64,000 nt of DNA, taken from Pedobacter sp. Leaf176 (GTDB lineage: Bacteria > Bacteroidota > Bacteroidia > Sphingobacteriales > Sphingobacteriaceae). The stretch is taken from NCBI RefSeq assembly GCF_001424305.1, contig NZ_LMPD01000001.1, positions 1,074,853 through 1,138,852 on the forward strand, written 5' to 3'. This document shows positions 1-64,000 of this stretch, piece after piece. The position numbers and the translations under genes were made by a program. Below the pieces are notes generated by a model. It had not been told where the DNA came from. It did not search any database and saw only the letters and a program-made list of their open reading frames with translations. Every line of letters starts with the position of its first letter. Position 1 is the first letter of the stretch.

Positions 1-1067
1 TCAGCTAAGTTTTCAGCCATCGTTTTTCCGGTTACGGTCAGGCAATCGCCATGCAATAAGCCTTCATTCAGTAAGAATTTCAACACTGCAGGAATACCAC
101 CGTATTGGTGTAGATCTTGCATCAGGTATTTTCCGCTTGGTTTAAAATCAGCTAAAACCGGAGTTACATCGCTCATTCTCTGGAAATCATCCTGTGTAAT
201 TTCAACTCCGATAGCTTTACCCATTGCAATAAAATGTAGTACTGCATTGGTACTTCCTCCCAAGATAATGATCGCACGGATGGCATTTTCAAATGCTTTC
301 CTCGTCATAATATCAGATGGTTTGATGTCTTTTTCTAATAATATTTTCATATACTTTCCGGCATCTAAGCACTCTTGTTTTTTCTCCGTACTAATCGCCG
401 GGTTTGAGGAAGAGTAAGGTAAACTCATACCCAAAGCCTCAATAGCTGATGCCATTGTATTCGCCGTATACATTCCACCACAGGCTCCGGCACCTGGACA
501 AGTATGTTTAATAATGCCTTGGTAATCTTCTTCAGATAAATTTCCACAGATTTTTTGCCCCAGAGCTTCAAAAGCGGAAACAATGTTTAATTCTTCGCCT
601 TTATAATGTCCGGGCGCAATCGTACCGCCATAAACCATAATAGACGGGCGGTCTAGACGAGCCATTGCCATAATCGCACCTGGCATATTTTTATCACAGC
701 CAGGAATAGAAATAATGCCATCATAGTATTGGCCACCACAAATGGTTTCGATACTGTCTGCAATTACATCGCGGCTTACTAACGAATAACGCATGCCATC
801 AGTACCGTTGCTCATGCCATCACTCACGCCAATGGTATTAAAAACCAAGCCCACTAAATCATTTTTCCAGACCCCGGTTTTCACATCTTTTGCAAGGTCG
901 TTCAGGTGCATGTTGCAGGTGTTACCATCGTAACCCATACTTGCAATTCCGACTTGCGCTTTTGCCATATCTGCATCGGTTAATCCGATTCCATATAACA
1001 TGGCCTGTGCAGCAGGTTGTGTAGGGTCTTGTGTAAATGTTTTACTGTACTTGTTTAATTCGCTCAT
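1..1067 (-). CDS. ilvD: Dihydroxy-acid dehydratase, N-terminal 355 residues (cut by window edge)
   Basis: Makes the 2-oxo acid precursors of valine and isoleucine by dehydrating 2,3-dihydroxy acids; an Fe-S enzyme of the IlvD/Edd family, cytoplasmic. The reading frame is open from the ATG at 1067 to the window edge, so about 200 C-terminal residues of the usual ~560 are missing. The N-terminus begins [10 protein letters not shown] and continues with the family signatures [12 protein letters not shown] and [10 protein letters not shown], the latter holding an Fe-S cysteine. It lies 30 bases after the methyltransferase gene and follows ilvE on the same strand, so it is probably in the attenuator-controlled operon. 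Family identity is clear; operon membership is inferred from spacing. Confidence 0.95.
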
Positions 1068-1097
1068 TGTCTAATGTATGTTCTAATTCTGTTGGTT

Positions 1098-1676
1098 TTA
1101 TTTTTTTACACCGATTACTATTCCTGTAGCCCAAACTTGTTTTGTCAATTGCAAATCACTACGGGATTCCAGGTCTTCTATTAATTTAATTGCTTTTTCC
1201 TGGTGACCATCTGGCCAATTTGGCTGAGGTAGCATGTCGTCAATAATGTAAAGACCGCCTTTTATCAGCATTGACAGGGTCTCATTTAAAAGTAGATATT
1301 TTCCGTGCCAGGTATCTGCAAAAATATAATCGAATTTCTTGTTTTTATTTTCTTCAATCCAGTTGCCACCATCTGATGAAATTAAGCTTAAACGATTATC
1401 ACTTCCTAAGAAATTACTGGCTATACTTAAGAATTTTTCATCATTGTCAATTGAAATTAAGGTAGATGATTCATCCATTCCATCTAATATCCACGAGGTT
1501 GATAAGCCTGTACCAGTACCCAATTCCAGGAAACTGCCTGCGGGTTTCGAGCTTGCAAGCGTTCGCAATAATGAACAAGTCAATACATCAGATGCCATAT
1601 CAAATCCGGATGCTTTGGTTGCATCTGTAATTTGCTGATAAACACCTGGAAATTGTTGATTGATTTCTTGATTCAT
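1098..1676 (-). CDS. Class I SAM-dependent methyltransferase (O-methyltransferase-like)
   Basis: A 192-residue protein with a Rossmann-type SAM-binding motif, FLELGTGTGLS, near residues 48-58, an acidic strand-2 residue (ISIDND), and an FADTWHGKY segment where related O-methyltransferases carry metal or substrate ligands. It resembles small catechol/caffeoyl-CoA O-methyltransferase-like proteins, but the substrate cannot be read from sequence. It sits between ilvE (18 bases upstream) and ilvD (30 bases downstream) on the same strand and is therefore likely co-transcribed with branched-chain amino acid genes. No role in that pathway is established; it may be a passenger gene. Confidence 0.85.
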   Translation of the reverse strand: MNQEINQQFPGVYQQITDATKASGFDMASDVLTCSLLRTLASSKPAGSFLELGTGTGLSTSWILDGMDESSTLISIDNDEKFLSIASNFLGSDNRLSLISSDGGNWIEENKNKKFDYIFADTWHGKYLLLNETLSMLIKGGLYIIDDMLPQPNWPDGHQEKAIKLIEDLESRSDLQLTKQVWATGIVIGVKK

Positions 1677-1694
1677 TCTGTCGTTTAAACTTTG

Positions 1695-2585
1695 TTAAAT
1701 AATCACCTCGTAGTTTACTTTCTCAAGCACTAAATTTTTGTAAGCGCGTTGTATGGTATAGCCAATGGATTCTCTCCAAAGGGTACGGAAAACAATATCA
1801 TCAATTGAGGCAATACCTGCAATTTCAGTTGCAGTTCCGCATAAGAAAGCGCTATCTGCCTGCCTCAAATCTTCTACGGTTAATTTCTTCTCTACGCATT
1901 CGATATCGAGAACGGTACATAGTTCCTTAACCGTGGCCCGGGTAATTCCAGGTAAAATATTGCCTAAAGAGGGTGTATAAAGTTTGCCATCTTTCTCAAT
2001 GAAAATATTAGCACCCGAAGCTTCTGCAACAAAACCATGCATATCTAAAAGCAAAGCTTCATCGTAACCTTTAATGGTTGCTGCGGTTGTTGCTAAAATG
2101 GAGTTAACATAGTTTCCGCTTAATTTTGCCTCCATAGGCGTTGATTTTGGATTCGGCCGCTCGTAGTCTGAAATGGTTAATTTCAGTAATTTGTTGCCCG
2201 AATAGGCATCCCAGTCCCATGCACAAATTAAAATTGAAACACCACTTGGTTCATTCAATTTCATATTAGGGTGACAAAAAACCAGCGGACGGATATAAGC
2301 ATCTTTCAATTTGTTTAATGTTAACAGCTTATAAGTTTCTTTAATTAGTTCCTGTTTATCCCAGGGAAAAGGAATATTAGCCAATTGGCAAGAGCGCTCT
2401 AAACGGTCGAAATGGGCGGCCGCTTTAAAAATGCGATTTCCGTTGTGTGTTTTATACGCTCTGATGCCTTCAAAGGCCGCATAACCATAATGTAGCGACT
2501 GGCCATAAAGGTCAGTGCTGCTATCCACCGCTTTTTCAAACCGTCCGTCAAGGTAAATTACCGTGTTCGAATTATAGTATTTCAT
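1695..2585 (-). CDS. ilvE: Branched-chain amino acid aminotransferase
   Basis: PLP-dependent class IV aminotransferase that performs the last step of Val, Leu and Ile synthesis (2-oxo acid plus glutamate). At 296 residues it has the usual bacterial IlvE length. Visible signatures are SLHYGYAAFEGIR (residues 30-42), the PLP lysine region EAKLSGNYVNS with Lys154, and the EASGANIFIE segment with a PLP-phosphate glycine loop. It is the first long gene of the ilv operon and begins 16 bases after an intrinsic-terminator hairpin, itself preceded by a short Ile/Leu/Val-rich ORF. This arrangement suggests control by ribosome-mediated attenuation. Confidence 0.95.
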   Translation of the reverse strand: MKYYNSNTVIYLDGRFEKAVDSSTDLYGQSLHYGYAAFEGIRAYKTHNGNRIFKAAAHFDRLERSCQLANIPFPWDKQELIKETYKLLTLNKLKDAYIRPLVFCHPNMKLNEPSGVSILICAWDWDAYSGNKLLKLTISDYERPNPKSTPMEAKLSGNYVNSILATTAATIKGYDEALLLDMHGFVAEASGANIFIEKDGKLYTPSLGNILPGITRATVKELCTVLDIECVEKKLTVEDLRQADSAFLCGTATEIAGIASIDDIVFRTLWRESIGYTIQRAYKNLVLEKVNYEVII

Positions 2586-2600
2586 CAGGTTTTGTTATTT

Positions 2601-2633
2601 AAAAAAAGCGTCCTGTTTGTATCAGGACGCTTT
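2601..2633 (-). terminator. Attenuator terminator upstream of ilvE
   Basis: A perfect 11-bp inverted repeat (arms 2605-2615 and 2623-2633, 7-base loop) on the minus strand is followed by a run of U, three in the stem and four beyond. It lies between the leader ORF and ilvE, 16 bases before the ilvE start, where a terminator can only make sense as a conditional attenuator. Its 5' arm (2633-2625, AAAGCGUCC) can instead pair with GGACAGCUUU at 2672-2663, the last codons of the leader ORF, through nine pairs and one bulged A. Confidence 0.85.
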
Positions 2634-2659
2634 AAGTATATTAGTTTTTTATAATCTAT

Positions 2660-2791
2660 TTAAAAGCTGTCCATCTTCTTTCCTAAAATATTTAGGAGTA
2701 GCAGGTTCAGAATAATGACAGGCAACAATACAACATATCCAGCTGCAATTGCAATGGTGTTGTTAAAAAAAGTGTTGTTTTGAATTGTCAT
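2660..2791 (-). CDS. ilv operon leader peptide (43 codons)
   Basis: A short ORF starts at ATG 2791 and ends at TAA 2660. Seventeen of its 43 residues are Ile, Leu or Val, concentrated in codons 20-36 (VVLLPVIILNLLLLNIL). A 7-bp hairpin lies inside it at 2681-2697 and its final codons form the antiterminator strand for the terminator 27 bases downstream. Classical ilv/leu leaders have the same logic: a ribosome stalled on regulatory codons frees the antiterminator, while one reaching the stop codon covers it. The alternative is a tiny membrane protein, since the hydrophobic core could span a bilayer. Position and RNA pairing favour a leader. Confidence 0.75.
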   Translation of the reverse strand: MTIQNNTFFNNTIAIAAGYVVLLPVIILNLLLLNILGKKMDSF

Positions 2792-2863
2792 TATTACTGA
2801 TGCTTTATAAATACCAATTTAGTTTTTGGTGCATTAATATGCAAGAGAAATAACAAAAAAGTT

Positions 2864-2886
2864 AAAATAGAATATAATTCTATTTT
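2864..2886. repeat. AT-rich palindrome upstream of the ilv leader
   Basis: Two perfect 10-base arms (2864-2873 and 2877-2886) surround a 3-base loop. It lies 70-95 bases upstream of the leader ORF on the ilv side, with a second short dyad (TGCAT/ATGCA) near 2830-2843. It could be an operator, but no regulator is identifiable. The rest of 2792-3071 holds nothing else I can support. Confidence 0.35.
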
Positions 2887-3072
2887 TTACCTTAAAAACA
2901 AAATGTTATTTGTTTTGGAAATGAAATCAGTGATTTAATACCGATGGTTGTAGACTAAATATCAAAACGGTATATGGTATGTTTATTATGCTTGCATTAT
3001 AAATTTTCTATTTTTCTGCCTAAAATGAGTTTTTAATCCAAAAAACTGAGTAATTACGAAATTGGATTTAGC

Positions 3073-3109
3073 AAAAAAAAGCCTTTCCGATTTTAATAGG
3101 AAAGGCTTT
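3073..3109 (-). terminator. Terminator after atpC
   Basis: Eleven-bp perfect stem (3078-3088 / 3099-3109) with a 10-base loop, followed on the minus strand by a U-run (3077-3073). It lies about 40 bases after the atpC stop and closes the atpD-atpC transcript. Confidence 0.85.
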
Positions 3110-3147
3110 AATTAAATGCTGAAATTAACTCAGCATAACGAATTTCA

Positions 3148-3393
3148 CTAAGCAATACCTTCTGCCAGTACTACAATTTTATTGTGGATGACTTCAACCA
3201 CACCACCTTTAATATAAAATCGTTGTTCGTCAGCTTTACTAGCCTTTATAATAACTTCTCCATCCTCCAAAGTTGAAATGATAGGGGCATGGTCTTTCAA
3301 AATCTGAAAAGAACCTAGTGTGCCAGGAACGGTAACTGCCGTTACTTCGCCTTCGAAAACTTTTTTGTCTGGAGTTAATATTTCTAAATTCAT
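3148..3393 (-). CDS. atpC: F1Fo ATP synthase epsilon subunit
   Basis: Small central-stalk subunit of the F1 sector, at the inner face of the cytoplasmic membrane. The 81-residue protein begins MNLEILTPDKKVFEGEV and contains VPGTLGSFQILKDHAPIIS, the usual epsilon N-terminal beta-sandwich. It lacks most of the C-terminal helical domain, which is normal for Bacteroidota. A longer frame extends upstream to 3435, but those 14 codons are encoded by a short-repeat array, so the ATG at 3393 is preferred. It follows atpD by about 80 bases and is followed by a terminator. Confidence 0.93.
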   Translation of the reverse strand: MNLEILTPDKKVFEGEVTAVTVPGTLGSFQILKDHAPIISTLEDGEVIIKASKADEQRFYIKGGVVEVIHNKIVVLAEGIA

Positions 3394-3406
3394 TTTTTTT
3401 GATTTG

Positions 3407-3472
3407 AGTATCAAGTAGCAAGTATCGAGTATCAAGCTAGAATTTCCTTGTCTTGATACTAAAATCTTGATA

Positions 3473-3474
<2 letters not shown>
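3407..3474. repeat. AGTATCAAG inverted repeat array at the atpD-atpC junction
   Basis: Two copies of AGTATCAAG (3407-3415, 3428-3436) with a degenerate third between them face two copies of the complement CTTGATACT (3452-3460, 3466-3474). The RNA of either strand could fold on itself. The array overlaps the atpD stop codon at 3473-3475. Related units occur at 6043-6065. Confidence 0.75.
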
Positions 3475-5056
<1,582 letters not shown>

Positions 5057-5138
5057 TTATTCTTACTTAATTTTAAATATATATTATAAATTTTTTCAAG
5101 AAGGTTTTTATGGATAATTTAGAGGCTTGATTAAGCCT

Positions 5139-6074
5139 ATGAAAACAGTTTTAACTACAGGCAGTAACGGCCTTTTAGGGCAAAAAATAACTGAAAAAAT
5201 TTTAGCCGAAGGGCGCGTTAAATTAATTGCCACCTCTAAGGGTGCTAACCGTTACCCGATTAAAGATGGTTACGATTATGCCGAAATGGATATTTTAAAT
5301 CCAGAGCAAGTTAAGGCAGTTATTGAAGAATATAAGCCCGATGCAATTATCCATACGGCTGCAATGACTAATGTTGATACGGCTGAGGCCGACAAAAACC
5401 TTTGCCATCAGCTTAACGTCGATGCAGTTAAAAATTTGTTATCACTATGTGAAAAAAGTAATATTCAGCTCATACATTTAAGTACTGATTTCGTTTTCGA
5501 TGGTGCTAATGGACCCTACAAGGAAGAGGATGCCGTTAATCCTTTAAGTTATTATGGTGAGTCGAAAGTGTTAGCTGAAGAATTATTAGAAAACTCGGCT
5601 GCAAACTGGGTAATTTTAAGAACAATATTGGTTTATGGTATCACCAATGATATGAGCAGGAGCAATATTGTGCTTTGGGCAAAAGGTGCTTTAGAAAAAG
5701 GATCACCAATTAATGTCGTGAACGATCAGTTTCGCATGCCTACTCTGGCTGAAGATTTAGCTGAAGCTTGTTTGTTAGCTGTTGAAAAAAATGCTACGGG
5801 AATTTACCATGTTTCGGGTAAAGATTACATGAGCATTGCAGATTTAGTTAGAAAAGTTGCCGATTATTGGGTGCTCGATAAAACAATTATTAAAGAAGTT
5901 AGTTCTGTAAGTCTTAATCAGACTGCAAAACGCCCTGCGAAAACAGGTTTCGTATTGGATAAAACGATAAGAGATCTAGGTTATGATCCTCATAGTTTTG
6001 AAGAAGGGTTGAAGGTTGTAGATGGGCAGATGAAAAGTAGAGAGTATTTAGTATCTAGTATCAAGACTGGGTGA
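5139..6074 (+). CDS. SDR-family sugar-nucleotide reductase (RmlD-like)
   Basis: Extended short-chain dehydrogenase of 311 residues related to dTDP-4-dehydrorhamnose reductase. It shows the nucleotide-binding motif GSNGLLGQ at residues 8-15, STDFVFDG before the active site, and the catalytic pair YGESK. No other rhamnose or sugar-nucleotide genes are nearby, so the substrate is uncertain. The ATG at 5139 is chosen over an upstream TTG at 5127. The final codons (REYLVSSIKTG) are encoded by tandem AGTATCAAG-type repeats at 6043-6065, so the C-terminus may have been rewritten by a repeat insertion. Confidence 0.85.
   Translation: MKTVLTTGSNGLLGQKITEKILAEGRVKLIATSKGANRYPIKDGYDYAEMDILNPEQVKAVIEEYKPDAIIHTAAMTNVDTAEADKNLCHQLNVDAVKNLLSLCEKSNIQLIHLSTDFVFDGANGPYKEEDAVNPLSYYGESKVLAEELLENSAANWVILRTILVYGITNDMSRSNIVLWAKGALEKGSPINVVNDQFRMPTLAEDLAEACLLAVEKNATGIYHVSGKDYMSIADLVRKVADYWVLDKTIIKEVSSVSLNQTAKRPAKTGFVLDKTIRDLGYDPHSFEEGLKVVDGQMKSREYLVSSIKTG
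6043..6065. repeat. Tandem AGTATCAAG-type units inside the reductase 3' end
   Basis: Three consecutive units, AGTATTT, AGTATCT and AGTATCAAG, lie inside the reading frame just before its stop. The last unit matches the array at the atpD-atpC junction (3407-3474). Confidence 0.6.
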
Positions 6075-6124
6075 CAAAAATTAGAAAACGAAAAATGAAC
6101 GAACGAGGTAGCTGCCGCTTTTTG

Positions 6125-6132
6125 TAATTTTG
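6125..6132 (+). promoter_or_regulatory. Candidate -7 element for the peroxiredoxin gene
   Basis: TAATTTTG matches TAnnTTTG and lies 71 bases upstream of the peroxiredoxin start. Confidence 0.4.
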
Positions 6133-6203
6133 TCTTGCAGTTAACCTATTAAACAATTCAAACAATTAAACTTTAACAATACAACAATTTAACAATAGAA
6201 TAT

Positions 6204-6668
6204 ATGTCATTACAAGTTGGCGATCAAGCCCCTGATTTTAAATTATACAGTTCAGATTTAGCAGAAGTTTCTTTGGCTGCTTTTAAAGGTAAAAAAGTAA
6301 TTATACATTTCTTCCCTATGGCTTTTACGGGAACTTGTACCGAGCAGTTATGTACAATGAGAGATAACTTTAGTTTTTACGAAGGCATTAACGCTCAGGT
6401 TTTAGGTATTTCAGTAGATTCCCCATTTTCCCTGGCTAAATTCAAAGAAGCTCAGAATTACCAGTTTCCTTTATTATCCGATTTTAACAAGGATGTTTCT
6501 GTAGCTTATAGTGCTTTTTACGACGAATTTGTGTTCGGATTGAAAGGTGTTTCTAAAAGAGCAGCTTTTGTTATAGATGAAGAAGGAAAAATTGCCTATG
6601 CTGAAGTTTTGGAGAATGCTGGTGATTTGCCTGATTTCAAAGCAATTAACGATACATTAAAAGCATAG
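6204..6668 (+). CDS. Peroxiredoxin (AhpC/TSA family)
   Basis: Thiol peroxidase of 154 residues that would reduce hydrogen peroxide or organic peroxides in the cytoplasm. The active-site segment AFTGTCTEQLC places the peroxidatic Cys at 45 and a second Cys at 50. That five-residue spacing is typical of PrxQ/BCP enzymes that form an intramolecular disulfide, although the overall sequence also resembles AhpE-type proteins. The reducing partner is unknown. The gene stands alone between the reductase and a tRNA gene. Confidence 0.9.
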   Translation: MSLQVGDQAPDFKLYSSDLAEVSLAAFKGKKVIIHFFPMAFTGTCTEQLCTMRDNFSFYEGINAQVLGISVDSPFSLAKFKEAQNYQFPLLSDFNKDVSVAYSAFYDEFVFGLKGVSKRAAFVIDEEGKIAYAEVLENAGDLPDFKAINDTLKA

Positions 6669-6712
6669 TACAATTATATTGTAAAGTAATTAGCGATTTT
6701 TTTCAAATATAA

Positions 6713-6743
6713 TTGCGAATTTAAATCTCAAATCTTACTTTTG
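6713..6743 (+). promoter_or_regulatory. Promoter of tRNA-Arg
   Basis: TTG at 6713-6715 and TACTTTTG at 6736-6743 are separated by 20 bases, fitting the Bacteroidota -33/-7 pattern. The -7 element ends 22 bases before the mature tRNA. Confidence 0.6.
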
Positions 6744-6765
6744 CAGTCCGTTAACAAACGGAAAC

Positions 6766-6839
6766 GCATTTGTAGCTCAATTGGATAGAGCATCTCACTA
6801 CGGATGAGAAGGTTTGGGGTTCGAATCCCTACAAGTGCA
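6766..6839 (+). tRNA. tRNA-Arg (anticodon ACG)
   Basis: A full cloverleaf can be drawn. The acceptor stem is GCATTTG/CAAGTGC with one G-U pair and discriminator A. The D-arm is GCTC/GAGC. The anticodon stem TCTCA/TGAGA holds the loop CTACGGA with anticodon ACG. The T-arm TGGGG/CCCTA carries TTCGAAT. There is no encoded CCA. ACG (read as ICG after deamination) decodes CGN arginine codons. A strong terminator follows at once. Confidence 0.95.
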
Positions 6840-6841
6840 CT

Positions 6842-6881
6842 AATGGAGTTAAGTCGAAAAGATTTAACTCCATTTTTTTTT
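6842..6881 (+). terminator. Terminator after tRNA-Arg
   Basis: Eleven-bp perfect stem (6842-6852 / 6864-6874) followed by a run of T; it starts three bases after the tRNA 3' end. Confidence 0.9.
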
Positions 6882-6935
6882 AAAAGTATTTTTCAGCTAA
6901 AGTTCCCCCCTCTTCATCCGGTATCCATGCTTTAA

Positions 6936-7517
6936 CTATCTTCTTGAAAGTAGGTTCTTTTTGATTCTGCTTAATGTTTCAGGGGCAATTCCCAAATAAG
7001 ATGCAATTAGATTTTGCGGGATGCGTTCTATAATTTTTGGATTCGATGCTGATAATTCCAGGTAACGTTCTTCTGCGCTATGCGTAATTGTACTCATTAA
7101 TCTTCGTTCTTTGGTAACCAGGCTATTTTGGTAAAGTATTCGAAAATAACGATCCATAATTGGTACGGCTAATGTTAGGGCTTCGTAATCTTTTCGCGAA
7201 AGCATAAGCAATTCCGATTCTTCAATCGCATCTATATTAAAAACTGCCGGCTCGCCTGAAAGAAAACTATTGAAGTCAGATAACCACCAACCTTCCCAAC
7301 CAAAAATACTCATGTGTTCAATACCTTTTTCGTCAATATTATAGGTGCGGAGCAGCCCTTTTGATACAAACACAAGATTTTTACAAATTTCTCCTTCCTG
7401 TAACAGATACTGCTTTCTTCTCAACTTTCGGTAAGAAAAGAATTTTTCTATTAATAACTTATCATTCGCGCTGAGCGATACTTTTTCCTCAATATGACTG
7501 AAAAGTACATTAATCAT
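6936..7517 (-). CDS. Crp/Fnr-family transcriptional regulator with FNR-type recognition helix
   Basis: 193 residues: an N-terminal cyclic-nucleotide-binding-like beta-roll (about 10-120), a dimerisation helix and a short C-terminal helix-turn-helix (about 150-190). The recognition helix reads PETLSR at 179-184, which preserves the FNR pattern E-x-x-S-R (E180, S183, R184) that reads TTGAT half-sites. Only one Cys is present (GEICKN), so it cannot hold an FNR-type 4Fe-4S cluster; the signal is unknown. It is divergent from the PRISE reductase, and the shared intergenic region carries two perfect TTGAT-N4-ATCAA boxes, implying autoregulation and control of the neighbour. Confidence 0.88.
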   Translation of the reverse strand: MINVLFSHIEEKVSLSANDKLLIEKFFSYRKLRRKQYLLQEGEICKNLVFVSKGLLRTYNIDEKGIEHMSIFGWEGWWLSDFNSFLSGEPAVFNIDAIEESELLMLSRKDYEALTLAVPIMDRYFRILYQNSLVTKERRLMSTITHSAEERYLELSASNPKIIERIPQNLIASYLGIAPETLSRIKKNLLSRR

Positions 7518-7533
7518 TTTCTATCTTTTTAAC

Positions 7534-7541
7534 CAAAGATA
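7534..7541 (-). promoter_or_regulatory. -7 element of the Crp/Fnr gene
   Basis: The minus strand reads TATCTTTG, matching TAnnTTTG, 17 bases upstream of the regulator start. The nearer FNR-type box is centred about 37 bases upstream of this element. Confidence 0.5.
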
Positions 7542-7566
7542 AAGTTTTTCGGTATACAGGCTAAAG

Positions 7567-7582
7567 CTTGATTTAGATCAAG
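7567..7582. promoter_or_regulatory. FNR-type box 1
   Basis: CTTGAT-TTAG-ATCAAG is a perfect dyad that contains TTGAT-N4-ATCAA at 7568-7581, identical to the consensus half-sites of FNR. It lies between divergent promoters of a Crp/Fnr regulator and a reductase. Confidence 0.75.
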
Positions 7583-7590
7583 TGTATTTG

Positions 7591-7604
7591 TTGATGCATA
7601 TCAA
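7591..7604. promoter_or_regulatory. FNR-type box 2
   Basis: A second perfect TTGAT-GCAT-ATCAA dyad, 23 bases centre to centre from box 1. Relative to the -7 element at 7627-7634 its centre would sit about 42 bases before the expected start of the reductase transcript, the position used by class II activators of the Crp/Fnr family. Confidence 0.75.
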
Positions 7605-7626
7605 GTGCTATAAGTTTCCATTAAAG

Positions 7627-7634
7627 TAATTTTG
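7627..7634 (+). promoter_or_regulatory. -7 element of the PRISE-type reductase gene
   Basis: TAATTTTG matches TAnnTTTG, 23 bases before the start codon. No TTG occurs at the -33 position; FNR-type box 2 lies there instead, as expected for an activator-dependent promoter. Confidence 0.55.
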
Positions 7635-7657
7635 GGAATCAAATAATAAATATTGCA

Positions 7658-8725
7658 ATGAATAAAATAGCATTAGTAGTAGGTGCAAGCGGTATCACGG
7701 GGAGTAATCTGTCAGTCCAACTAATAAGCGAAGGTTGGAATACTTACGGTTTGGCCCGTAACCCTAATCTGGAAATTGATGGTTTAAAACCGGTGGCAGC
7801 TGATCTTTTGAATGTTGAGCGCTTAAAATTAGCCTTAGCCGATGTAAAACCCACTCATGTGTATATCACAACCTGGATGCGCAATGACACTGAGGCGGAT
7901 AATGTTAGGGTTAATAGTCTGATGGTTCGTAATCTGCTCAATGTTTTATCTGAACATAAATCTGTTGAGCATGTAGCATTGGTAACAGGTTTAAAGCATT
8001 ATTTAGGCCCCTTTGAGGCCTATGCAAAAGAAGGCTTTTTGCCGGAAACCCCTTTAAGAGAAGATCACCCAAGATTAGATATTGAGAATTTTTATTATGC
8101 TCAGGAAGATGAAGTTTATGCCGCAGCAGCCCGGGATGGTTTTACCTGGAGCATTCACAGACCGCATACCATTATTGGTCAAGCGGTAGGCAATGCGATG
8201 AACTTAGGAACCACTTTAGCTGTATATGCTTCAATTTGCAAGGAGACCGGGCGCAAATTCAAATGGCCGGGATCTGCCGCACAATGGAACGGCTTATCTG
8301 ATGTAACCGATGCAAGAGTTCTGGCAGCACACCTCATTTGGGCGTCAACTACTGAAGCCGCAAAAAATGAAGCTTTTAACGTGGTTAACGGAGATGTATT
8401 CCGATGGAGTAGATTGTGGAAGCGCTTAGCAGTTTATTTCGAAATCGAACCGGTGGGTTATGAAGGTTCTACTCAATCATTGGAAACAGAGATGGAAAAC
8501 GATGCAGCGGTTTGGCGCAAAATTGCAGCTGAACACAAGTTGAAAGAAGCCGATATAAATCGACTTTCATCTGCATGGCATACTGATTTAGACTTGGCCA
8601 GGCCAATAGAGGTGATGACAGATATGTCGAAAAGCAGGAAGTTAGGGTTTATAATATTTCAGGATACTGAAGAATCTTTTTACGATTTATTTGAGGCGCT
8701 ACGCAAAGCTGAATTAATACCTTAA
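7658..8725 (+). CDS. PRISE-type SDR reductase (progesterone 5-beta-reductase/iridoid synthase-like)
   Basis: NADPH-dependent atypical SDR of 355 residues. It begins with a Rossmann motif GASGITGSNL (residues 9-18) and contains TGLKHYLGPFE (Lys and Tyr region) and ENFYYAQED, both characteristic of PRISE enzymes that reduce activated C=C bonds of enones. It lacks the usual YxxxK; PRISE members use the Lys in TGxKHY and a later Tyr. The likely job is reduction of reactive enones or enals, but the substrate is unknown. Divergent from a Crp/Fnr regulator with paired FNR-type boxes. Confidence 0.85.
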   Translation: MNKIALVVGASGITGSNLSVQLISEGWNTYGLARNPNLEIDGLKPVAADLLNVERLKLALADVKPTHVYITTWMRNDTEADNVRVNSLMVRNLLNVLSEHKSVEHVALVTGLKHYLGPFEAYAKEGFLPETPLREDHPRLDIENFYYAQEDEVYAAAARDGFTWSIHRPHTIIGQAVGNAMNLGTTLAVYASICKETGRKFKWPGSAAQWNGLSDVTDARVLAAHLIWASTTEAAKNEAFNVVNGDVFRWSRLWKRLAVYFEIEPVGYEGSTQSLETEMENDAAVWRKIAAEHKLKEADINRLSSAWHTDLDLARPIEVMTDMSKSRKLGFIIFQDTEESFYDLFEALRKAELIP

Positions 8726-8837
8726 GCTAAAAAAAATAAATAACGGCACAATCTTAAAATATTAATATGTAAAATTATAAACAACTGGTTTTTCCAAATT
8801 AATTGCCAATTATAAAACTCATCTAAATTAATAATTA

Positions 8838-8845
8838 TATATTTG
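8838..8845 (+). promoter_or_regulatory. Candidate -7 element for adk
   Basis: TATATTTG matches TAnnTTTG, about 95 bases upstream of adk. The implied 5' leader contains the hairpin at 8891-8910. Confidence 0.45.
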
Positions 8846-8890
8846 CAGCTTTAAAAGGCAACACTTTGTGTTACTTTTCAATTTTAGTTT

Positions 8891-8910
8891 GAGCCCTAGG
8901 AATAGGGTTC
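8891..8910 (+). promoter_or_regulatory. Hairpin in the adk 5' leader
   Basis: GAGCCCTA (8891-8898) pairs with TAGGGTTC (8903-8910) through eight pairs, one of them G-U, closing a GGAA loop of the GNRA type. It lies 30 bases before the adk start. No U-run follows, so it is not a terminator; its role is unknown. Confidence 0.4.
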
Positions 8911-8940
8911 TTAATTTTAAAGACAACCTAAACCACGTTA

Positions 8941-9510
8941 ATGCTTAATTTAGTTCTCTTTGGCCCTCCGGGGGCGGGTAAAGGCACCCAATCCGAAAAG
9001 CTGATATCTAAATATCAGTTGGTACACATTTCAACCGGCGATTTGTTTAGAGCACATGTAAAGGGAGAAACCAAATTAGGTAAAAAGGTTAGCCAGCTGT
9101 TAGCAGATGGGGAGTTAGTACCGGATGCGATTACAATTGCAATGCTTGAGGAAGAAGTAGATAAAAACCCTGATGCAAAAGGTTTTGTATTTGACGGTTT
9201 CCCCCGCACCGTTCCGCAAGCAAAAGAACTTGATTTATTTTTGGAGCGTAAAGGCAGTAAGATTGCTGGCGTTATTGCTTTAGATGTTGATCAGGAGGAA
9301 TTGACAAAGCGTATCGCTGAACGTCATAAAGTAAGTGGCCGTCCGGATGATGATGCTGAAAAATTAAAGAAACGCATTTCAGAATATTTCGATAAAACCA
9401 TTCATGTACTGCCTTATTATGAGGAACAGGGGAAGTTGAAGAAAGTAAATGGAATTGGAGAAATAGAAACCGTTTATACTGATCTTTGCGCTGTAATCGA
9501 TCAGTTTTAA
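8941..9510 (+). CDS. adk: Adenylate kinase
   Basis: Interconverts ATP plus AMP with two ADP in the cytoplasm. The 189-residue protein has the P-loop GPPGAGKGTQ at 8-17, the NMP-binding STGDLFRAH, FDGFPRT, and a short LID segment (RHKVSGRPDDDAEK), so it is the short-LID form without a zinc finger. Start and end agree with the family. It is followed by a terminator and then obgE, so the two genes are probably transcribed separately or by partial read-through. Confidence 0.97.
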   Translation: MLNLVLFGPPGAGKGTQSEKLISKYQLVHISTGDLFRAHVKGETKLGKKVSQLLADGELVPDAITIAMLEEEVDKNPDAKGFVFDGFPRTVPQAKELDLFLERKGSKIAGVIALDVDQEELTKRIAERHKVSGRPDDDAEKLKKRISEYFDKTIHVLPYYEEQGKLKKVNGIGEIETVYTDLCAVIDQF

Positions 9511-9534
9511 TAATAATTAAATTTTTAAATATAG

Positions 9535-9580
9535 CATCCGCAGAAAGCATTAGTAGCTTTTTTGCGGATGTTTGTTTTTT
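9535..9580 (+). terminator. Terminator between adk and obgE
   Basis: Stem CATCCGCA / TGCGGATG (9535-9542 / 9563-9570), with an inner GAAAGC/GCTTTT pairing, followed by a T-rich tract (9571-9580). Confidence 0.75.
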
Positions 9581-9625
9581 AACGATTTTTGTAAGCTAAA
9601 TCGTTAATCTAAATCTAAAATCAAT

Positions 9626-10621
9626 ATGTCACAGGGTTCGAATTTCGTAGATTATGTAAAAATTTGTTGCCGTTCAGGTAAGGGCGGGGCAGGTTCTGCA
9701 CATTTGCATCGTGATATTTTAACTTCAATGGGCGGTCCGGATGGTGGTGATGGCGGTCGTGGCGGGCACATCATTGTTAAAGGAAGTATTCACATCTGGA
9801 CTTTACTGCATCTTAAATACCGTAAACATATTATAGCAGAGGATGGGGGTGCAGGTGGCAGTTCACATAAATTTGGAAAACAAGGAACAGACGAAATCCT
9901 TGAAGTTCCACTTGGAACCATTGCCAGGGATGCTGAAACAGGGGAAGTTCTTTTTGAAATCACCAAAGATGGCGAGACTAAAATATTAACAGCCGGTGGC
10001 CGCGGAGGTTTGGGTAATGCGCATTTTAAGAATGCCGTTCAGCAAACACCGAGATATGCACAACCAGGTGAGCCAGGCAAAGAGGTTTGGAATATTCTGG
10101 AATTAAAAGTACTTGCTGATGTTGGTTTGGTTGGTTTTCCTAATGCAGGTAAATCTACTTTGTTATCTGTTGTGTCTGCGGCAAAACCTGAAATCGCAGA
10201 TTATCCGTTCACTACCATTGTTCCAAATCTGGGCATTGTAAGTTACAGGGGTGGAAAATCATTTGTAATGGCAGATATTCCGGGAATTATTGAAGGTGCC
10301 TCAAAAGGTAAGGGCTTAGGCTATCGTTTCCTGCGCCACATTGAGCGAAATTCTGTTTTACTTTTCATGGTTCCAGCGGATACCAGCCGGAGCATAAAGG
10401 AAGAATACGCAATCTTAAAAAGAGAATTGGAGTCTTATAATCCGGAATTAATGCAAAAACCACACGTTCTGGCCATAACAAAATCAGATATGCTTGATGA
10501 TGAGCTGATGGAAGAGATGAAGCAGGACTTGCCTTCTATTCCGTCTATATTTATTTCATCAGTTGCCGAAAAAAATATACTGGAGTTAAAAGATATGCTT
10601 TGGAAAGCTATTGCTGAGTAA
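9626..10621 (+). CDS. obgE: GTPase Obg/CgtA
   Basis: Essential ribosome-associated GTPase. The glycine-rich OBG domain (about 1-160) shows [15 protein letters not shown] and [12 protein letters not shown]. The G domain has P-loop GFPNAGKS, switch TT in [21 protein letters not shown], and TKSD in the base-specificity position. At 331 residues it lacks the C-terminal OCT extension found in Bacillus Obg, as usual for this phylum. Confidence 0.96.
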
Positions 10622-10652
10622 ATTCAGAAATAGCTTTCAAACAGCAATCCTA

Positions 10653-11018
10653 TTATCCTTGTCCTTCTTGCACTTGTCCATTGTCATGTGCCTGTTCAAG
10701 TATTTCCTTTACACTCGATTTTGGTTTTTTGGTGATCGTGTGTTTGAAATGAGGCACTTCGTGTTCAACGATATCTTCTTCGATAGCTTCAACACCAAAT
10801 ACTTTTTCTTTTAATAAATTGTATTTATCCTGAAATCCATAGCGTAGATTCTTTGCGCCACCAGCAATTTTTCCGCGGGTGCCTGCGCCACTGTCTGGTG
10901 CAAATAAAACACTAATGACTGCGCCAGCGGCTAGGCCTGCAACGAGCGCAAGTGCAACCTGAGCGTTATTATTTGATTTTTGGGTTAAATATTTTCCGAT
11001 TAACTTTCTGTATTTCAT
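10653..11018 (-). CDS. YtxH-domain membrane-associated protein
   Basis: 121 residues with one hydrophobic segment at about 21-40 (VALALVAGLAAGAVISVLF) followed by APDSGAGTRGKI, the hallmark of YtxH/GvpP-like proteins. The C-terminal half is charged and probably helical. Function is poorly known; related proteins are often linked to general stress. It converges with obgE (31 bases apart) and is divergent from the OsmC gene. Confidence 0.8.
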   Translation of the reverse strand: MKYRKLIGKYLTQKSNNNAQVALALVAGLAAGAVISVLFAPDSGAGTRGKIAGGAKNLRYGFQDKYNLLKEKVFGVEAIEEDIVEHEVPHFKHTITKKPKSSVKEILEQAHDNGQVQEGQG

Positions 11019-11122
11019 AACGTAGCATTTAAAAAGGGAACAAATCCTGCGTTATAATGTTTCGTAAAATCTTAATAAGTATAATATTTGGTAAGTTTAA
11101 AGCTTAGATATATAGAATAACC

Positions 11123-11503
11123 ATGGTAAAAGCAACAATAAATAAAGAACATTATGCCTGTTCTGTAACTAACGGCTCACATGAAATCGTAGTTGATGAG
11201 CCAATTGAATTGGGCGGAACCCATAAAGGTTTTGCTCCAAAAGGTTTGCTGATGGCATCGTTGGCCTCATGTGTTGCCATTACCCTCAGAATGTATATCG
11301 ACAGAAAGGAATGGGAAGTTGATAAAATAGAAGTAGAAGTTAACATGGAGATAGAAAATGCCGAGCATATTTTCCTGGAAGAAATAACCTGTACAGGGAA
11401 TTTAACCGAAGAGCAAAAGTTTAGGTTGGAAGATATTGCTACTAAATGTCCGGTGAGTAAAATTCTTACTGCAGGGCATGAAATCCGGTCGAAAGTACTT
11501 TAA
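11123..11503 (+). CDS. OsmC-family protein
   Basis: 126-residue OsmC/Ohr fold protein, probably a thiol-dependent organic hydroperoxide reductase. The two conserved cysteines are present: C50 in SLASCVAITLRMY and C109 in ATKCPVSKI. It lies beside a YtxH-like gene that is transcribed in the opposite direction, both plausible stress genes. OsmC-fold proteins without peroxidase activity exist, so the reaction is inferred. Confidence 0.88.
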   Translation: MVKATINKEHYACSVTNGSHEIVVDEPIELGGTHKGFAPKGLLMASLASCVAITLRMYIDRKEWEVDKIEVEVNMEIENAEHIFLEEITCTGNLTEEQKFRLEDIATKCPVSKILTAGHEIRSKVL

Positions 11504-11549
11504 TATGCAATCGTGTAAAACTCGTTTACATAAAGCTAAAAAGCTTTGG

Positions 11550-11557
11550 TATCTTTG
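11550..11557 (+). promoter_or_regulatory. Candidate -7 element for the DUF2130 gene
   Basis: TATCTTTG matches TAnnTTTG, 32 bases upstream of the DUF2130 start. Confidence 0.4.
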
Positions 11558-11589
11558 CTGCTCTGTATCTTTTGAAGCAAAAATAATTT

Positions 11590-12840
11590 ATGGCTACTGA
11601 AATTAAATGTCCCAATTGTGCACACGTTTTTCCTATGGAAGAAGCGATGGCTGAAGATTATAGGAAAGAATTGAGAGAAAAGGCTGCGGCCTATGCCAGA
11701 CAGAAAGATGAGGAGTATCAACGTAAACTTCAGATTTTTGAATCTGATAAACAACAGCAACTTAAAGCTTTTGAAGCAAAACTTGTAGAAGAAAAAAATA
11801 AATTAAAAGGTGATTTGGAAGAAAATTTGCGCAAAAGTATTGCTTCAGATTATGAAACCAAGTTGCAGATGCTCGAGGGATCGGCAAAAGACAATGCCGA
11901 AAAATTGCGTCTTGCCCGTGAAAAAGAACTTCAGTTTTTAAAACGCGAAGAAAGTTTGCTGTTAAAAGAACAGGAAATGGAACTGTCTATGCAGCGCAAA
12001 ATGCAGGAGCAACGGAACGAGTTGGTTGAGCAAATACGTAAGCAGGAGGCCGAAAAAAACAGTATAAAAGAAACTGAACATCAACTCCGTTTAAAGGAAT
12101 TGGAAAAGCAGCTAGACGATCAGAAGAAACTGGCTGAAGAGATGAAGCGAAAAGCAGAGCAAGGCAGTATGCAGCTGCAAGGTGAGGTTCAGGAATTAAT
12201 TCTGGAAGAATTACTGCGAAGCAATTTCCCATTCGATTTAATTGAAGAGGTTGGGAAAGGCGTTCGTGGCGCTGATTGTGTACAGGTTGTTCGTAACCAA
12301 TTCGGACAGGAGTGTGGTAAAATTATTTATGAAAGTAAGCGTACCAAAGATTTTGGAGGTGATTGGATCGAAAAGCTGAAAAAAGATATGCGTAGCATGG
12401 GTGTTGATGTAGCGGTGATTGTAAGCCAGTGCTACCCTAAAGGCATGGATTGTTTCGGTCAGCGGGATGGTGTCTGGATTTGCTCTTTTGAAGAGGTCAA
12501 TGCGGTTGCTTATGTCTTACGCGACGGTATCCTGCGTTTATCCAGTGCCATGAAATCTCAGGAAAATCGTGGTGATAAAATGCACATGCTTTACGATTAC
12601 TTAACCGGATCAGAATTTTCTGAGCAATGGAAAGCCATTCGTGAAGGTTTTATGAGCATGAAACTATCCATACAACGTGAACGCGACGCTATGGAACGCT
12701 TGTGGAAAGCCAGGGAAAAACAACTAGAAAAAGTATTATTGAACGCAACGCATATTCGTGGTTCGATTGAAGGCATCGCCGGAACGGATACCATACAGTT
12801 AAGTTTAACTGATGATGACGAGCAATTGCTTTTGGATTAA
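11590..12840 (+). CDS. DUF2130 protein with zinc-ribbon-like N-terminus and long coiled coil
   Basis: 416 residues. The N-terminus carries CPNCAHVF (residues 7-14), half of a zinc ribbon. Residues about 20-210 are dominated by Lys, Glu and Gln and read as a long coiled coil. The C-terminal third (about 210-410) contains GADCVQVVRNQFGQECGKIIYESKRTK, a segment reminiscent of PD-(D/E)XK nucleases with D, then E-x-K. DUF2130 proteins have no settled function; a nucleic-acid role is an inference from this motif. Confidence 0.8.
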   Translation: MATEIKCPNCAHVFPMEEAMAEDYRKELREKAAAYARQKDEEYQRKLQIFESDKQQQLKAFEAKLVEEKNKLKGDLEENLRKSIASDYETKLQMLEGSAKDNAEKLRLAREKELQFLKREESLLLKEQEMELSMQRKMQEQRNELVEQIRKQEAEKNSIKETEHQLRLKELEKQLDDQKKLAEEMKRKAEQGSMQLQGEVQELILEELLRSNFPFDLIEEVGKGVRGADCVQVVRNQFGQECGKIIYESKRTKDFGGDWIEKLKKDMRSMGVDVAVIVSQCYPKGMDCFGQRDGVWICSFEEVNAVAYVLRDGILRLSSAMKSQENRGDKMHMLYDYLTGSEFSEQWKAIREGFMSMKLSIQRERDAMERLWKAREKQLEKVLLNATHIRGSIEGIAGTDTIQLSLTDDDEQLLLD

Positions 12841-12850
12841 CAATTTAGAT

Positions 12851-15079
<2,229 letters not shown>

Positions 15080-15599
15080 TTTTGGGTTAACCGCAAAGGA
15101 CGCAAAGTTTTTCGCAAAGCATATAAGGTTCATTCAAGTCATTTCTTTTGGTTCACACAAGTCTGGTCGTAGCGTCTCGCTACGACTTTTTTTATTTCAA
15201 TAACAATAATCCAAAAAATGTTTCCCGCAGATGCCCGCTGATTTTTAGTCCGATATTAGTCGTTCCAACTTCTCGTCGTAGCGTCTCTCTACGACTTTTG
15301 TTTTGATAACAATCATTCAAAAAAATGTTTCTCGCAGACTACGCGGATGCCGCTGATTTTTAAGTCTGATATTAGTCGTATCTAAAGGAATGCGAAAATT
15401 TTTTGATCTGCGTTAATCTGCGTGATCTGCGGGAGATCAAAATGTTCCCGCAGATGCCTGCTGATTTTAATTCTAATATTAGTCGGTCCATCAGAAACAA
15501 ATAATTTTTGAACTTCGTTAATCACTGTAATCTGCGGGAAAATAATTGGTATATTGTTTACTTTGCAGTTAATAATTCATTCGATTCAAACAAATAATC
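15080..15599. repeat. 520-base repeat-filled gap (about 109-base units)
   Basis: No gene is visible. Two copies of a unit begin at 15166 and 15275 (109 bases apart), each with GTCGTAGCG/CGCTACGAC-type hairpins, then a CAATAATC-type spacer, then CCCGCAGATGC-CGCTGATTTTTAG and GATATTAGTCG. A third, partial copy of the second half lies near 15446-15485. CTGCGTTAATCTGCGTGATCTGCGG near 15410-15437 supplies complementary sequence. AACCGCAAAGGACGCAAAG at 15089-15107 belongs to another short repeat type. Confidence 0.7.
15166..15193 (+). terminator. Terminator after the GH97 gene
   Basis: Nine-bp perfect stem (15166-15174 / 15178-15186) with a 3-base loop, followed by a run of T. It is also the first hairpin of the repeat unit described for this gap. 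Confidence 0.7.
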
Positions 15600-16076
15600 A
15601 TGGCCAAAATAAAAAACCACATTGAACTTCAATTTTTAAGTGAACCATCTGATGTAAATTATGGTGGAAAAGTACATGGCGGTATGATGATGAAGTGGAT
15701 TGACCAGGCTGCATTTGCCTGTGCCTTGCAATGGAGCGAATCTTACTGCGTAACGGTTTATGTAGGCGGTATCCGATTTTTTCATCCCGTACATATCGGG
15801 CACCTGGTAAAGATGGATGCCCGGATCATTTATACCGGAAAAACCAGTATGCATATCGCTGTAGATGCTTATTCAAAACCTGTAGGTAAAGCAGATTTTG
15901 TTAAAAACACCCACTGTATCATTGTTTTTGTAGCGGTAAATGATGAGGGGCAGCCACAACAAATTCCTACTTTTAAGCCGAAAACGGAAAAGGAAATCGC
16001 CATGCATGGCTACGCAATAAAGTTGATGGAGTTAAGAAAAAGCATCGATAGAGAAATGGAACCTTATATTGTTTAA
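15600..16076 (+). CDS. Acyl-CoA thioesterase (hotdog fold)
   Basis: 158 residues with the hotdog signature NYGGKVHGGMMMKWIDQAAF, in which the Asp is the likely catalytic residue, and the later THCIIVFVAV strand. It resembles YciA/BACH-type thioesterases that release free fatty acids and CoA in the cytoplasm. It stands alone after the repeat-filled gap; chain-length preference is not predictable. Confidence 0.9.
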   Translation: MAKIKNHIELQFLSEPSDVNYGGKVHGGMMMKWIDQAAFACALQWSESYCVTVYVGGIRFFHPVHIGHLVKMDARIIYTGKTSMHIAVDAYSKPVGKADFVKNTHCIIVFVAVNDEGQPQQIPTFKPKTEKEIAMHGYAIKLMELRKSIDREMEPYIV

Positions 16077-16157
16077 CCAGTGAAAAGGTAAGCTCAAATA
16101 AATACATAGAGAATGTTGCCGGTTTTCTGGTGATAACGGGTTATAAAAATTTAACAG

Positions 16158-17897
16158 CTATTCTGCTATGGGTAGAGAGAAACAAAATTTACTACCTTCT
16201 CCGATAGCACTTTCTACCCATATTTTTCCGTCTTCTGCTTCGATAAAATCTTTCGAAATGGCTAAACCCAATCCAGAACCAGCTTTGTTTTGTCCATCAG
16301 TGGGTACCTGAAAATAACGGTCGAACAAACGTTTTTGATATTTTTCATCTATCCCTTTGCCGTAATCCTGAACAGAAAACTGGATGAATTTATCTTTTTG
16401 GAAAACATCAATCAAGACTTTCGATTTTTCGCTGCTGTAACGTAAGGCATTTGATAAGAAGTTGACCATGACCCAAGCCGTTTTCTGAATATCGGCATTC
16501 ACCTTTGGCAAATTTTCAGCGCAGTTGAATTCGAGTTGAATTAGTTTCTGTTCCGCCTGAAATTTTACAGCATCTAAAGCATAATTTACTATTTCCTTTG
16601 GCTCGGTTAGGGCAAATGTTAACTTTAAATTACCGGTTTCTACCTGCGATAAATCCAGTAATTCGCTTGTGATTTTTAGTAAACGGTCGCTGTCCTCCTT
16701 AATGTGGTTCAAGAGCTGGCTTTGTTCTTCATTCATTTCACCTACGCGCGTATCATTTAATAACTTCAGACTCATTTTTATAGAAGAAAGTGGTGTTTTT
16801 AACTCGTGTGAAACCGTAGCGATGAAATTTGTTTTGGCTTCATCAAGTTCTTTAAATTGCGTAATATTTTTTAACACGTACACACTTCCGGCAGATTTCG
16901 ACGATTCAAACAAAGTAATGTCAGTAAGCTCTTCATAGTTAGGTATCACGATTTCGCGGTTTTCCAGAAGGAAATAGGATTCCTTTTCATCAGCATATAT
17001 TTTCAATGTTTTATCGTCTGTATCGGGTTTAATAATGCGCTTTAATAACTCGTTCTTTTTAATCAATTCAGCCACATTCTGGCCTATAATTTTTTTCTCA
17101 TCCAAACTCATCAGCTTTGCTGCCAGATGGTTTAAAAAAAGCACTTCACCTTTTTCATTCAGACCGATAATGGCATCCTGCATTTGAGCAATAATGGCTT
17201 CAATCCGGGATTTTTCAGATTTGATTTTTGAAAGGTTGCTGTTTTCCCATTCGTTCAGCTTAACCACCATTCCATTAAATGCCTCAGCAAGCTCCGTAAA
17301 TTCATCATTGTTATCGAAATTTAAACGTTGCTTATAATTCTTGCGGCTGATTCCCCTTATTGCTGCGCTAAATTCCGCCAAAGGATTTGCTACAAAACCC
17401 GGAAAATTTATAATGAAAGTAAAAAGAATGATAAAACTGAGGGTAGCTGCAATCATAATGTACAGATTTGCCCTTCCTGAAGCCTCATTTGCAAGTTCGT
17501 TTTTCGCATAAATCGCTTTTAAATTAAGTTCTTCAATTTTTTGAAGTGCTGATCTCAAATCTTTCAACCCGCTTTTTCCGTTTGATTCCTGTAAAGACTT
17601 ATAGGTCGACGCCAACTTTTGAAATGCAACTTTTTCTCCGTTTTCAGTGATGTTGTTGCCTTCAAGCTTCAGATTTTCTTTAAATATTTTAGCCATTTCT
17701 GCTGACAATGGGAATGTACCCGAATCGACCACATTTCGCATAGCTGCAACATATTTCAGCGATTTGTAATTGTCTTTCAGAATTACTTTCGATTTATCAG
17801 AGAGTTCGTTCAGAAAGAAAAGTGCTATCAATCCGAATGATAAAACGATTATAAAGAGAAATCCGAATCCGAGACGGAGCTTGGTTTTTATTTTCAT
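16158..17897 (-). CDS. Membrane sensor histidine kinase (HAMP-PAS-HisKA-HATPase), probable partner of the KdpD module
   Basis: 579 residues. Transmembrane segments at about 7-28 and 148-168 bracket a short periplasmic helical domain; HAMP (about 170-222), PAS (about 228-330), HisKA with the phospho-acceptor His in FIATVSHELKTPLS, and a HATPase with NFLSNALRYS, DYGKGI and GSGLGL. It is the last gene of the kdp-region minus-strand series, 226 bases after a KdpD sensor module that has no kinase of its own. Inference: the two together replace full-length KdpD, and the sigma54-type regulator at 28687-30024 is the output. Confidence 0.88.
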   Translation of the reverse strand: MKIKTKLRLGFGFLFIIVLSFGLIALFFLNELSDKSKVILKDNYKSLKYVAAMRNVVDSGTFPLSAEMAKIFKENLKLEGNNITENGEKVAFQKLASTYKSLQESNGKSGLKDLRSALQKIEELNLKAIYAKNELANEASGRANLYIMIAATLSFIILFTFIINFPGFVANPLAEFSAAIRGISRKNYKQRLNFDNNDEFTELAEAFNGMVVKLNEWENSNLSKIKSEKSRIEAIIAQMQDAIIGLNEKGEVLFLNHLAAKLMSLDEKKIIGQNVAELIKKNELLKRIIKPDTDDKTLKIYADEKESYFLLENREIVIPNYEELTDITLFESSKSAGSVYVLKNITQFKELDEAKTNFIATVSHELKTPLSSIKMSLKLLNDTRVGEMNEEQSQLLNHIKEDSDRLLKITSELLDLSQVETGNLKLTFALTEPKEIVNYALDAVKFQAEQKLIQLEFNCAENLPKVNADIQKTAWVMVNFLSNALRYSSEKSKVLIDVFQKDKFIQFSVQDYGKGIDEKYQKRLFDRYFQVPTDGQNKAGSGLGLAISKDFIEAEDGKIWVESAIGEGSKFCFSLPIAE

Positions 17898-17955
17898 GAT
17901 GATGATGTTTTGTTAACCACAAAGTTTAGTGTATTGCAGTTACATTTTATTTTTT

Positions 17956-18013
17956 ACCACCTTAGACACCTTAGTAAACCTAAGCTTGGATATTCTTAGG
18001 TGTCTTAGGTGGT
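17956..18013. repeat. ACCACCTTAG-type inverted repeat, copy 2
   Basis: Two 19-base arms, 17956-17974 and 17995-18013, are complementary at 17 of 19 positions. Each arm contains two tandem CACCTTAG-like units. It matches copy 1 at 12851-12912 and lies between the kinase and the KdpD module. Confidence 0.8.
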
Positions 18014-18031
18014 GAAGTTGTTTTGTTTTTT

Positions 18032-18122
18032 ACCACAGAGGGCATTGAGTTTTTCACAGAAAAATAAAGAGATTAAATATTAACTCTGTGTCTTTCTTTG
18101 GTCTTTCTTTGTGTACTCGGTG
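18032..18122. repeat. ACCACAGAGG-type inverted repeat
   Basis: ACCACAGAGGGCATTGAG at 18032 and a later TTCACAG face CTCTGTGTC and GTGTACTCGGTGGT near 18086-18122. It is an imperfect hairpin of a second repeat type in the same intergenic region. Confidence 0.55.
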
Positions 18123-18123
18123 G

Positions 18124-19251
18124 TTAAATAATTTGAGAAAGCACAACCAGATCAATTTCTTTTGCAGCTAAATTACGCAACAGTTGGTTAAAAATTGCCG
18201 TTCGCATGATTACCTGAAAAATATTTAAATGTGGTTTGCCAATACAAATGGTGGTAATTTCTTTTTCAGTTGCCATATTGATAATCGATTGGGTAATCTG
18301 ATTGCTTTTAATTTTAATTACTTCAGCGCCTAATTCGGTAGCAAGTTTGAAATGGTTAATCAGGTGACGCTGTTTATCGAGCTTGATCTTATCTAAACTC
18401 TCTGCATCGCTTTGCACATAAAGTACAATCCAAGGCGAATGATAATAGGAGGCAAGTCTGGCCGTTTTCCGGATAACAACGCCGGCGGTTTCGGCGTTTG
18501 ACGAGATACATGCTAAAAATCGTTCAGACCGCAGTTTAACAGATTTGGGGATTTCAGTTTGAATTTTTCTTTCTACCTGATGAACTACTTCTTTTAATGC
18601 CAGTTCTCTAAGCTGCAAAATTTTATCTGGTTGAAAGAAATTTTCAAGTGCTCTTTCAATTTTGCTTTTATCATAGATTTTACCTTCTTTTAAACGGGTA
18701 ACCAACTCATCAGCCGTTAAGTCGATGTTTACAATCTCATCGGCGATTTCCAGGATTTTATCGGGAATGCGCTCAGTAACGTTGATGCCAGTAATGTGCT
18801 CAATTTCCTCATTAATACTTTCCAGATGCTGAATATTTACTGCAGAAATTACATTTATACCGGCCTCGAGTAAATCGAAAACATCTTGCCATCGTTTGCT
18901 GTTTTTACTGCCTTCCGCATTCGTATGCGCCAGTTCGTCAACCACAACAATTTCGGGGTGGCGGTTCAAAATACCCTGCAAATCCATTTCTTCGATTTCT
19001 TTGCCCCGATAAAAAATTTTCTTCCTGGCGATAAAAGGCAAACCTTCAGTTAACGCTTCTGTTTCGACTCGCTTATGCGTTTCTATATAACCAATACAAA
19101 CATCAATGCCATTGCGTAAAAGCGCATGAACCTCCTGTAGCATTCGATAGGTTTTGCCCACACCTGCACTCATCCCAATATAAATCTTCAGTTTGCCTCG
19201 CCTCGATTTTTGAATGAGTTCGATGAAATGTTTAACCGAATCGTCTTTCAT
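18124..19251 (-). CDS. kdpD: KdpD sensor module without kinase domains (KdpD + USP)
   Basis: 375 residues from ATG 19251 (MKDDSVKHFIELI). The KdpD domain (about 20-230) has Walker A GMSAGVGKTYRML and Walker B VVVDELAHTN; a universal-stress-protein domain follows (about 250-370). The transmembrane, GAF and kinase domains of enterobacterial KdpD are absent. The likely role is cytoplasmic sensing linked to K+ supply, signalling through the separate kinase encoded downstream. Upstream in-frame codons to 19284 are read through an inverted repeat and are not included. Confidence 0.9.
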   Translation of the reverse strand: MKDDSVKHFIELIQKSRRGKLKIYIGMSAGVGKTYRMLQEVHALLRNGIDVCIGYIETHKRVETEALTEGLPFIARKKIFYRGKEIEEMDLQGILNRHPEIVVVDELAHTNAEGSKNSKRWQDVFDLLEAGINVISAVNIQHLESINEEIEHITGINVTERIPDKILEIADEIVNIDLTADELVTRLKEGKIYDKSKIERALENFFQPDKILQLRELALKEVVHQVERKIQTEIPKSVKLRSERFLACISSNAETAGVVIRKTARLASYYHSPWIVLYVQSDAESLDKIKLDKQRHLINHFKLATELGAEVIKIKSNQITQSIINMATEKEITTICIGKPHLNIFQVIMRTAIFNQLLRNLAAKEIDLVVLSQII

Positions 19252-19265
19252 ATTATGTAAGATGT

Positions 19266-19332
19266 AAGATGTAAAATGGAGCATAGGTAATGCATGGATG
19301 ATTTAAATTTTTCATTATCCATTTTACATCTT
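19266..19332. repeat. Perfect 15-base inverted repeat between porin and kdpD genes
   Basis: Arms AAGATGTAAAATGGA (19266-19280) and TCCATTTTACATCTT (19318-19332) are fully complementary around a 37-base loop. Extra partial units (GTAAGATGTAAGATG, CCTTCATCCATCTT) flank it. Confidence 0.8.
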
Positions 19333-19345
19333 CCTTCATCCATCT

Positions 19346-20416
19346 TTAAAATGAAACAGCAATACTTGCAGTTAACGTGGTATTGGCATTAACTAAATTG
19401 CTTTCTCTTGTAAAAATTTTATCCTTGCTATCGTAAGTTTTACCTTCCAACCGGATTACCGCATTTGGAATTGGCGAATAATCAATATTTAAAGAATAAC
19501 CTTTTGTTTTAAAACCGTCTGGCGTTCCTGTTGATATAAACACACCATTTTTATCTTCGTAATATTCAAATCTGCCGGCTATGGCCCACTTCTCTGCAAA
19601 TTTATATTGTGCAATTGCTACCGGAGAAATAACTTCGTTTTTATTGCTGTTTCCTTTTGATTGTTGTTGTGTGCCGTAATCTAAACCAAGTGTTAGCCCG
19701 AATTTGTCTGTTAACTGAAAAATACCGTATATGTTGTGATAAAAACGGTTTACACGGACAGAGTCAACGCCTTCGGTTCCTAAATAATTGCTGTAGTTTA
19801 CTGTAATTTTTGATGTTGGTTTCCAGGTTAACTGCAAACCGCCGGCAGGTTTATCGTTTCCGTTTTGTCGGGTAATTCTTTGCCATCCATTTAAATAGAG
19901 TAGGGTTGCTGTTAATTTCCCATCTTTTGTTCCGTATGTGATTTTAGCCCCGGATTCATAATAAGGTGTGTTTTCTGATGAAATGTTTCTGGTTAAAACC
20001 CAGCAATCTTTGGAAATGGCACTTTCAAAACCGATATGTGATGAAAATACCCCAGCATCGATCCACAGATTTTCCGATTTTGATAGTTTTACGCCGGCAT
20101 TGGCCTCAAAAATATTTTTGAGCACACCTGGCTCAGCGGCTAAATTGGCGTTTGAGTAAGTTCCAGCCATTACAGCCAGATTTGCCCGGATGTTGCCGCT
20201 ATCATAAGCTGCTTTAATAAAGCCTAAATTTAAATTTACTTCATTTGTCCGATTATGGGAGTAAATATAACCTGGCCTGTTATGGTCGACTGGTTTGTTA
20301 AAATCGTAACCATAGTAAGTTTCCAGGTAACCGGAGAGTTTTACTTTTGGTTCTTCTTGAGCGAAAGCAGTTATAGATGCTGTTATTGTTGTGATAAGGG
20401 TGATTAATTTTTTCAT
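19346..20416 (-). CDS. Outer-membrane beta-barrel protein (porin) of the kdp locus
   Basis: 356 residues with a signal peptide (MKKLITLITTITASITAFAQ) and alternating-residue beta strands through to a terminal aromatic (ASIAVSF), typical of outer-membrane barrels. It resembles OmpL-like porin-2 proteins. Placed between kdpC and the KdpD module on the same strand, it is likely to admit K+ or other small solutes across the outer membrane under K+ limitation. That role is inferred from position only. Confidence 0.8.
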   Translation of the reverse strand: MKKLITLITTITASITAFAQEEPKVKLSGYLETYYGYDFNKPVDHNRPGYIYSHNRTNEVNLNLGFIKAAYDSGNIRANLAVMAGTYSNANLAAEPGVLKNIFEANAGVKLSKSENLWIDAGVFSSHIGFESAISKDCWVLTRNISSENTPYYESGAKITYGTKDGKLTATLLYLNGWQRITRQNGNDKPAGGLQLTWKPTSKITVNYSNYLGTEGVDSVRVNRFYHNIYGIFQLTDKFGLTLGLDYGTQQQSKGNSNKNEVISPVAIAQYKFAEKWAIAGRFEYYEDKNGVFISTGTPDGFKTKGYSLNIDYSPIPNAVIRLEGKTYDSKDKIFTRESNLVNANTTLTASIAVSF

Positions 20417-20533
20417 TTTGATGATGTGATTACACGGGTTTCCTTTGGCTTGATTACACCGATTTATGGATTACGCAGATTTTTCCTTTGTGTTGATTAT
20501 GGGGGCTTATGGATTACACTGATTTTTATGCGT

Positions 20534-20626
20534 TCGTCATTTCGACCGTAGTGGAGAAATCCTTGGTAGATATTTTTAAAAGGTCAAAGATTTCTCCGTT
20601 TCGCTGTGCTCCAGTCGAAAAGACGA
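20534..20626. repeat. TCGTCATTTCGAC-type inverted repeat
   Basis: Outer arms 20534-20546 and 20614-20626 match at 12 of 13 positions; an inner GGAGAAATCCTTGG / TCAAAGATTTCTCC pairing (20553-20566 / 20584-20597) extends the hairpin. It sits just after kdpC. Short GATTACACCGATT and GATTACACTGATT units precede it (20450-20525). A one-armed relative lies at 57952-57991. Confidence 0.75.
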
Positions 20627-20634
20627 CATTTAAA

Positions 20635-21195
20635 TTACAAGTTATCCAAAGCCAGATTCAATTTTAAAACATTTACTGATGATGGACCGAATAATCCAAA
20701 TAAAGGTTTTAAAGTATTCATAGCCACTAGTTCTTTCACTTTTTGTTGACTGATATTTCTTGCTTTGGCTATTCTTGCAATCTGAATTTCTGCACCTTGC
20801 TCGGAGATATTTGGGTCTAAACCACTGCCGGATGCCGTAACCATATCAGCAGGGATATTTGATTTTTGTAAACCAGGATTATATTTCAAAAGGGTATCAA
20901 TTCTCGATTGAACTTCTTTTAAATAATCGGGATTAGATGGTCCTTTGTTTGAGCCGGCCGAGCCTGCAGCATTGTAACCAACAGCCGATGGTCTGCCCCA
21001 GAAATATTCTGGTTTGCTAAACGATTGACCTAACAATTCATAGCCAATGGTTTTACCATTTTTAGTGATTTTTTCACCCCCACCATTACTTTTAGCAAGT
21101 TTTCCGGCTAAAGCAATGCTGATTGGGTAGATGATGCATAACAATACGATTAAAACTAAGGTTAAGCGTATCGATTGTATGATGTATTTTTTCAT
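20635..21195 (-). CDS. kdpC: K+-transporting ATPase, KdpC subunit
   Basis: Single-span subunit of the KdpFABC high-affinity K+ pump. 186 residues: a transmembrane helix at about 8-30, then YELLGQSFSKPEYFWGRPSA, NKGPSNPDYLKEV, and DMVTASGSGLDPNIS, all KdpC landmarks. It is 178 bases after kdpB, the gap being filled by a repeat, and is followed by the porin gene. Confidence 0.96.
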   Translation of the reverse strand: MKKYIIQSIRLTLVLIVLLCIIYPISIALAGKLAKSNGGGEKITKNGKTIGYELLGQSFSKPEYFWGRPSAVGYNAAGSAGSNKGPSNPDYLKEVQSRIDTLLKYNPGLQKSNIPADMVTASGSGLDPNISEQGAEIQIARIAKARNISQQKVKELVAMNTLKPLFGLFGPSSVNVLKLNLALDNL

Positions 21196-21215
21196 TTTAT
21201 TTAAATTTTAAGGGA

Positions 21216-21366
21216 AATAAGTAATTGTTGATATTGGGAAATGGGTAATAGTGAATAGATTTTATTTTTTAGTGAAATGGATTTTTGGAAATAGGAAATA
21301 GGTATTAGTAAATGGGCTAATTGCCATTATTTCTTGAGTCTATTCTCTATTTCCAATTCTCTATTC
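21216..21366. repeat. GGGAAAT/AATAGG purine-strand repeat with complementary half, kdpB-kdpC junction
   Basis: Left part (21230-21305) contains degenerate GGGAAATGGGTAATAG and GGAAATAGGAAATAGG units; right part (21335-21372) contains the complement type CTATTTCCAATTCTCTATTCCC. Transcripts could form a long imperfect hairpin. Related arrays are at 23487-23520, 23940-24140 and 25858-25950. Confidence 0.7.
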
Positions 21367-21373
21367 CCTATTT

Positions 21374-23461
21374 TTAAACAAATAATCCAACTAGTAAATC
21401 AATTATTTTAATGCCTATAAATGGTGCTACTACACCTCCGATTCCATAGATAAATAAGTTTCTGCGAAGCAATGCCGTTGCGCCAATTGGCTTATATGCT
21501 ACTCCTTTAAGTGCCAATGGAATTAAAATCGGAATAATAATCGCGTTAAAAATCACTGCAGACATAATTGCACTTTCCGGAGAATGTAAACCCATAATGT
21601 TCAAGCTTTGCAAGGCAGGAATTGAAGCAATAAACAAAGCAGGAACAATGGCAAAGTATTTAGCGACATCATTCGCAATGGAGAAAGTGGTCAATGTTCC
21701 CCGGGTGATTAACAGTTGTTTCCCGATTTCTACAATCTCAATTAATTTGGTTGGATCGTTATCTAAATCAACCATGTTGCCTGCTTCTTTTGCCGCTTGT
21801 GTTCCGCTGTTCATGGCAACACCAACATCTGCCTGGGCAAGGGCAGGCGCATCATTTGTTCCATCACCCATCATTGCAACCAGTTTGCCCAATGCCTGCT
21901 CATCTTTTATGTAGTTCATTTTATCCTCAGGTTTTGCTTCAGCAATAAAGTCATCTACACCTGCTTTTTCGGCGATGTATTTGGCTGTTAAAGGGTTATC
22001 GCCTGTTACCATTACGGTTTTTACACCCATTTTGCGCAAGCGTTCGAAACGTTCGCTAATCCCAGGTTTAATAATATCCTGTAATTCGATTACCCCTAAA
22101 GCTTTTTCATTTTCTGAAACTACTAAAGGCGTTCCACCGTTTGTTGCGATGGCTTTAACATGATCTTCAATATCCGATGGAAAAATATTTCCTGCTTTTT
22201 CTACAATATTTCTAATGGAATCGAAAGCTCCTTTTCTAATGCGTCTTCCATCCGGAGTATCTAATCCGCTGGAGCGGGTTTCGGCTGTGAACTTAATAAA
22301 TGTTGCCCCACCCAAACCCGATCCGGAAGGGAGGGCTTTATAATTCGCAATAAAACTTTCTCTCTCTCTCTTGGCTCCCTCTCCTCCGGAGAGAGCCGGG
22401 GTGAGGCTTAGTTCAATAATCGATTTTCCTTCCGGGGTTTCATCAGCCAAAGAACCTAGTACACAGGCATCGGTAAAATCTTTAATCACTACGCCGGCAG
22501 TAGGGTAGAAGTTGGTTGCTTTGCGATTTCCGATGGTGATTGTTCCGGTTTTATCCAACAGTAAAACATCAATATCGCCAGCCGTTTCAACCGCTTTACC
22601 GGATTTGGTAATCACGTTTGCTCTTAAAGCTCTGTCCATTCCGGCAATGCCGATGGCTGATAACAAACCGCCAATGGTAGTCGGGATTAAGCAAACGAAA
22701 AGCGAAATTAAAGCTGCAATGGTAATTGGTGTATTGGCGTAATCGGCGAAAGGTTTTAAAGTAACGCAAACGATAATGAACACTAAAGTAAAACTTGCTA
22801 ATAGAATAGTTAATGCGATTTCGTTTGGTGTTTTCTGACGTGATGCACCTTCAACTAGAGCAATCATTTTATCTAAAAAACTTTCGCCTGGAGCTGTACT
22901 CACCTGAACTTTGATCTCATCTGATAATACTTTTGTACCACCAGTAACGGATGATTTATCGCCACCAGATTCGCGAATGACCGGGGCGGATTCTCCGGTA
23001 ATGGCCGATTCGTCGATCGTTGCAATGCCTTCGATAATTTCGCCATCTGTAGGAATGGTATCGCCGGTTTCACAAACAAACACGTCACCTTTTTTTAATT
23101 GATTCGATGAACGAATTTCAATCGTTCCGTTAGCCAAAAGCACTTTTGCTGGCGTTTCTTCGCGTGTTTTACGTAAGCTATCGGCTTGTGCTTTTCCTCT
23201 TGCCTCGGCAATGGCCTCCGCAAAATTGGCGAACAGAACGGTAAGCAAAAGCACGAGGAAGATGAAAAAGTTATACAAAGGAGCGCCTTGTCTACTGTTG
23301 CTGAAAGAGTAAATCGTAACGTAAGCCATTACCAGTGTGCCCACTTCAACGGTAAACATGACCGGGTTACGAACCATTACCCTGGGGTCGAGTTTGATAA
23401 AGGATTGTTTGAATGCAGTTTGCACTATAGCGGGTTCGAATAATTTATTATTGGGTTTCAT
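21374..23461 (-). CDS. kdpB: K+-transporting P-type ATPase, KdpB subunit, with an in-frame insertion
   Basis: Catalytic P-type ATPase of KdpFABC, 695 residues. The A-domain has ITGESAPV, the phosphorylation site is DKTGTIT, and [16 protein letters not shown] and [13 protein letters not shown] complete the hinge. The N-domain is unusual: between EGKSIIEL and [12 protein letters not shown] there are about 18 more residues than in the E. coli protein (as I recall its sequence), beginning [16 protein letters not shown]. They are encoded by 22356-22409, which contains a palindrome and a CT-run. The catalytic motifs are intact, so the protein is probably active. Confidence 0.95.
22356..22409. repeat. 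Palindromic repeat inserted in frame in kdpB
   Basis: The core 22373-22397 (GGCTCCCTCTC-CTCC-GGAGAGAGCC) is a near-perfect dyad beside a CT-repeat (22359-22370). It adds a multiple of three bases to the N-domain coding region, at a point where other KdpB proteins are shorter. The consensus resembles the CCTCACCCC-type dispersed repeats seen in many bacterial genomes. Confidence 0.65.
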
Positions 23462-23595
23462 TTTGATTTATTGATTAATTTAAAAATTGGTAATGGGGAA
23501 TTGGAAACTGATTGGGAATCTTAAAATCATAGTTTGAAAATAAGTTTAACTTAAACTTGATAGTTGTATATTCAAATAATTTAACGACCTCACTC

Positions 23596-23916
23596 ATGAA
23601 ACCACACCAAAACCTGGAAGCATGGAAACAAAGTTTCGATTTGGTTAAAACACTATACTCGGTTACTTCGAAATTTTCAATGGATGAAAGATTTGGATTG
23701 ACTTCGCAAATACGAAGGGCTTGTACTTCTATACCTGTAAATATTGCAGAAGGCTCAGCTAGAAGGTCGGATAAAGAACTACAACAGTTTTTATACATTG
23801 CGCTCGGCTCTGCAAGCGAACTAGATACTTTGCTACTCTTATCCAAAGAACTACAATTTATTACACCTGATGATTTTGATAAAGTTTCCATCCAATTGGA
23901 TTTGATTTTTAAATGA
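23596..23916 (+). CDS. Four-helix-bundle protein (S23/IVP-like) inside the kdp operon, opposite strand
   Basis: 106 residues beginning MKPHQNLEAWKQSFDLVK, followed by SQIRRACTSIPVNIAEGSARR and FLYIALGSASELDTLLLLSKE, the standard signature of S23-like four-helix-bundle proteins, first known from 23S rRNA intervening sequences. The function of stand-alone members is unknown. It runs against kdpA and kdpB and separates them by about 670 bases. Degenerate GGGAAT-type repeats lie on both sides, suggesting the gene arrived with them. The ATG at 23596 fits the family; a TTG at 23557 would add 13 unrelated residues. Confidence 0.88.
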   Translation: MKPHQNLEAWKQSFDLVKTLYSVTSKFSMDERFGLTSQIRRACTSIPVNIAEGSARRSDKELQQFLYIALGSASELDTLLLLSKELQFITPDDFDKVSIQLDLIFK

Positions 23917-23939
23917 TTGCTAGGTTTTATTAACATGGT

Positions 23940-24140
23940 TAAGAGAAGGATGGGATAATTTTGGGATGGCCAATAGGGAATTATAAGTAGATAATAGGGA
24001 ATGGATAATAAGGAATAGGAATTGATTGGATGCATGATATATACAGTATGTCTATTTCCATTCTCATATTTCCTATTCTTCCCCTTTTCATTTTTCCTTT
24101 TTGCCTATTCACCATTTCCCTTATTCCCTATTTCCCAACC
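23940..24140. repeat. GGGAAT-type repeats between the S23-like gene and kdpA
   Basis: Purine-rich units (AATAGGGAAT, GATAATAGGGAATGG, AATAAGGAATAGGAATTG; 23970-24026) face pyrimidine-rich units (TATTTCCATTCTCATATTTCC, TTCCCTTATTCCCTATTTCCC split across 24052-24137). The array covers the kdpA stop codon at 24128. A shorter partner lies at 23487-23520 on the other side of the S23-like gene. Confidence 0.7.
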
Positions 24141-25849
24141 ATTGAAAAATATTCTGCCAGAGGACCTAAAGCCAACGCAGGGAAATAGGAAAGTGCGTTC
24201 AGTACAAGAATCACAGCAAAGGTCATCAATGCGAATGTTTTGGTATCTGTTTTAAGTGTTCCAGCAGATTCTGGAATAAATTTTTTAGCACCTAATAAAC
24301 CGGCAATAGCCACCGGACCAATTATCGGTAAGAAACGACCAAGGAAAATGATGACCCCGGTGAGTACGTTCCAGAATACATTGTTATCTCCTAAGCCTTC
24401 AAAGCCCGAACCGTTGTTGGCATTCGAAGAAGTAACCTCGTAAAGCATTTCAGAGAAGCCATGGAAACCAGGGTTATTTAACCATGCTTTTGGTTGTACT
24501 GCCCAGGCTGCATCGCCATGATTGGTAAAAACATAACTGGCAATAGCTGTTCCCGCTAAAATCAAAAACGGACTCAGTAACGTAATAATCGCAGCGATTT
24601 TAATTTCCCGGGCTTCAACTTTATGACCTAAAAATTCCGGTGTTCTGCCTACCATCAAACCTGAAATAAAAACAGCGATAATCAGGTAAATGAAATAGTT
24701 TAGTATCCCAACGCCACAGCCGCCGTAAAATCCGTTTATCATCATAGCTAATAATTGCCATAAGCCGGTAAGTGGCATGGTGCTGTCGTGCATTCCGTTT
24801 ACCGAACCTGTAGAAATTACGGTCGTTAATGTACTCCAATAAGCAGTTGCTGCGGGTCCGAAACGAACTTCTTTACCTTCCATAGCACCCGTAGCCTGCG
24901 AAATTCCCATTTTAGCAATTGCGGGATTTCCACCCAGTTCAGAACTTAGTGTTGGAATCATTAGCATAAATAAACCGATGGTCATTACTCCAAAAATGGT
25001 ACAGCCTAATTTTTTTCGGCGAATGAAATAGCCGAATGCAATAACCATGGCTATTGGAACAATTACCTGGGCAATCATTTCAACTATGTTGGTTAAGTAA
25101 TTTGGGTTTTCGAATGGGTGAGCAGAATTTGCACCAAAATACCCACCTCCATTCGTTCCAAGGTGTTTTATGGCAATCATTTGTGCTGCAGGTCCGCGGG
25201 AAACATTTACCGTATCTCCTTGGACTGAAATGAATTGGTCTTTCGCATCGTAGCTGGCAGGCGTGCCGTTAAATGTTAAAATTAAAGCGATAACGATCGA
25301 TAAAGGCAACAATAACCTGGTAATCGATTTTACAAAAAACTCCCAGAAGTTACCGAGTTGTGTTGTGGTTTTATCTCTGAAAGCTTTAAATAGCACAACA
25401 GCAGCGGCGATACCAGTAGCTGCACTTACAAACTGGAGAAACATCAGTACAAATTGCTGTGTGAGGTAACTTACACCGCTTTCCCCTGAGTAATGTTGCA
25501 GGTTGCAATTGGCTACAAAGCTGATGATGGTGTTAAAGGCCAGGTCTGCTGTCATTCCTGGATTCCCATCTGGATTTAGCGGAAGTTTATTCTGGAATAT
25601 TAGGACGAAAAAGCCATAAACCAACCATAAAATATTAATGGTTAGCAAAGCTTTTAATTGCTGTTTCCAGTTCATTTGCTCTTTAATATTGATGCCCGAT
25701 AGTTTGTAAATTCCACTTTCGAGTGGCTTTAAAAAGTCTGTCCAAACTTTTTCTCCTGCAAATACCTTAGCCAGATACTTACCCAGAGGGATGGCTATGA
25801 TTAAGGTTAAGAGGAAGGTGGCAATGATGCCAATTAATTCTGTGTTCAT
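24128..25849 (-). CDS. kdpA: K+-transporting ATPase, KdpA channel-like subunit
   Basis: K+-binding, channel-like subunit of KdpFABC with about ten transmembrane helices; 573 residues from ATG 25849 (MNTELIGIIATFLLT). Selectivity-loop landmarks include FVANCNLQHYSGES, HLGTNGGGYFGANSAHPFENP, STGSVNGMHD and SSNANNGSGFEGL. Codons upstream to 25942 read through a repeat and are excluded. The stop codon (GGG-AAA-TAG) falls inside a GGGAATAGG-type repeat, so the exact C-terminus (SMVGK) may be repeat-derived. Confidence 0.96.
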   Translation of the reverse strand: MNTELIGIIATFLLTLIIAIPLGKYLAKVFAGEKVWTDFLKPLESGIYKLSGINIKEQMNWKQQLKALLTINILWLVYGFFVLIFQNKLPLNPDGNPGMTADLAFNTIISFVANCNLQHYSGESGVSYLTQQFVLMFLQFVSAATGIAAAVVLFKAFRDKTTTQLGNFWEFFVKSITRLLLPLSIVIALILTFNGTPASYDAKDQFISVQGDTVNVSRGPAAQMIAIKHLGTNGGGYFGANSAHPFENPNYLTNIVEMIAQVIVPIAMVIAFGYFIRRKKLGCTIFGVMTIGLFMLMIPTLSSELGGNPAIAKMGISQATGAMEGKEVRFGPAATAYWSTLTTVISTGSVNGMHDSTMPLTGLWQLLAMMINGFYGGCGVGILNYFIYLIIAVFISGLMVGRTPEFLGHKVEAREIKIAAIITLLSPFLILAGTAIASYVFTNHGDAAWAVQPKAWLNNPGFHGFSEMLYEVTSSNANNGSGFEGLGDNNVFWNVLTGVIIFLGRFLPIIGPVAIAGLLGAKKFIPESAGTLKTDTKTFALMTFAVILVLNALSYFPALALGPLAEYFSMVGK

Positions 25850-25857
25850 TTTTTCTT

Positions 25858-25950
25858 TTTGTAAGAATGGGTAATAGGGAGTAGGAAATAGAGATTGGGT
25901 ATAAAGCAAAGTGTAAAACCATTTCCCATTATCTATTTCCAATTCTCTTT
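25858..25950. repeat. GGGAATAGG-type inverted repeat between kdpF and kdpA
   Basis: GGGTAATAGGGAGTAGGAAATAG (units within 25868-25890) faces TTTCCCATTATCTATTTCC (25920-25940). The array begins directly after the kdpF stop codon and ends about ten bases before the kdpA start. Confidence 0.7.
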
Positions 25951-26028
25951 TTAGAATTTTTCCGGTTTAATCAACACGTAAATCATATAGATAAATACGG
26001 CGATTGCGATGATGAATAGTGCTAACAT
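25951..26028 (-). CDS. kdpF: K+-transporting ATPase, KdpF subunit
   Basis: A 25-residue single-span peptide, MLALFIIAIAVFIYMIYVLI followed by KPEKF, matching the size and pattern of KdpF, the small stabilising subunit of KdpFABC. It starts four bases after the stop of another 26-codon membrane ORF and precedes kdpA by about 100 bases of repeat. Confidence 0.88.
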   Translation of the reverse strand: MLALFIIAIAVFIYMIYVLIKPEKF

Positions 26029-26032
26029 GTCT

Positions 26033-26113
26033 TTAGATTTTTTCGAACCAGTCGATTGATTTGTAAGTTGCCCAGCTGAGCAAATGGATAATTAGAAATA
26101 GGATAACTGTCAT
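26033..26113 (-). CDS. 26-residue membrane microprotein ahead of kdpF
   Basis: ATG 26113 to TAA 26033 encodes MTVILFLIIHLLSWATYKSI followed by DWFEKI: one hydrophobic helix and a charged tail with two Trp. Four bases separate it from kdpF, so the two are probably co-translated. It is preceded at suitable distance by a sigma54-like promoter. I do not recognise the family. It could be an unannotated extra subunit or regulator of the Kdp pump, or a translated leader. Confidence 0.6.
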   Translation of the reverse strand: MTVILFLIIHLLSWATYKSIDWFEKI

Positions 26114-26139
26114 AACTTATTGATTTATGAAATGCCTGT

Positions 26140-26156
26140 TGCCAATTCTTGTGCCG
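26140..26156 (-). promoter_or_regulatory. Sigma54-like promoter for the kdp operon
   Basis: The minus strand reads CGGCAC-AAGAA-TTGGCA. The -24 part GGCAC and the five-base spacing to TTG agree with the sigma54 consensus TGGCAC-N5-TTGC; the -12 GC is GG, a significant mismatch. The start would be about 15 bases before the 26-codon ORF. A regulator with a GAFTGA motif, required for sigma54 activation, is encoded at 28687-30024. Confidence 0.4.
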
Positions 26157-26226
26157 ATGAAGATGAAGTCGGAATAACTATTTGGTTTTCAATGTTTTAA
26201 TAGCTTTTTGCAGATTTTAAGCAAAT

Positions 26227-26255
26227 AAAAACCCTTCCGTTTTGGAAGGGTTTTT
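26227..26255. terminator. Bidirectional terminator upstream of the kdp promoter
   Basis: AAAAACCCTTCC / GGAAGGGTTTTT (26227-26238 / 26244-26255) is a perfect 12-bp stem with a 5-base loop and T-runs in both directions. It insulates the kdp promoter from upstream transcription. Confidence 0.8.
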
Positions 26256-26335
26256 ATCGTTATAGGGTAGAAGCTTAGCAACGAAGTGGTAAGATTTATG
26301 ATTGGGTTAACCATCATTCGGCTCAACGCGATTTA

Positions 26336-26373
26336 AAATACGGCTAAAATAAATATTAAAATGAGCCGTATTT
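26336..26373. terminator. Hairpin terminator in the kdp-peptidase gap
   Basis: AAATACGGCT / AGCCGTATTT (26336-26345 / 26364-26373) has perfect 10-bp arms, an 18-base loop and T6 on the plus strand (about T4 on the minus). Which transcript it ends is unclear: the 80 bases on its left (26256-26335) hold no ORF but contain a GGTTAACC palindrome, and may belong to a small RNA or be empty. Confidence 0.55.
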
Positions 26374-26417
26374 TTTATAAATATGAGCTAATTGCTTTTT
26401 TTATTTAATTTATGGTA

Positions 26418-26450
26418 TAAAAAAACGCCTAGCCAAAAGCTAAGCGTTTT
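26418..26450 (-). terminator. Terminator after the M1 peptidase gene
   Basis: AAAACGCCTAGC / GCTAAGCGTTTT (26422-26433 / 26439-26450), one mismatch, followed on the minus strand by a U-run. It lies 28 bases after the peptidase stop. Confidence 0.8.
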
Positions 26451-26477
26451 ATATCATAAAACTAGGAATGGGTTTAT

Positions 26478-28055
26478 CTAAAACTTACCTTGTTGATTTA
26501 ATAAAGCAAAATATTTATCCAGATTTACGCCTAACGATTTCTCCATTGAGGTTTTGAAATCTGCAGGTGTCGGGTGTTTATTTTTCCACTCGCTGAAGTA
26601 AGCCTGAAATGCCTTATCGAACTTTTCCTGGCCAACCTCGGATTGTAAAAGGTATAACCATAAGGCCGTTTTAGCGTAAGAAATCAAGCCATATTCCTCG
26701 GAAGTTTTAAAATCTGCAGCGGGTGTTTCAATGGCCGACTGCATTGGAACATTGGACAACGCACCATAAATACTCGCTAAAAATTTATCTGTCGGTAATT
26801 CTTTAAGTTTTGCCGGAATGGCATCCCCAAAAATCGAATTCGACTTGTATTTTTCTGCTTCATATCGAAATTGGTAATAAGTATTAAAACCCTCATCCTG
26901 CCAGGTATGCATCCGCTCGTTACTACCGAGCATACTCATAAACCAGTTGTGGCCAACTTCGTGGGTAATTACGCCATCCAAAGTTTCTTTCTTCGCATCA
27001 GGACTTGTGATAAGCGTAATGGTTGGGTATTCCATTCCGCCGCTGGCATTATTCTTCGGACCCTCTATCGCTTGAACAACAGGATATTCATATTCGCCAA
27101 TCCATTTGCTATAATGCTTCGTTGCATCTTTTATATAATCGATGCTGTTTGTCCAAAGCGTATTTTTCTTATTATGGTAATAACTAAAGGCGTCAACTAC
27201 TTTGCCTGAAGCTAGTTTTACAGTATCATATTGAATCACCAGATCCTTATCGGCAAACCAGGCAAAATCAGGAACATTTTTAATTGAGTACGTTAAAGTT
27301 TTAGTAGCTGATTTGCTAACCGGCGCATAAATAGTCGGTTTGTTTCTGTTAGCTGTGTTTTTTGCGCCAATGGTTTTATAAGCAGCAAGTTCATCAGCGT
27401 TTTGCATCACACCCGTGGCGCCAACCACGTAGCCCGACGGTAAAGTAATATTAACCTTGTAATTCGCATACTCACTGTAAAACTCGCCCATATCTAAATA
27501 TGGGAATTCATGCCAGCCATCCCTATCAAATACTGCCGGTTTCGGGTACCATTGCGTAACCATAAATTCGGTGTCGGCATAACCCGAACGGGAAAAATAG
27601 CTTGGCAGTTTTACATTGAAATCAGTTGTTATCGTTATAGAATCTCCTGGTTTTAAAGCAGAAGGAAGTAAAACTTTTATGATATCGATGTATTCCGGAT
27701 TTGGATGGGCTTCTGTTTTAGCCGTCTTTCCGTTAACTTTAAAGTTTAATCCGTCAATACTTCCGTAGGTTACATTTTTTAGTTTCTCCTTACGGGACGT
27801 ATCGCTGTTTATTTGTTTAAAGAGTGCCGTCGTTTCATTTTTATATGCATTCGGCCAGATATGAAACCAGATGAAATCCAGGTTAGAGGGTGAATTATTT
27901 TTGTAAACTATCGTCTCAAACCCTTTTAAAGACTTGTCTTTATCGTTTAAGGTTACGTCAATATTGTAATCTAAATCTTGTTGAAAATAGGCTTGTTGAG
28001 CAAATATTGAAAATGAAAAGAGGGATAATAAAATGGTTAGAAAGGTTTTTTGCAT
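26478..28055 (-). CDS. M1-family metallopeptidase, exported
   Basis: Gluzincin aminopeptidase-like protein, 525 residues from ATG 28055 with a signal peptide (MQKTFLTILLSLFSFSIFAQ). The zinc site is HEVGH followed after 18 residues by E in QDEG, the M1 arrangement. GGMEYPTI replaces the classical GAMEN exopeptidase motif, as in many Bacteroidota members. Likely periplasmic or secreted. It separates the kdp operon from the response-regulator gene and ends in its own terminator, so it is probably a separate unit. Confidence 0.9.
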   Translation of the reverse strand: MQKTFLTILLSLFSFSIFAQQAYFQQDLDYNIDVTLNDKDKSLKGFETIVYKNNSPSNLDFIWFHIWPNAYKNETTALFKQINSDTSRKEKLKNVTYGSIDGLNFKVNGKTAKTEAHPNPEYIDIIKVLLPSALKPGDSITITTDFNVKLPSYFSRSGYADTEFMVTQWYPKPAVFDRDGWHEFPYLDMGEFYSEYANYKVNITLPSGYVVGATGVMQNADELAAYKTIGAKNTANRNKPTIYAPVSKSATKTLTYSIKNVPDFAWFADKDLVIQYDTVKLASGKVVDAFSYYHNKKNTLWTNSIDYIKDATKHYSKWIGEYEYPVVQAIEGPKNNASGGMEYPTITLITSPDAKKETLDGVITHEVGHNWFMSMLGSNERMHTWQDEGFNTYYQFRYEAEKYKSNSIFGDAIPAKLKELPTDKFLASIYGALSNVPMQSAIETPAADFKTSEEYGLISYAKTALWLYLLQSEVGQEKFDKAFQAYFSEWKNKHPTPADFKTSMEKSLGVNLDKYFALLNQQGKF

Positions 28056-28106
28056 GTTAAATTTTTTTCGAAAGATAATAAATAAACCCATTCAGAATCA
28101 TGAAAT

Positions 28107-28406
28107 TTATCTATCCTGGTTAATATTTTGATTACGGCTTTGATGCAATATGGCAATAATAACCACTTGCTTAAGTTTATCATCAATAAAAAAATGAATT
28201 GCGTACGGAAACACTTCGGTAAAGACAGAACGAATATTTTTATACCTTATTTCGTAACTCTTTGGGTGATTTTGAAGTTTTAATATTGATTTTTTAATTT
28301 CTTGCGCGAAACGTTTTTCTAAGCCTGGTTTTTGAGTTTTATACAAGTCTTTGGCTTCCCGAATATCTGATTTTACCTCATCAAGAAAATATAAACCATA
28401 GTCCAT
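28107..28406 (-). CDS. ParE/RelE-family toxin
   Basis: 99 residues with the RelE/ParE fold pattern: an N-terminal YFLDEVKSDIREAKDLYK helix pair, then LQNHPKSYEIRYKNIRSVFTEVFPYAIHFFIDDKLKQVVIIAILH, the core sheet ending in a conserved His. Target (mRNA at the ribosome, or gyrase) cannot be told from sequence. Starts three bases after the antitoxin stop. Confidence 0.8.
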   Translation of the reverse strand: MDYGLYFLDEVKSDIREAKDLYKTQKPGLEKRFAQEIKKSILKLQNHPKSYEIRYKNIRSVFTEVFPYAIHFFIDDKLKQVVIIAILHQSRNQNINQDR

Positions 28407-28409
28407 ATT

Positions 28410-28634
28410 CTATTTTTCGAGTTCGGTCATTAATTCTGATAATGGTTTTATCCTACCTGGCTCATCTGTTAACACCTGCATTCTTTTATCCAAAATCTCT
28501 TTTTGCCATTCTGGTAAGGAGAAATCAAGGGCGCCAATGTTAGGGTAAATTTTTTTTAATTTCTCCCACTCCTCTATTGGAAATTGCACTGCAGTTACCT
28601 GGCCACTTTCATTTGATAGATATTGAATGCTCAT
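28410..28634 (-). CDS. Antitoxin of the ParE/RelE-type pair
   Basis: 74 residues; the C-terminal part (PEWQKEILDKRMQVLTDEPG followed by RIKPLSELM) resembles the addiction-module component family that often precedes RelE/ParE toxins. It lies directly upstream of the toxin gene, in the usual order, 52 bases after the response-regulator stop on the same strand. Confidence 0.72.
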   Translation of the reverse strand: MSIQYLSNESGQVTAVQFPIEEWEKLKKIYPNIGALDFSLPEWQKEILDKRMQVLTDEPGRIKPLSELMTELEK

Positions 28635-28686
28635 GTAACAAATTTAATTAAAAATTTTTCAAAAAAGGAACCTTAAGCAGTCGATT

Positions 28687-30024
28687 TTACAAATCACCTA
28701 TCCCATATTCTTCTATTTTCCTGTAAAGCGTAGTCAGGCCGATGCCCAATAACCTGGAAGTTTCTGTCTTATTTCCTTTAGTATGGATTAAAACTTTTTG
28801 GATGTGTTGTTTTTCTATGTCCTGCAAATTATAACTGTTTTCTACTGGTGAGGATTCAAAAAATTCAACAGGTAATGCGCTGGTATTTAAGGTATCACCA
28901 TCAGACAAAATTACAAGCCTCTCGATAACATTCTTAAGTTCACGGATATTTCCTTTCCAGTTATGTTTCTCAAAAAGCTGTAAAATTTTATCATCCAGTC
29001 TTAGCGCAGGGTGGTTAACTTTAAGCGAAAATTCGTTTAAATAATAGCTGGCCAAGGCTGGAATATCGCCTTTTCTTTCCCGTAACGGTGGTAGTATTAT
29101 CGTAAATACCGATAGGCGATAATATAAATCGGAACGGAATTTTCCTGTCGCGGCATCATTTTTCAAATCTTTATTGGTTGCTGCTAAAATGCGGACATTC
29201 ACTTGATTCGTGCGTGTGTCGCCGACTTTAATGAAGCTCTGGTTTTCTAAAACACGCAAAAGTTTGGCCTGTAAATCCAGGTTCATTTCACCGATTTCAT
29301 CTAAAAACAAGGTGCCGCCGTTAGCCTCTTCAAGTAAGCCCTTTTTGTCTTTATTTGCGCCTGTAAATGCGCCGGCTTTGTAACCGAATAATTCACTTTC
29401 TAATAAATCCGGACTAAAACCACTGCAATTTAAGGCAACAAAAGGCTTCATCGCCCTGGGGCTTTCGTAGTGAATGGATTGTGCAAAAACTTCCTTTCCT
29501 GTTCCGGTTTCGCCTAAAAGCAGCACGGTTGTATCGGTTTTACTCACTCTTTTCGCTAAATCTATGGCTTCTTTTAAAGCCTTTGATTTTCCGATAATGG
29601 AACTAAAGCTGTGTTTGGACGAAACCTTATTTTCCAGTTCAAAAACCCGCTGCTGAAGATTTGCTTGATCCATCGCCTTGTAAAGCAAAGGAATAATTTT
29701 ATCGTTATCATCACCTTTAACCAGGTAATCAAAAGCACCGTTTTTTATGGCCAATACACCATCTGAAATGGTTCCATAAGCAGTTAGGTTTATAACTTCA
29801 ACAAATGGTTTTAGCGCTTTGATGTCCTTAACCAAGGCAACACCATTAACATCGGGCAATTTTACATCACTGATTACAAGGCTTACCTCATTCGTTTTGA
29901 GTAATTTGATGCCCTCTTTTCCAGTATTTGCCTGCAAGGTTTTAAAGCCCTCCAGTTCAATAATTCTGGAAAGTAAACTACAGATTTTCTTTTCATCATC
30001 AATGATGAGGACAATGCCATTCAT
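28687..30024 (-). CDS. Sigma54-dependent response regulator (NtrC family), probable kdp regulator
   Basis: 445 residues: receiver (1-120) with D9/D10 and phospho-acceptor D53 in ISDVKLPD; AAA+ domain (about 140-370) with GETGTGKE, the sigma54-contact motif GAFTGA and DEIGEMN; Fis-type HTH at the C-terminus (ETSRLLGIGLTTLYRKI). In Enterobacteria the kdp regulator KdpE is an OmpR-type protein; none is present here. Inference: this protein, with the kinase at 16158-17897, controls kdp through the sigma54-like site at 26140-26156. It is divergent from the PIG-L gene. Confidence 0.9.
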   Translation of the reverse strand: MNGIVLIIDDEKKICSLLSRIIELEGFKTLQANTGKEGIKLLKTNEVSLVISDVKLPDVNGVALVKDIKALKPFVEVINLTAYGTISDGVLAIKNGAFDYLVKGDDNDKIIPLLYKAMDQANLQQRVFELENKVSSKHSFSSIIGKSKALKEAIDLAKRVSKTDTTVLLLGETGTGKEVFAQSIHYESPRAMKPFVALNCSGFSPDLLESELFGYKAGAFTGANKDKKGLLEEANGGTLFLDEIGEMNLDLQAKLLRVLENQSFIKVGDTRTNQVNVRILAATNKDLKNDAATGKFRSDLYYRLSVFTIILPPLRERKGDIPALASYYLNEFSLKVNHPALRLDDKILQLFEKHNWKGNIRELKNVIERLVILSDGDTLNTSALPVEFFESSPVENSYNLQDIEKQHIQKVLIHTKGNKTETSRLLGIGLTTLYRKIEEYGIGDL

Positions 30025-30155
30025 AGGTTGAGTTTATGATGCAATATTAAAGATAAAACAGTAATTTGAGCGGATAATAATTCGTACCTTTTTCGTTTCC
30101 TGCGCTTCAAAACAAAAGCATTTTAGCATCTTTGGAGGAACACAAAGCAAATTCT

Positions 30156-32660
30156 ATGTTTAAACGACTAACCATAATATTTTTTTTAGGGTTTTATGCA
30201 ATTTTATGTTCGGCACAACAGGTTCGTCCGTCAAAATCGGCTGAAATATACCGCGAACTTAAAACCCTTAAACACTTACCAAAAGTTTTATACCTCGCTG
30301 CACATCCTGACGACGAAAATACGGGTTTGTTATCCTGGTTAATAAATGAACAGAATGTAGAAACGGCTTACCTTTCTTTAACAAGAGGCGATGGTGGTCA
30401 AAACTTAATTGGTACCGAGCAAGGTGCTGCGCTTGGCCTGATTAGAACACATGAACTCCTGGAAGCAAGAAAGCTGGATGGTGCACAGCAATTTTTTACC
30501 CGTGCCATCGATTTTGGTTTTTCTAAAAATACCAATGATACCTTTAAACAATGGGATGCCGATAGCATCACAGCTGATGTTGTTTGGGCCATACGTAAAT
30601 TTCGACCCGACGTTATTATTTGTCGCTTTCCACCAACTGCTGCTGCAGGCCATGGACAACATGCGGCTTCGGCTGTGGTTGCCGAAAAAGCTTTTAAGCT
30701 GGCTGGTGATAAAACTGCCTTTCCAAATCAACTGAATTATGTTGATGTGTGGCAGCCTAAACGACTATTGTGGAATACCTTCCGGTTTGGGTCAGTTAAT
30801 ACAACAGCTGAAAACCAATTCAAGGTTACCGTTGGTCAATATGATGCACAATTGGGAATGGGCTATGGTGAACTCGCAGGGTTAAGTAGAAGTTTGCACA
30901 AAAGCCAGGGTGCAGGTACACAATCTGTAGCCGGGATCAGAACGGAATATTTTACGCATGTATTTGGCGAACAAGCGAAAACCGGACTTTTTGATGGATT
31001 ATTTAAAACCTGGACGGCAAAAGGTAATGGCAATATCGATAGTTCCCTGGATAAAATTATTTCCGCTTTCAACTTTAATAATCCCGAAACGAGTTTGCCT
31101 GCATTGCTTGTTCTGCGAAAAGAGTTTATGGCACTAAAAAACGCAAACCTGAAAAAAGATAAAATTGCTGCGCTGGATAAAATCATTTTAAGTTGTGCTG
31201 GTTTCATGGGCGAGGTGGTTACCAATCAGGCTGAAGCTGTTGCAGGAGATAATTACAATTTCAGATTGAATCTGATTTCAAGAGCTACGAATCCCGTTGT
31301 TTTGGAGAAGGTAAAGTGGCTAGATCAGTCAGAGAATTTAAACAGAAAACTTTCGGGCGATTCTCTGATTACCATAGAACATAAAATTCAGATTCCGGAT
31401 GATGCCGCACTCACAGAACCTTACTGGCTGGCAAAACCTGCAAAAAATGCAGCGACTTTTTCTGTTGCAAATGATACTTTAATTGGTTTGCCAGAGGCAG
31501 AATCGTTACTGAATGTTTTGCTGACTTTAAAAATCGGTGCGGAAATGTTTCAGGTTAAGCTGCCTTTATCTTTTAAGAAATTAGATCCGGTACGTGGCGA
31601 TGTGGTTGAGGCCCTGCGCATTGTTCCGGCGCTGGAACTGAAATTTACGCAGCCACTTTACCTGGTTAAGGAGAACGAAGATTTACGGCTTAGCTTAAAT
31701 TTGAAAGTCAATTCAAACAAGCAATATAATAATGGTCAGTTAAACCTGCTGTATAACGGACAACGCCTGGGTGGTGCAGATCGGGTTTCCGTAACGGCTA
31801 AAGATGTTACCATCGACTACATTATTCCGAAAGCTAAATTGTCCGAAATAAATTCTAATCGCTTGCAACTGGATGCTGATTATGTGGTTGATGGCAAAAC
31901 CTACAATAAAAAACAGGTATTGATTCAGTACCCACATTTACCTTCCCTACAATATTTTGCACCTGCAACAGCGATTTTAATGAAAGGCGAAATTCTGGCA
32001 AAGGTCAAAAAAGTTGGTTACATTGAGGGTGCCGGCGATTTCATACCCGACTTTTTGCGTATTGCCGGCATTCAGGTCGATGTTTTAAAGGACGAGGATT
32101 TTTACGGGCATGCGGATGAGTCAGGCGCAAACGGCGGTGGGAATAAGTTATCACAATATGATGCAATCGTACTGGGTGTTCGTGCAAACAATACAGAAAA
32201 GAAACTCGGCCGCTGGATGCCATTTTTATGGACCTATGTTAAGGCAGGAGGTAATTTAGTTATGCAATACAATACCAATCAGGATGCTACGGTTAATAAA
32301 TTGGGCATGTATGATTTTAGCATTGCGAATAAACGTGTTACCGAAGAAAATGCAGAATTAAAATTCTTGAAACCAGGGCATAAATTGTTAAACTTTCCGA
32401 ATAAAATTACGGCCGAAGATTTTAAAGGCTGGGTACAGGAACGTGGTGCTTATTTTCCAGATAAATGGGATTCAGCATACGAAGCACTATTTGAAATGCA
32501 CGATACCGATGAAGAACCTTTGCAAGGCTCAACATTATATGCCAAATATGGTAAAGGCAATTTCATTTACACACCATTAGCATTTTTCAGGCAGTTGCCT
32601 GCCGGAAATGTTGGTGCAGCACGTTTGTTTTTGAACTTTTTATCAGCACAGCAAAATTGA
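30156..32660 (+). CDS. Exported PIG-L family deacetylase with large C-terminal extension
   Basis: 834 residues from ATG 30156, with a signal peptide (MFKRLTIIFFLGFYAILCSA). Residues about 40-230 form the LmbE/PIG-L zinc deacetylase domain with AHPDDEN and the downstream GHGQHAAS. The remaining 600 residues contain beta-rich regions and a final flavodoxin/ThuA-like segment (DAIVLGVRANN; WMPFLWTYVKAGGNLVMQYN). It probably deacetylates an N-acetyl sugar or related amide in the periplasm; substrate unknown. Confidence 0.87.
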   Translation: MFKRLTIIFFLGFYAILCSAQQVRPSKSAEIYRELKTLKHLPKVLYLAAHPDDENTGLLSWLINEQNVETAYLSLTRGDGGQNLIGTEQGAALGLIRTHELLEARKLDGAQQFFTRAIDFGFSKNTNDTFKQWDADSITADVVWAIRKFRPDVIICRFPPTAAAGHGQHAASAVVAEKAFKLAGDKTAFPNQLNYVDVWQPKRLLWNTFRFGSVNTTAENQFKVTVGQYDAQLGMGYGELAGLSRSLHKSQGAGTQSVAGIRTEYFTHVFGEQAKTGLFDGLFKTWTAKGNGNIDSSLDKIISAFNFNNPETSLPALLVLRKEFMALKNANLKKDKIAALDKIILSCAGFMGEVVTNQAEAVAGDNYNFRLNLISRATNPVVLEKVKWLDQSENLNRKLSGDSLITIEHKIQIPDDAALTEPYWLAKPAKNAATFSVANDTLIGLPEAESLLNVLLTLKIGAEMFQVKLPLSFKKLDPVRGDVVEALRIVPALELKFTQPLYLVKENEDLRLSLNLKVNSNKQYNNGQLNLLYNGQRLGGADRVSVTAKDVTIDYIIPKAKLSEINSNRLQLDADYVVDGKTYNKKQVLIQYPHLPSLQYFAPATAILMKGEILAKVKKVGYIEGAGDFIPDFLRIAGIQVDVLKDEDFYGHADESGANGGGNKLSQYDAIVLGVRANNTEKKLGRWMPFLWTYVKAGGNLVMQYNTNQDATVNKLGMYDFSIANKRVTEENAELKFLKPGHKLLNFPNKITAEDFKGWVQERGAYFPDKWDSAYEALFEMHDTDEEPLQGSTLYAKYGKGNFIYTPLAFFRQLPAGNVGAARLFLNFLSAQQN

Positions 32661-32718
32661 TTTAATTGAAACTTATGATGAAATGGATAAATTGTTTTCT
32701 TTTCCTTAAATTTGATAT

Positions 32719-32934
32719 ATGGATACTATGCGAATTGATATACTAAACCCAAAAGCCGCCAGGCTTTTAAGAGAATTGGCAGCCTTAAATCTTATTGCAA
32801 TTCAAGATACCTCTAAAAATGGATTTGTCAATGTACTGAAAAGACTAAGGTCTAAATCAACACCTTCATTTGAGGAAATTACGAAAGAGGTGGAGTTGGT
32901 GAGATCTAAACGATATGCGAAATCAGCGAAGTAG
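32719..32934 (+). CDS. Putative antitoxin of the PIN-family pair
   Basis: 71 residues with PKAARLLRELAALNLIAIQD near the start and a basic C-terminus (VELVRSKRYAKSAK). It overlaps the PIN toxin gene by 20 bases in another frame, a typical toxin-antitoxin layout. Homologues of this short type accompany PIN toxins in Bacteroidota. Confidence 0.7.
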   Translation: MDTMRIDILNPKAARLLRELAALNLIAIQDTSKNGFVNVLKRLRSKSTPSFEEITKEVELVRSKRYAKSAK

Positions 32935-33349
32935 AATAATTCTCGATACAAATCTTTGGATTAGCTTTTTAATTACTAATGATTTCTCTAAACTCGATGA
33001 AATTATATTCTCTAAAAAAAGTATTTTAGTGTTTAGCCAGGAATTATTAGAAGAGTTTTTAGAGGTTGCTAAAAGACCAAAACTCAGGCGGTATTTTAAT
33101 CAGGTAGATTTAGAAGACTTACTTGTAACTATTGATGAATATGGAGAATTTATCAAGGTAAAAACAATACTTAATATTTGTCGTGACGAGAAAGATAACT
33201 TTCTGCTTTCTCTTTGTGTTGATGGAAATGCAGATTTTCTTATTACAGGTGATAAAGACTTGCTTATTCTCAATGAGATCAACCAAACAAAAATCACCAC
33301 CATATCGGCGTTTTTGAACGATAATTTTGAAGATATTTTAGATCATTAG
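32915..33349 (+). CDS. PIN-domain toxin (VapC-like)
   Basis: 144 residues. Acidic residues expected for Mg2+-dependent PIN nucleases are visible: D in IILDTNLWISF near the N-terminus, E residues in EELLEEFLEV, D in CRDEKDNFLLSL and D in ITGDKDLL. Predicted endoribonuclease; the overlapping upstream gene is its likely antitoxin. Confidence 0.85.
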   Translation: MRNQRSRIILDTNLWISFLITNDFSKLDEIIFSKKSILVFSQELLEEFLEVAKRPKLRRYFNQVDLEDLLVTIDEYGEFIKVKTILNICRDEKDNFLLSLCVDGNADFLITGDKDLLILNEINQTKITTISAFLNDNFEDILDH

Positions 33350-33390
33350 CGTAGCGAGTCATATCTTAAATTTATTTTAACGCCGACATA

Positions 33391-33495
33391 ATGAACAAAC
33401 AACTTAAAAACTGGAATACCTGGTACATATTACTCGCACTGGCCCTGGTATTTCAGATCATATTCTATTATTTGTTTACTAAATTCTGGGCATGA
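33391..33495 (+). CDS. 34-residue membrane microprotein translationally coupled to the symporter
   Basis: MNKQLKNWNTW, then a hydrophobic helix YILLALALVFQIIFYYLF and TKFWA. Its TGA overlaps the symporter ATG in an ATGA junction at 33492-33495, indicating coupled translation. Some sodium:solute symporters work with small membrane partners encoded just upstream; whether this 34-residue single-span peptide is such a partner is untested. I know no named family for it. Confidence 0.7.
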   Translation: MNKQLKNWNTWYILLALALVFQIIFYYLFTKFWA

Positions 33496-35183
33496 GTAAT
33501 ATCGACTGGATAGTACTTATTTTTACCCTGTTCGCTGTTGTTGTTTATGGTATATTCATCGGCCGTGGACAAAAAAGTAACGAATCTTACTTAAAGGCTG
33601 ATAACAAAATGCCCTGGTACATTGTGCTTTTGGGCATTATGGCCACACAGGCAAGCGCCATCACCTTTCTTTCGGCACCGGGCCAGGCATACACCGATGG
33701 CATGCGTTTCGTTCAGTATTATTTTGGCTTGCCACTGGCGATGATTGTTATCTGCATTACTTTTATCCCTATTTTTCAGCGCCTGAATGTTTACACTGCT
33801 TATGAGTATTTGGAAAACCGTTTTGACAAAAAAACAAGGGTTCTTACTTCTCTGCTTTTTCTTTTTTCCAGAGGGCTTTCAACTGGGATTAGCATATATG
33901 CGCCAAGTATAATCTTATCAAGCGTTTTAAACTGGAACATCTATTTAACCAATGTTCTTACAGGCGGTATTCTTTTAATTTATACTTATGTAGGCGGTGC
34001 AAAGGCTATTGCGCATACCCAGAAATTACAGTTTCTGATTATTCTTGGAACCATGGCTTTCGCAGGTTATCTGCTGGTTCAGAACATGCCAGATGGCATT
34101 GGTTTTAAAGATGCGCTTTACCTCGCCGGAAAGTCTGGAAAGTTAAATGTAATTACAACAGAATTCGATTGGAAAGATAAATACAACATCTGGAGTGGAT
34201 TAATCGGCGGTTTTTTCCTTGCGCTTTCTTATTTCGGCACCGATCAAAGCCAGGTAGGACGGTACATCACTGCAAAAGACAATACCAATGCGAAAATGGG
34301 TTTGCTGCTAAACGGATTGGTTAAAATTCCAATGCAGTTTGCCATTCTGTTAATCGGAGCATTGCTTTTTGCATTCTTCTCTTTAAAACCAGCACCGATT
34401 TATTTTAATGAACGCTCTTACCAATACCTGAAGGAGACCAGTCCGGACAAAGCAGCGGTTTTTGAGCAGGAACACAATGCTTTGCAAAAGCAGTTTAGTG
34501 CTGAATCAAAAGAAATTCTGGCTCAAAAGGATAGTAAATCTCCCAGACTTGACCAGACAGTCGAAGCTTTCAAAAAAACGCAAGTTCAGGTGAAAGATTT
34601 GCACGGCAGGGTAGAAGAGGCCATCAATAATTCAAATTATAACGCCGAGAAGACAGATACCAATTACATCTTCCTTTATTTTGTAAAGAACACGCTTCCA
34701 ATGGGCATGGTTGGTTTGCTATTTGCTGTAATTTTTTTGGCAAGCTGGGGATCGATATCCGCTGCACTAAATTCTCTGGCCGCTTGTTCATTAAAAGATA
34801 TCCATTTGATATTTGCAAAGGATAAACCAGACGAAGAAACGGAATTGAAATACAGCCGGCTGCATACACTTGCCTGGGGTATTTTCTCGATAGCGGTCGC
34901 TATGTTTGCCACCCAGATGGGCTCATTAATTGAAGCCGTTAATGTTTTAGGTTCCCTATTCTACGGGCCAATATTAGGCATTTTCCTGGTTGCATTTTAC
35001 TATAAGAAAATTGATGGGCCAAATGTTTTTATTTCTGCCATCTTATCAGAAATTGCGGTTATTGCCGTTTATAAGCTCGATATCGTTTCTTTCCTGTGGC
35101 TCAATGTTATCGGGGCAGCGGCGGTGATTCTATTTTCGGCACTCGGTTTATTGTTTTATAAGCCGAAAGCATTAAATTCGTAA
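33492..35183 (+). CDS. Sodium:solute symporter (SSS family)
   Basis: 563 residues with about 13 hydrophobic spans and SSS landmarks: GIMATQASAITFLSAPGQAY in the first helices, GGAKAIAHTQKLQ, and SYFGTDQSQVGRYITAKD. A hydrophilic, helix-prone insertion of roughly 90 residues (about 298-388) separates two late spans, a trait of some Bacteroidota members. Substrate unknown (sugars, sialic acid or other organic acids are possible). Coupled to the preceding microprotein; DUF2911 gene follows after 28 bases. Confidence 0.9.
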   Translation: MSNIDWIVLIFTLFAVVVYGIFIGRGQKSNESYLKADNKMPWYIVLLGIMATQASAITFLSAPGQAYTDGMRFVQYYFGLPLAMIVICITFIPIFQRLNVYTAYEYLENRFDKKTRVLTSLLFLFSRGLSTGISIYAPSIILSSVLNWNIYLTNVLTGGILLIYTYVGGAKAIAHTQKLQFLIILGTMAFAGYLLVQNMPDGIGFKDALYLAGKSGKLNVITTEFDWKDKYNIWSGLIGGFFLALSYFGTDQSQVGRYITAKDNTNAKMGLLLNGLVKIPMQFAILLIGALLFAFFSLKPAPIYFNERSYQYLKETSPDKAAVFEQEHNALQKQFSAESKEILAQKDSKSPRLDQTVEAFKKTQVQVKDLHGRVEEAINNSNYNAEKTDTNYIFLYFVKNTLPMGMVGLLFAVIFLASWGSISAALNSLAACSLKDIHLIFAKDKPDEETELKYSRLHTLAWGIFSIAVAMFATQMGSLIEAVNVLGSLFYGPILGIFLVAFYYKKIDGPNVFISAILSEIAVIAVYKLDIVSFLWLNVIGAAAVILFSALGLLFYKPKALNS

Positions 35184-35211
35184 CGAAAACAACAACAAAT
35201 AAAATAATACT

Positions 35212-35730
35212 ATGAAAACGATGATTAAATCTATTACCCTGCTATTCGCAGCAATAACCATTTCTGTAAGCGCGATTGCTCAGGATGCAAAAAAACCTGC
35301 CAGCCCGGCGGCTACGGCAACTGGTAAAGTTAAAGGTGCAACAATTACAATTGCTTACAGCAGTCCGTCAGTAAAAGGGCGCAAAATCTGGGGCGGTTTG
35401 GAAGCCTACGACAAAGTTTGGCGTGCAGGTGCAAATGAAGCTACTACATTCGAAACAGATAAAGACATTATGGTTCAGGGTAAAGCACTGGCAGCAGGCA
35501 AATACAGCTTTTTCTTAATCCCGAAGGAAAGCGGAACCTGGACAGCAATTTTTAACAAAGAACCTAAACAATGGGGTGCCTATAAATATGAGGAATCTAA
35601 AGACGCTTTACGCGTTGATGTAAAAGTTGTTCCATTAAAGGCCACACAGGAAACCCTGGTTTATAAAATTACAAAAAGCGGTTTCACGATGAACTGGGAT
35701 AAAATATCTGTACCGGTTGCAATAAAATAA
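35212..35730 (+). CDS. DUF2911 exported protein
   Basis: 172 residues with a signal peptide ([20 protein letters not shown], cleaved near AIAQ). The mature part matches DUF2911: [36 protein letters not shown] and GKYSFFLIP. Periplasmic, function unknown. A strong terminator follows. Confidence 0.88.
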
Positions 35731-35751
35731 TTGTTGGGCCACCCGATAAGA

Positions 35752-35779
35752 AGCCACGATGACAATCGTGGTTTTTTTT
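35752..35779 (+). terminator. Terminator after the DUF2911 gene
   Basis: CCACGAT-GACA-ATCGTGG (35754-35771) followed by eight T. Confidence 0.88.
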
Positions 35780-35844
35780 ATTTAATTTAAAATACACTTT
35801 ACAAATGAAAGGTAACGCCGTAACTTTAAATAAAAATTAAAATT

Positions 35845-36186
35845 ATGGAAAATATAAGTTTACAAGCCGAATACGATAAGTATTATGAACTAGCCAAAAA
35901 ATGGCGTCAATTAGAGTCAGAACATAATAAAATAACTGTTCCTGACCATTCTGCCTCTCAATATATTGTAACCAGCTCCGCTGATGTTGTAATAAATGCA
36001 GAATTGCTCAAGACAGATCTAGCGAATAAAGTAGAAGCGATAAAAACACAGGTTGACAGTCAGTCTGCATTATTAAATACATACTTGCAGATAGTAGGTA
36101 CAAAGGTTGTAGCTTATAATGAGGAAACCCAGCGTGACGTGATGCTTTGGAGTGAAAATGATAAGTTTAATTTCGAATTTAAGTAG
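35845..36186 (+). CDS. Hypothetical protein, 113 residues
   Basis: Soluble, mostly helical small protein (MENISLQAEYDKYYELAKKW; later SQSALLNTYLQIVGTKVVAY) with no signal peptide and no motif I recognise. It stands between two terminators, so it is its own transcription unit, which supports it being a real gene. Confidence 0.65.
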   Translation: MENISLQAEYDKYYELAKKWRQLESEHNKITVPDHSASQYIVTSSADVVINAELLKTDLANKVEAIKTQVDSQSALLNTYLQIVGTKVVAYNEETQRDVMLWSENDKFNFEFK

Positions 36187-36191
36187 TTTTA

Positions 36192-36213
36192 TAAAGCCCC
36201 AGACGGGGCTTTA
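36192..36213 (+). terminator. Terminator after the 113-residue gene
   Basis: TAAAGCCCC-AGAC-GGGGCTTTA, a perfect 9-bp stem, six bases after the stop codon. Confidence 0.82.
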
Positions 36214-36317
36214 TTTGTCTTGGCTTTTTGTTTGTTAAGAGCATGAAACATAACCTTAATTTAATCTTGAATTATATAATTTAGCTGCTTCTTCTTATCA
36301 AACCATAAATTTATCCG

Positions 36318-38393
36318 TTGAAAAAAATATTTATTTTCTGCTTATTACTTTCTTGCTTAAACGTTTTATCGCAAAACAAAGCAACTATTTTTTCTGTCAG
36401 GAATACAAAGCCTGTCGATTTGGTTAATGTGTTTTTGGGTTCGTCGGCCGATCACGGACAAATGTCGCCGGCTGCATCCTATCCTTTCAGTATGTTGAGT
36501 ATTGGTCCGCAAACTTATCCCAAAACGCATACAGGTTACGAGTACTTAGCCAAAAAGTTTTTAGGATTTACACATAATCGTTTCGAAGGTGTGGGCTGCC
36601 AGGGCTCGGGCGGAAACATTTTAATCAAGCCTTTTTTAGGTAGCGACCCTTCCAAATCTGAATTGCTGAAAGTGTCGGAAAAAGCAAATCCCGGGTTTTA
36701 TGAAGTTGGTTTTGAGAATAAGATTAAAGCGAAGTTAGCCGTGTTAGGCAATGCAGGAAAACACAACTATCAATTTCCTAAAGGAGAAAAGGGTTTTTAC
36801 CTGGATTTAAGTTATGCTTTTAACGGTGCTTTTGTAGCAGAAGAGCATGAGGTTAATGGCAAAGCCGTTAGCGGATGGATTATCTCAAAAACAACTTGTG
36901 GTGTAGGTAAGTACAAGATATTTTATTACCTGGAAGCGGGTAATTCTAACTGGAAAGACGAAGGAAATCATAAGCTGATTGCAAAAAATGGCCATGCTAC
37001 AACACAAGAGGAGATAAATATTGCTTTTTCTTCGGTAAGTGTTCATGCCGCTAAAGCCAACATTATTAAATCTTCATTCGAACAGATAAAAAATCAAAGC
37101 AGTACCGATTGGAACAATCATTTAAGTAAAATTGCCGTAGAAGGCGATATGGAAAGTGCGAAGTTATTTTATTCGCTGTTATACCGTACCATGCAGTCGC
37201 CCTATGTCATTTCAGAAAAAGACGGACAGTACAGGAATACTAAAGGTGATGTTCAAAGTGACAAAGAAGTCAGGTATAATGGTTGGGCCATTTGGGATAA
37301 TTACCGCACACAACTACCACTCTTATCATTAATTACACCTGAACGTTTTCAGGGCATGACCAATTCCATTGCTGATTTATACATTTCAGGTAAGAAGGAT
37401 TATGCTACTCAAACCGAGCCTTCGAATACCGTCAGAACAGAACATGCAATTGTCGTTTTATTAGACGCTTATCGCAAGGGTTATAAGGTTGATTTCAATA
37501 AAATTATAGATTCCTTAACGAAGGAGGTAAACGGTCTGGATTATAAATCGCCCGACAAAGCCCTGGAATCAAGTTACGACAACTGGGCATTATCCGAAAT
37601 TTACAAAATTCTTAAAAACAAGGAAAAATCAGATTTCTATTTAAATAAAGCCCTGGAATATAAAGTCTATTGGAATAAAGACTTTAAGGATATGACAAGG
37701 CCGGATGTAGACCGGATGCAGGCCCGGGGTTTATATCAGGGTACAATATGGCAATACAGGTGGTTTGTTCCATATGACGTCAAGGGTTTAATTGCATTAG
37801 ACGGCGGAGAAGAAGCTTACCTTGCAAAACTGGATGAGTTCTTTGATAAAGATCTATACAATCACGCCAATGAACCGGATTTGCAAGTTCCGTTGATGTA
37901 TAATGTAACCAGGCAAGGTTATAAATCGCAATATTGGATGCATCAATTGGCTGCCGATACGGTAATCCAGAATTATTTTAATGACAACAGTCGGGGAATA
38001 GGCAGTTACATAGGCAAAATTTATCGGAATCAGCCCCACGCTTATTTGCGTACTATGGATGATGATGCGGGCGCAATGAGTGCTTGGTATATTTTCGCAG
38101 CAACTGGTTTTTCTCCCGCTTGTGTAGGCTGGCCGGTTTATTATTTAAACGTCCCGTTGTTTGCTTCCGTTACTTATAGTTTGCCAAAAGGTAAATCCTT
38201 TGTAATTAAAACTGAAAATTTCAGTCTGAAAAATAAGTATATCAAGTCCGTCACATTAAATGGAAAGGCCTTTAAAAAAAATTACATCACTCAGGATGAT
38301 ATTCTGGCTGGTGGTGTATTAAAGATTGAAGCTTCAGCTACACCGGTAAAACTTTCTGACACAGAGAACTGGATTTCCGCATTAGAACCCTGA
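36318..38393 (+). CDS. Glycoside hydrolase family 92 with Gln at the catalytic-acid position (candidate mannosyl-phosphate hydrolase)
   Basis: 691 residues with a signal peptide (MKKIFIFCLLLSCLNVLS), so the TTG at 36318 is the start. GH92 signatures: SYPFSMLSIGPQ, THNRFEGVGC, IWDNYRTQLPLL, WQYRWFVPYDVKGL and MDDDAGAMSAWYIFAATGFSP. The Asp pair expected to act as base is kept (D581, D583). In most GH92 alpha-mannosidases the acid Glu lies in TEGNAWQY; here the aligned segment is YQGTIWQY with Gln474. GH92 enzymes that release mannose from mannosyl phosphodiesters are reported to have Gln there. It precedes an ECF sigma/FecR/SusCD set by 500 bases. Confidence 0.9.
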   Translation: MKKIFIFCLLLSCLNVLSQNKATIFSVRNTKPVDLVNVFLGSSADHGQMSPAASYPFSMLSIGPQTYPKTHTGYEYLAKKFLGFTHNRFEGVGCQGSGGNILIKPFLGSDPSKSELLKVSEKANPGFYEVGFENKIKAKLAVLGNAGKHNYQFPKGEKGFYLDLSYAFNGAFVAEEHEVNGKAVSGWIISKTTCGVGKYKIFYYLEAGNSNWKDEGNHKLIAKNGHATTQEEINIAFSSVSVHAAKANIIKSSFEQIKNQSSTDWNNHLSKIAVEGDMESAKLFYSLLYRTMQSPYVISEKDGQYRNTKGDVQSDKEVRYNGWAIWDNYRTQLPLLSLITPERFQGMTNSIADLYISGKKDYATQTEPSNTVRTEHAIVVLLDAYRKGYKVDFNKIIDSLTKEVNGLDYKSPDKALESSYDNWALSEIYKILKNKEKSDFYLNKALEYKVYWNKDFKDMTRPDVDRMQARGLYQGTIWQYRWFVPYDVKGLIALDGGEEAYLAKLDEFFDKDLYNHANEPDLQVPLMYNVTRQGYKSQYWMHQLAADTVIQNYFNDNSRGIGSYIGKIYRNQPHAYLRTMDDDAGAMSAWYIFAATGFSPACVGWPVYYLNVPLFASVTYSLPKGKSFVIKTENFSLKNKYIKSVTLNGKAFKKNYITQDDILAGGVLKIEASATPVKLSDTENWISALEP

Positions 38394-38485
38394 TTGTTAA
38401 ATTTAGGTCAAATACAATTTTCTTTTCAGTAGCAAAAAACTTTTTTTATCGGCCAGTGTTGTTTGCTATATAAAAAGATATAACA

Positions 38486-38674
38486 ATGGCACCTTTAAAA
38501 ACAGACGAAATCCAGAATGACACGCTAACAAGAACCTCAGAAGAAAAAGAAAATAACCAATTTTTGGAAATGCATCCCGAAGCTTATAAAGTAACAGGAC
38601 CATCACCTGATAAAATGCAATCTGTTTCTTCTTCTTTACGCAAATACGCTCACGGACTATATGGCTTATTATAG
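38486..38674 (+). CDS. Small hypothetical protein, 62 residues
   Basis: Hydrophilic 62-residue ORF (MAPLKTDEIQNDTLTRTSEE start; SLRKYAHGLYGLL end) without signal peptide or membrane span. It is followed by a terminator, which supports expression. No family recognised. Confidence 0.5.
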   Translation: MAPLKTDEIQNDTLTRTSEEKENNQFLEMHPEAYKVTGPSPDKMQSVSSSLRKYAHGLYGLL

Positions 38675-38708
38675 TTCTTGCAACAATACATTTACCGAGA
38701 AATACAGG

Positions 38709-38737
38709 AAAGCAAAAATTTATTTTTGCTTTTTTTG
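38709..38737 (+). terminator. Terminator upstream of the ECF sigma gene
   Basis: AAAGCAAAAA-TTTA-TTTTTGCTTT (38709-38732), then further T. It separates the 62-residue gene from the sigma/anti-sigma locus. Confidence 0.8.
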
Positions 38738-38878
38738 TTTGATTTTTTTTTAAAAAATTAGATATCCCAATTCTATTACTACATCTTCCGATAATTATTA
38801 ACCTTGATTACTATTTTTTATCTGACTTAAAAAAACAGTTTGACCATTTTGTAATTATATTCGTATTCTTACAATGCC

Positions 38879-39472
38879 ATGGCCTCTGTTTCGCATTTAT
38901 CGGATGATGAACTTCTCCTCCTGCTTAAAAAGGATGATAAGCCTGCGTTTTCAGAAATCTACAACCGCTACTGGGAAAAAATGGTATCTTATTCAATCAG
39001 GTTAACCAGATCGGAAGATGAATCTGCAGATATTGTTCAGGAAATTTTTATTTCGCTTTGGAACAGAAGGCTTAATTTATCCGTTAAGGGCAGTTTGGCG
39101 GCTTATCTTATTAAAAGTACCCGGAACCTCAGCCTTCGATATATTGAAAGACACGTACACTCCATAGATTTTTTTGAAAAACTGACCGAATTCATCGTCG
39201 ATAGGAGCCAGAATATTGAAGAAAACATTTCGCTTAAAGAGTTACAGGACAAAATTGAAGTGGCCATCACAAAACTCCCAAAAAAAATGCAACAGGTTTA
39301 TCTTTTAAGCAGAGATGAGCAGTTATCTCATCGCGAAATATCAGAAAAACTATTTATAGCCGAAGGAACGGTAAAAAAACAAATCAATAATGCCCTTAAA
39401 ATTATTTCTGAATCATTAAATGGCCGGATTCCCGCTGCAATGACTGCTATATTGATGCATCTTTTAAAATAA
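38879..39472 (+). CDS. ECF-type RNA polymerase sigma factor
   Basis: 197 residues: region 2 with FSEIYNRYWEKMVSYSIRLT and DIVQEIFISLWNR, region 4 with LPKKMQQVYLLSRDEQLSHR and the HTH ISEKLFIAEGTVKKQ. It is the FecI-like type coupled to FecR anti-sigma factors and SusC receptors with an STN domain, as follows here. Expected to transcribe the downstream susCD operon upon substrate binding. Confidence 0.93.
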   Translation: MASVSHLSDDELLLLLKKDDKPAFSEIYNRYWEKMVSYSIRLTRSEDESADIVQEIFISLWNRRLNLSVKGSLAAYLIKSTRNLSLRYIERHVHSIDFFEKLTEFIVDRSQNIEENISLKELQDKIEVAITKLPKKMQQVYLLSRDEQLSHREISEKLFIAEGTVKKQINNALKIISESLNGRIPAAMTAILMHLLK

Positions 39473-39560
39473 ATCATTTTTTCTAAAAATAAATCTACCA
39501 CCAAAGCCATTTTTTTGGAATACCTATTTATATCAAGCCATCTAAACGTTCTATGCGACC

Positions 39561-40700
39561 ATGAATGCCGAGCAAACCAAAATATTATTAAAAAAATACC
39601 TTGATGAAATGGCAAGTCCAAAGGAACGACATTTAGTAGACTCCTATATTGAGGAGCAGCTGCTGTCAAATAATTGGAATGCAAGTGAAGCTGAAAAAGA
39701 AATGCTGGGCTCGAGAATAAAAAATGGCATTGACACAGCGTTATTTGGTGGTAGTAAAGTTGATAAAACAAAAACCAGGTTGATAAAACTGCTGCGAATT
39801 CCTGCGGCGGCGGCTATTGTCGTTATTTTTTTAATAGGAGGTTTATATTTTTTCAGGAAAATGAACCAAACGCCTGAAGCAAGATTTGCCAATGATATTA
39901 AGCCAGGTGGGAATCATGCAATGTTAACTTTGAGCAACGGACAAAAAATTGACCTTTCAAGCAGTAAAACGGGCGAATTGATAAATTTAAATGGAATAAG
40001 CATCAAAAAATCTGCAAATGGATTGTTAATATTTTCAGCGGTAAACGGTCTGGATAATATTAATCCTGATATGCTGAATGTCATTGAGACACCACAAGGA
40101 GGCCAGTATGAGGTGAATTTGTCTGATGGAACGAAAATATGGTTAAATGCAGCAACAAAACTGAAATTTCCTACGAAGTTCCAGGGAGAAAACAGATCGG
40201 TTGAATTGAATGGTGAGGCTTATTTTGAAGTGGCAAAAGATAAAAAGCACCCCTTTATGGTAAAAAGTGACTTGCAAACCGTAGAGGTTTTGGGTACTCA
40301 TTTTAACATCAATAATTACAATAGCGAACCGGCTGTGAAAACGACGCTTCTGGAAGGCGCCATAAAAGTCAGCAATTCAGAGGCAGAAAAATTTATTACA
40401 CCGGGCGAACAAGCTATTCTGAACGGTAAACACTTTGACATTGTTAAAGTAGATCCTACTACAGCAATAGATTGGAAAAACGGGGAATTCCGCTTTAAAA
40501 ATGAAAATCTGGAACACATTCTGCGTAAACTATCCAGATGGTATAAAGTTAGGTTTGTTGTAGAAGACAGCCTGGAACATCTGCCAGCATTCTCCGGTTC
40601 GGTATCGAGATTTGATCAGATCTCTGTGGTACTTAAAATGCTCGAAGAAACTGGAAATGTAAAATTTTATATAGAGGGTAATGTCATTACCGTAAAATAA
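39561..40700 (+). CDS. FecR-family anti-sigma factor
   Basis: 379 residues: cytoplasmic N-terminus (about 1-80), one transmembrane helix (IPAAAAIVVIFLIGGLYFF), periplasmic FecR domain (GGQYEVNLSDGTKIWLNAATKL; AYFEVAKDKKHPFMV) and a C-terminal DUF4974-like STN-contact domain (HILRKLSRWYKVRFVVEDSL). It holds the ECF sigma at the inner membrane and receives the signal from the SusC N-terminal domain. Confidence 0.93.
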   Translation: MNAEQTKILLKKYLDEMASPKERHLVDSYIEEQLLSNNWNASEAEKEMLGSRIKNGIDTALFGGSKVDKTKTRLIKLLRIPAAAAIVVIFLIGGLYFFRKMNQTPEARFANDIKPGGNHAMLTLSNGQKIDLSSSKTGELINLNGISIKKSANGLLIFSAVNGLDNINPDMLNVIETPQGGQYEVNLSDGTKIWLNAATKLKFPTKFQGENRSVELNGEAYFEVAKDKKHPFMVKSDLQTVEVLGTHFNINNYNSEPAVKTTLLEGAIKVSNSEAEKFITPGEQAILNGKHFDIVKVDPTTAIDWKNGEFRFKNENLEHILRKLSRWYKVRFVVEDSLEHLPAFSGSVSRFDQISVVLKMLEETGNVKFYIEGNVITVK

Positions 40701-40913
40701 AAAACCTTCAGGGCTAACCATCCTGGACAAATTAAATATCAACCATAAAACCAAACAAAAATGAAGAAAAGACTACTCCGGCCGCGTTAAGGAAATGGTT
40801 TAAAAGCAAAAAACCACGAATGTGTTACCAGCACATTCATGGAAAAATCGCTGAGTTAACCCTAAAAACGAATCCGAACACCCATTTACGCATTAACCCA
40901 AACAAACGAAAAT

Positions 40914-43900
40914 ATGAATTTAATTCCTTTTTATCAAGGAAGGCATTTGACCTGCCTGTCCAAAAAAATCCTGTTAACTATGAAGCTCACCATCATCATC
41001 ATGACTACGTTAATCATGCATGCTAGTGCCGGCAGTTTCGCTCAAAAATTAACTTTTTCAGGAAAAAACGTTACCATAGACAATTTATTCAAAGAAGTTG
41101 AAAAGCAAACCGGATACAGAATTTTGTATGCTACAAATATGCTTAATGATGAGACTAAAGTAAGCGTTAATTTTAGAAACGTACCTTTGGAAAAAGTGTT
41201 AAGTCATATTCTGAAAGATAAGGCGCTAACTTATAAAATAGAGCAAAATACCATTCTCATTAAAAAAGAAAAACCTTCTTTTCTAGATAAAATCAGCGCG
41301 ATCTTTACATCATCCAGATTTAACGGGCGAATTGTTGACGAGAATAAAAACCCGCTTGTTGGTGCAACAGTTACAGTAAAAGGAACGAAAAAATATGCAA
41401 TAACCGGATCTACAGGCGCTTTCGTTCTCGATCTGGAAGAAAATGATGTTTTAGTGATTTCTTACATTGGCTATGAAACTAAAGAACTGAAAATTAGTCA
41501 GGGTTTATTACAAAGTGGTGTTGCAAGTTTACTTGATATCAGCCTTACTATTTCTGCTTCTTCATTGGATCAGGTACAGGTAATTGGCTATGGAAGTACA
41601 ACAAAGCGGAACAATACCGGTTCGGTAAGTTCCATCACGGCTGATGAAATCGGAAAACAAACCATTGAAAATCCGCTATTAGCATTACAAGGCAGAATTG
41701 CCGGGGTACAAATTACGCAAGATAATGGTTTGCCTGGTGCAGGCGTAAGGATGAATATCCGGGGTGCATTCACCGGGCTTTCAGGTGCCGGATTTATTCC
41801 TTTATATGTAATTGATGGTGTTCCTTTCACACTTTTTAATGGAGCGCAACCTGCCACTGATAATCTAAATGCCTTTGGTGCGAGTGCTGCTAATGGCGCT
41901 GTAAGCCCATTTAGTATGATTGCACCGGAAGACATCGAACGTATTGATATTTTAAAAGATGCAGATGCTACCGCCATTTATGGCTCACGTGGCTCTAACG
42001 GTGTTGTTTTAATCACCACAAAGAAAGGCAGTAAGGGAAATACGACTTATAATTTTAATCTGAACAGTGGCGTTGCTAATGTAGCGAATTACATTCCAAT
42101 GATGAACACACAGGAGTACCTGGCGATGCGGAGGGCTGCTTTTGCCCGTTCCGGCGTTACGCCAACGGCTGCAAATGCGTTAGATTTAACCACTTGGGAC
42201 CAGAATGCTTATACCAACTGGCAGGATTATTTTATTGGACATACCGCACATACAACTAATTTAACTGGATCAGTTTCCGGGGGCAATGCGCAGAACTCTT
42301 TCCTTTTTTCTTCAACATATCGTAAGCAAAGTACGGTTTACGGAAGTGATTATGGGGCAACAACATTTTCCGGCAGAATGAACGCAGGGCATAAAAGCAT
42401 AGATGGAAAATTCAGTATAGATGGTTCCGTAAACTATGCCTACATGAAAAATCTACTGCCAAATACAGATCTGGCTGGTATATATGCGCTTGCACCCAAC
42501 TATCCTTTATACAATGCAAACGGATCGGTAAACTGGACCTCTACAAGTCCGCTTTCTTATGATCTGAAAAGAACAGAAGCGCAAACCACTAACTTGTTTA
42601 CCAATTTAAATCTTTCTTATAAAATTTTGCAGAATTTACTTGTCAGAGCAAATTTAGGTTATACTACAACAAGGCTCAAGCAACAGCAAATTAATCCGGC
42701 AAGTTCACAAAATCCTGCAAACTCCCGGGTAAGTACCTTAACGTATACGGATAATAATAACGACAATTACATCATCGAACCCCAGATTGTATATACAAAT
42801 AAGATTGGCGCAGGGAATCTGGAAGCTTTAATTGGTACAAGCTTTCAGAAAACCAATGCGACAAGTATTTATTTAACTGGTACCGGATACAGCAATGAAA
42901 GTTTACTTTATTCTCTTGCAGGTGCATCAACAGTCAGCACTTCAGCAAACGCAGGTAGTGTATATAAATACAATGCTTTTTTTGGACGTTTGAATTACAA
43001 CTGGAAAGGAAAATACATTGTTGACGGAACTTTCAGAAGAGATGGTTCATCGCGTTTCGGTGATAATAATAAGTTTGGAAATTTTGGTGCAGTGGGTGCA
43101 TCATGGATATTTACAGAAGAGGATTTCATTAAAGATTTAACTTTGTTGAGCTTTGGTAAATTAAGGGCGAGTTATGGTGTTACGGGTAATGATCAGATTC
43201 CAAACTATCAATACCTAAGCCTTTATTCTACTTCAGGAACCAATTCGAACTACGATGGTGCTACAACCATAATTCCAACCAACATTCAAAATCCGGATTT
43301 AAAATGGGAAACCAATAAGAAGCTCGACATCGCTTTAGAACTAGGCTTTGTTAAGGACAGGATTTTATTAAAAGCAGATTATTTCCGTAACCGTGCTTCT
43401 GATTTGCTCAACTTCATCACCATACCGTCGCAAACTGGTAGTACAGGTTATACAGCCAATTTAGATGCTACTGTTCAGACTAAAGGTTTTGAATTTGAAT
43501 TAACTACCATTAATGTGGCTTCAGGAAACTTCAGGTGGACAACAAACCTCAATTTAAGTATTATCAGAAATAAGTTGATGAAGTTTGATAATCTTGCAAA
43601 TACATTTTATGCCAGTACTTATGTTGTCGGGCAACCAACGGATATCAGACGCTTCTACAAATATACCGGTGTGAATCCTGCAACAGGATTACCCACTTAC
43701 CAGGATTTAAACGGCGACGGCCTTATCAGCTTTGCAGGCGACCGGTATATCGGCGACTATGGGCACCCATATTTCGGGGGAATGAATAACAGCGTGAGCT
43801 ATAAAAATTTCTCACTCGATTTCATGTTCCAGTATAACCATCGTTATGGAATATTAAATTCAACTTTAAGTTCTAATCCGGCGGGCATAAATTACAGTAA

Positions 43901-44273
43901 CGTGAGCACTGCGTTGTTAAATCGCTGGGCTGCAGTAGGCGATATAGCACTTTTCCCGGCGGCATCTACAGTGAACGATCCTTCCTATGGAAACCTTTCT
44001 TCTTCTGATGTAAATTGGGGCGATGCGTCCTATCTCAAACTAAAAACAGTCAGCTTAAATTACAGCTTCCCAAAACAACTGACCAAGAAACTAAAATTGG
44101 CTAATCTTAGTATTTACGTTCAGGGGCAAAATTTGTATACCTGGGCAAAACAGAAATATACTTATGATCCCGAAACAACCGTTCCCGGAACAGGTTCAGC
44201 GCTTGGAACAGGTCAGTATATCGCTACTCCTCAATTACGTACAATTGTTTTTGGTTTAAACTGCTCATTTTAA
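40914..44273 (+). CDS. SusC/RagA-type TonB-dependent outer-membrane transporter with STN signalling domain
   Basis: 1119 residues. Signal region near 20-43 (MKLTIIIMTTLIMHASAGSF), STN domain (about 45-115; VTIDNLFKEVEKQTGYRILY), carboxypeptidase-regulatory-like domain (about 137-215), plug with GYGSTTKRNNTGSVSS and DADATAIYGSRGSNGVV, then the barrel ending FGLNCSF. It imports an oligosaccharide or glycopeptide through TonB; the STN domain links transport to the FecR/ECF pair upstream. SusD follows after ten bases. An ATG at 40980 is a shorter alternative start. Confidence 0.95.
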   Translation: MNLIPFYQGRHLTCLSKKILLTMKLTIIIMTTLIMHASAGSFAQKLTFSGKNVTIDNLFKEVEKQTGYRILYATNMLNDETKVSVNFRNVPLEKVLSHILKDKALTYKIEQNTILIKKEKPSFLDKISAIFTSSRFNGRIVDENKNPLVGATVTVKGTKKYAITGSTGAFVLDLEENDVLVISYIGYETKELKISQGLLQSGVASLLDISLTISASSLDQVQVIGYGSTTKRNNTGSVSSITADEIGKQTIENPLLALQGRIAGVQITQDNGLPGAGVRMNIRGAFTGLSGAGFIPLYVIDGVPFTLFNGAQPATDNLNAFGASAANGAVSPFSMIAPEDIERIDILKDADATAIYGSRGSNGVVLITTKKGSKGNTTYNFNLNSGVANVANYIPMMNTQEYLAMRRAAFARSGVTPTAANALDLTTWDQNAYTNWQDYFIGHTAHTTNLTGSVSGGNAQNSFLFSSTYRKQSTVYGSDYGATTFSGRMNAGHKSIDGKFSIDGSVNYAYMKNLLPNTDLAGIYALAPNYPLYNANGSVNWTSTSPLSYDLKRTEAQTTNLFTNLNLSYKILQNLLVRANLGYTTTRLKQQQINPASSQNPANSRVSTLTYTDNNNDNYIIEPQIVYTNKIGAGNLEALIGTSFQKTNATSIYLTGTGYSNESLLYSLAGASTVSTSANAGSVYKYNAFFGRLNYNWKGKYIVDGTFRRDGSSRFGDNNKFGNFGAVGASWIFTEEDFIKDLTLLSFGKLRASYGVTGNDQIPNYQYLSLYSTSGTNSNYDGATTIIPTNIQNPDLKWETNKKLDIALELGFVKDRILLKADYFRNRASDLLNFITIPSQTGSTGYTANLDATVQTKGFEFELTTINVASGNFRWTTNLNLSIIRNKLMKFDNLANTFYASTYVVGQPTDIRRFYKYTGVNPATGLPTYQDLNGDGLISFAGDRYIGDYGHPYFGGMNNSVSYKNFSLDFMFQYNHRYGILNSTLSSNPAGINYSNVSTALLNRWAAVGDIALFPAASTVNDPSYGNLSSSDVNWGDASYLKLKTVSLNYSFPKQLTKKLKLANLSIYVQGQNLYTWAKQKYTYDPETTVPGTGSALGTGQYIATPQLRTIVFGLNCSF

Positions 44274-44283
44274 TTTAGATAAT

Positions 44284-45672
44284 ATGAAAATTACATATAT
44301 ATGTATCAAAAGGTTTATGGTTTTTGTGCTGTTTACAATCGCCTTAACTTCCTGTAAAAAATTCGTTGAAGCCGATATCGCCACAAACCTGATATCGAAA
44401 GATAATGCTTTTGCCAGCGATGCTTCGGCGACAAGTGCAACCTTAGCTTTATATTCTTACTATCCCACTGTTAATTCATTACAATATGTAACCTGGCTCG
44501 GCGGTCTTTCGGCCGACGAATTACAGAATACAACATCCTCAGCCGATTTAATCCAGTTTTCCCAGAATGTAATTCCATCAAATAACGTTACATCACAAAC
44601 TTATCTTTGGGATTACCCTTATCAGGTTATTCGTGAATGCAACCTGATTATTGACGGTGTAAATAAGTCGGCTGGCATTTCTGCTGCTGTAAAAAGTCAA
44701 TTAACGGGCGAAGCAAAATTTTTCAGGGCCATGATGTATTTTAACATGGTTAACTTCTTTGGTGGCGTGCCTATTAGTTCAGACCCGGTTGAGTTGAATA
44801 ATGCAAATAAACCACGGACTAGTGCTGCGGAAACGTATGCACAAATTCTGGCAGATTTAAAAGATGCTCAAAATCTTCTGCCCGCTAACTATGTCGGGAC
44901 AGCTGCTTTAAAGGTTAGGGCTAACAAATGGGCCGCAACATTTTTATTGGCAAAGGTTTACTTATACAACAAAGATTATGTAAATGCAGAAGCAGAAGCA
45001 ACGAAGGTAATCGGTTCCGGAACTTATAGCATGGCAATAGTAAGCAATGCCTTTAGTAACAGCAGCCCGGAAACCATTTTGCAGTTATCAACCCTTTTTG
45101 GCGCTTCAGCATTCTCTGGTTATCGTACAACAAGTTCTGCAAATAATGTTGCACCGCCGAATTACGTACTCTACAATAACTTTACAAAAGATTTCGAGTT
45201 AAACGACAGTCGCAAAATTGCATGGGTTGATTCTACAACTTTTAATGCAATTAAATATTATAGACTTAACAAGTATAAAGTGCAAACAGCTACTGCGGCT
45301 ACGGTCGGCAACGAATATACCGTGCTGTTCAGGCTCGCAGAGCTCTACCTGATTCGTGCGGAGGCCAGGGCACAACAAACCAATGTTAGCGGCGCGCAAG
45401 GCGATTTGAACATAATCCGGACCAGGGCAGGTTTGGCCAACACAACAGCTTCAACACAGGCAACACTTTTGGCTGCAATTGCAAAAGAAAGAAAATTAGA
45501 ATTTTTCGGCGAATTTGCCAACAGGTGGTTTGACTTAAAAAGAACAGGTACAACTGACGCTGTTTTAGGGGCATTAAAAACAACTTATAAAACAACGGCT
45601 CAATTGTTTCCTATTCCATTAGGCCAAATCAATTTAAACAATAATTTAACGCAAAACCCTGGGTATAACTAG
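44284..45672 (+). CDS. SusD/RagB-type outer-membrane lipoprotein
   Basis: 462 residues, lipobox LTSC near residue 22 (surface lipoprotein). The TPR-like helical scaffold shows AKFFRAMMYFNMVNFFGGVP, RANKWAATFLLAKVYLYNKDY, and LYLIRAEARAQ near the C-terminus. It binds the substrate and caps the SusC barrel. Ligand not predictable, though the neighbouring GH92 suggests mannose-containing material. Confidence 0.95.
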   Translation: MKITYICIKRFMVFVLFTIALTSCKKFVEADIATNLISKDNAFASDASATSATLALYSYYPTVNSLQYVTWLGGLSADELQNTTSSADLIQFSQNVIPSNNVTSQTYLWDYPYQVIRECNLIIDGVNKSAGISAAVKSQLTGEAKFFRAMMYFNMVNFFGGVPISSDPVELNNANKPRTSAAETYAQILADLKDAQNLLPANYVGTAALKVRANKWAATFLLAKVYLYNKDYVNAEAEATKVIGSGTYSMAIVSNAFSNSSPETILQLSTLFGASAFSGYRTTSSANNVAPPNYVLYNNFTKDFELNDSRKIAWVDSTTFNAIKYYRLNKYKVQTATAATVGNEYTVLFRLAELYLIRAEARAQQTNVSGAQGDLNIIRTRAGLANTTASTQATLLAAIAKERKLEFFGEFANRWFDLKRTGTTDAVLGALKTTYKTTAQLFPIPLGQINLNNNLTQNPGYN

Positions 45673-45729
45673 CGGTTTAGCTTTGAATTTTTATATAAAT
45701 AAACTTACTATTTGAGTTCGTCGTCCACG

Positions 45730-45774
45730 GCCCTTCGAAATATTCCAAAAGAATTTTTAATTCCTTTGAAGGGC
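45730..45774. repeat. Hairpin between susD and the TlpA-like gene
   Basis: GCCCTTCGAA (45730-45739) faces TTTGAAGGGC (45765-45774), nine of ten positions complementary. There is no T-run, so read-through to the next gene is likely, perhaps with lower expression. Confidence 0.5.
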
Positions 45775-45835
45775 TTAAGGTGATAATTTATAATAAAATA
45801 CCTGGGTTAAACTTTTGATAAATACAAAAAACGAT

Positions 45836-47326
45836 ATGAAATTTTTAAAAACGATTTGCGCAATGCTTTTACTGGTCAATACCTTAAATATTGCAGTTGC
45901 ACAGAAAAAAACGACAGTAGACACGACAATGAAATACCTTAACCGCTTAATCTCTTCCAAAGATTCAGCGGATAAGCAGTTGTTGAAGGCAAAACTCTCG
46001 GTAATGGCAAGAGAAAATAGAGAGAAGTCGGTTATAACTGCCGCAAACTATTATTATCAATTGGGTGACCTTAAGCAATCGGAAAAGCTTTATGCAGATC
46101 TATTGGTGCGGTTTCCTCTGGGAACGCGTGCAAGGAATGAGGCATCAAGAGGGATTTATGAATTAAAAACCGCAGCTGAAGCTGAAGCCGCTTACAAAGC
46201 ATGGATTAAAAAATTTCCACCGGAGCAATACGAAAATAACAATGTAGCCGATCGTTTAGATTATGATTATATCAGATCAGTAGTTGCCAATAAGTTTGCC
46301 GCCGAAAAAAATGTTGCGAAAGCAAATGCTTACGCCAGAATGCTGGAAGAAGATTTCTGGAAAGGGAATGGATATTCTGGTCTTACAACAGCCTTTTATA
46401 AAAATGGTGATTTGGCCAATGCAGAAATTTATGCTAAAATGGCCATGGATAATGCATTCTCTTATATCGACGGAAAAAAAGGCAATGAAAACTGGGCTAA
46501 ATTTGCAGCATCAGGTTACTCGGGTTTAACCAGCACCTATGCCAACATCCTTTTCGATCTGAAAAAATATGGTGAGGCGTTAAAGTATTCGGAAATAGCT
46601 TATAAAAAAGCAACAAATCTGGATCCGAAACTGAATTATCGCTATGCACAAATCTTGATTGGTTTAAAAAGAGATCAGGAAGCTTATGACAAATTGGAGG
46701 AAGTTGTTAAGGCCGGTAAAGCTGACCCATTAATGGCAGCCGATTTTAAGAAACTGTATGTTAAACTGAAAGGTAGTGAAGCCGGTTATGAAGCCTATGC
46801 CTCCTCAATACGAAAAAGTTACCTGGAAGCGCTAAGCAAAAAGCTGACAAAGGAAATGGTAAATGAACCTGCAGCGAATTTTACGTTAACAGATTTGGAT
46901 GGTAAAAGTGTCTCTTTAACCGATTATAAGGGCAAAATTGTTATTCTCGATTTCTGGGCAACCTGGTGTGGTCCCTGCAAAGCATCTTTCCCGGCAATGC
47001 AAATGGCAGTAAACAAATACAAAGAGGATTCAAACATTAAGTTTTTATTTATCCACACCTGGGAAAGAGAAGCCAATCCAACAGATGATGCCAGGAAATT
47101 TATCAATGATATGAATTACAGTTTTGAGGTTCTGATGGATATGAAAGATGCGAAAACAAAAAAGAATAACGTTGTCAGCAGTTATAATGTGTTGGGTATT
47201 CCAGCAAAATTTGTAATTGACGGTGCAGGAAATATAAGATTTAAACTGACCGGTTTTGATGGTAGTAACGAAGCCGCAGTTGATGAACTGACCATGATGA
47301 TTGATATGGCTAAAGCTAAATCGTAA
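45836..47326 (+). CDS. Exported TlpA-type thioredoxin with helical-repeat N-terminal region
   Basis: 496 residues from ATG 45836 (signal MKFLKTICAMLLLVNTLNIA). Residues about 60-330 form TPR-like helical repeats (YYYQLGDLKQSEKLYADLL; FYKNGDLANAEIYAKMAM; LFDLKKYGEALKYSEIAY). The C-terminal TlpA/thioredoxin domain has WATWCGPCKASFP and the cis-Pro GIPAKFVID. Periplasmic thiol-disulfide activity. It is the last gene of the sus-type operon; TlpA-like proteins often accompany SusCD in Bacteroidota. Confidence 0.9.
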   Translation: MKFLKTICAMLLLVNTLNIAVAQKKTTVDTTMKYLNRLISSKDSADKQLLKAKLSVMARENREKSVITAANYYYQLGDLKQSEKLYADLLVRFPLGTRARNEASRGIYELKTAAEAEAAYKAWIKKFPPEQYENNNVADRLDYDYIRSVVANKFAAEKNVAKANAYARMLEEDFWKGNGYSGLTTAFYKNGDLANAEIYAKMAMDNAFSYIDGKKGNENWAKFAASGYSGLTSTYANILFDLKKYGEALKYSEIAYKKATNLDPKLNYRYAQILIGLKRDQEAYDKLEEVVKAGKADPLMAADFKKLYVKLKGSEAGYEAYASSIRKSYLEALSKKLTKEMVNEPAANFTLTDLDGKSVSLTDYKGKIVILDFWATWCGPCKASFPAMQMAVNKYKEDSNIKFLFIHTWEREANPTDDARKFINDMNYSFEVLMDMKDAKTKKNNVVSSYNVLGIPAKFVIDGAGNIRFKLTGFDGSNEAAVDELTMMIDMAKAKS

Positions 47327-47350
47327 AAAACAATCTCCATTAACAAGATG

Positions 47351-47391
47351 AGCCTTACTAGAACAAATTGTTTTGGTAAGGCTTTTTTTTT
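47351..47391 (+). terminator. Terminator of the sus-type operon
   Basis: AGCCTTAC / GTAAGGCT (47351-47358 / 47376-47383) with an inner AACAA/TTGTT pairing and a run of T to 47391. Confidence 0.88.
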
Positions 47392-47455
47392 CACTTAGCG
47401 CATAACTAAAACTCTTAAGGTCTTTTTTTGTTAGGTTTTAAACTCGTTCGGTGTT

Positions 47456-48535
47456 ATGAATAAAACGCTTACTTTACCAAAATGGACCATGCTTCTTCCA
47501 GTTTTGGGTATACTTACCTATTTATTCACTGGTTTTGATTTGGGTGTTTACCTCAAAATTGTCCTTGCATTTGTGCTCATTGGAAATGTAATCGCTTCAG
47601 TGCATCATGCAGAAGTTATTGCCCACAAAGTAGGTGAGCCATTTGGAACGATTATTTTGGCTATAGCCATCACTACAATTGAAGTTGCACTTATTGTTTC
47701 TTTAATGTTAAGCGGTGGTGAAGGTGTAAATGAACTGGCCAGGGACACTGTCTTTGCAGCTGTTATGATAATAATGACAGCAATTGTCGGCATTTGCATC
47801 CTGAAGGGCGGTATTAAGTTCAATGAGCAGTTTTATAAACTTAGCGGCATAAATACTGCTTTAATAACCTTGCTGGCTATTATTATACTCACTTTAATTT
47901 TACCAAATTTTACAATCAGCGGACCTGCCGGAGTATATAGTACAAGTCAGCTTATCTTTGTGTCGATTATTTCTTTGATACTTTATGGTGGTTTTATTTT
48001 TGTGCAAACGCTGAGGCACCGAGATTATTTTCTGCCCAAAGATTCGACATCTGAAGATGAACATGCACCGCCACCTAACAACAAAACGGCGATAGTAAGT
48101 TTGGTTTTCTTACTCATAAGTCTGGTTCTTGTCGTTTTGCTTGCAAAATATTTGTCTTACGACCTGGAAAATATCGTGATTAATCTTGGTGCACCAAAAT
48201 CACTGGTTGGAGTTATCATTGCAGCCATAGTTCTGCTGCCTGAAGGACTCGCGGCTTATAAAGCTGCTAGAGCGAACCGCTTACAAACCAGTCTTAACTT
48301 AGCACTGGGTTCTGCTTTGGCTAGTATTGGCTTAACAATTCCTGCAGTTGCGATTGTTTCGATTTACATAGGAATGCCACTCGTACTTGGGATAGATGCG
48401 AGGTCGACAGTATTACTTTTGCTATCTACCTTAACGCTGATTTTTACGCTCACTACAGGTAAAACCAATGTACAACAAGGCATTGTCTTACTAGTCATAT
48501 TTGCCTCTTACCTCTTTTATACCGTAATACCATAA
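47456..48535 (+). CDS. chaA: Calcium/cation:proton antiporter, ChaA-like
   Basis: 359 residues with about eleven transmembrane spans in two halves. The CaCA alpha-repeats are GEPFGTIILAIAITTIEVAL and LLPEGLAAYKAARANR with NLALGSALASIGLT. It expels Ca2+ (possibly Na+ or K+) in exchange for H+. A charged loop (about 196-212) separates the halves. The Nudix gene starts four bases after its stop, so the two are an operon. Confidence 0.9.
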   Translation: MNKTLTLPKWTMLLPVLGILTYLFTGFDLGVYLKIVLAFVLIGNVIASVHHAEVIAHKVGEPFGTIILAIAITTIEVALIVSLMLSGGEGVNELARDTVFAAVMIIMTAIVGICILKGGIKFNEQFYKLSGINTALITLLAIIILTLILPNFTISGPAGVYSTSQLIFVSIISLILYGGFIFVQTLRHRDYFLPKDSTSEDEHAPPPNNKTAIVSLVFLLISLVLVVLLAKYLSYDLENIVINLGAPKSLVGVIIAAIVLLPEGLAAYKAARANRLQTSLNLALGSALASIGLTIPAVAIVSIYIGMPLVLGIDARSTVLLLLSTLTLIFTLTTGKTNVQQGIVLLVIFASYLFYTVIP

Positions 48536-48539
48536 CGTA

Positions 48540-48998
48540 ATGAAGTTGAGTGCAGGACTATTACTATTCAGGAGAACAAATACTTACCCAGAATTTCTTT
48601 TAGTACACCCGGGAGGGCCATTTTTTGCAAAGAAGGATGCGGGATGGTGGACCATTCCCAAAGGTGAGATTTTAGAAAATGAGCAACCTCTGGATGCTGC
48701 AATAAGGGAGTTTGAAGAAGAGACCGGATTTACACCTTCCGGCGATTATGTAGAGCTAAATCCCATCACGCAAAAAGCAGGTAAAAAAGTGTTTTGCTGG
48801 GCTGTAGAATTCGATGTGGATGTGTCTGATTTTATTAGTAATACTTTCGAAATCGAATGGCCTCCAAGGTCGGGTAATAAAAAAAGCTTTCCTGAAGTTG
48901 ATAAGGCCGGCTGGTTTGAATACAATACGGCTGCCAGGCTGATTAATGAAATGCAGATTTCATTTCTTAAACAAGTTCTTGATAAGCTTTCGGTTTAA
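48540..48998 (+). CDS. Nudix hydrolase
   Basis: 152 residues with a complete Nudix box, starting GEILENEQPLDAAIREFEEE and ending TG (Gly-x5-Glu-x7-Arg-Glu-x2-Glu-Glu-x-Gly). The layout (AGLLLFRR at the start, WWTIPKGE before the box) is that of small MutT/diadenosine-polyphosphate-type hydrolases. Substrate unknown. Co-transcribed with the antiporter. Confidence 0.92.
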   Translation: MKLSAGLLLFRRTNTYPEFLLVHPGGPFFAKKDAGWWTIPKGEILENEQPLDAAIREFEEETGFTPSGDYVELNPITQKAGKKVFCWAVEFDVDVSDFISNTFEIEWPPRSGNKKSFPEVDKAGWFEYNTAARLINEMQISFLKQVLDKLSV

Positions 48999-49041
48999 GC
49001 TATCTTGGCAATTATAAAATAATATTATCTGATATTAGTAA

Positions 49042-49893
49042 ATGGAAAAAACGAAAATAGGCTGGATTGGCCTCGGTAACATGGGCATTCCAATGGTGTC
49101 GCAGCTCATAAAAGCAGCACATTACGTTACGGTTTATAACAGGAGTAAGGATAAAGCAGATTTTGTAAAAAATGCAGGCGCTTTCACGGCACCAACACCG
49201 AAAGAATTGTTAAATAATTCTGATATTATTTTTGTGATGGTCTCGGATGACGAAGCCATTAACCAAATTTTCAAAGGCGAAGAAGGTCTGTTTGCTGGTG
49301 ACATAGCAGGAAAAATCATTGTTAACATGAGTACTGTTTCACCAGGCATTAGCAAGGATGTAGCTGCGGCGTGCAAAAAAAATGAAGCCTTTTATTTGGA
49401 TGCACCTGTATCCGGAAGTGTAAAGCAGGCTGAAACCGGCACACTTGTAATCATGGTTGGCGGAGATGAGATTGTTTTTGAAAAGATAAAACCTGTTTTA
49501 GAAAAGCTGGGAAAGCTAGTCATGCTGATTGGCGGTAATGGAGCAGGAAATTATGCAAAACTAGCCATTAATGCTTTACTTGCACTATATGCTCAGGGAC
49601 TCGCCGAAACAATCGTATTTGCAAATCAAAATGGTGTTGAAACCGAAGGGCTGCTTGAACTGATAAATAATGCTGCAATAGGGAATCTGTTTACCACAAT
49701 CAAAGGTGATGCAATTTTGCAGAATAATTTCAAACCTGCCTTTGCGCTGAAACACATTGTTAAAGATTTAGGCTTGGCAAAAGCAGAAGGACTGTCTTCT
49801 CCATTGGCTAACGCCGCATTCGGAAGCTTTCAAAATGCCGAAGCTGAACTCGGAGAAGAAGACATCATTGCAATTATTAAGACGCTAAAGTAA
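49042..49893 (+). CDS. NAD(P)-dependent beta-hydroxyacid dehydrogenase
   Basis: 283 residues: GLGNMGIPM (residues 10-18) for cofactor binding, DAPVSGSVKQAETGTL for substrate binding, and the catalytic Lys in GAGNYAKLAINALLA. This is the 3-hydroxyisobutyrate dehydrogenase / GLYR1-like family; it may reduce succinic semialdehyde or glyoxylate or oxidise a beta-hydroxyacid. It follows the Nudix gene by 43 bases. Confidence 0.9.
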   Translation: MEKTKIGWIGLGNMGIPMVSQLIKAAHYVTVYNRSKDKADFVKNAGAFTAPTPKELLNNSDIIFVMVSDDEAINQIFKGEEGLFAGDIAGKIIVNMSTVSPGISKDVAAACKKNEAFYLDAPVSGSVKQAETGTLVIMVGGDEIVFEKIKPVLEKLGKLVMLIGGNGAGNYAKLAINALLALYAQGLAETIVFANQNGVETEGLLELINNAAIGNLFTTIKGDAILQNNFKPAFALKHIVKDLGLAKAEGLSSPLANAAFGSFQNAEAELGEEDIIAIIKTLK

Positions 49894-49948
49894 ACAGGTT
49901 TAAACATTATATCGATTAACTTGTTATCATTCAATTAATCAATATAAT

Positions 49949-50350
49949 ATGAACATTACATTAGAGCAAGCAGAATCAGTTATCGCTGCCGCTAAAAAGC
50001 AGGCTACAGAACTGAAAACTAAAATGAATATCGCTGTGGTAGATTCCGGAAGCAATCTGATTGCTTTTGTGCATATGGATGGCGGCTGGATCGGTTCAGT
50101 TGATATATCAGTCAAGAAAGCCAAAACAGCGGCATGGTTTCAAATGGATACCAAGGCACTTACACCGCTGGTTCAGCCTGGTCAGCCATTGTTCAATATT
50201 GAACATTCCAACGGAGGATTAATTACTTTTCCTGGAGGCGTAATTCTGAAAAATAGTTCAGGAGAAATCATTGGTGCCGTAGGGGTTTCGGGAAGTACAG
50301 TTGAGGATGATCATACCGTTGCAGAAGCAGGTGCGGGTGCAGTAAAATAA
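49949..50350 (+). CDS. GlcG/HbpS-family protein
   Basis: 133 residues: VVDSGSNLIAFVHMDGGWIGS, FNIEHSNGGLITFPGGVIL and GAVGVSGSTVEDDHTVAEAG define the GlcG/HbpS (heme-degrading-like) fold. Members bind heme or are of unknown function. No signal peptide, so cytoplasmic here. It is downstream of the dehydrogenase by 55 bases. Confidence 0.87.
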   Translation: MNITLEQAESVIAAAKKQATELKTKMNIAVVDSGSNLIAFVHMDGGWIGSVDISVKKAKTAAWFQMDTKALTPLVQPGQPLFNIEHSNGGLITFPGGVILKNSSGEIIGAVGVSGSTVEDDHTVAEAGAGAVK

Positions 50351-50712
50351 AATGAGGCTGTCTCATAATGTGGTGATATCTTAAGGGATAAAAATTCTAT
50401 AAAAATCAATACAGCAACGGGAGAATTTAAGAGAACTAAATTTCCTGCTGCTGTCGTCATAGTGAGTAGGCTTTTTCAGCCCAACGAAGCAATCTTTGTT
50501 GTATGGAACATACATAAAAGATTGCTTTGTCATTCCTCCTCGCATCCGATAACTATCGGATGACGACTTTTCTATTTGACGCTGTCAGTGGCAACTTGCC
50601 GAAGAAATTGGAAAATGAACGTTAGGTTTCGGCAAATAACCCGAATCTTCTGGAAACTCAACGCGACAAATTCAAAGATAACTGATTTCCAGATAGCCGC
50701 CTCCTCAAAAAT
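50351..50712. repeat. Gap with an IS-like end and two hairpins
   Basis: No gene is seen. GAGGCTGTCTCATAA at 50354 resembles an insertion-sequence terminus and the ends of the element at 58172-58371. AAGCAATCTTTGTTGTATG (from 50487) faces CATACATAAAAGATTGCTT (ending 50527). CATCCGATA-AC-TATCGGATG (50543-50562) is a perfect short hairpin. Confidence 0.6.
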
Positions 50713-52080
50713 TTACCGGGGCATTTTCATTAATGCCGGATAAATCCTGAAGAATACCTGCGCACCAATAGGGTTTTTGCCATACAGGTTGTTTAACGCA
50801 GTACTGGTATGGTAAAATGAAACCTGACCGCCTATTGCACCTCTGAACTTTTTCAGATTAACAACATCATAATTTACACCGAGGCTTAAAGCATTCACCC
50901 CAAATAGGTTTGCTACGTACAAGGTTTCGCCGAGATTTAATTCCTCAGCCGACTTTTGAACCCACTCATATCTTCCATAGCTTGAAAATTTCCTTATCCG
51001 GTAAGCTGCCTCCAGTAGAACTGCGTTTTCTCCCTCGTGGTTTTTCACTTTATTCAATCCCCAGAGTACTGTCGCGTTCAGATTTCGCTCATCGCCTAGC
51101 GGCAAAGCGTAAATAGCTGAAGCAATAGTTCTGTTAACATTCTCATTTGCATGCAAACTTTCGGGACTCTTTATCCAGCCATGCGACACCTGTAAAGCCC
51201 AGTTTTTATTCGGATTGAAAGATAATCTGCCACTGTAGGAATCAAAACGCGGTTTGTCAAAATCGAAACGGTTTTCATCAGGTTCTCTTCCGGTAAAAGA
51301 TGAAGCTTCGATTTTAAATTTGGCGTATCGGTAACCGAGGGTTGCAACACCAAAGGTGATGTGCGTGCCGTCATTCCAATGATGTGAAATTGGCGCATCC
51401 GGATTTGATAAAGCAGAAGGGCGGTGCATAAATGCAACAGAGCCCAGTGCTGGCTCGCCAGGGTAACCAAGGTAAAAAGTTAGATCTGATCTTTTTGAAA
51501 AAGCATAAGTATAGGCAACTGATAATTCTGAAAATAAATCGTGCGGGTGCTGCCTATCGACTAAAGGATTACCTTTCCAGCTTTCTCCGGTTTGAAAAAG
51601 CAAAGGGTAACCATTTCCGCCTTCCGTCAGTCTATCAGCCGACAACATAACGCCAAAATGAAACAGTCCATTTTCGCCGACTTTGCGCTGTCCCATTCCC
51701 ATAAACCAGTTTGGTGCATCGAATTTTTTATCGCCCCTGTCGCCTTTATTGCCGATATCCTGATTGGTATAGCGTAATGCAATATTTCCATGAAGCATGT
51801 ACATCCATTTTTTAGAATGAATCATTAATCCATACATTGGTGAAGCATCAGGTAACCAGGATGTTCCTGAACCATTTCTGCTCATGGGTAGATTTAATGA
51901 ATAGGAATGACTCATTGGCATTTGCATAGGATGCATACTGTGATCCATTCCGGCCATCGCGGTATCTGCTTTTTTTACAACAAAATCTTTATTGGCAGGC
52001 ATATGCATTTCGTGCTGTGCGCTTGATATGAGCGGAATCCAAAATGTAATAAAGCTAAGTAGTAGTAATTTCACTTTCAT
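50713..52080 (-). CDS. Outer-membrane protein with His/Met-rich N-terminus (possible copper handling)
   Basis: 455 residues with a signal peptide (MKVKLLLLSFITFWIPLISS). The mature N-terminus is packed with His and Met: QHEMHMPANK, then MAGMDHSMHPMQMPMSHS, like copper-binding segments of CopA/CopB/PcoB-type proteins. The rest is beta-rich, with alternating aromatic strands, ending YPALMKMPR. Inference: an outer-membrane protein involved in copper or silver tolerance. No copper ATPase or oxidase gene is in the window, so the metal link rests on composition. Confidence 0.65.
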   Translation of the reverse strand: MKVKLLLLSFITFWIPLISSAQHEMHMPANKDFVVKKADTAMAGMDHSMHPMQMPMSHSYSLNLPMSRNGSGTSWLPDASPMYGLMIHSKKWMYMLHGNIALRYTNQDIGNKGDRGDKKFDAPNWFMGMGQRKVGENGLFHFGVMLSADRLTEGGNGYPLLFQTGESWKGNPLVDRQHPHDLFSELSVAYTYAFSKRSDLTFYLGYPGEPALGSVAFMHRPSALSNPDAPISHHWNDGTHITFGVATLGYRYAKFKIEASSFTGREPDENRFDFDKPRFDSYSGRLSFNPNKNWALQVSHGWIKSPESLHANENVNRTIASAIYALPLGDERNLNATVLWGLNKVKNHEGENAVLLEAAYRIRKFSSYGRYEWVQKSAEELNLGETLYVANLFGVNALSLGVNYDVVNLKKFRGAIGGQVSFYHTSTALNNLYGKNPIGAQVFFRIYPALMKMPR

Positions 52081-52223
52081 GTTTCGGGATGATTAAATAA
52101 TTAACAAAATTAATCCAATGCCCCCGGGAGGGTTTATATGATTTCAGAAATATCTTACATAATTAGTTTATAACACTACAGACATATACACCAGAAGAAA
52201 TTTTAAAAAAAAAATCATAATAC

Positions 52224-52253
52224 TTGCTTCGTACGAAAAATATCGTACCTTTG
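52224..52253 (+). promoter_or_regulatory. Promoter with BlaI-type operator; probably leaderless blaI transcript
   Basis: TTG at 52224-52226 and TACCTTTG at 52246-52253 are 19 bases apart, a full Bacteroidota promoter. The dyad GTACGA-AAAATA-TCGTAC (52231-52248) fills the spacer and overlaps the -7 element, where a BlaI dimer would block polymerase. The -7 element ends four bases before the blaI ATG, so the mRNA would begin at or beside the start codon. Confidence 0.72.
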
Positions 52254-52257
52254 AATT

Positions 52258-52650
52258 ATGAAAGCTAACAGTTCTGAAAACAATCTGCCTGAACCAACCA
52301 AAGCGGAGTTGGAAATCCTTCAGGTTTTATGGGAATTCGGGCCATCGACCGTTCGTTTTGTGAATGATAAACTCAATGAACAAAGAGAGGTGAACTATAC
52401 TTCCACTTTAAAACAAATGCAGATTCTGACAGACAAGGGTATTTTGAAGCGCGACGAAAGTCAGATGAAGCACATTTACATCCCGGTAGAAGCGGAGTCC
52501 AAAACCAAAAATCAGTTATTAGACAAGTTTGTAAATACACTTTACAAAGGTTCGGCCTCTTCGTTGGTTATGCAGTTATTAGGCAACGAAAATACTTCGA
52601 AAGAAGACATCGATAAAATTAAAAAGCTATTAGATAGCTATGAAAAATAA
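52258..52650 (+). CDS. BlaI/MecI/CopY-family repressor
   Basis: 130 residues: winged-helix DNA-binding half (PTKAELEILQVLWEFGPSTV; NYTSTLKQMQILTDKGIL) and a helical dimerisation half that the partner protease would cleave. It is the first gene of a three-gene operon with an M56 peptidase and a TonB-type protein, and the dyad at 52231-52248 is its likely operator. Confidence 0.92.
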   Translation: MKANSSENNLPEPTKAELEILQVLWEFGPSTVRFVNDKLNEQREVNYTSTLKQMQILTDKGILKRDESQMKHIYIPVEAESKTKNQLLDKFVNTLYKGSASSLVMQLLGNENTSKEDIDKIKKLLDSYEK

Positions 52651-52675
52651 TTATTAATTCTTAAGAACCACAATT

Positions 52676-54571
52676 ATGGAATTTAATTTAACAAAGTTTT
52701 TACCGTCAAACTGGCTTCATGCGGTAGGTGCCACTCTTTTTCACTCACTCTGGCTGGGTGTAATCCTGTCGTTTATTGTTGCGATAATCTTATTTTCAAC
52801 CAGGAAAACTTCTGCAGCTCTACGATACAATTTATTAACCGCCAGCCTTTCCTTGTTCGTTTTAACGATTTCTATATTATTTTACAACGCTTTAGGAGCT
52901 CTGGACTCATTAAGCTCAGAAACTCAGGTTATTTCTGCAGAGATAAAAAATGGGGTTCAGGCCAACCGATCTGAAATGATTAGCAGCCCTGATTTTGTGA
53001 CCGGATTCAATCAGATTATGGTCATATGGAATGCTTATGCAGCTCAAATTGTCGTTGTATGGTTTTTTATCATTTGTATTAAAAGTGCGCAACTGCTTGT
53101 TGGGTTAAACGGCATCAGTCACCTTAAACATAATAAGGTTTATGCAGCCGGCCGTAAATGGGATGAGAAAATAAGCCAGCTTTCTGATAGGCTAGGCATC
53201 AGTCAGAAAGTGAATATTCTGCAATCCGGAATGGCGCAGGTTCCAATGGTTGTTGGCCATTTTAAACCTTTGGTTCTGATCCCGCTTGGCTTGCTAAATG
53301 GACTTTCGGATAGTGAGGTTGAAGCCATTCTTTGTCATGAACTTGCACATATAAAACGAAGGGATTACCTGGTAAACCTGATGCAAAGCTTCATAGAAAT
53401 TGTGTTTTTCTTCAACCCTGCGGTGTTATGGATTTCGAAATTAATCAGGGAAGAGCGTGAAAACTGTTGCGATGATTTGGCGGTTTCGCAAATGGCAGAT
53501 AAGCGAAGTTATGTGAAGGCACTAATCACTTGTCAGGAATTTCAACTGAATGCGCCATCATTGGCTATGGCGGTTACGGGCAAAAAAAACCATCTTTTTA
53601 ACCGCATTAGCCGAATGCTGTTCGATACTAAAACCACTTTAAATAAAATGGAAAAAACGATATTAACCGTTACTTTAGTTTCGGTTGTTATTTGCTCAGC
53701 CGCATTTAAAAATGTTGCAGAATCCGGTAAATCCATGGGAAATAATTCACGTTCTCACAGTGAAGTATTTCAGGATACAACAAAAAAGAAAATACAAGTT
53801 GAAATTGCAAGGAAACAAGCCAATTCAGACAGGCAACAGGCAATAAATGATGCAAAGCAAGCCCAGGTTGATTCCAAACAGGCTGTTATTGATTCTAAAC
53901 AATTTGTTGAAGATGCTAAGCAAGCAGCCGACGATGCTAAAATTGCTGCTGAAGATGCTAAGGTAGCAAAACAAGATGCACTTCAAGCCCAGATAGATGC
54001 TAAAATTGCATATGAGGAAGCCAAAATGCATAGCAATGGCAAGAACCTTGAAGCCGCTAAAATTGCACAAGAACGGGCAAATCAGGTTCAAATAAACACT
54101 AAAATTGCAATAAAGCAGGCACATCAGGCCCAGATTGATGCCAAAATAGCAATAAAAAATGCGGAGCTGTACAAAAATAACAACCAAGATTTTAATGTTC
54201 CTCCAACACCATCCAGTCCGGCAGCACCGGCAGCACCACCAGTACCCCCACTACATGGAAATCAGGAAGGACAAGAGCGTGGATCAAAAACAAAAACTAA
54301 AACAGGTACACAAAGAACAGTCCAATCCATAACGAGCACGGATTCTGACGTGCACGATTATAAATCCATTATAAAGGATATGATTAAAGATGGCATCATC
54401 AAGAATCAAAACAAACTTTCTTACAAACTGGATAAAAATGCCCTGATTGTTAACGGTGTCAAGCAGACGGAAGATTACCATAAAAAGTACAAAAGCAAAT
54501 TCCTGCAACGGAATAATGCAGCCCTGCTTTATCAATATGAAACGAATTCATCAACGGTAACCACGCCTTAA
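52676..54571 (+). CDS. M56-family (BlaR1-like) membrane metallopeptidase with nine-heptad coiled coil
   Basis: 631 residues. Several N-terminal transmembrane helices surround a cytoplasmic zinc-protease domain with CHELAHIKRRDYL and a downstream REERENCCDD. After a further helix (about 325-345) the extracytoplasmic part has no penicillin-binding domain. Instead it carries nine consecutive heptads of the type x-x-D-A-K-x-A at residues 390-452 (53843-54031), further related helices, a Pro-rich stretch and a C-terminal globular segment. Expected role: sense an envelope signal and cleave the BlaI-type repressor encoded just upstream. Confidence 0.9.
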   Translation: MEFNLTKFLPSNWLHAVGATLFHSLWLGVILSFIVAIILFSTRKTSAALRYNLLTASLSLFVLTISILFYNALGALDSLSSETQVISAEIKNGVQANRSEMISSPDFVTGFNQIMVIWNAYAAQIVVVWFFIICIKSAQLLVGLNGISHLKHNKVYAAGRKWDEKISQLSDRLGISQKVNILQSGMAQVPMVVGHFKPLVLIPLGLLNGLSDSEVEAILCHELAHIKRRDYLVNLMQSFIEIVFFFNPAVLWISKLIREERENCCDDLAVSQMADKRSYVKALITCQEFQLNAPSLAMAVTGKKNHLFNRISRMLFDTKTTLNKMEKTILTVTLVSVVICSAAFKNVAESGKSMGNNSRSHSEVFQDTTKKKIQVEIARKQANSDRQQAINDAKQAQVDSKQAVIDSKQFVEDAKQAADDAKIAAEDAKVAKQDALQAQIDAKIAYEEAKMHSNGKNLEAAKIAQERANQVQINTKIAIKQAHQAQIDAKIAIKNAELYKNNNQDFNVPPTPSSPAAPAAPPVPPLHGNQEGQERGSKTKTKTGTQRTVQSITSTDSDVHDYKSIIKDMIKDGIIKNQNKLSYKLDKNALIVNGVKQTEDYHKKYKSKFLQRNNAALLYQYETNSSTVTTP

Positions 54572-54594
54572 ATATAAACTGACCCCAGGATTTT

Positions 54595-57048
54595 ATGAAG
54601 AATAAGTTAATGGCTTTTTTAGCCCTATGGATAACTATTGCCTTTACTTCCGTACAAGCTCAGGTACCAGAATTGAAAATTCACGGCGTCGTAGTGGATG
54701 AAGGTGCAAAAGCTATAGAAGCTGCAACCGTAGCTTTATACAATGCCAAAGATTCTGTCCTGCTTAAAACAATCCTTACCGAAGCCAATGGCAATTTTAC
54801 TTTTAAAGGCATTGCGCCCGGTAAATACCAATTGCGGATTTCAGTTATGGGATATAATGTCTATAAAACGGAGCTAAAAGATTTAGGCCCGTCAAATCCT
54901 GAAATTAATCTGAATCAAATTAAACTGGTGCCAACGTCAAATCAACTCGGTACCGTAAATATTAGCGGCAAGAAGGCTTTCGTTGAGCAAAAGATAGATA
55001 GGATGGTGGTTAACGTAGATGCCTTGATTTCAAATGCAGGAACGACAGCACTGGATGTGCTTTCAAAATCGCCGGGGGTAAATGTGGATCAAAATGGATT
55101 GATTAGCTTAAAAGGAAAAAACGGCGTAAACATTTTTATAGACGATAAACCAACTTATCTTTCCGGGGCAGATTTGGAAAGTTACCTGCGTTCCCTTCCT
55201 TCGTCGTCGCTGGAACAGATAGAACTCATGACCAATCCACCAGCTAAATATGACGCTGCCGGCAATGCAGGGGTTATTAATATAAAAACAAAAAAGAATA
55301 AGGTTTCAGGATTTAACGGAGGTGTGAATCTGAGTATAAATCAAGGTGAATTAACCCGGTCAAACAACAGCGTCAACCTGAATTACCGAAAAAACAAAAT
55401 AAATATATTTGGCAATTTTAGCCATAATCTGAACAACAGCTTTACCGATTTGGATTTAAACCGGATTTACAAAAATCCTGATAATTCACCTAAATATTTT
55501 TTCAACCAGAATTCTTACTTTAAAAGACATGGAAACACTTTCAGTGCCAAGGCCGGGTTGGATTTTTATCAGACTGAAAAAACGACATGGGGTTTTGTAT
55601 TTACTGGTATGAGCAGAAAATCCTCACAGGTTAATAACAATACGAGTAATTTACTGAATTCAATAAAGCAACCCGATTCGATAATAAAGGCAGAAAATAT
55701 CGATGATATAAATTATAAAAATGCGGCCTTTAACCTGAATTACAGGCATAAATTTGATAAGGAAAATGGTGATATAACCTTCGATTTAGATTACCTGAAC
55801 TATAGAAATCAAACGAATCAAAATTATTATAATTACAGTTATTTTCCTGATATGCGGCTAAAATCACAGGATTTGTTAACCGGTGATTTGCCGTCTGATA
55901 TCGATATTTATACCGCAAAAACCGATTATACTAAACCAATTAACGAATTGTGGAAGTTAGAAGCGGGCTTGAAAACCAGTTATACCAAAACCAATAATGC
56001 TGCGAATTATCTGAACACTGCAAATGGGAATACATCCATTGACTATGAAAAAACCAATCAATTCATTTACAAGGAAAACATTAATGCCGCCTATGTAAAT
56101 ATGACTATGGAAGGTAAACGTTTATCATTGCAGGCTGGTTTAAGGTTTGAAACGACAGTATCCGACGGGCACCAATTAGGCAATCTGGTTAAAGCAGATT
56201 CGTCTTTTAAAAGAACTTATAAAAGTTTATTCCCGACAGCGTATTTATCTTACAAACTTGATACAGCAGGCAATAATCAAATTGGCCTAAACTACGGGCG
56301 AAGAATAGACAGACCATATTACCAGGATTTAAATCCCTTTTATTCGCCACTGGATAAGTTCACATATTATGTAGGAAACCCTTTTCTAAAACCTGCATTC
56401 ACCCAGAGTCTGGAACTTAGCCACACTTTTATGAACAAAATTACGACCACGGTGGGTTATAGCTGGATTAAAGATGAGGTTAGTGAAACCATTGAAATTG
56501 TAAACGGAACTTATTATAGCAGACCAGCAAATATTGGTACAGGAATAGTAAAAAATATCTCTTTAAAAACGGATTTAGATATTACGAAGTGGTTGAGCAC
56601 ACATATTTATATGGAACTCGCTAATGTAATTTCTAAAACTAATTTTTATACAGGCTACCTCGTTACTAACGGAACTTATTTTAGTACAAATCCTAACCTT
56701 CAGTTTAAAATAAGTCCGAGTTTGAGTGCAGAAGCAAATTTCAGGTACCAGAGCAAGTTTTCAAACGTCCAGTTCTTAATCGGAGAAGTTCATGAATTTG
56801 GTGCTGCTGTTCAGAAAAAACTATCGGCTAAAAGTACCTTAAGATTATCTGCGTCCGATATTTTCAGAAACAGGGTTATCGTAGGGGTAATTAATAACCT
56901 GGCCGCAACTGATGCAAACTGGACAAACCGGTCTGATAGCCGGACTGTCGTTTTAAGCTATAGTTATCGTTTCGGAAAGGCATTTTCATCACCTGCAAAG
57001 CATGAAGCATCTGGCGCTGATGATGAAAAGAACAGAGTTAAGAATTAG
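54595..57048 (+). CDS. TonB-dependent-receptor-like outer-membrane beta-barrel protein
   Basis: 817 residues, signal peptide (MKNKLMAFLALWITIAFTSV), carboxypeptidase-regulatory-like domain (about 28-110; GNFTFKGIAPGKYQLRISVMG), plug-like region (DVLSKSPGVNVDQNGLISLK; MTNPPAKYDAAGNAGVINI) and a long barrel (OMP_b-brl_3 type) through SYRFGKAF. Cargo unknown. It starts 24 bases after the M56 gene and is the third gene of the BlaI operon. Confidence 0.9.
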   Translation: MKNKLMAFLALWITIAFTSVQAQVPELKIHGVVVDEGAKAIEAATVALYNAKDSVLLKTILTEANGNFTFKGIAPGKYQLRISVMGYNVYKTELKDLGPSNPEINLNQIKLVPTSNQLGTVNISGKKAFVEQKIDRMVVNVDALISNAGTTALDVLSKSPGVNVDQNGLISLKGKNGVNIFIDDKPTYLSGADLESYLRSLPSSSLEQIELMTNPPAKYDAAGNAGVINIKTKKNKVSGFNGGVNLSINQGELTRSNNSVNLNYRKNKINIFGNFSHNLNNSFTDLDLNRIYKNPDNSPKYFFNQNSYFKRHGNTFSAKAGLDFYQTEKTTWGFVFTGMSRKSSQVNNNTSNLLNSIKQPDSIIKAENIDDINYKNAAFNLNYRHKFDKENGDITFDLDYLNYRNQTNQNYYNYSYFPDMRLKSQDLLTGDLPSDIDIYTAKTDYTKPINELWKLEAGLKTSYTKTNNAANYLNTANGNTSIDYEKTNQFIYKENINAAYVNMTMEGKRLSLQAGLRFETTVSDGHQLGNLVKADSSFKRTYKSLFPTAYLSYKLDTAGNNQIGLNYGRRIDRPYYQDLNPFYSPLDKFTYYVGNPFLKPAFTQSLELSHTFMNKITTTVGYSWIKDEVSETIEIVNGTYYSRPANIGTGIVKNISLKTDLDITKWLSTHIYMELANVISKTNFYTGYLVTNGTYFSTNPNLQFKISPSLSAEANFRYQSKFSNVQFLIGEVHEFGAAVQKKLSAKSTLRLSASDIFRNRVIVGVINNLAATDANWTNRSDSRTVVLSYSYRFGKAFSSPAKHEASGADDEKNRVKN

Positions 57049-57051
57049 CAT

Positions 57052-57092
57052 TATATCTTCAAAAAATTCCCAAAGCATTTTTTGAAGATATA
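57052..57092. terminator. AT-rich hairpin after the BlaI operon
   Basis: A perfect 15-bp stem (57052-57066 / 57078-57092) with an 11-base loop and A/T-runs on both sides of the loop base, three bases after the stop. Likely a weak bidirectional terminator. Confidence 0.6.
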
Positions 57093-57141
57093 TTGAAACC
57101 TCTTTCAAACCGGTTTAATATAAATTCTTAAATTAGCTGGA

Positions 57142-57627
57142 ATGGCAGAACTAATTAAAATAATAAACAGCCACATTCTGATTGAATTTGATAGGGGGCG
57201 CTTCGATGATTGGTGTGTTTACCTGACTAAAAAAGGAAGCCGGCGTTATCCGCCTTCAGATGCCGAATATTTTAGCCGGCTTCAGGAATTGGGAAAAGTA
57301 TATTCCTGCCAAAGAATCTACAACGATTTTATAAAATTCTACAACCCAACCGATAAAGCCATCAGCCTGGACATTTTAAAAATGATAGATATTCTTGCGG
57401 AAAGTTATGCCGGAGACGAAGAAGAAATGAATACCTGGTTTACGGTCATTTACGCAGGTATAGTAGCCGAAGAAAATAAAGAACATGCTGTTTTAAAGAA
57501 GCGAATTAAAAGGCTAGGCATGCATCAGGCATTAACTGAAAATCTGACACCGGAGTACGCAGCAAACTTCTCAAAAGGTAAAACAGTGAAGGAATTGGAT
57601 TTGATTATGAAGGCTTTAGAGATATAG
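57142..57627 (+). CDS. Conserved hypothetical protein, 161 residues
   Basis: A soluble protein (MAELIKIINSHILIEFDRGR start) with FDDWCVYLTKKGSRRYPPSD, an all-helical middle and LKKRIKRLGMHQAL near the end. No signal peptide or membrane span. I do not recognise a named family with certainty. It lies beyond the hairpin that closes the BlaI operon and is followed by the gene-poor repeat stretch. Confidence 0.7.
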   Translation: MAELIKIINSHILIEFDRGRFDDWCVYLTKKGSRRYPPSDAEYFSRLQELGKVYSCQRIYNDFIKFYNPTDKAISLDILKMIDILAESYAGDEEEMNTWFTVIYAGIVAEENKEHAVLKKRIKRLGMHQALTENLTPEYAANFSKGKTVKELDLIMKALEI

Positions 57628-57642
57628 CTATTTTCTTATTCC

Positions 57643-57768
57643 TCAATCTAATTGATAACCCAATTTATCCAGCGTGTTGCCATTATACATCTTCATGGTA
57701 CCCATTGTTCTGAGTAGCGGAATTCTGGCTTGACCATTCAATTGTAAACAAATAATAGGAACACTCTT
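57643..57768 (-). pseudogene. C-terminal coding remnant, 41 codons
   Basis: The minus strand is open from 57768 to a TGA at 57643 and reads like a genuine protein end: KSVPIICLQLNGQ, then ARIPLLRTMGTMKMYNGNTL and DKLGYQLD. An in-frame TAG precedes it and no start is present. It looks like the tail of a deleted gene. I do not recognise the parent. Confidence 0.35.
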
Positions 57769-58171
57769 CTATTGTAAACGTATTCCAGTAATAGGATATG
57801 TTATGTTCCATTCAGGAGGATGCCAAGTAATTCCGGGACTGATGTAAAGCTATATCAGGACTATACAAAACAAGATACAGTAACAACAAATTCTACTGTA
57901 AACAAATAGCAGTAACATTGTTTTATAGTGTAAATTTAATCTAGACATCCCAAAGATTTCTCCACTGCGGTCGAAAGGACGATTTGACGAAATGGAACAC
58001 ATAACTGTTATGTCGGACTTTCGCCGGACTAATGTCGGGGTTTCGTCGGGCTTATGACAATTGTGTCCGACCGTACCCCGTTGTAATTGTGGTTAAAAGC
58101 AGGCACAACTTAGTCCAAATCCTAAAGCTTGAGTTAGATTGATTTAACGGTGTCAGGTTTTAAAACAAAAA
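57769..58171. repeat. Gene-free stretch with short dispersed repeats
   Basis: No gene is visible. ATTGTAAAC / ACTGTAAACAAAT units recur at about 57743, 57772 and 57896. A one-armed TTTCGAC-family unit (CAAAGATTTCTCCACTGCGG, from 57952) relates to the repeat at 20534-20626. GTCGGACTTTCGCCGGACTAATGTCGGGG units lie near 58013-58042. Confidence 0.45.
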
Positions 58172-58371
58172 GAGGTTGTCTCAAAAAGATTTACGCTGAC
58201 TCAAAGCAGATTATATTTCGATACGTCGTCGTTCCCAATTTAATTGCGAATACTAATGCTATTGCTGAGATTAGCTTCGCTGAGCAATCGTGGTTCCCGC
58301 CTGCGCGAGAATGACGGAGGAAAGGAATAAGATTACGACCTTAAAGGTAGATTTTAATTTGATACAGCCTC
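58172..58371. mobile_element. MITE-like element with IS-type terminal repeats
   Basis: The ends GAGGTTGTCTCAAA (58172-58185) and TTTGATACAGCCTC (58358-58371) are complementary at 12 of 14 positions, and the 200-base interior has no ORF. The GAGGCTGTCTCA-type end also occurs once at 50354. Such termini resemble those of several transposon families; a non-autonomous or decayed element is likely. No target duplication was established. Confidence 0.45.
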
Positions 58372-58476
58372 TTTTATGAAATAAAACAGATAACGGTTTT
58401 TTTCCCAACAGTATGTTTGTTCCTCGCTAGCGCGGGGAGTGCAACGTCATTAGCTTGAGCAAAAACACAAAAAAAA

Positions 58477-58552
58477 TTGTCAAGCTGAGCTTGTCGAAGC
58501 CATATATTTTGTGTTTTTCAGTAAACGGTCTTCGACAAGCTCAGACTGACAA
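58477..58552. repeat. Inverted repeat with GAGCTTGTCGAAG core
   Basis: Arms 58477-58499 and 58530-58552 are complementary at 21 of 23 positions around a 30-base loop. This sequence type is one I know as a widely dispersed intergenic hairpin in Bacteroidota. Confidence 0.75.
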
Positions 58553-58613
58553 AATAAAGCTTAACCAAGCCATCTCTATTGAAAAAATTTCCGAAGCCAT
58601 GTTATTCTTTGAA

Positions 58614-59447
58614 TTACTCATAATTCCGCACTAAAACCTCGTCTATTTCTCCACGTTTTTCACCATCAGAATTAATAGACCGGTTTGCTTTAATTAGGTT
58701 TACCTGATAGTCTTTATACTGATCTCTAATAAAATCAGTTGCTGAATTGGATAATAAGAATTTTACGCCCCTGGCGTTTAATTCGTCACATGCTTCCCGT
58801 AGCCTGATTTGGTCTTTATCTCCCCAGCCACCTTGTATATATCCGGTGAAGTTTGAGCTTTCAGAAACCGGATGATAGGGAGGATCAAGATAAACAAATG
58901 AATTTTCAGTGGCTTTTTTTAAAACCAAACTATAGTCTCCATTCATGAGCTGAATATTATTTGAGTTCAGGTAGTCACTAACGGCCTTTAAAGTCGGTTC
59001 ATTTATGATGTTCGGATTTTTATACCTTCCAAAAGGCGAGTTGAATTCTCCTGAACTATTCACCCTGTATAATCCGTTAAAACAGGTTTTGTTCAAATAA
59101 ATTATCCTTGATGCTTTTTGAACAGCTGTTAAGGAGTTGTAATCAGGATTTCTGTCCAGGGCTCTGATTTCATAAAAATACTCACTTTCATTTTTATGTT
59201 TTTTCAGATCTTCCAGTAATTCGGCTAAGTGGTTCTTTATGGTTGAGTAAACATTTATAAGCTCACTGTTGAAATCATTAATAATTGCATTTTTTGGCTG
59301 GAGGTGAAATAAGGTAGCGCCTCCACCTATAAATGGTTCAATATAATCAGCATATTTTTTGGGTATTAAAGCCTCAATAGATGGCATAATTTGTCTTTTC
59401 CCGCCAACCCATTTTAAAAAAGGTGCTATTAATTTATTTTTTGCCAC
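58614..59447 (-). CDS. DNA adenine methyltransferase, Dam/DpnIIA type
   Basis: 277 residues: FLKWVGGKRQ and EPFIGGGATLF (SAM-binding), DPPYHPVSESSNFTGY (catalytic motif IV), SNSATDFIRDQY and NSDGEKRGEIDEVLVRNY. These match the alpha-class N6-adenine methylases that modify GATC. No restriction enzyme gene is adjacent: repeats lie downstream and a small unknown gene upstream. It may be a solitary methylase or the remains of a restriction-modification system. Confidence 0.92.
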   Translation of the reverse strand: MAKNKLIAPFLKWVGGKRQIMPSIEALIPKKYADYIEPFIGGGATLFHLQPKNAIINDFNSELINVYSTIKNHLAELLEDLKKHKNESEYFYEIRALDRNPDYNSLTAVQKASRIIYLNKTCFNGLYRVNSSGEFNSPFGRYKNPNIINEPTLKAVSDYLNSNNIQLMNGDYSLVLKKATENSFVYLDPPYHPVSESSNFTGYIQGGWGDKDQIRLREACDELNARGVKFLLSNSATDFIRDQYKDYQVNLIKANRSINSDGEKRGEIDEVLVRNYE

Positions 59448-59706
59448 GCTAATTTTTACTAAAAATATTAGCGGGCAAGATAATGATTTTGTTAAGTATC
59501 CTCCAAAATTTAATTATGATTTAAAACCGAGCTCCCATTTATTTTGAGTAAATTTGTAGAAATCAGGAAGGTCGCATTCTCCGACCGAAAAATTAAATCT
59601 GCTAAAGCGATAAACCATCTCTTTTCAATACAAGATTTTCTTTAAATACCAGGATTGAGCAAATAAGATGGCTTTGGATAAGAAGCTTGTCGGTTAAATT
59701 ATAAAT

Positions 59707-60030
59707 ATGAAAGATCAGGAAATAGAATTTCAGGCAAAAATGTATGCTTACGCAATAAATAGCGCAACTAAAGAGCACGGTTTCAAAAAAGATGAGGGCT
59801 GGAAAGTTACCCTGGCTAATGAACAGGAAAAAGCAGAAATTGAACAGAAATACTATCCAACGGTATCAACCCAGATAACTGCAGGTTCACTGCTTAAATT
59901 ATCGGAGTTTGTGAAAGACATATTGAACCTTACACCAGTATTTGCGAATGACCCGATTAATGCATTTGGTGCACAGCATTCAGATTCTGAATACATTATT
60001 GCCTATAATCCAATCAGGGTACACCGTTAA
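59707..60030 (+). CDS. Hypothetical protein, 107 residues
   Basis: Soluble small protein (MKDQEIEFQAKMYAYAINSA start; SDSEYIIAYNPIRVHR end) with no motif I can name. It is read toward the ABC permease gene and ends eight bases from that gene's stop. Codon use and clean ends make it plausible as a gene. Confidence 0.55.
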   Translation: MKDQEIEFQAKMYAYAINSATKEHGFKKDEGWKVTLANEQEKAEIEQKYYPTVSTQITAGSLLKLSEFVKDILNLTPVFANDPINAFGAQHSDSEYIIAYNPIRVHR

Positions 60031-60037
60031 AATTAGC

Positions 60038-62593
60038 TTAATCGTTTCGTAAAATCTGCAGCGGTGGTTTATTTAATATGCTTCTGCTGCTTAACACACC
60101 CGTAATTACAACCAGTAAAACGACGCTGCCAAAAAGTAAAAGTGTTGGGAACAAGGGTGGTGAAAACGAAGCATCGAAACTAAATTTTGCAAGGGCCCAA
60201 CTTCCGCTTAATGCAAGAATTAAACCTGCAGCGGCCGCGAATAAACCTAAAAAGAAATATTCTATTGCGTTAATCGCAAGAATCTGGTTCCTGCTCGCGC
60301 CAATCGTTCTCAGTAAAATACTTTCTTTTATCCGCTGATTTTTACTGGTCAACACGGCAGATATTAAAACTATCCATCCGGTTACCATACTAAAACCAGC
60401 CATAAATTGAATTACAAAGCTGATTTTTCCGAGTAATTCATCCAAAAGTTTTAAAACCAATCCTAAATCGATAACCGATATGTTCGGGAACTTACGCACC
60501 ACGGCACCCTGAAAACTGGCAGATGCCTCACTATTTGGAACCCTGGTCATCAGCACATGGAATTGAGGTGCCTGTTCTAATACACCCGACGGAAAAACTA
60601 CGCGAAAATTGGTTTGCATCCTGCTCCAGTTTACTTCCCTTAAACTACCCACCACTGTCGGTAATAACATCCCCTGAACATTAAAAACAATTTTATCGTT
60701 TAGTTTAACTTTAATGCTCCGTGCAAAATTCTGATCCAATGAAATGTAAACGACATCTTCAGGGCCATTTACTTTTCCAACCCACTTTCCGTCTACAATT
60801 TTTTCTGCTGCGGTTAAAGTATCCTGATAAGTCGCGCGGATTTCGTTTCTAAAAGCCCTTTTATTTGTGCTGTCTGCACCGGCTTTTTTTCCATTAATCT
60901 CTTCAATACGCATCGTAATCACCGGAACCTGGTTCATTAAAGGCAATTTATAAGATTTCGTCAGATTGGATACTGCTGATTTTTGTGTGCTTTGAATATC
61001 GAACAAGACCATGTTTGGTTGTGTAGCGCCCGAAGAAAGCGTAACCCGGTTTATCAAAATTCCCTGAACAAAATAAAGCGTGCAGATAAAAGCTGTTGAT
61101 AAGCCAATGGATACGGTGAGCATTAAAGTCTGGTTGTTAGGACGGTACAGGTTGGCAAAGCCTTGCCTCCATAAATAACTTAATGATGCTGGCATTAGCT
61201 TTCGAACTAAAAACATCAGCACAGCTGAAAATAACAACAGTAAGAGAAAGGCAATTAATAGCCCGGAAGTGAAGGCCATGGTTTGAACCCAGCTTTTCGT
61301 CTGTAAGTACGTAAAACCAATTACAAAGGCTACCATCAGTAAATACACCAAGCCTTTTAAGTAGTCCCGTTTTTTTGCTGCCGTTCCTTCGAAATTTGCC
61401 CTGATGGCATTTAATGGTGAAATATTCCTTACCGATAGTAATGATGGCAATGCAAATAAAACGGAAATAACCAATCCGAGTAATAAGCCTTGTCCGATAG
61501 CAGGCCAGGAAATCTGCATGGTGATTTCAACAGGCAGAAAATCCTTCAGAACAATTGGTAGGAGAAATTGTATCAGTGTGCCCAAAACTGAACCCATTAT
61601 GGCAGCCAAAAGGCCGATAAAGGCCACCTGGATTAGGTAAATCAGAAAGGCATCCCAAGCCTTTAAACCCAGGCAACGCAATATTGCAATAGCGGATAAC
61701 TTTTCCTGTATGTACACATGGATTGCGCTACCTACACCAACGCATCCGAGTAGCAGGGCGATAAACCCTGTTAAAGCTAAAAATCGGTTTAAATCCCTGA
61801 AGGAGCGGCCAGTTTGTTCTTTTCGTTCCGCGACTGTGTCTAAATCCAGACCTTCTTTTTCCAGTTTTGGTTGCAGGGTTTTAATTACGGCATCGAGTTC
61901 ATTTGCGCGGTTGAATTTATAATAATATTTGTAGTTAATGCGGCTGCCGGTTTTCACCAGGCCTGTTTTGTCTAAATATTTGAGTGGAATGTAAACGATC
62001 GGTGCAATGCTTGATGAAATGCCCGTTTGCCCGGGTGCTTTGTCCAGGGCACCTGCAATTTTAAAAGTCAAGTCGCCAACAGTTATTGAATCGCCTGTTT
62101 TCGCCCCAAACTGAAGCATCAGAGTATTATCAACCAGAGCAGTCCTGCCATTTAAAAAATCTTTAGCTGCTGTAACTGGGGTCGTTTCAATTGAACCATA
62201 AAAAGGATAATTGCCCTCCAGCGCCTTCATTTGTACCAACCTGCTTCCTCCATCTTTAACAAAATAGACCATCGACGCAAAGGTGCTTTCCGATGCGCGA
62301 TCATCGCCCATTGTTTGGAGCAATTTCAGCGTTTGTTTACTTACCGTTTTACGACTTTCAACAATTAAATCGGCGCCTGTTAATTCTTTTGCCTGTCGGT
62401 CGATGTCGTTCTGCAGGTTATCTTTAAAGGAATATACCGCAACCAGGGCTGCGATGCCTAAAATAATTGAAGAGAGGAATAAGAATAGTCTCGAACGGTT
62501 TTTACGGCTGTCCCTCCAAGCCATTTTGAATAACCACGCCATCGAAGAACGTTGTTTTGGAAGCATACTCTTAAGCATAACTCGGGTTTTCAT
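60038..62593 (-). CDS. ABC transporter permease, FtsX-like (YbbP type)
   Basis: 851 residues with an N-terminal membrane helix (LFLFLSSIILGIAALVAVYS), a large periplasmic MacB-like domain, and two FtsX membrane blocks of three or four helices (about 270-400 and 720-851) plus two central helices, the duplicated YbbP plan. The start overlaps the ATPase gene: ATG 62593 gives a 23-base overlap, ATG 62578 an 8-base overlap. It pairs with the ATPase upstream as an exporter or envelope-acting complex. Confidence 0.9.
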   Translation of the reverse strand: MKTRVMLKSMLPKQRSSMAWLFKMAWRDSRKNRSRLFLFLSSIILGIAALVAVYSFKDNLQNDIDRQAKELTGADLIVESRKTVSKQTLKLLQTMGDDRASESTFASMVYFVKDGGSRLVQMKALEGNYPFYGSIETTPVTAAKDFLNGRTALVDNTLMLQFGAKTGDSITVGDLTFKIAGALDKAPGQTGISSSIAPIVYIPLKYLDKTGLVKTGSRINYKYYYKFNRANELDAVIKTLQPKLEKEGLDLDTVAERKEQTGRSFRDLNRFLALTGFIALLLGCVGVGSAIHVYIQEKLSAIAILRCLGLKAWDAFLIYLIQVAFIGLLAAIMGSVLGTLIQFLLPIVLKDFLPVEITMQISWPAIGQGLLLGLVISVLFALPSLLSVRNISPLNAIRANFEGTAAKKRDYLKGLVYLLMVAFVIGFTYLQTKSWVQTMAFTSGLLIAFLLLLLFSAVLMFLVRKLMPASLSYLWRQGFANLYRPNNQTLMLTVSIGLSTAFICTLYFVQGILINRVTLSSGATQPNMVLFDIQSTQKSAVSNLTKSYKLPLMNQVPVITMRIEEINGKKAGADSTNKRAFRNEIRATYQDTLTAAEKIVDGKWVGKVNGPEDVVYISLDQNFARSIKVKLNDKIVFNVQGMLLPTVVGSLREVNWSRMQTNFRVVFPSGVLEQAPQFHVLMTRVPNSEASASFQGAVVRKFPNISVIDLGLVLKLLDELLGKISFVIQFMAGFSMVTGWIVLISAVLTSKNQRIKESILLRTIGASRNQILAINAIEYFFLGLFAAAAGLILALSGSWALAKFSFDASFSPPLFPTLLLFGSVVLLVVITGVLSSRSILNKPPLQILRND

Positions 62594-63260
62594 CTGTTAG
62601 GATTAATCCGCCCTTCATTTTGATCACCCGGTTTGTTTTGGCAGCCAAATCAGGGTCGTGGGTCACAATAACCAATGTTGTTCCTGCATCTTTATTCAAA
62701 TCAAACAAAAGCTTAATGATCCGGTCGCTGGTTTCCGCATCCAGGTTTCCCGTCGGTTCGTCGGCAAATAATAGCGCCGGACTGTTTGAAAATGCCCTTG
62801 CCAGTGAAACCCTTTGCTGCTCCCCGCCCGATAGTTGTATGGGGTAATGGTGACCCCGGTCTGCCAGACCAACCTTGTCTAACAATTCAAGTGCATGAGC
62901 TTTAATATTCTTTGCGCCTCTTAATTCTAATGGAACCATTACATTTTCCAATGCGGTAAGGGTGGGTAAGAGCTGGAAATTCTGAAAAATAAAGCCAACA
63001 TACTGGTTGCGAACTGCTGCCCTTTTATCTTCCGATAGTTTATCCAGAACAATGCCGTTGAGTTCAACACTGCCTGTGCTGGCCTGATCTAAGCCTGCAC
63101 ATAGGCCAAGTAGTGTCGTTTTTCCACTTCCGGAGGGACCGATAATTGATACGGTAGAGCCCGCTTTAACTGAGAAATTAACGTTATTTAAAACGGTAAG
63201 TTCACGGCCTGCACTTTGATAAATTTTACTTACATTTCGGATGTTCAGTATGGTTTCCAA
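62571..63260 (-). CDS. ABC transporter ATP-binding protein (YbbA/LolD type)
   Basis: 229 residues: Walker A GPSGSGKTT, Q-loop FIFQNFQLLP, signature LSGGEQQRVS, Walker B LLFADEPTGNLD, and the switch His in VTHDPDL. It belongs to the MacB/LolD/YbbA group that serves FtsX-like permeases and overlaps such a gene. It is divergent from a TesA-like esterase, the same neighbourhood as tesA-ybbA-ybbP in E. coli. Confidence 0.94.
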   Translation of the reverse strand: METILNIRNVSKIYQSAGRELTVLNNVNFSVKAGSTVSIIGPSGSGKTTLLGLCAGLDQASTGSVELNGIVLDKLSEDKRAAVRNQYVGFIFQNFQLLPTLTALENVMVPLELRGAKNIKAHALELLDKVGLADRGHHYPIQLSGGEQQRVSLARAFSNSPALLFADEPTGNLDAETSDRIIKLLFDLNKDAGTTLVIVTHDPDLAAKTNRVIKMKGGLILTDENPSYA

Positions 63261-63363
63261 TGGCTGAAGATTTTAATTTTTGATTTAAAGCTGACCAAAC
63301 ATATGGCTGCCTTTTCCGTTAAATATAATGGCTTTTAGATTTTAAGAGATAGAATAAATAGAT

Positions 63364-64000
63364 ATGTTACGAAAACGCTTAATGACTTTAATTGTTTTGA
63401 CAGGAATATTACAAGCCTGTTCAGGTTCGGGCGATAAAGGTAAACCCAATGCGACAGAGACGGAGAAGAGTAGTGCAAATCCTACCGTAATAACTACTAA
63501 AAATATCCTCTTTTTTGGTACCAGCCTAACCGCTGGTTATGGGCTCGATCCTACAGAGGCTTATCCTGCACTAATCCAAAATAGAATTGACTCTTTAAAC
63601 CTGCCTTATAAAGTGATTAACGGTGGGCTGAGCGGTGAAACTTCGGCAGGCGGGAAGGGCAGGATAGATTGGCTTTTGAAACAGAAGGTTGATATTTTTG
63701 TACTTGAATTAGGGTCGAATGATGGCCTTCGTGGTGTACCAGTTGCTGTAACCACTAAAAATTTGCAAGACATAATTGACCGGGTAAAGGCAAAATATCC
63801 CGAAGCAAAGCTGGTGATGGCTGGGATGCAAATGCCTCCAAGTATGGGTAAGAAGTATGCTGCTGATTTCAAAAACATGTTTCCTGAACTCGCAAAAAAA
63901 AATAATATGAGTTTGATTCCTTTCCTGCTCGAAAAGGTTGGTGGTGTTCCTAAACTCAATCAGGCCGATGGCATTCATCCGACGGCAGAGGGCGATAAAA
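63364..64000 (+). CDS. TesA-like SGNH esterase/thioesterase, lipoprotein (cut by window edge)
   Basis: At least 212 residues, open at the right edge. The lipobox LQAC (Cys near residue 19) follows a hydrophobic signal, so it is a lipoprotein. SGNH blocks: FFGTSLTAGYGL with the nucleophile Ser, GLSGETSAGG with the oxyanion Gly, LGSNDG with the Asn, and DGIHPTAEG with the Asp-His pair, so the catalytic set is complete. Likely an arylesterase or acyl-thioesterase/lysophospholipase in the periplasm. Divergent from the ybbA/ybbP-type genes. Confidence 0.93.
   Translation, partial: MLRKRLMTLIVLTGILQACSGSGDKGKPNATETEKSSANPTVITTKNILFFGTSLTAGYGLDPTEAYPALIQNRIDSLNLPYKVINGGLSGETSAGGKGRIDWLLKQKVDIFVLELGSNDGLRGVPVAVTTKNLQDIIDRVKAKYPEAKLVMAGMQMPPSMGKKYAADFKNMFPELAKKNNMSLIPFLLEKVGGVPKLNQADGIHPTAEGDK

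Follow-up and report, generated by a model that had tools for sequence, protein, structure and literature searches.

The window is a stretch of 64,000 nucleotides from Pedobacter sp. Leaf176 (contig NZ_LMPD01000001.1, positions 1,074,853 to 1,138,852) that contains a GH92 gene between a group of upstream genes, most of which keep their place across Pedobacter, and a downstream block that encodes a sigma factor, FecR, SusC, SusD, and a TlpA-like protein (Table 1).

Table 1. Features of the GH92 gene and its surroundings, in positions of the window
Feature	Position	Strand	Basis or remark
Sigma-54 regulator (-), PIG-L, PIN, SSF symporter, DUF2911	28687..35730	.	Upstream of GH92; position of most conserved in Pedobacter
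Terminator-like hairpin between DUF2911 and GH92	36191..36214	+	Terminator scan, weak
GH92 protein ORF, 691 aa	36318..38393	+	TTG start
Asp327, -1 subsite Asp column (BT3130 Asp353)	37296..37298	+	Conservation; role from an excerpt of PMC5930347
Arg373-Thr374-Glu375, TVR(T/S)E stretch, proposed phosphate contact	37434..37442	+	Conservation; putative role
Gln474, general-acid position, codon CAG	37737..37739	+	Alignment column
Asp581-Asp582-Asp583, all GAT, general-base stretch (BT3990 Asp642/Asp644 columns)	38058..38066	+	Alignment
62-aa ORF directly after GH92	38486..38674	+	Last piece of Pedobacter synteny
A+T-rich hairpin with T run, between small ORF and sigma-factor gene	38707..38737	+	By eye
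Sigma factor, FecR, SusC, SusD, TlpA-like block	38879..47326	+	Pfam/NCBIfam; probably outside the GH92 system

The GH92 protein exceeds the cut-offs of the Pfam families PF07971 (302.3 against 24.6 bits) and PF17678 (105.7 against 34.5 bits), and its N-terminus resembles a signal peptide by eye. The place of the TTG start codon is occupied by ATG (methionine) in several relatives, and the closest named locus is that of Pedobacter sp. Leaf194 (L009), at 83-84% identity. Seven GH92 genes are present in the host genome, amongst which the product of this gene scores lowest against the Pfam profile (198 and 103 bits in two segments, compared with 459-586 bits for the other six). The AlphaFold model has a mean pLDDT of 85.1 and a pTM of 0.88. 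The aspartates of the general base and of the -1 subsite are present (D583/D581 and D327, respectively), but Gln474 takes the place of the general-acid Glu. This Glu does not define the GH92 sequence family, since CcMan5, which is filed as GH92, also lacks it. The terminator scan found 5 terminator-like sites, compared with 2.4 expected in shuffled sequences, and the hairpin between DUF2911 and GH92 suggests that GH92 may have its own promoter. The number of sites in the promoter scan was not above chance (10, with 10.4 expected), and the T-run hairpin recognized by eye downstream was not reported by the terminator scan.

Active-site residues in the Gln-type clade

A pattern search of the genome collection gave 264 matches, 244 of which encoded relatives of the GH92 protein; the best 80 of the 244 form the Q-type set. 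Members of this clade are 55-84% identical to the window protein and are spread over several families, with a Gln-type gene present in 73 of the 251 genomes of the host family. Gln474 is found in 81 of 81 sequences (the window protein and the best 80 of 244 relatives), as are each of T371, V372, Arg373, Glu375, Asp327, Asp581, and Asp583, and Gln474 also occurs in three of three extra orthologs from a separate phylum-wide genome search. For comparison, 57 other matches that cover most of the profile were drawn from 26 of 61 genomes (the window gene excluded), and 55 of these were examined. Amongst these 55 other Bacteroidota GH92 proteins, 54 have Glu at the acid column; the sole Gln belongs to L113, in which the D327, D581, and D583 columns are lost as well. 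Neither the Arg nor the Glu of the TVR.E stretch occurs in any of the 55 proteins, most of which have a Met-(Ile/Val/Thr)-Gly stretch at this place.

The assignment of Gln474 to the general-acid column holds in alignments with CcMan5, BT3130, BT2199, the 7zgm chains, and the 55 other GH92 proteins. The columns of Glu533 and Asp644 of BT3990, given as its acid and base in an excerpt of PMC12858847, were placed through paralog L002 (offset of 19 residues) and the 2wvx and 2wzs chains. Because the stretch YQGTIWQY is free of gaps in a 40-sequence alignment of the clade, no neighbouring Glu slides into the acid column. A preliminary description of this DNA had claimed that Gln474 replaces the catalytic-acid Glu while the Asp pair D581/D583 is kept, and both statements are borne out by the alignments with CcMan5- and BT3990-type enzymes and by the conservation across the clade. 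Excerpts of published work describe the E598Q variant of AnGH92A as inactive, and the same Glu-to-Gln change in BT3990 and NnGH92 as strongly reducing activity, with some left. The fixation of Gln in a conserved clade, while such mutants elsewhere are dead or weakened, points to an altered reaction rather than decay.

Relationship to CcMan5 and other GH92 enzymes

CcMan5 from Cellulosimicrobium cellulans (2xsg, 4aq0) is reported to cleave mannose-phosphate-mannose linkages and is the only GH92 enzyme named as a phosphodiester 'decapping' enzyme in the literature excerpts (PMC5930347). Common to CcMan5 and the Gln-type clade are the acid-column Gln (CcMan5 Gln536, counted in the 2xsg alignment), the Arg and Glu of TVR.E (CcMan5 405 and 407, counted in the alignment), and the stretches LYQGT.WQY, ANE.DLQ, and TMD.DAG; amongst the sequences compared, TVR.E is exclusive to the Gln clade and CcMan5. 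When the clade profile was run against PDB chains, CcMan5 (4aq0/2xsg) ranked first (E ~1.5e-89) and BT3130 next (7.9e-88), and the structural model aligned with 2xsg at a Z of 38.8 (rmsd 2.3 over 656 residues, 29% identity), which is a tie with BT3130 (Z 37.9). CcMan5 is also sister to the Gln clade (SH-aLRT 99), on a long branch (2.15 changes/site), in a tree made by a quick method from 74 of 140 rows. Several differences accompany these similarities: CcMan5 is longer, the window protein comes from Bacteroidota, and a CBM32 is described for CcMan5 in an excerpted source. At the level of short stretches, CcMan5 has DND where the window protein has DDD, and it has an N-terminal GDFGN where the window protein has ADHGQ and the clade consensus is GDHGQ. 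The patent-type motifs of CcMan5-type enzymes are GD.GN, TVRWE/TVRTE, and QGTLW/QGTVW, and the window protein lacks GD.GN, which we take to be a motif of such enzymes near the N-terminus. Glutamine at the acid site suits a phosphate leaving group, and the primary paper on CcMan5 (Tiels 2012) reportedly explains the Gln at this site.

The other characterized enzymes differ from the window protein at informative positions. BT3990 (2wvx), an enzyme of the alpha-1,2-mannosidase type, has the GH92 fold and the base aspartates in common with the window protein; however, its acid Glu533 is Gln in the window protein, and the loop with His584 and Glu585, described as the alpha-1,2 determinants in the excerpt of PMC5930347, is missing (6 residues from FF to HANE, compared with about 30 in BT3990). 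The short loop argues only against the BT3990 type, since the Glu-type paralog L001 is short-looped too. BT3130 (6f8z, 6f90) is nearly equal to CcMan5 in similarity of fold, but it has CMIGNH in place of the TVRTEH of the window protein, and its acid is given as Glu535 in the same excerpt (PMC5930347). The yeast-mannan system of B. thetaiotaomicron is comparable in that mannose attached through phosphate must be removed there as well; an excerpt of a review (PMC10154615) assigns this step to GH38, followed by phosphatases, and not to GH92.

The GH92 protein is predicted, with fairly good confidence, to be a CcMan5-type alpha-mannosidase that frees mannose from alpha-mannosyl-1-phosphodiesters. 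The phosphodiester-type reading of Gln474 put forward in the preliminary description thus gains strength from a swap that is fixed in the clade and shared with CcMan5. Under the proposed mechanism, the enzyme would be exported, exo-acting, Ca-dependent, and inverting. A terminal alpha-mannose would occupy the -1 pocket with the conserved Asp327 and Ca, while Asp583, which aligns with the general-base column, would activate water as it does in characterized enzymes. By analogy with CcMan5, the phosphate linkage would break without proton donation, and Gln474 could stand for Glu because phosphate departs readily without acid help. Arg373, and perhaps Glu375, would hold or orient the phosphate, and cleavage would yield mannose and a phosphomonoester. 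Candidate substrates are fungal phosphomannans, phosphorylated glycans, and other mannosyl phosphodiesters, perhaps one imported by the DUF218-c14-SusC-SusD-GDPD locus (see below), which holds the enzyme in Mucilaginibacter. If this reading is true, soil bacteria gain access to phosphate-linked mannose through GH92, and the Bacteroidota clade (73 of the 251 family genomes) represents many natural variants for mannose-6-phosphate exposure, an application for which CcMan5 has been used on a therapeutic enzyme according to an excerpt of PMC9246025. The literature search found no paper joining GH92, glutamine, phosphodiester, and mannan.

Gene neighbourhoods and candidate substrates

The surroundings of the GH92 gene are well conserved in the 32 Pedobacter loci of the Q-type set (L009-L038, L042, and L077), where the upstream company includes DUF2911 (31 loci), PIG-L (30), the SSF symporter (30), and the sigma-54 regulator (27), and where HIBDH (20) and NUDIX (18) genes lie downstream. 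None of the conserved Pedobacter neighbour genes is seen in one of these loci (L032). The 62-aa ORF follows GH92 in 31 of 80 loci (best 80 of 244).

A different set of neighbours recurs amongst the 80 loci (best of 244), namely DUF218 (22 loci), SusC (17), SusD (17), GDPD (16), and a family designated c14 (13). The c14 proteins have no Pfam family, and the GDPD proteins consist of PF03009 and DUF4996. The GDPD gene directly adjoins GH92 in 16 of the 80 loci (best 80 of 244), after it in 13 cases and before it in three (L047, L051, and L054); two of the 16 GDPD-bearing loci belong to the Pedobacter group. Profile searches placed a GDPD gene within one gene of GH92 in these 16 of 80 Q-type loci (best of 244) and none within five genes in any of 40 Glu-type control loci; the 16 cases are not 16 independent events because the positives are mostly Mucilaginibacter and close kin. 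An EEP-family phosphoesterase, detected with a profile built from genes near the Q-type gene, is encoded no more than five genes away in 5 of 80 loci (L041, L050, L063, L065, and L067; best of 244) compared with 1 of 40 controls. The GDPD profile was likewise derived from the 16 GDPD genes of Q-type loci, along with six from the host genome, and leans towards Q-type loci. Since the control loci represent other genomes and taxa than the Q-type loci (with several loci per genome), the positives are related, and the profiles are Q-derived, the enrichment of GDPD and EEP genes near the Q-type gene is suggestive only.

The host genome has the full set on contig C6, without GH92 (G000:C6:317083-325294), in the arrangement GDPD-SusD-SusC on the reverse strand and DUF218-c14 on the forward strand, and a type I phosphodiesterase and a metallophosphoesterase are found about 2-4 kb beyond. 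Amongst the 251 family genomes, 73 have the Q-type gene, 41 have c14, and 23 have both, so that c14 is missing from 50 of the 73 and the Q-type gene from 18 of the 41; some c14 loci without the Q-type gene still have GDPD. The co-occurrence of c14 and the Q-type gene has a one-sided Fisher p of 6.6e-5 across the 251 genomes when relatedness is ignored, and the association within the genus is not significant (14 of 33 versus 4 of 19, p 0.10). In 8 of the 23 pairs the two genes are separated by no more than 10 kb, in 9 they share a contig at a greater distance (8 at 84-126 kb and one at 1.7 Mb), and in 6 they are on different contigs. A strict dependence of the Q-type GH92 on the c14 locus was rejected, as the co-occurrence is partial (23 of 41 and 23 of 73), and the link between GH92 and the DUF218-c14-SusCD locus is present but loose. 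That the Gln-type GH92 of soil Bacteroidota acts as the mannosyl-phosphodiesterase arm of a DUF218-c14-SusC-SusD-GDPD uptake system is a tentative and rather unlikely proposal. If it is true, the system imports and dismantles glycerol and mannose phosphodiesters for the harvest of sugar and phosphate, and the Pedobacter GH92, which lies outside the DUF218-c14 locus, serves that locus in trans. The literature search met no description of such an uptake system, and in the literature on GDPD, SusC, and mannosidase the term 'glycerophosphodiester phosphodiesterase' appeared in none among the matches listed. The GDPD locus is the most interesting lead from the GH92 analysis, and if the phosphodiester reading is true, this locus, which often holds the enzyme, becomes directly testable.

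Other neighbours bear on the nature of the substrate. The Q-type gene lies near GH76 and Glu-type, DED-stretch GH92 genes in two Rufibacter loci (L045 and L049), about 8 kb from a GH76 gene in a Mucilaginibacter locus (L061), and next to a GH130 gene in an Arachidicoccus locus (L078). These neighbours of relatives fit fungal mannan as a substrate. The GH76 endo-mannanase search gave 0 matches in the host genome, which therefore does not encode the GH76 route for digesting the yeast mannan backbone. While mannosyl-phosphodiester chemistry is likely, the natural substrate is putative, with yeast cell-wall phosphomannan as a possible candidate.

Alternative explanations

One alternative is that the protein has lost part or all of its hydrolytic activity, as a degenerate enzyme or a binding protein, and that the loss of the acid reflects decay; the Glu-to-Gln mutants of ordinary GH92 enzymes, dead or much weakened in the published excerpts, speak for it. 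Such decay is judged quite unlikely because Gln is fixed (81 of 81; best 80 of 244 plus the window protein) with the remaining active-site residues kept, unlike in the degenerate L113. An ordinary alpha-mannosidase, in which Glu375 or Glu367 donates the proton instead, could be envisaged from the presence of each of these residues in 81 of 81 sequences (best 80 of 244 plus the window protein), given that neither is the rule elsewhere and that Glu is found in 0 of 55 other GH92 proteins at the column of Glu375. However, the same Glu occurs in the phosphodiester-acting CcMan5 (Glu407), which has His at the column of Glu367, and donation by either residue appears improbable. A further explanation is a narrower version of the preferred mannosyl-phosphodiesterase reading, and the confidences of the two overlap: the substrate would be a small mannosyl phosphodiester (e.g., mannosyl-phospho-glycerol or a lipid- or teichoic-type headgroup) that is cut together with GDPD, rather than fungal phosphomannan. 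In its favour are the adjacency of GDPD and Q-type genes (16 of 80 loci; best 80 of 244), the C6 locus of the host genome with its GDPD and the two phosphoesterases beyond it, and the lack of GH76 in that genome. On the other hand, mannan is indicated by the GH76, GH130, and Glu-type GH92 genes near the Q-type gene in Rufibacter, Arachidicoccus, and one Mucilaginibacter, GDPD genes are common (6 in the host genome; present in 11 of 14 control genomes), and GDPD-bearing versions of the locus exist that lack the Q-type gene, so that a small substrate of this kind is possible but somewhat doubtful.

The preliminary description had also proposed that the downstream sigma factor, FecR, and SusCD genes take up the phosphomannan fragments, which would make GH92 and the adjacent block a single phosphomannan locus. 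Such a unit is suggested by the adjacency in the window and by 11 of 80 loci (best 80 of 244), all outside the 32 Pedobacter loci, that have some relatives of sigma factor, FecR, and SusC at distances of up to about 10 kb, with SusC identities of 24-34% to the SusC in the window. The block lies beside GH92 in 0 of these 32, three of which (L012, L033, and L036) span only 0.5-2.5 kb downstream. Similarity to the locus of strain Leaf194 stops at about 38673, and the sigma-factor gene begins past the end of synteny, at 38879, about 490 bp after GH92. Because it was not found beside GH92 in the Pedobacter loci and starts beyond the synteny, the block looks like a separate unit that was probably inserted. 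Moreover, where SusC and SusD relatives do occur close to the gene in other loci, their identity to the pair in the window is only about 24-35%, and TlpA and ChaA were found in 0 of 80 loci (best 80 of 244). Against the profiles of the DUF218 locus, the SusC and SusD of the window score 354 and 133 bits, far below the 1959 and 930 bits of the pair on contig C6. A single phosphomannan locus is thus very unlikely; the mannosyl-phosphodiester mechanism of the preliminary description is likely, whereas its choice of the adjacent gene cluster as partner is unsupported, and the C6 locus is the likelier partner of GH92. A weak SusC piece was observed 9 kb from GH92 in one of the Pedobacter loci (L029).

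Gene neighbourhood of the GH92 gene

Downstream of the GH92 gene, the sigma/FecR/SusC/SusD/TlpA-like block with its ChaA-type exchanger looks like an insertion that separates a conserved small ORF from the NUDIX gene, and relatives of TlpA and ChaA occur in 0 of the 80 loci of the best 80 of 244 relatives. The small ORF (62 aa) follows GH92 in 31 of these 80 loci, two of which, L020 and L023, have it after the glycerophosphodiester phosphodiesterase (GDPD) gene. Upstream, of the 32 Pedobacter loci, most keep the order PIG-L, SSF symporter, DUF2911; these genes are not known to be functionally tied to the mannosidase.

No glycosidase was found within the GDPD-SusD-SusC / DUF218-c14 locus of the same genome. 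The c14 protein (~292 aa) has no Pfam match despite its high conservation, with DSLGACQG and FLYGDREVG invariant in the 11 sequences compared.

Among other GH92 proteins, L113 aligns with Gln in the acid column and has lost other catalytic columns, and is possibly non-catalytic. In Chitinophaga and kin, an NAD-dependent glycerol-3-phosphate dehydrogenase gene lies 3' of the Gln-type GH92 gene, immediately or one gene later (eight loci belonging to one cluster in the grouping of neighbouring genes, with the Pfam identification taken from L069 only).

Features and loci compared
Feature	Location	Remark
PIG-L family protein, 842 aa	window 30132-32660	upstream of GH92
SSF symporter and DUF2911 protein	window 33492-35730	upstream of GH92
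62-aa ORF, unnamed	window 38486-38674	3' of GH92
sigma/FecR/SusC/SusD/TlpA-like block and ChaA-type exchanger	window 38879-48535	between small ORF and NUDIX gene
GDPD-SusD-SusC / DUF218-c14 locus	L190:7084-15295 = G000:C6:317083-325294	own genome
L113, degenerate GH92, 704 aa	G001:C2:280902-282236	
Glycerol-3-phosphate dehydrogenase gene after Gln-type GH92	L062, L064, L069, L070, L073-L075, L084
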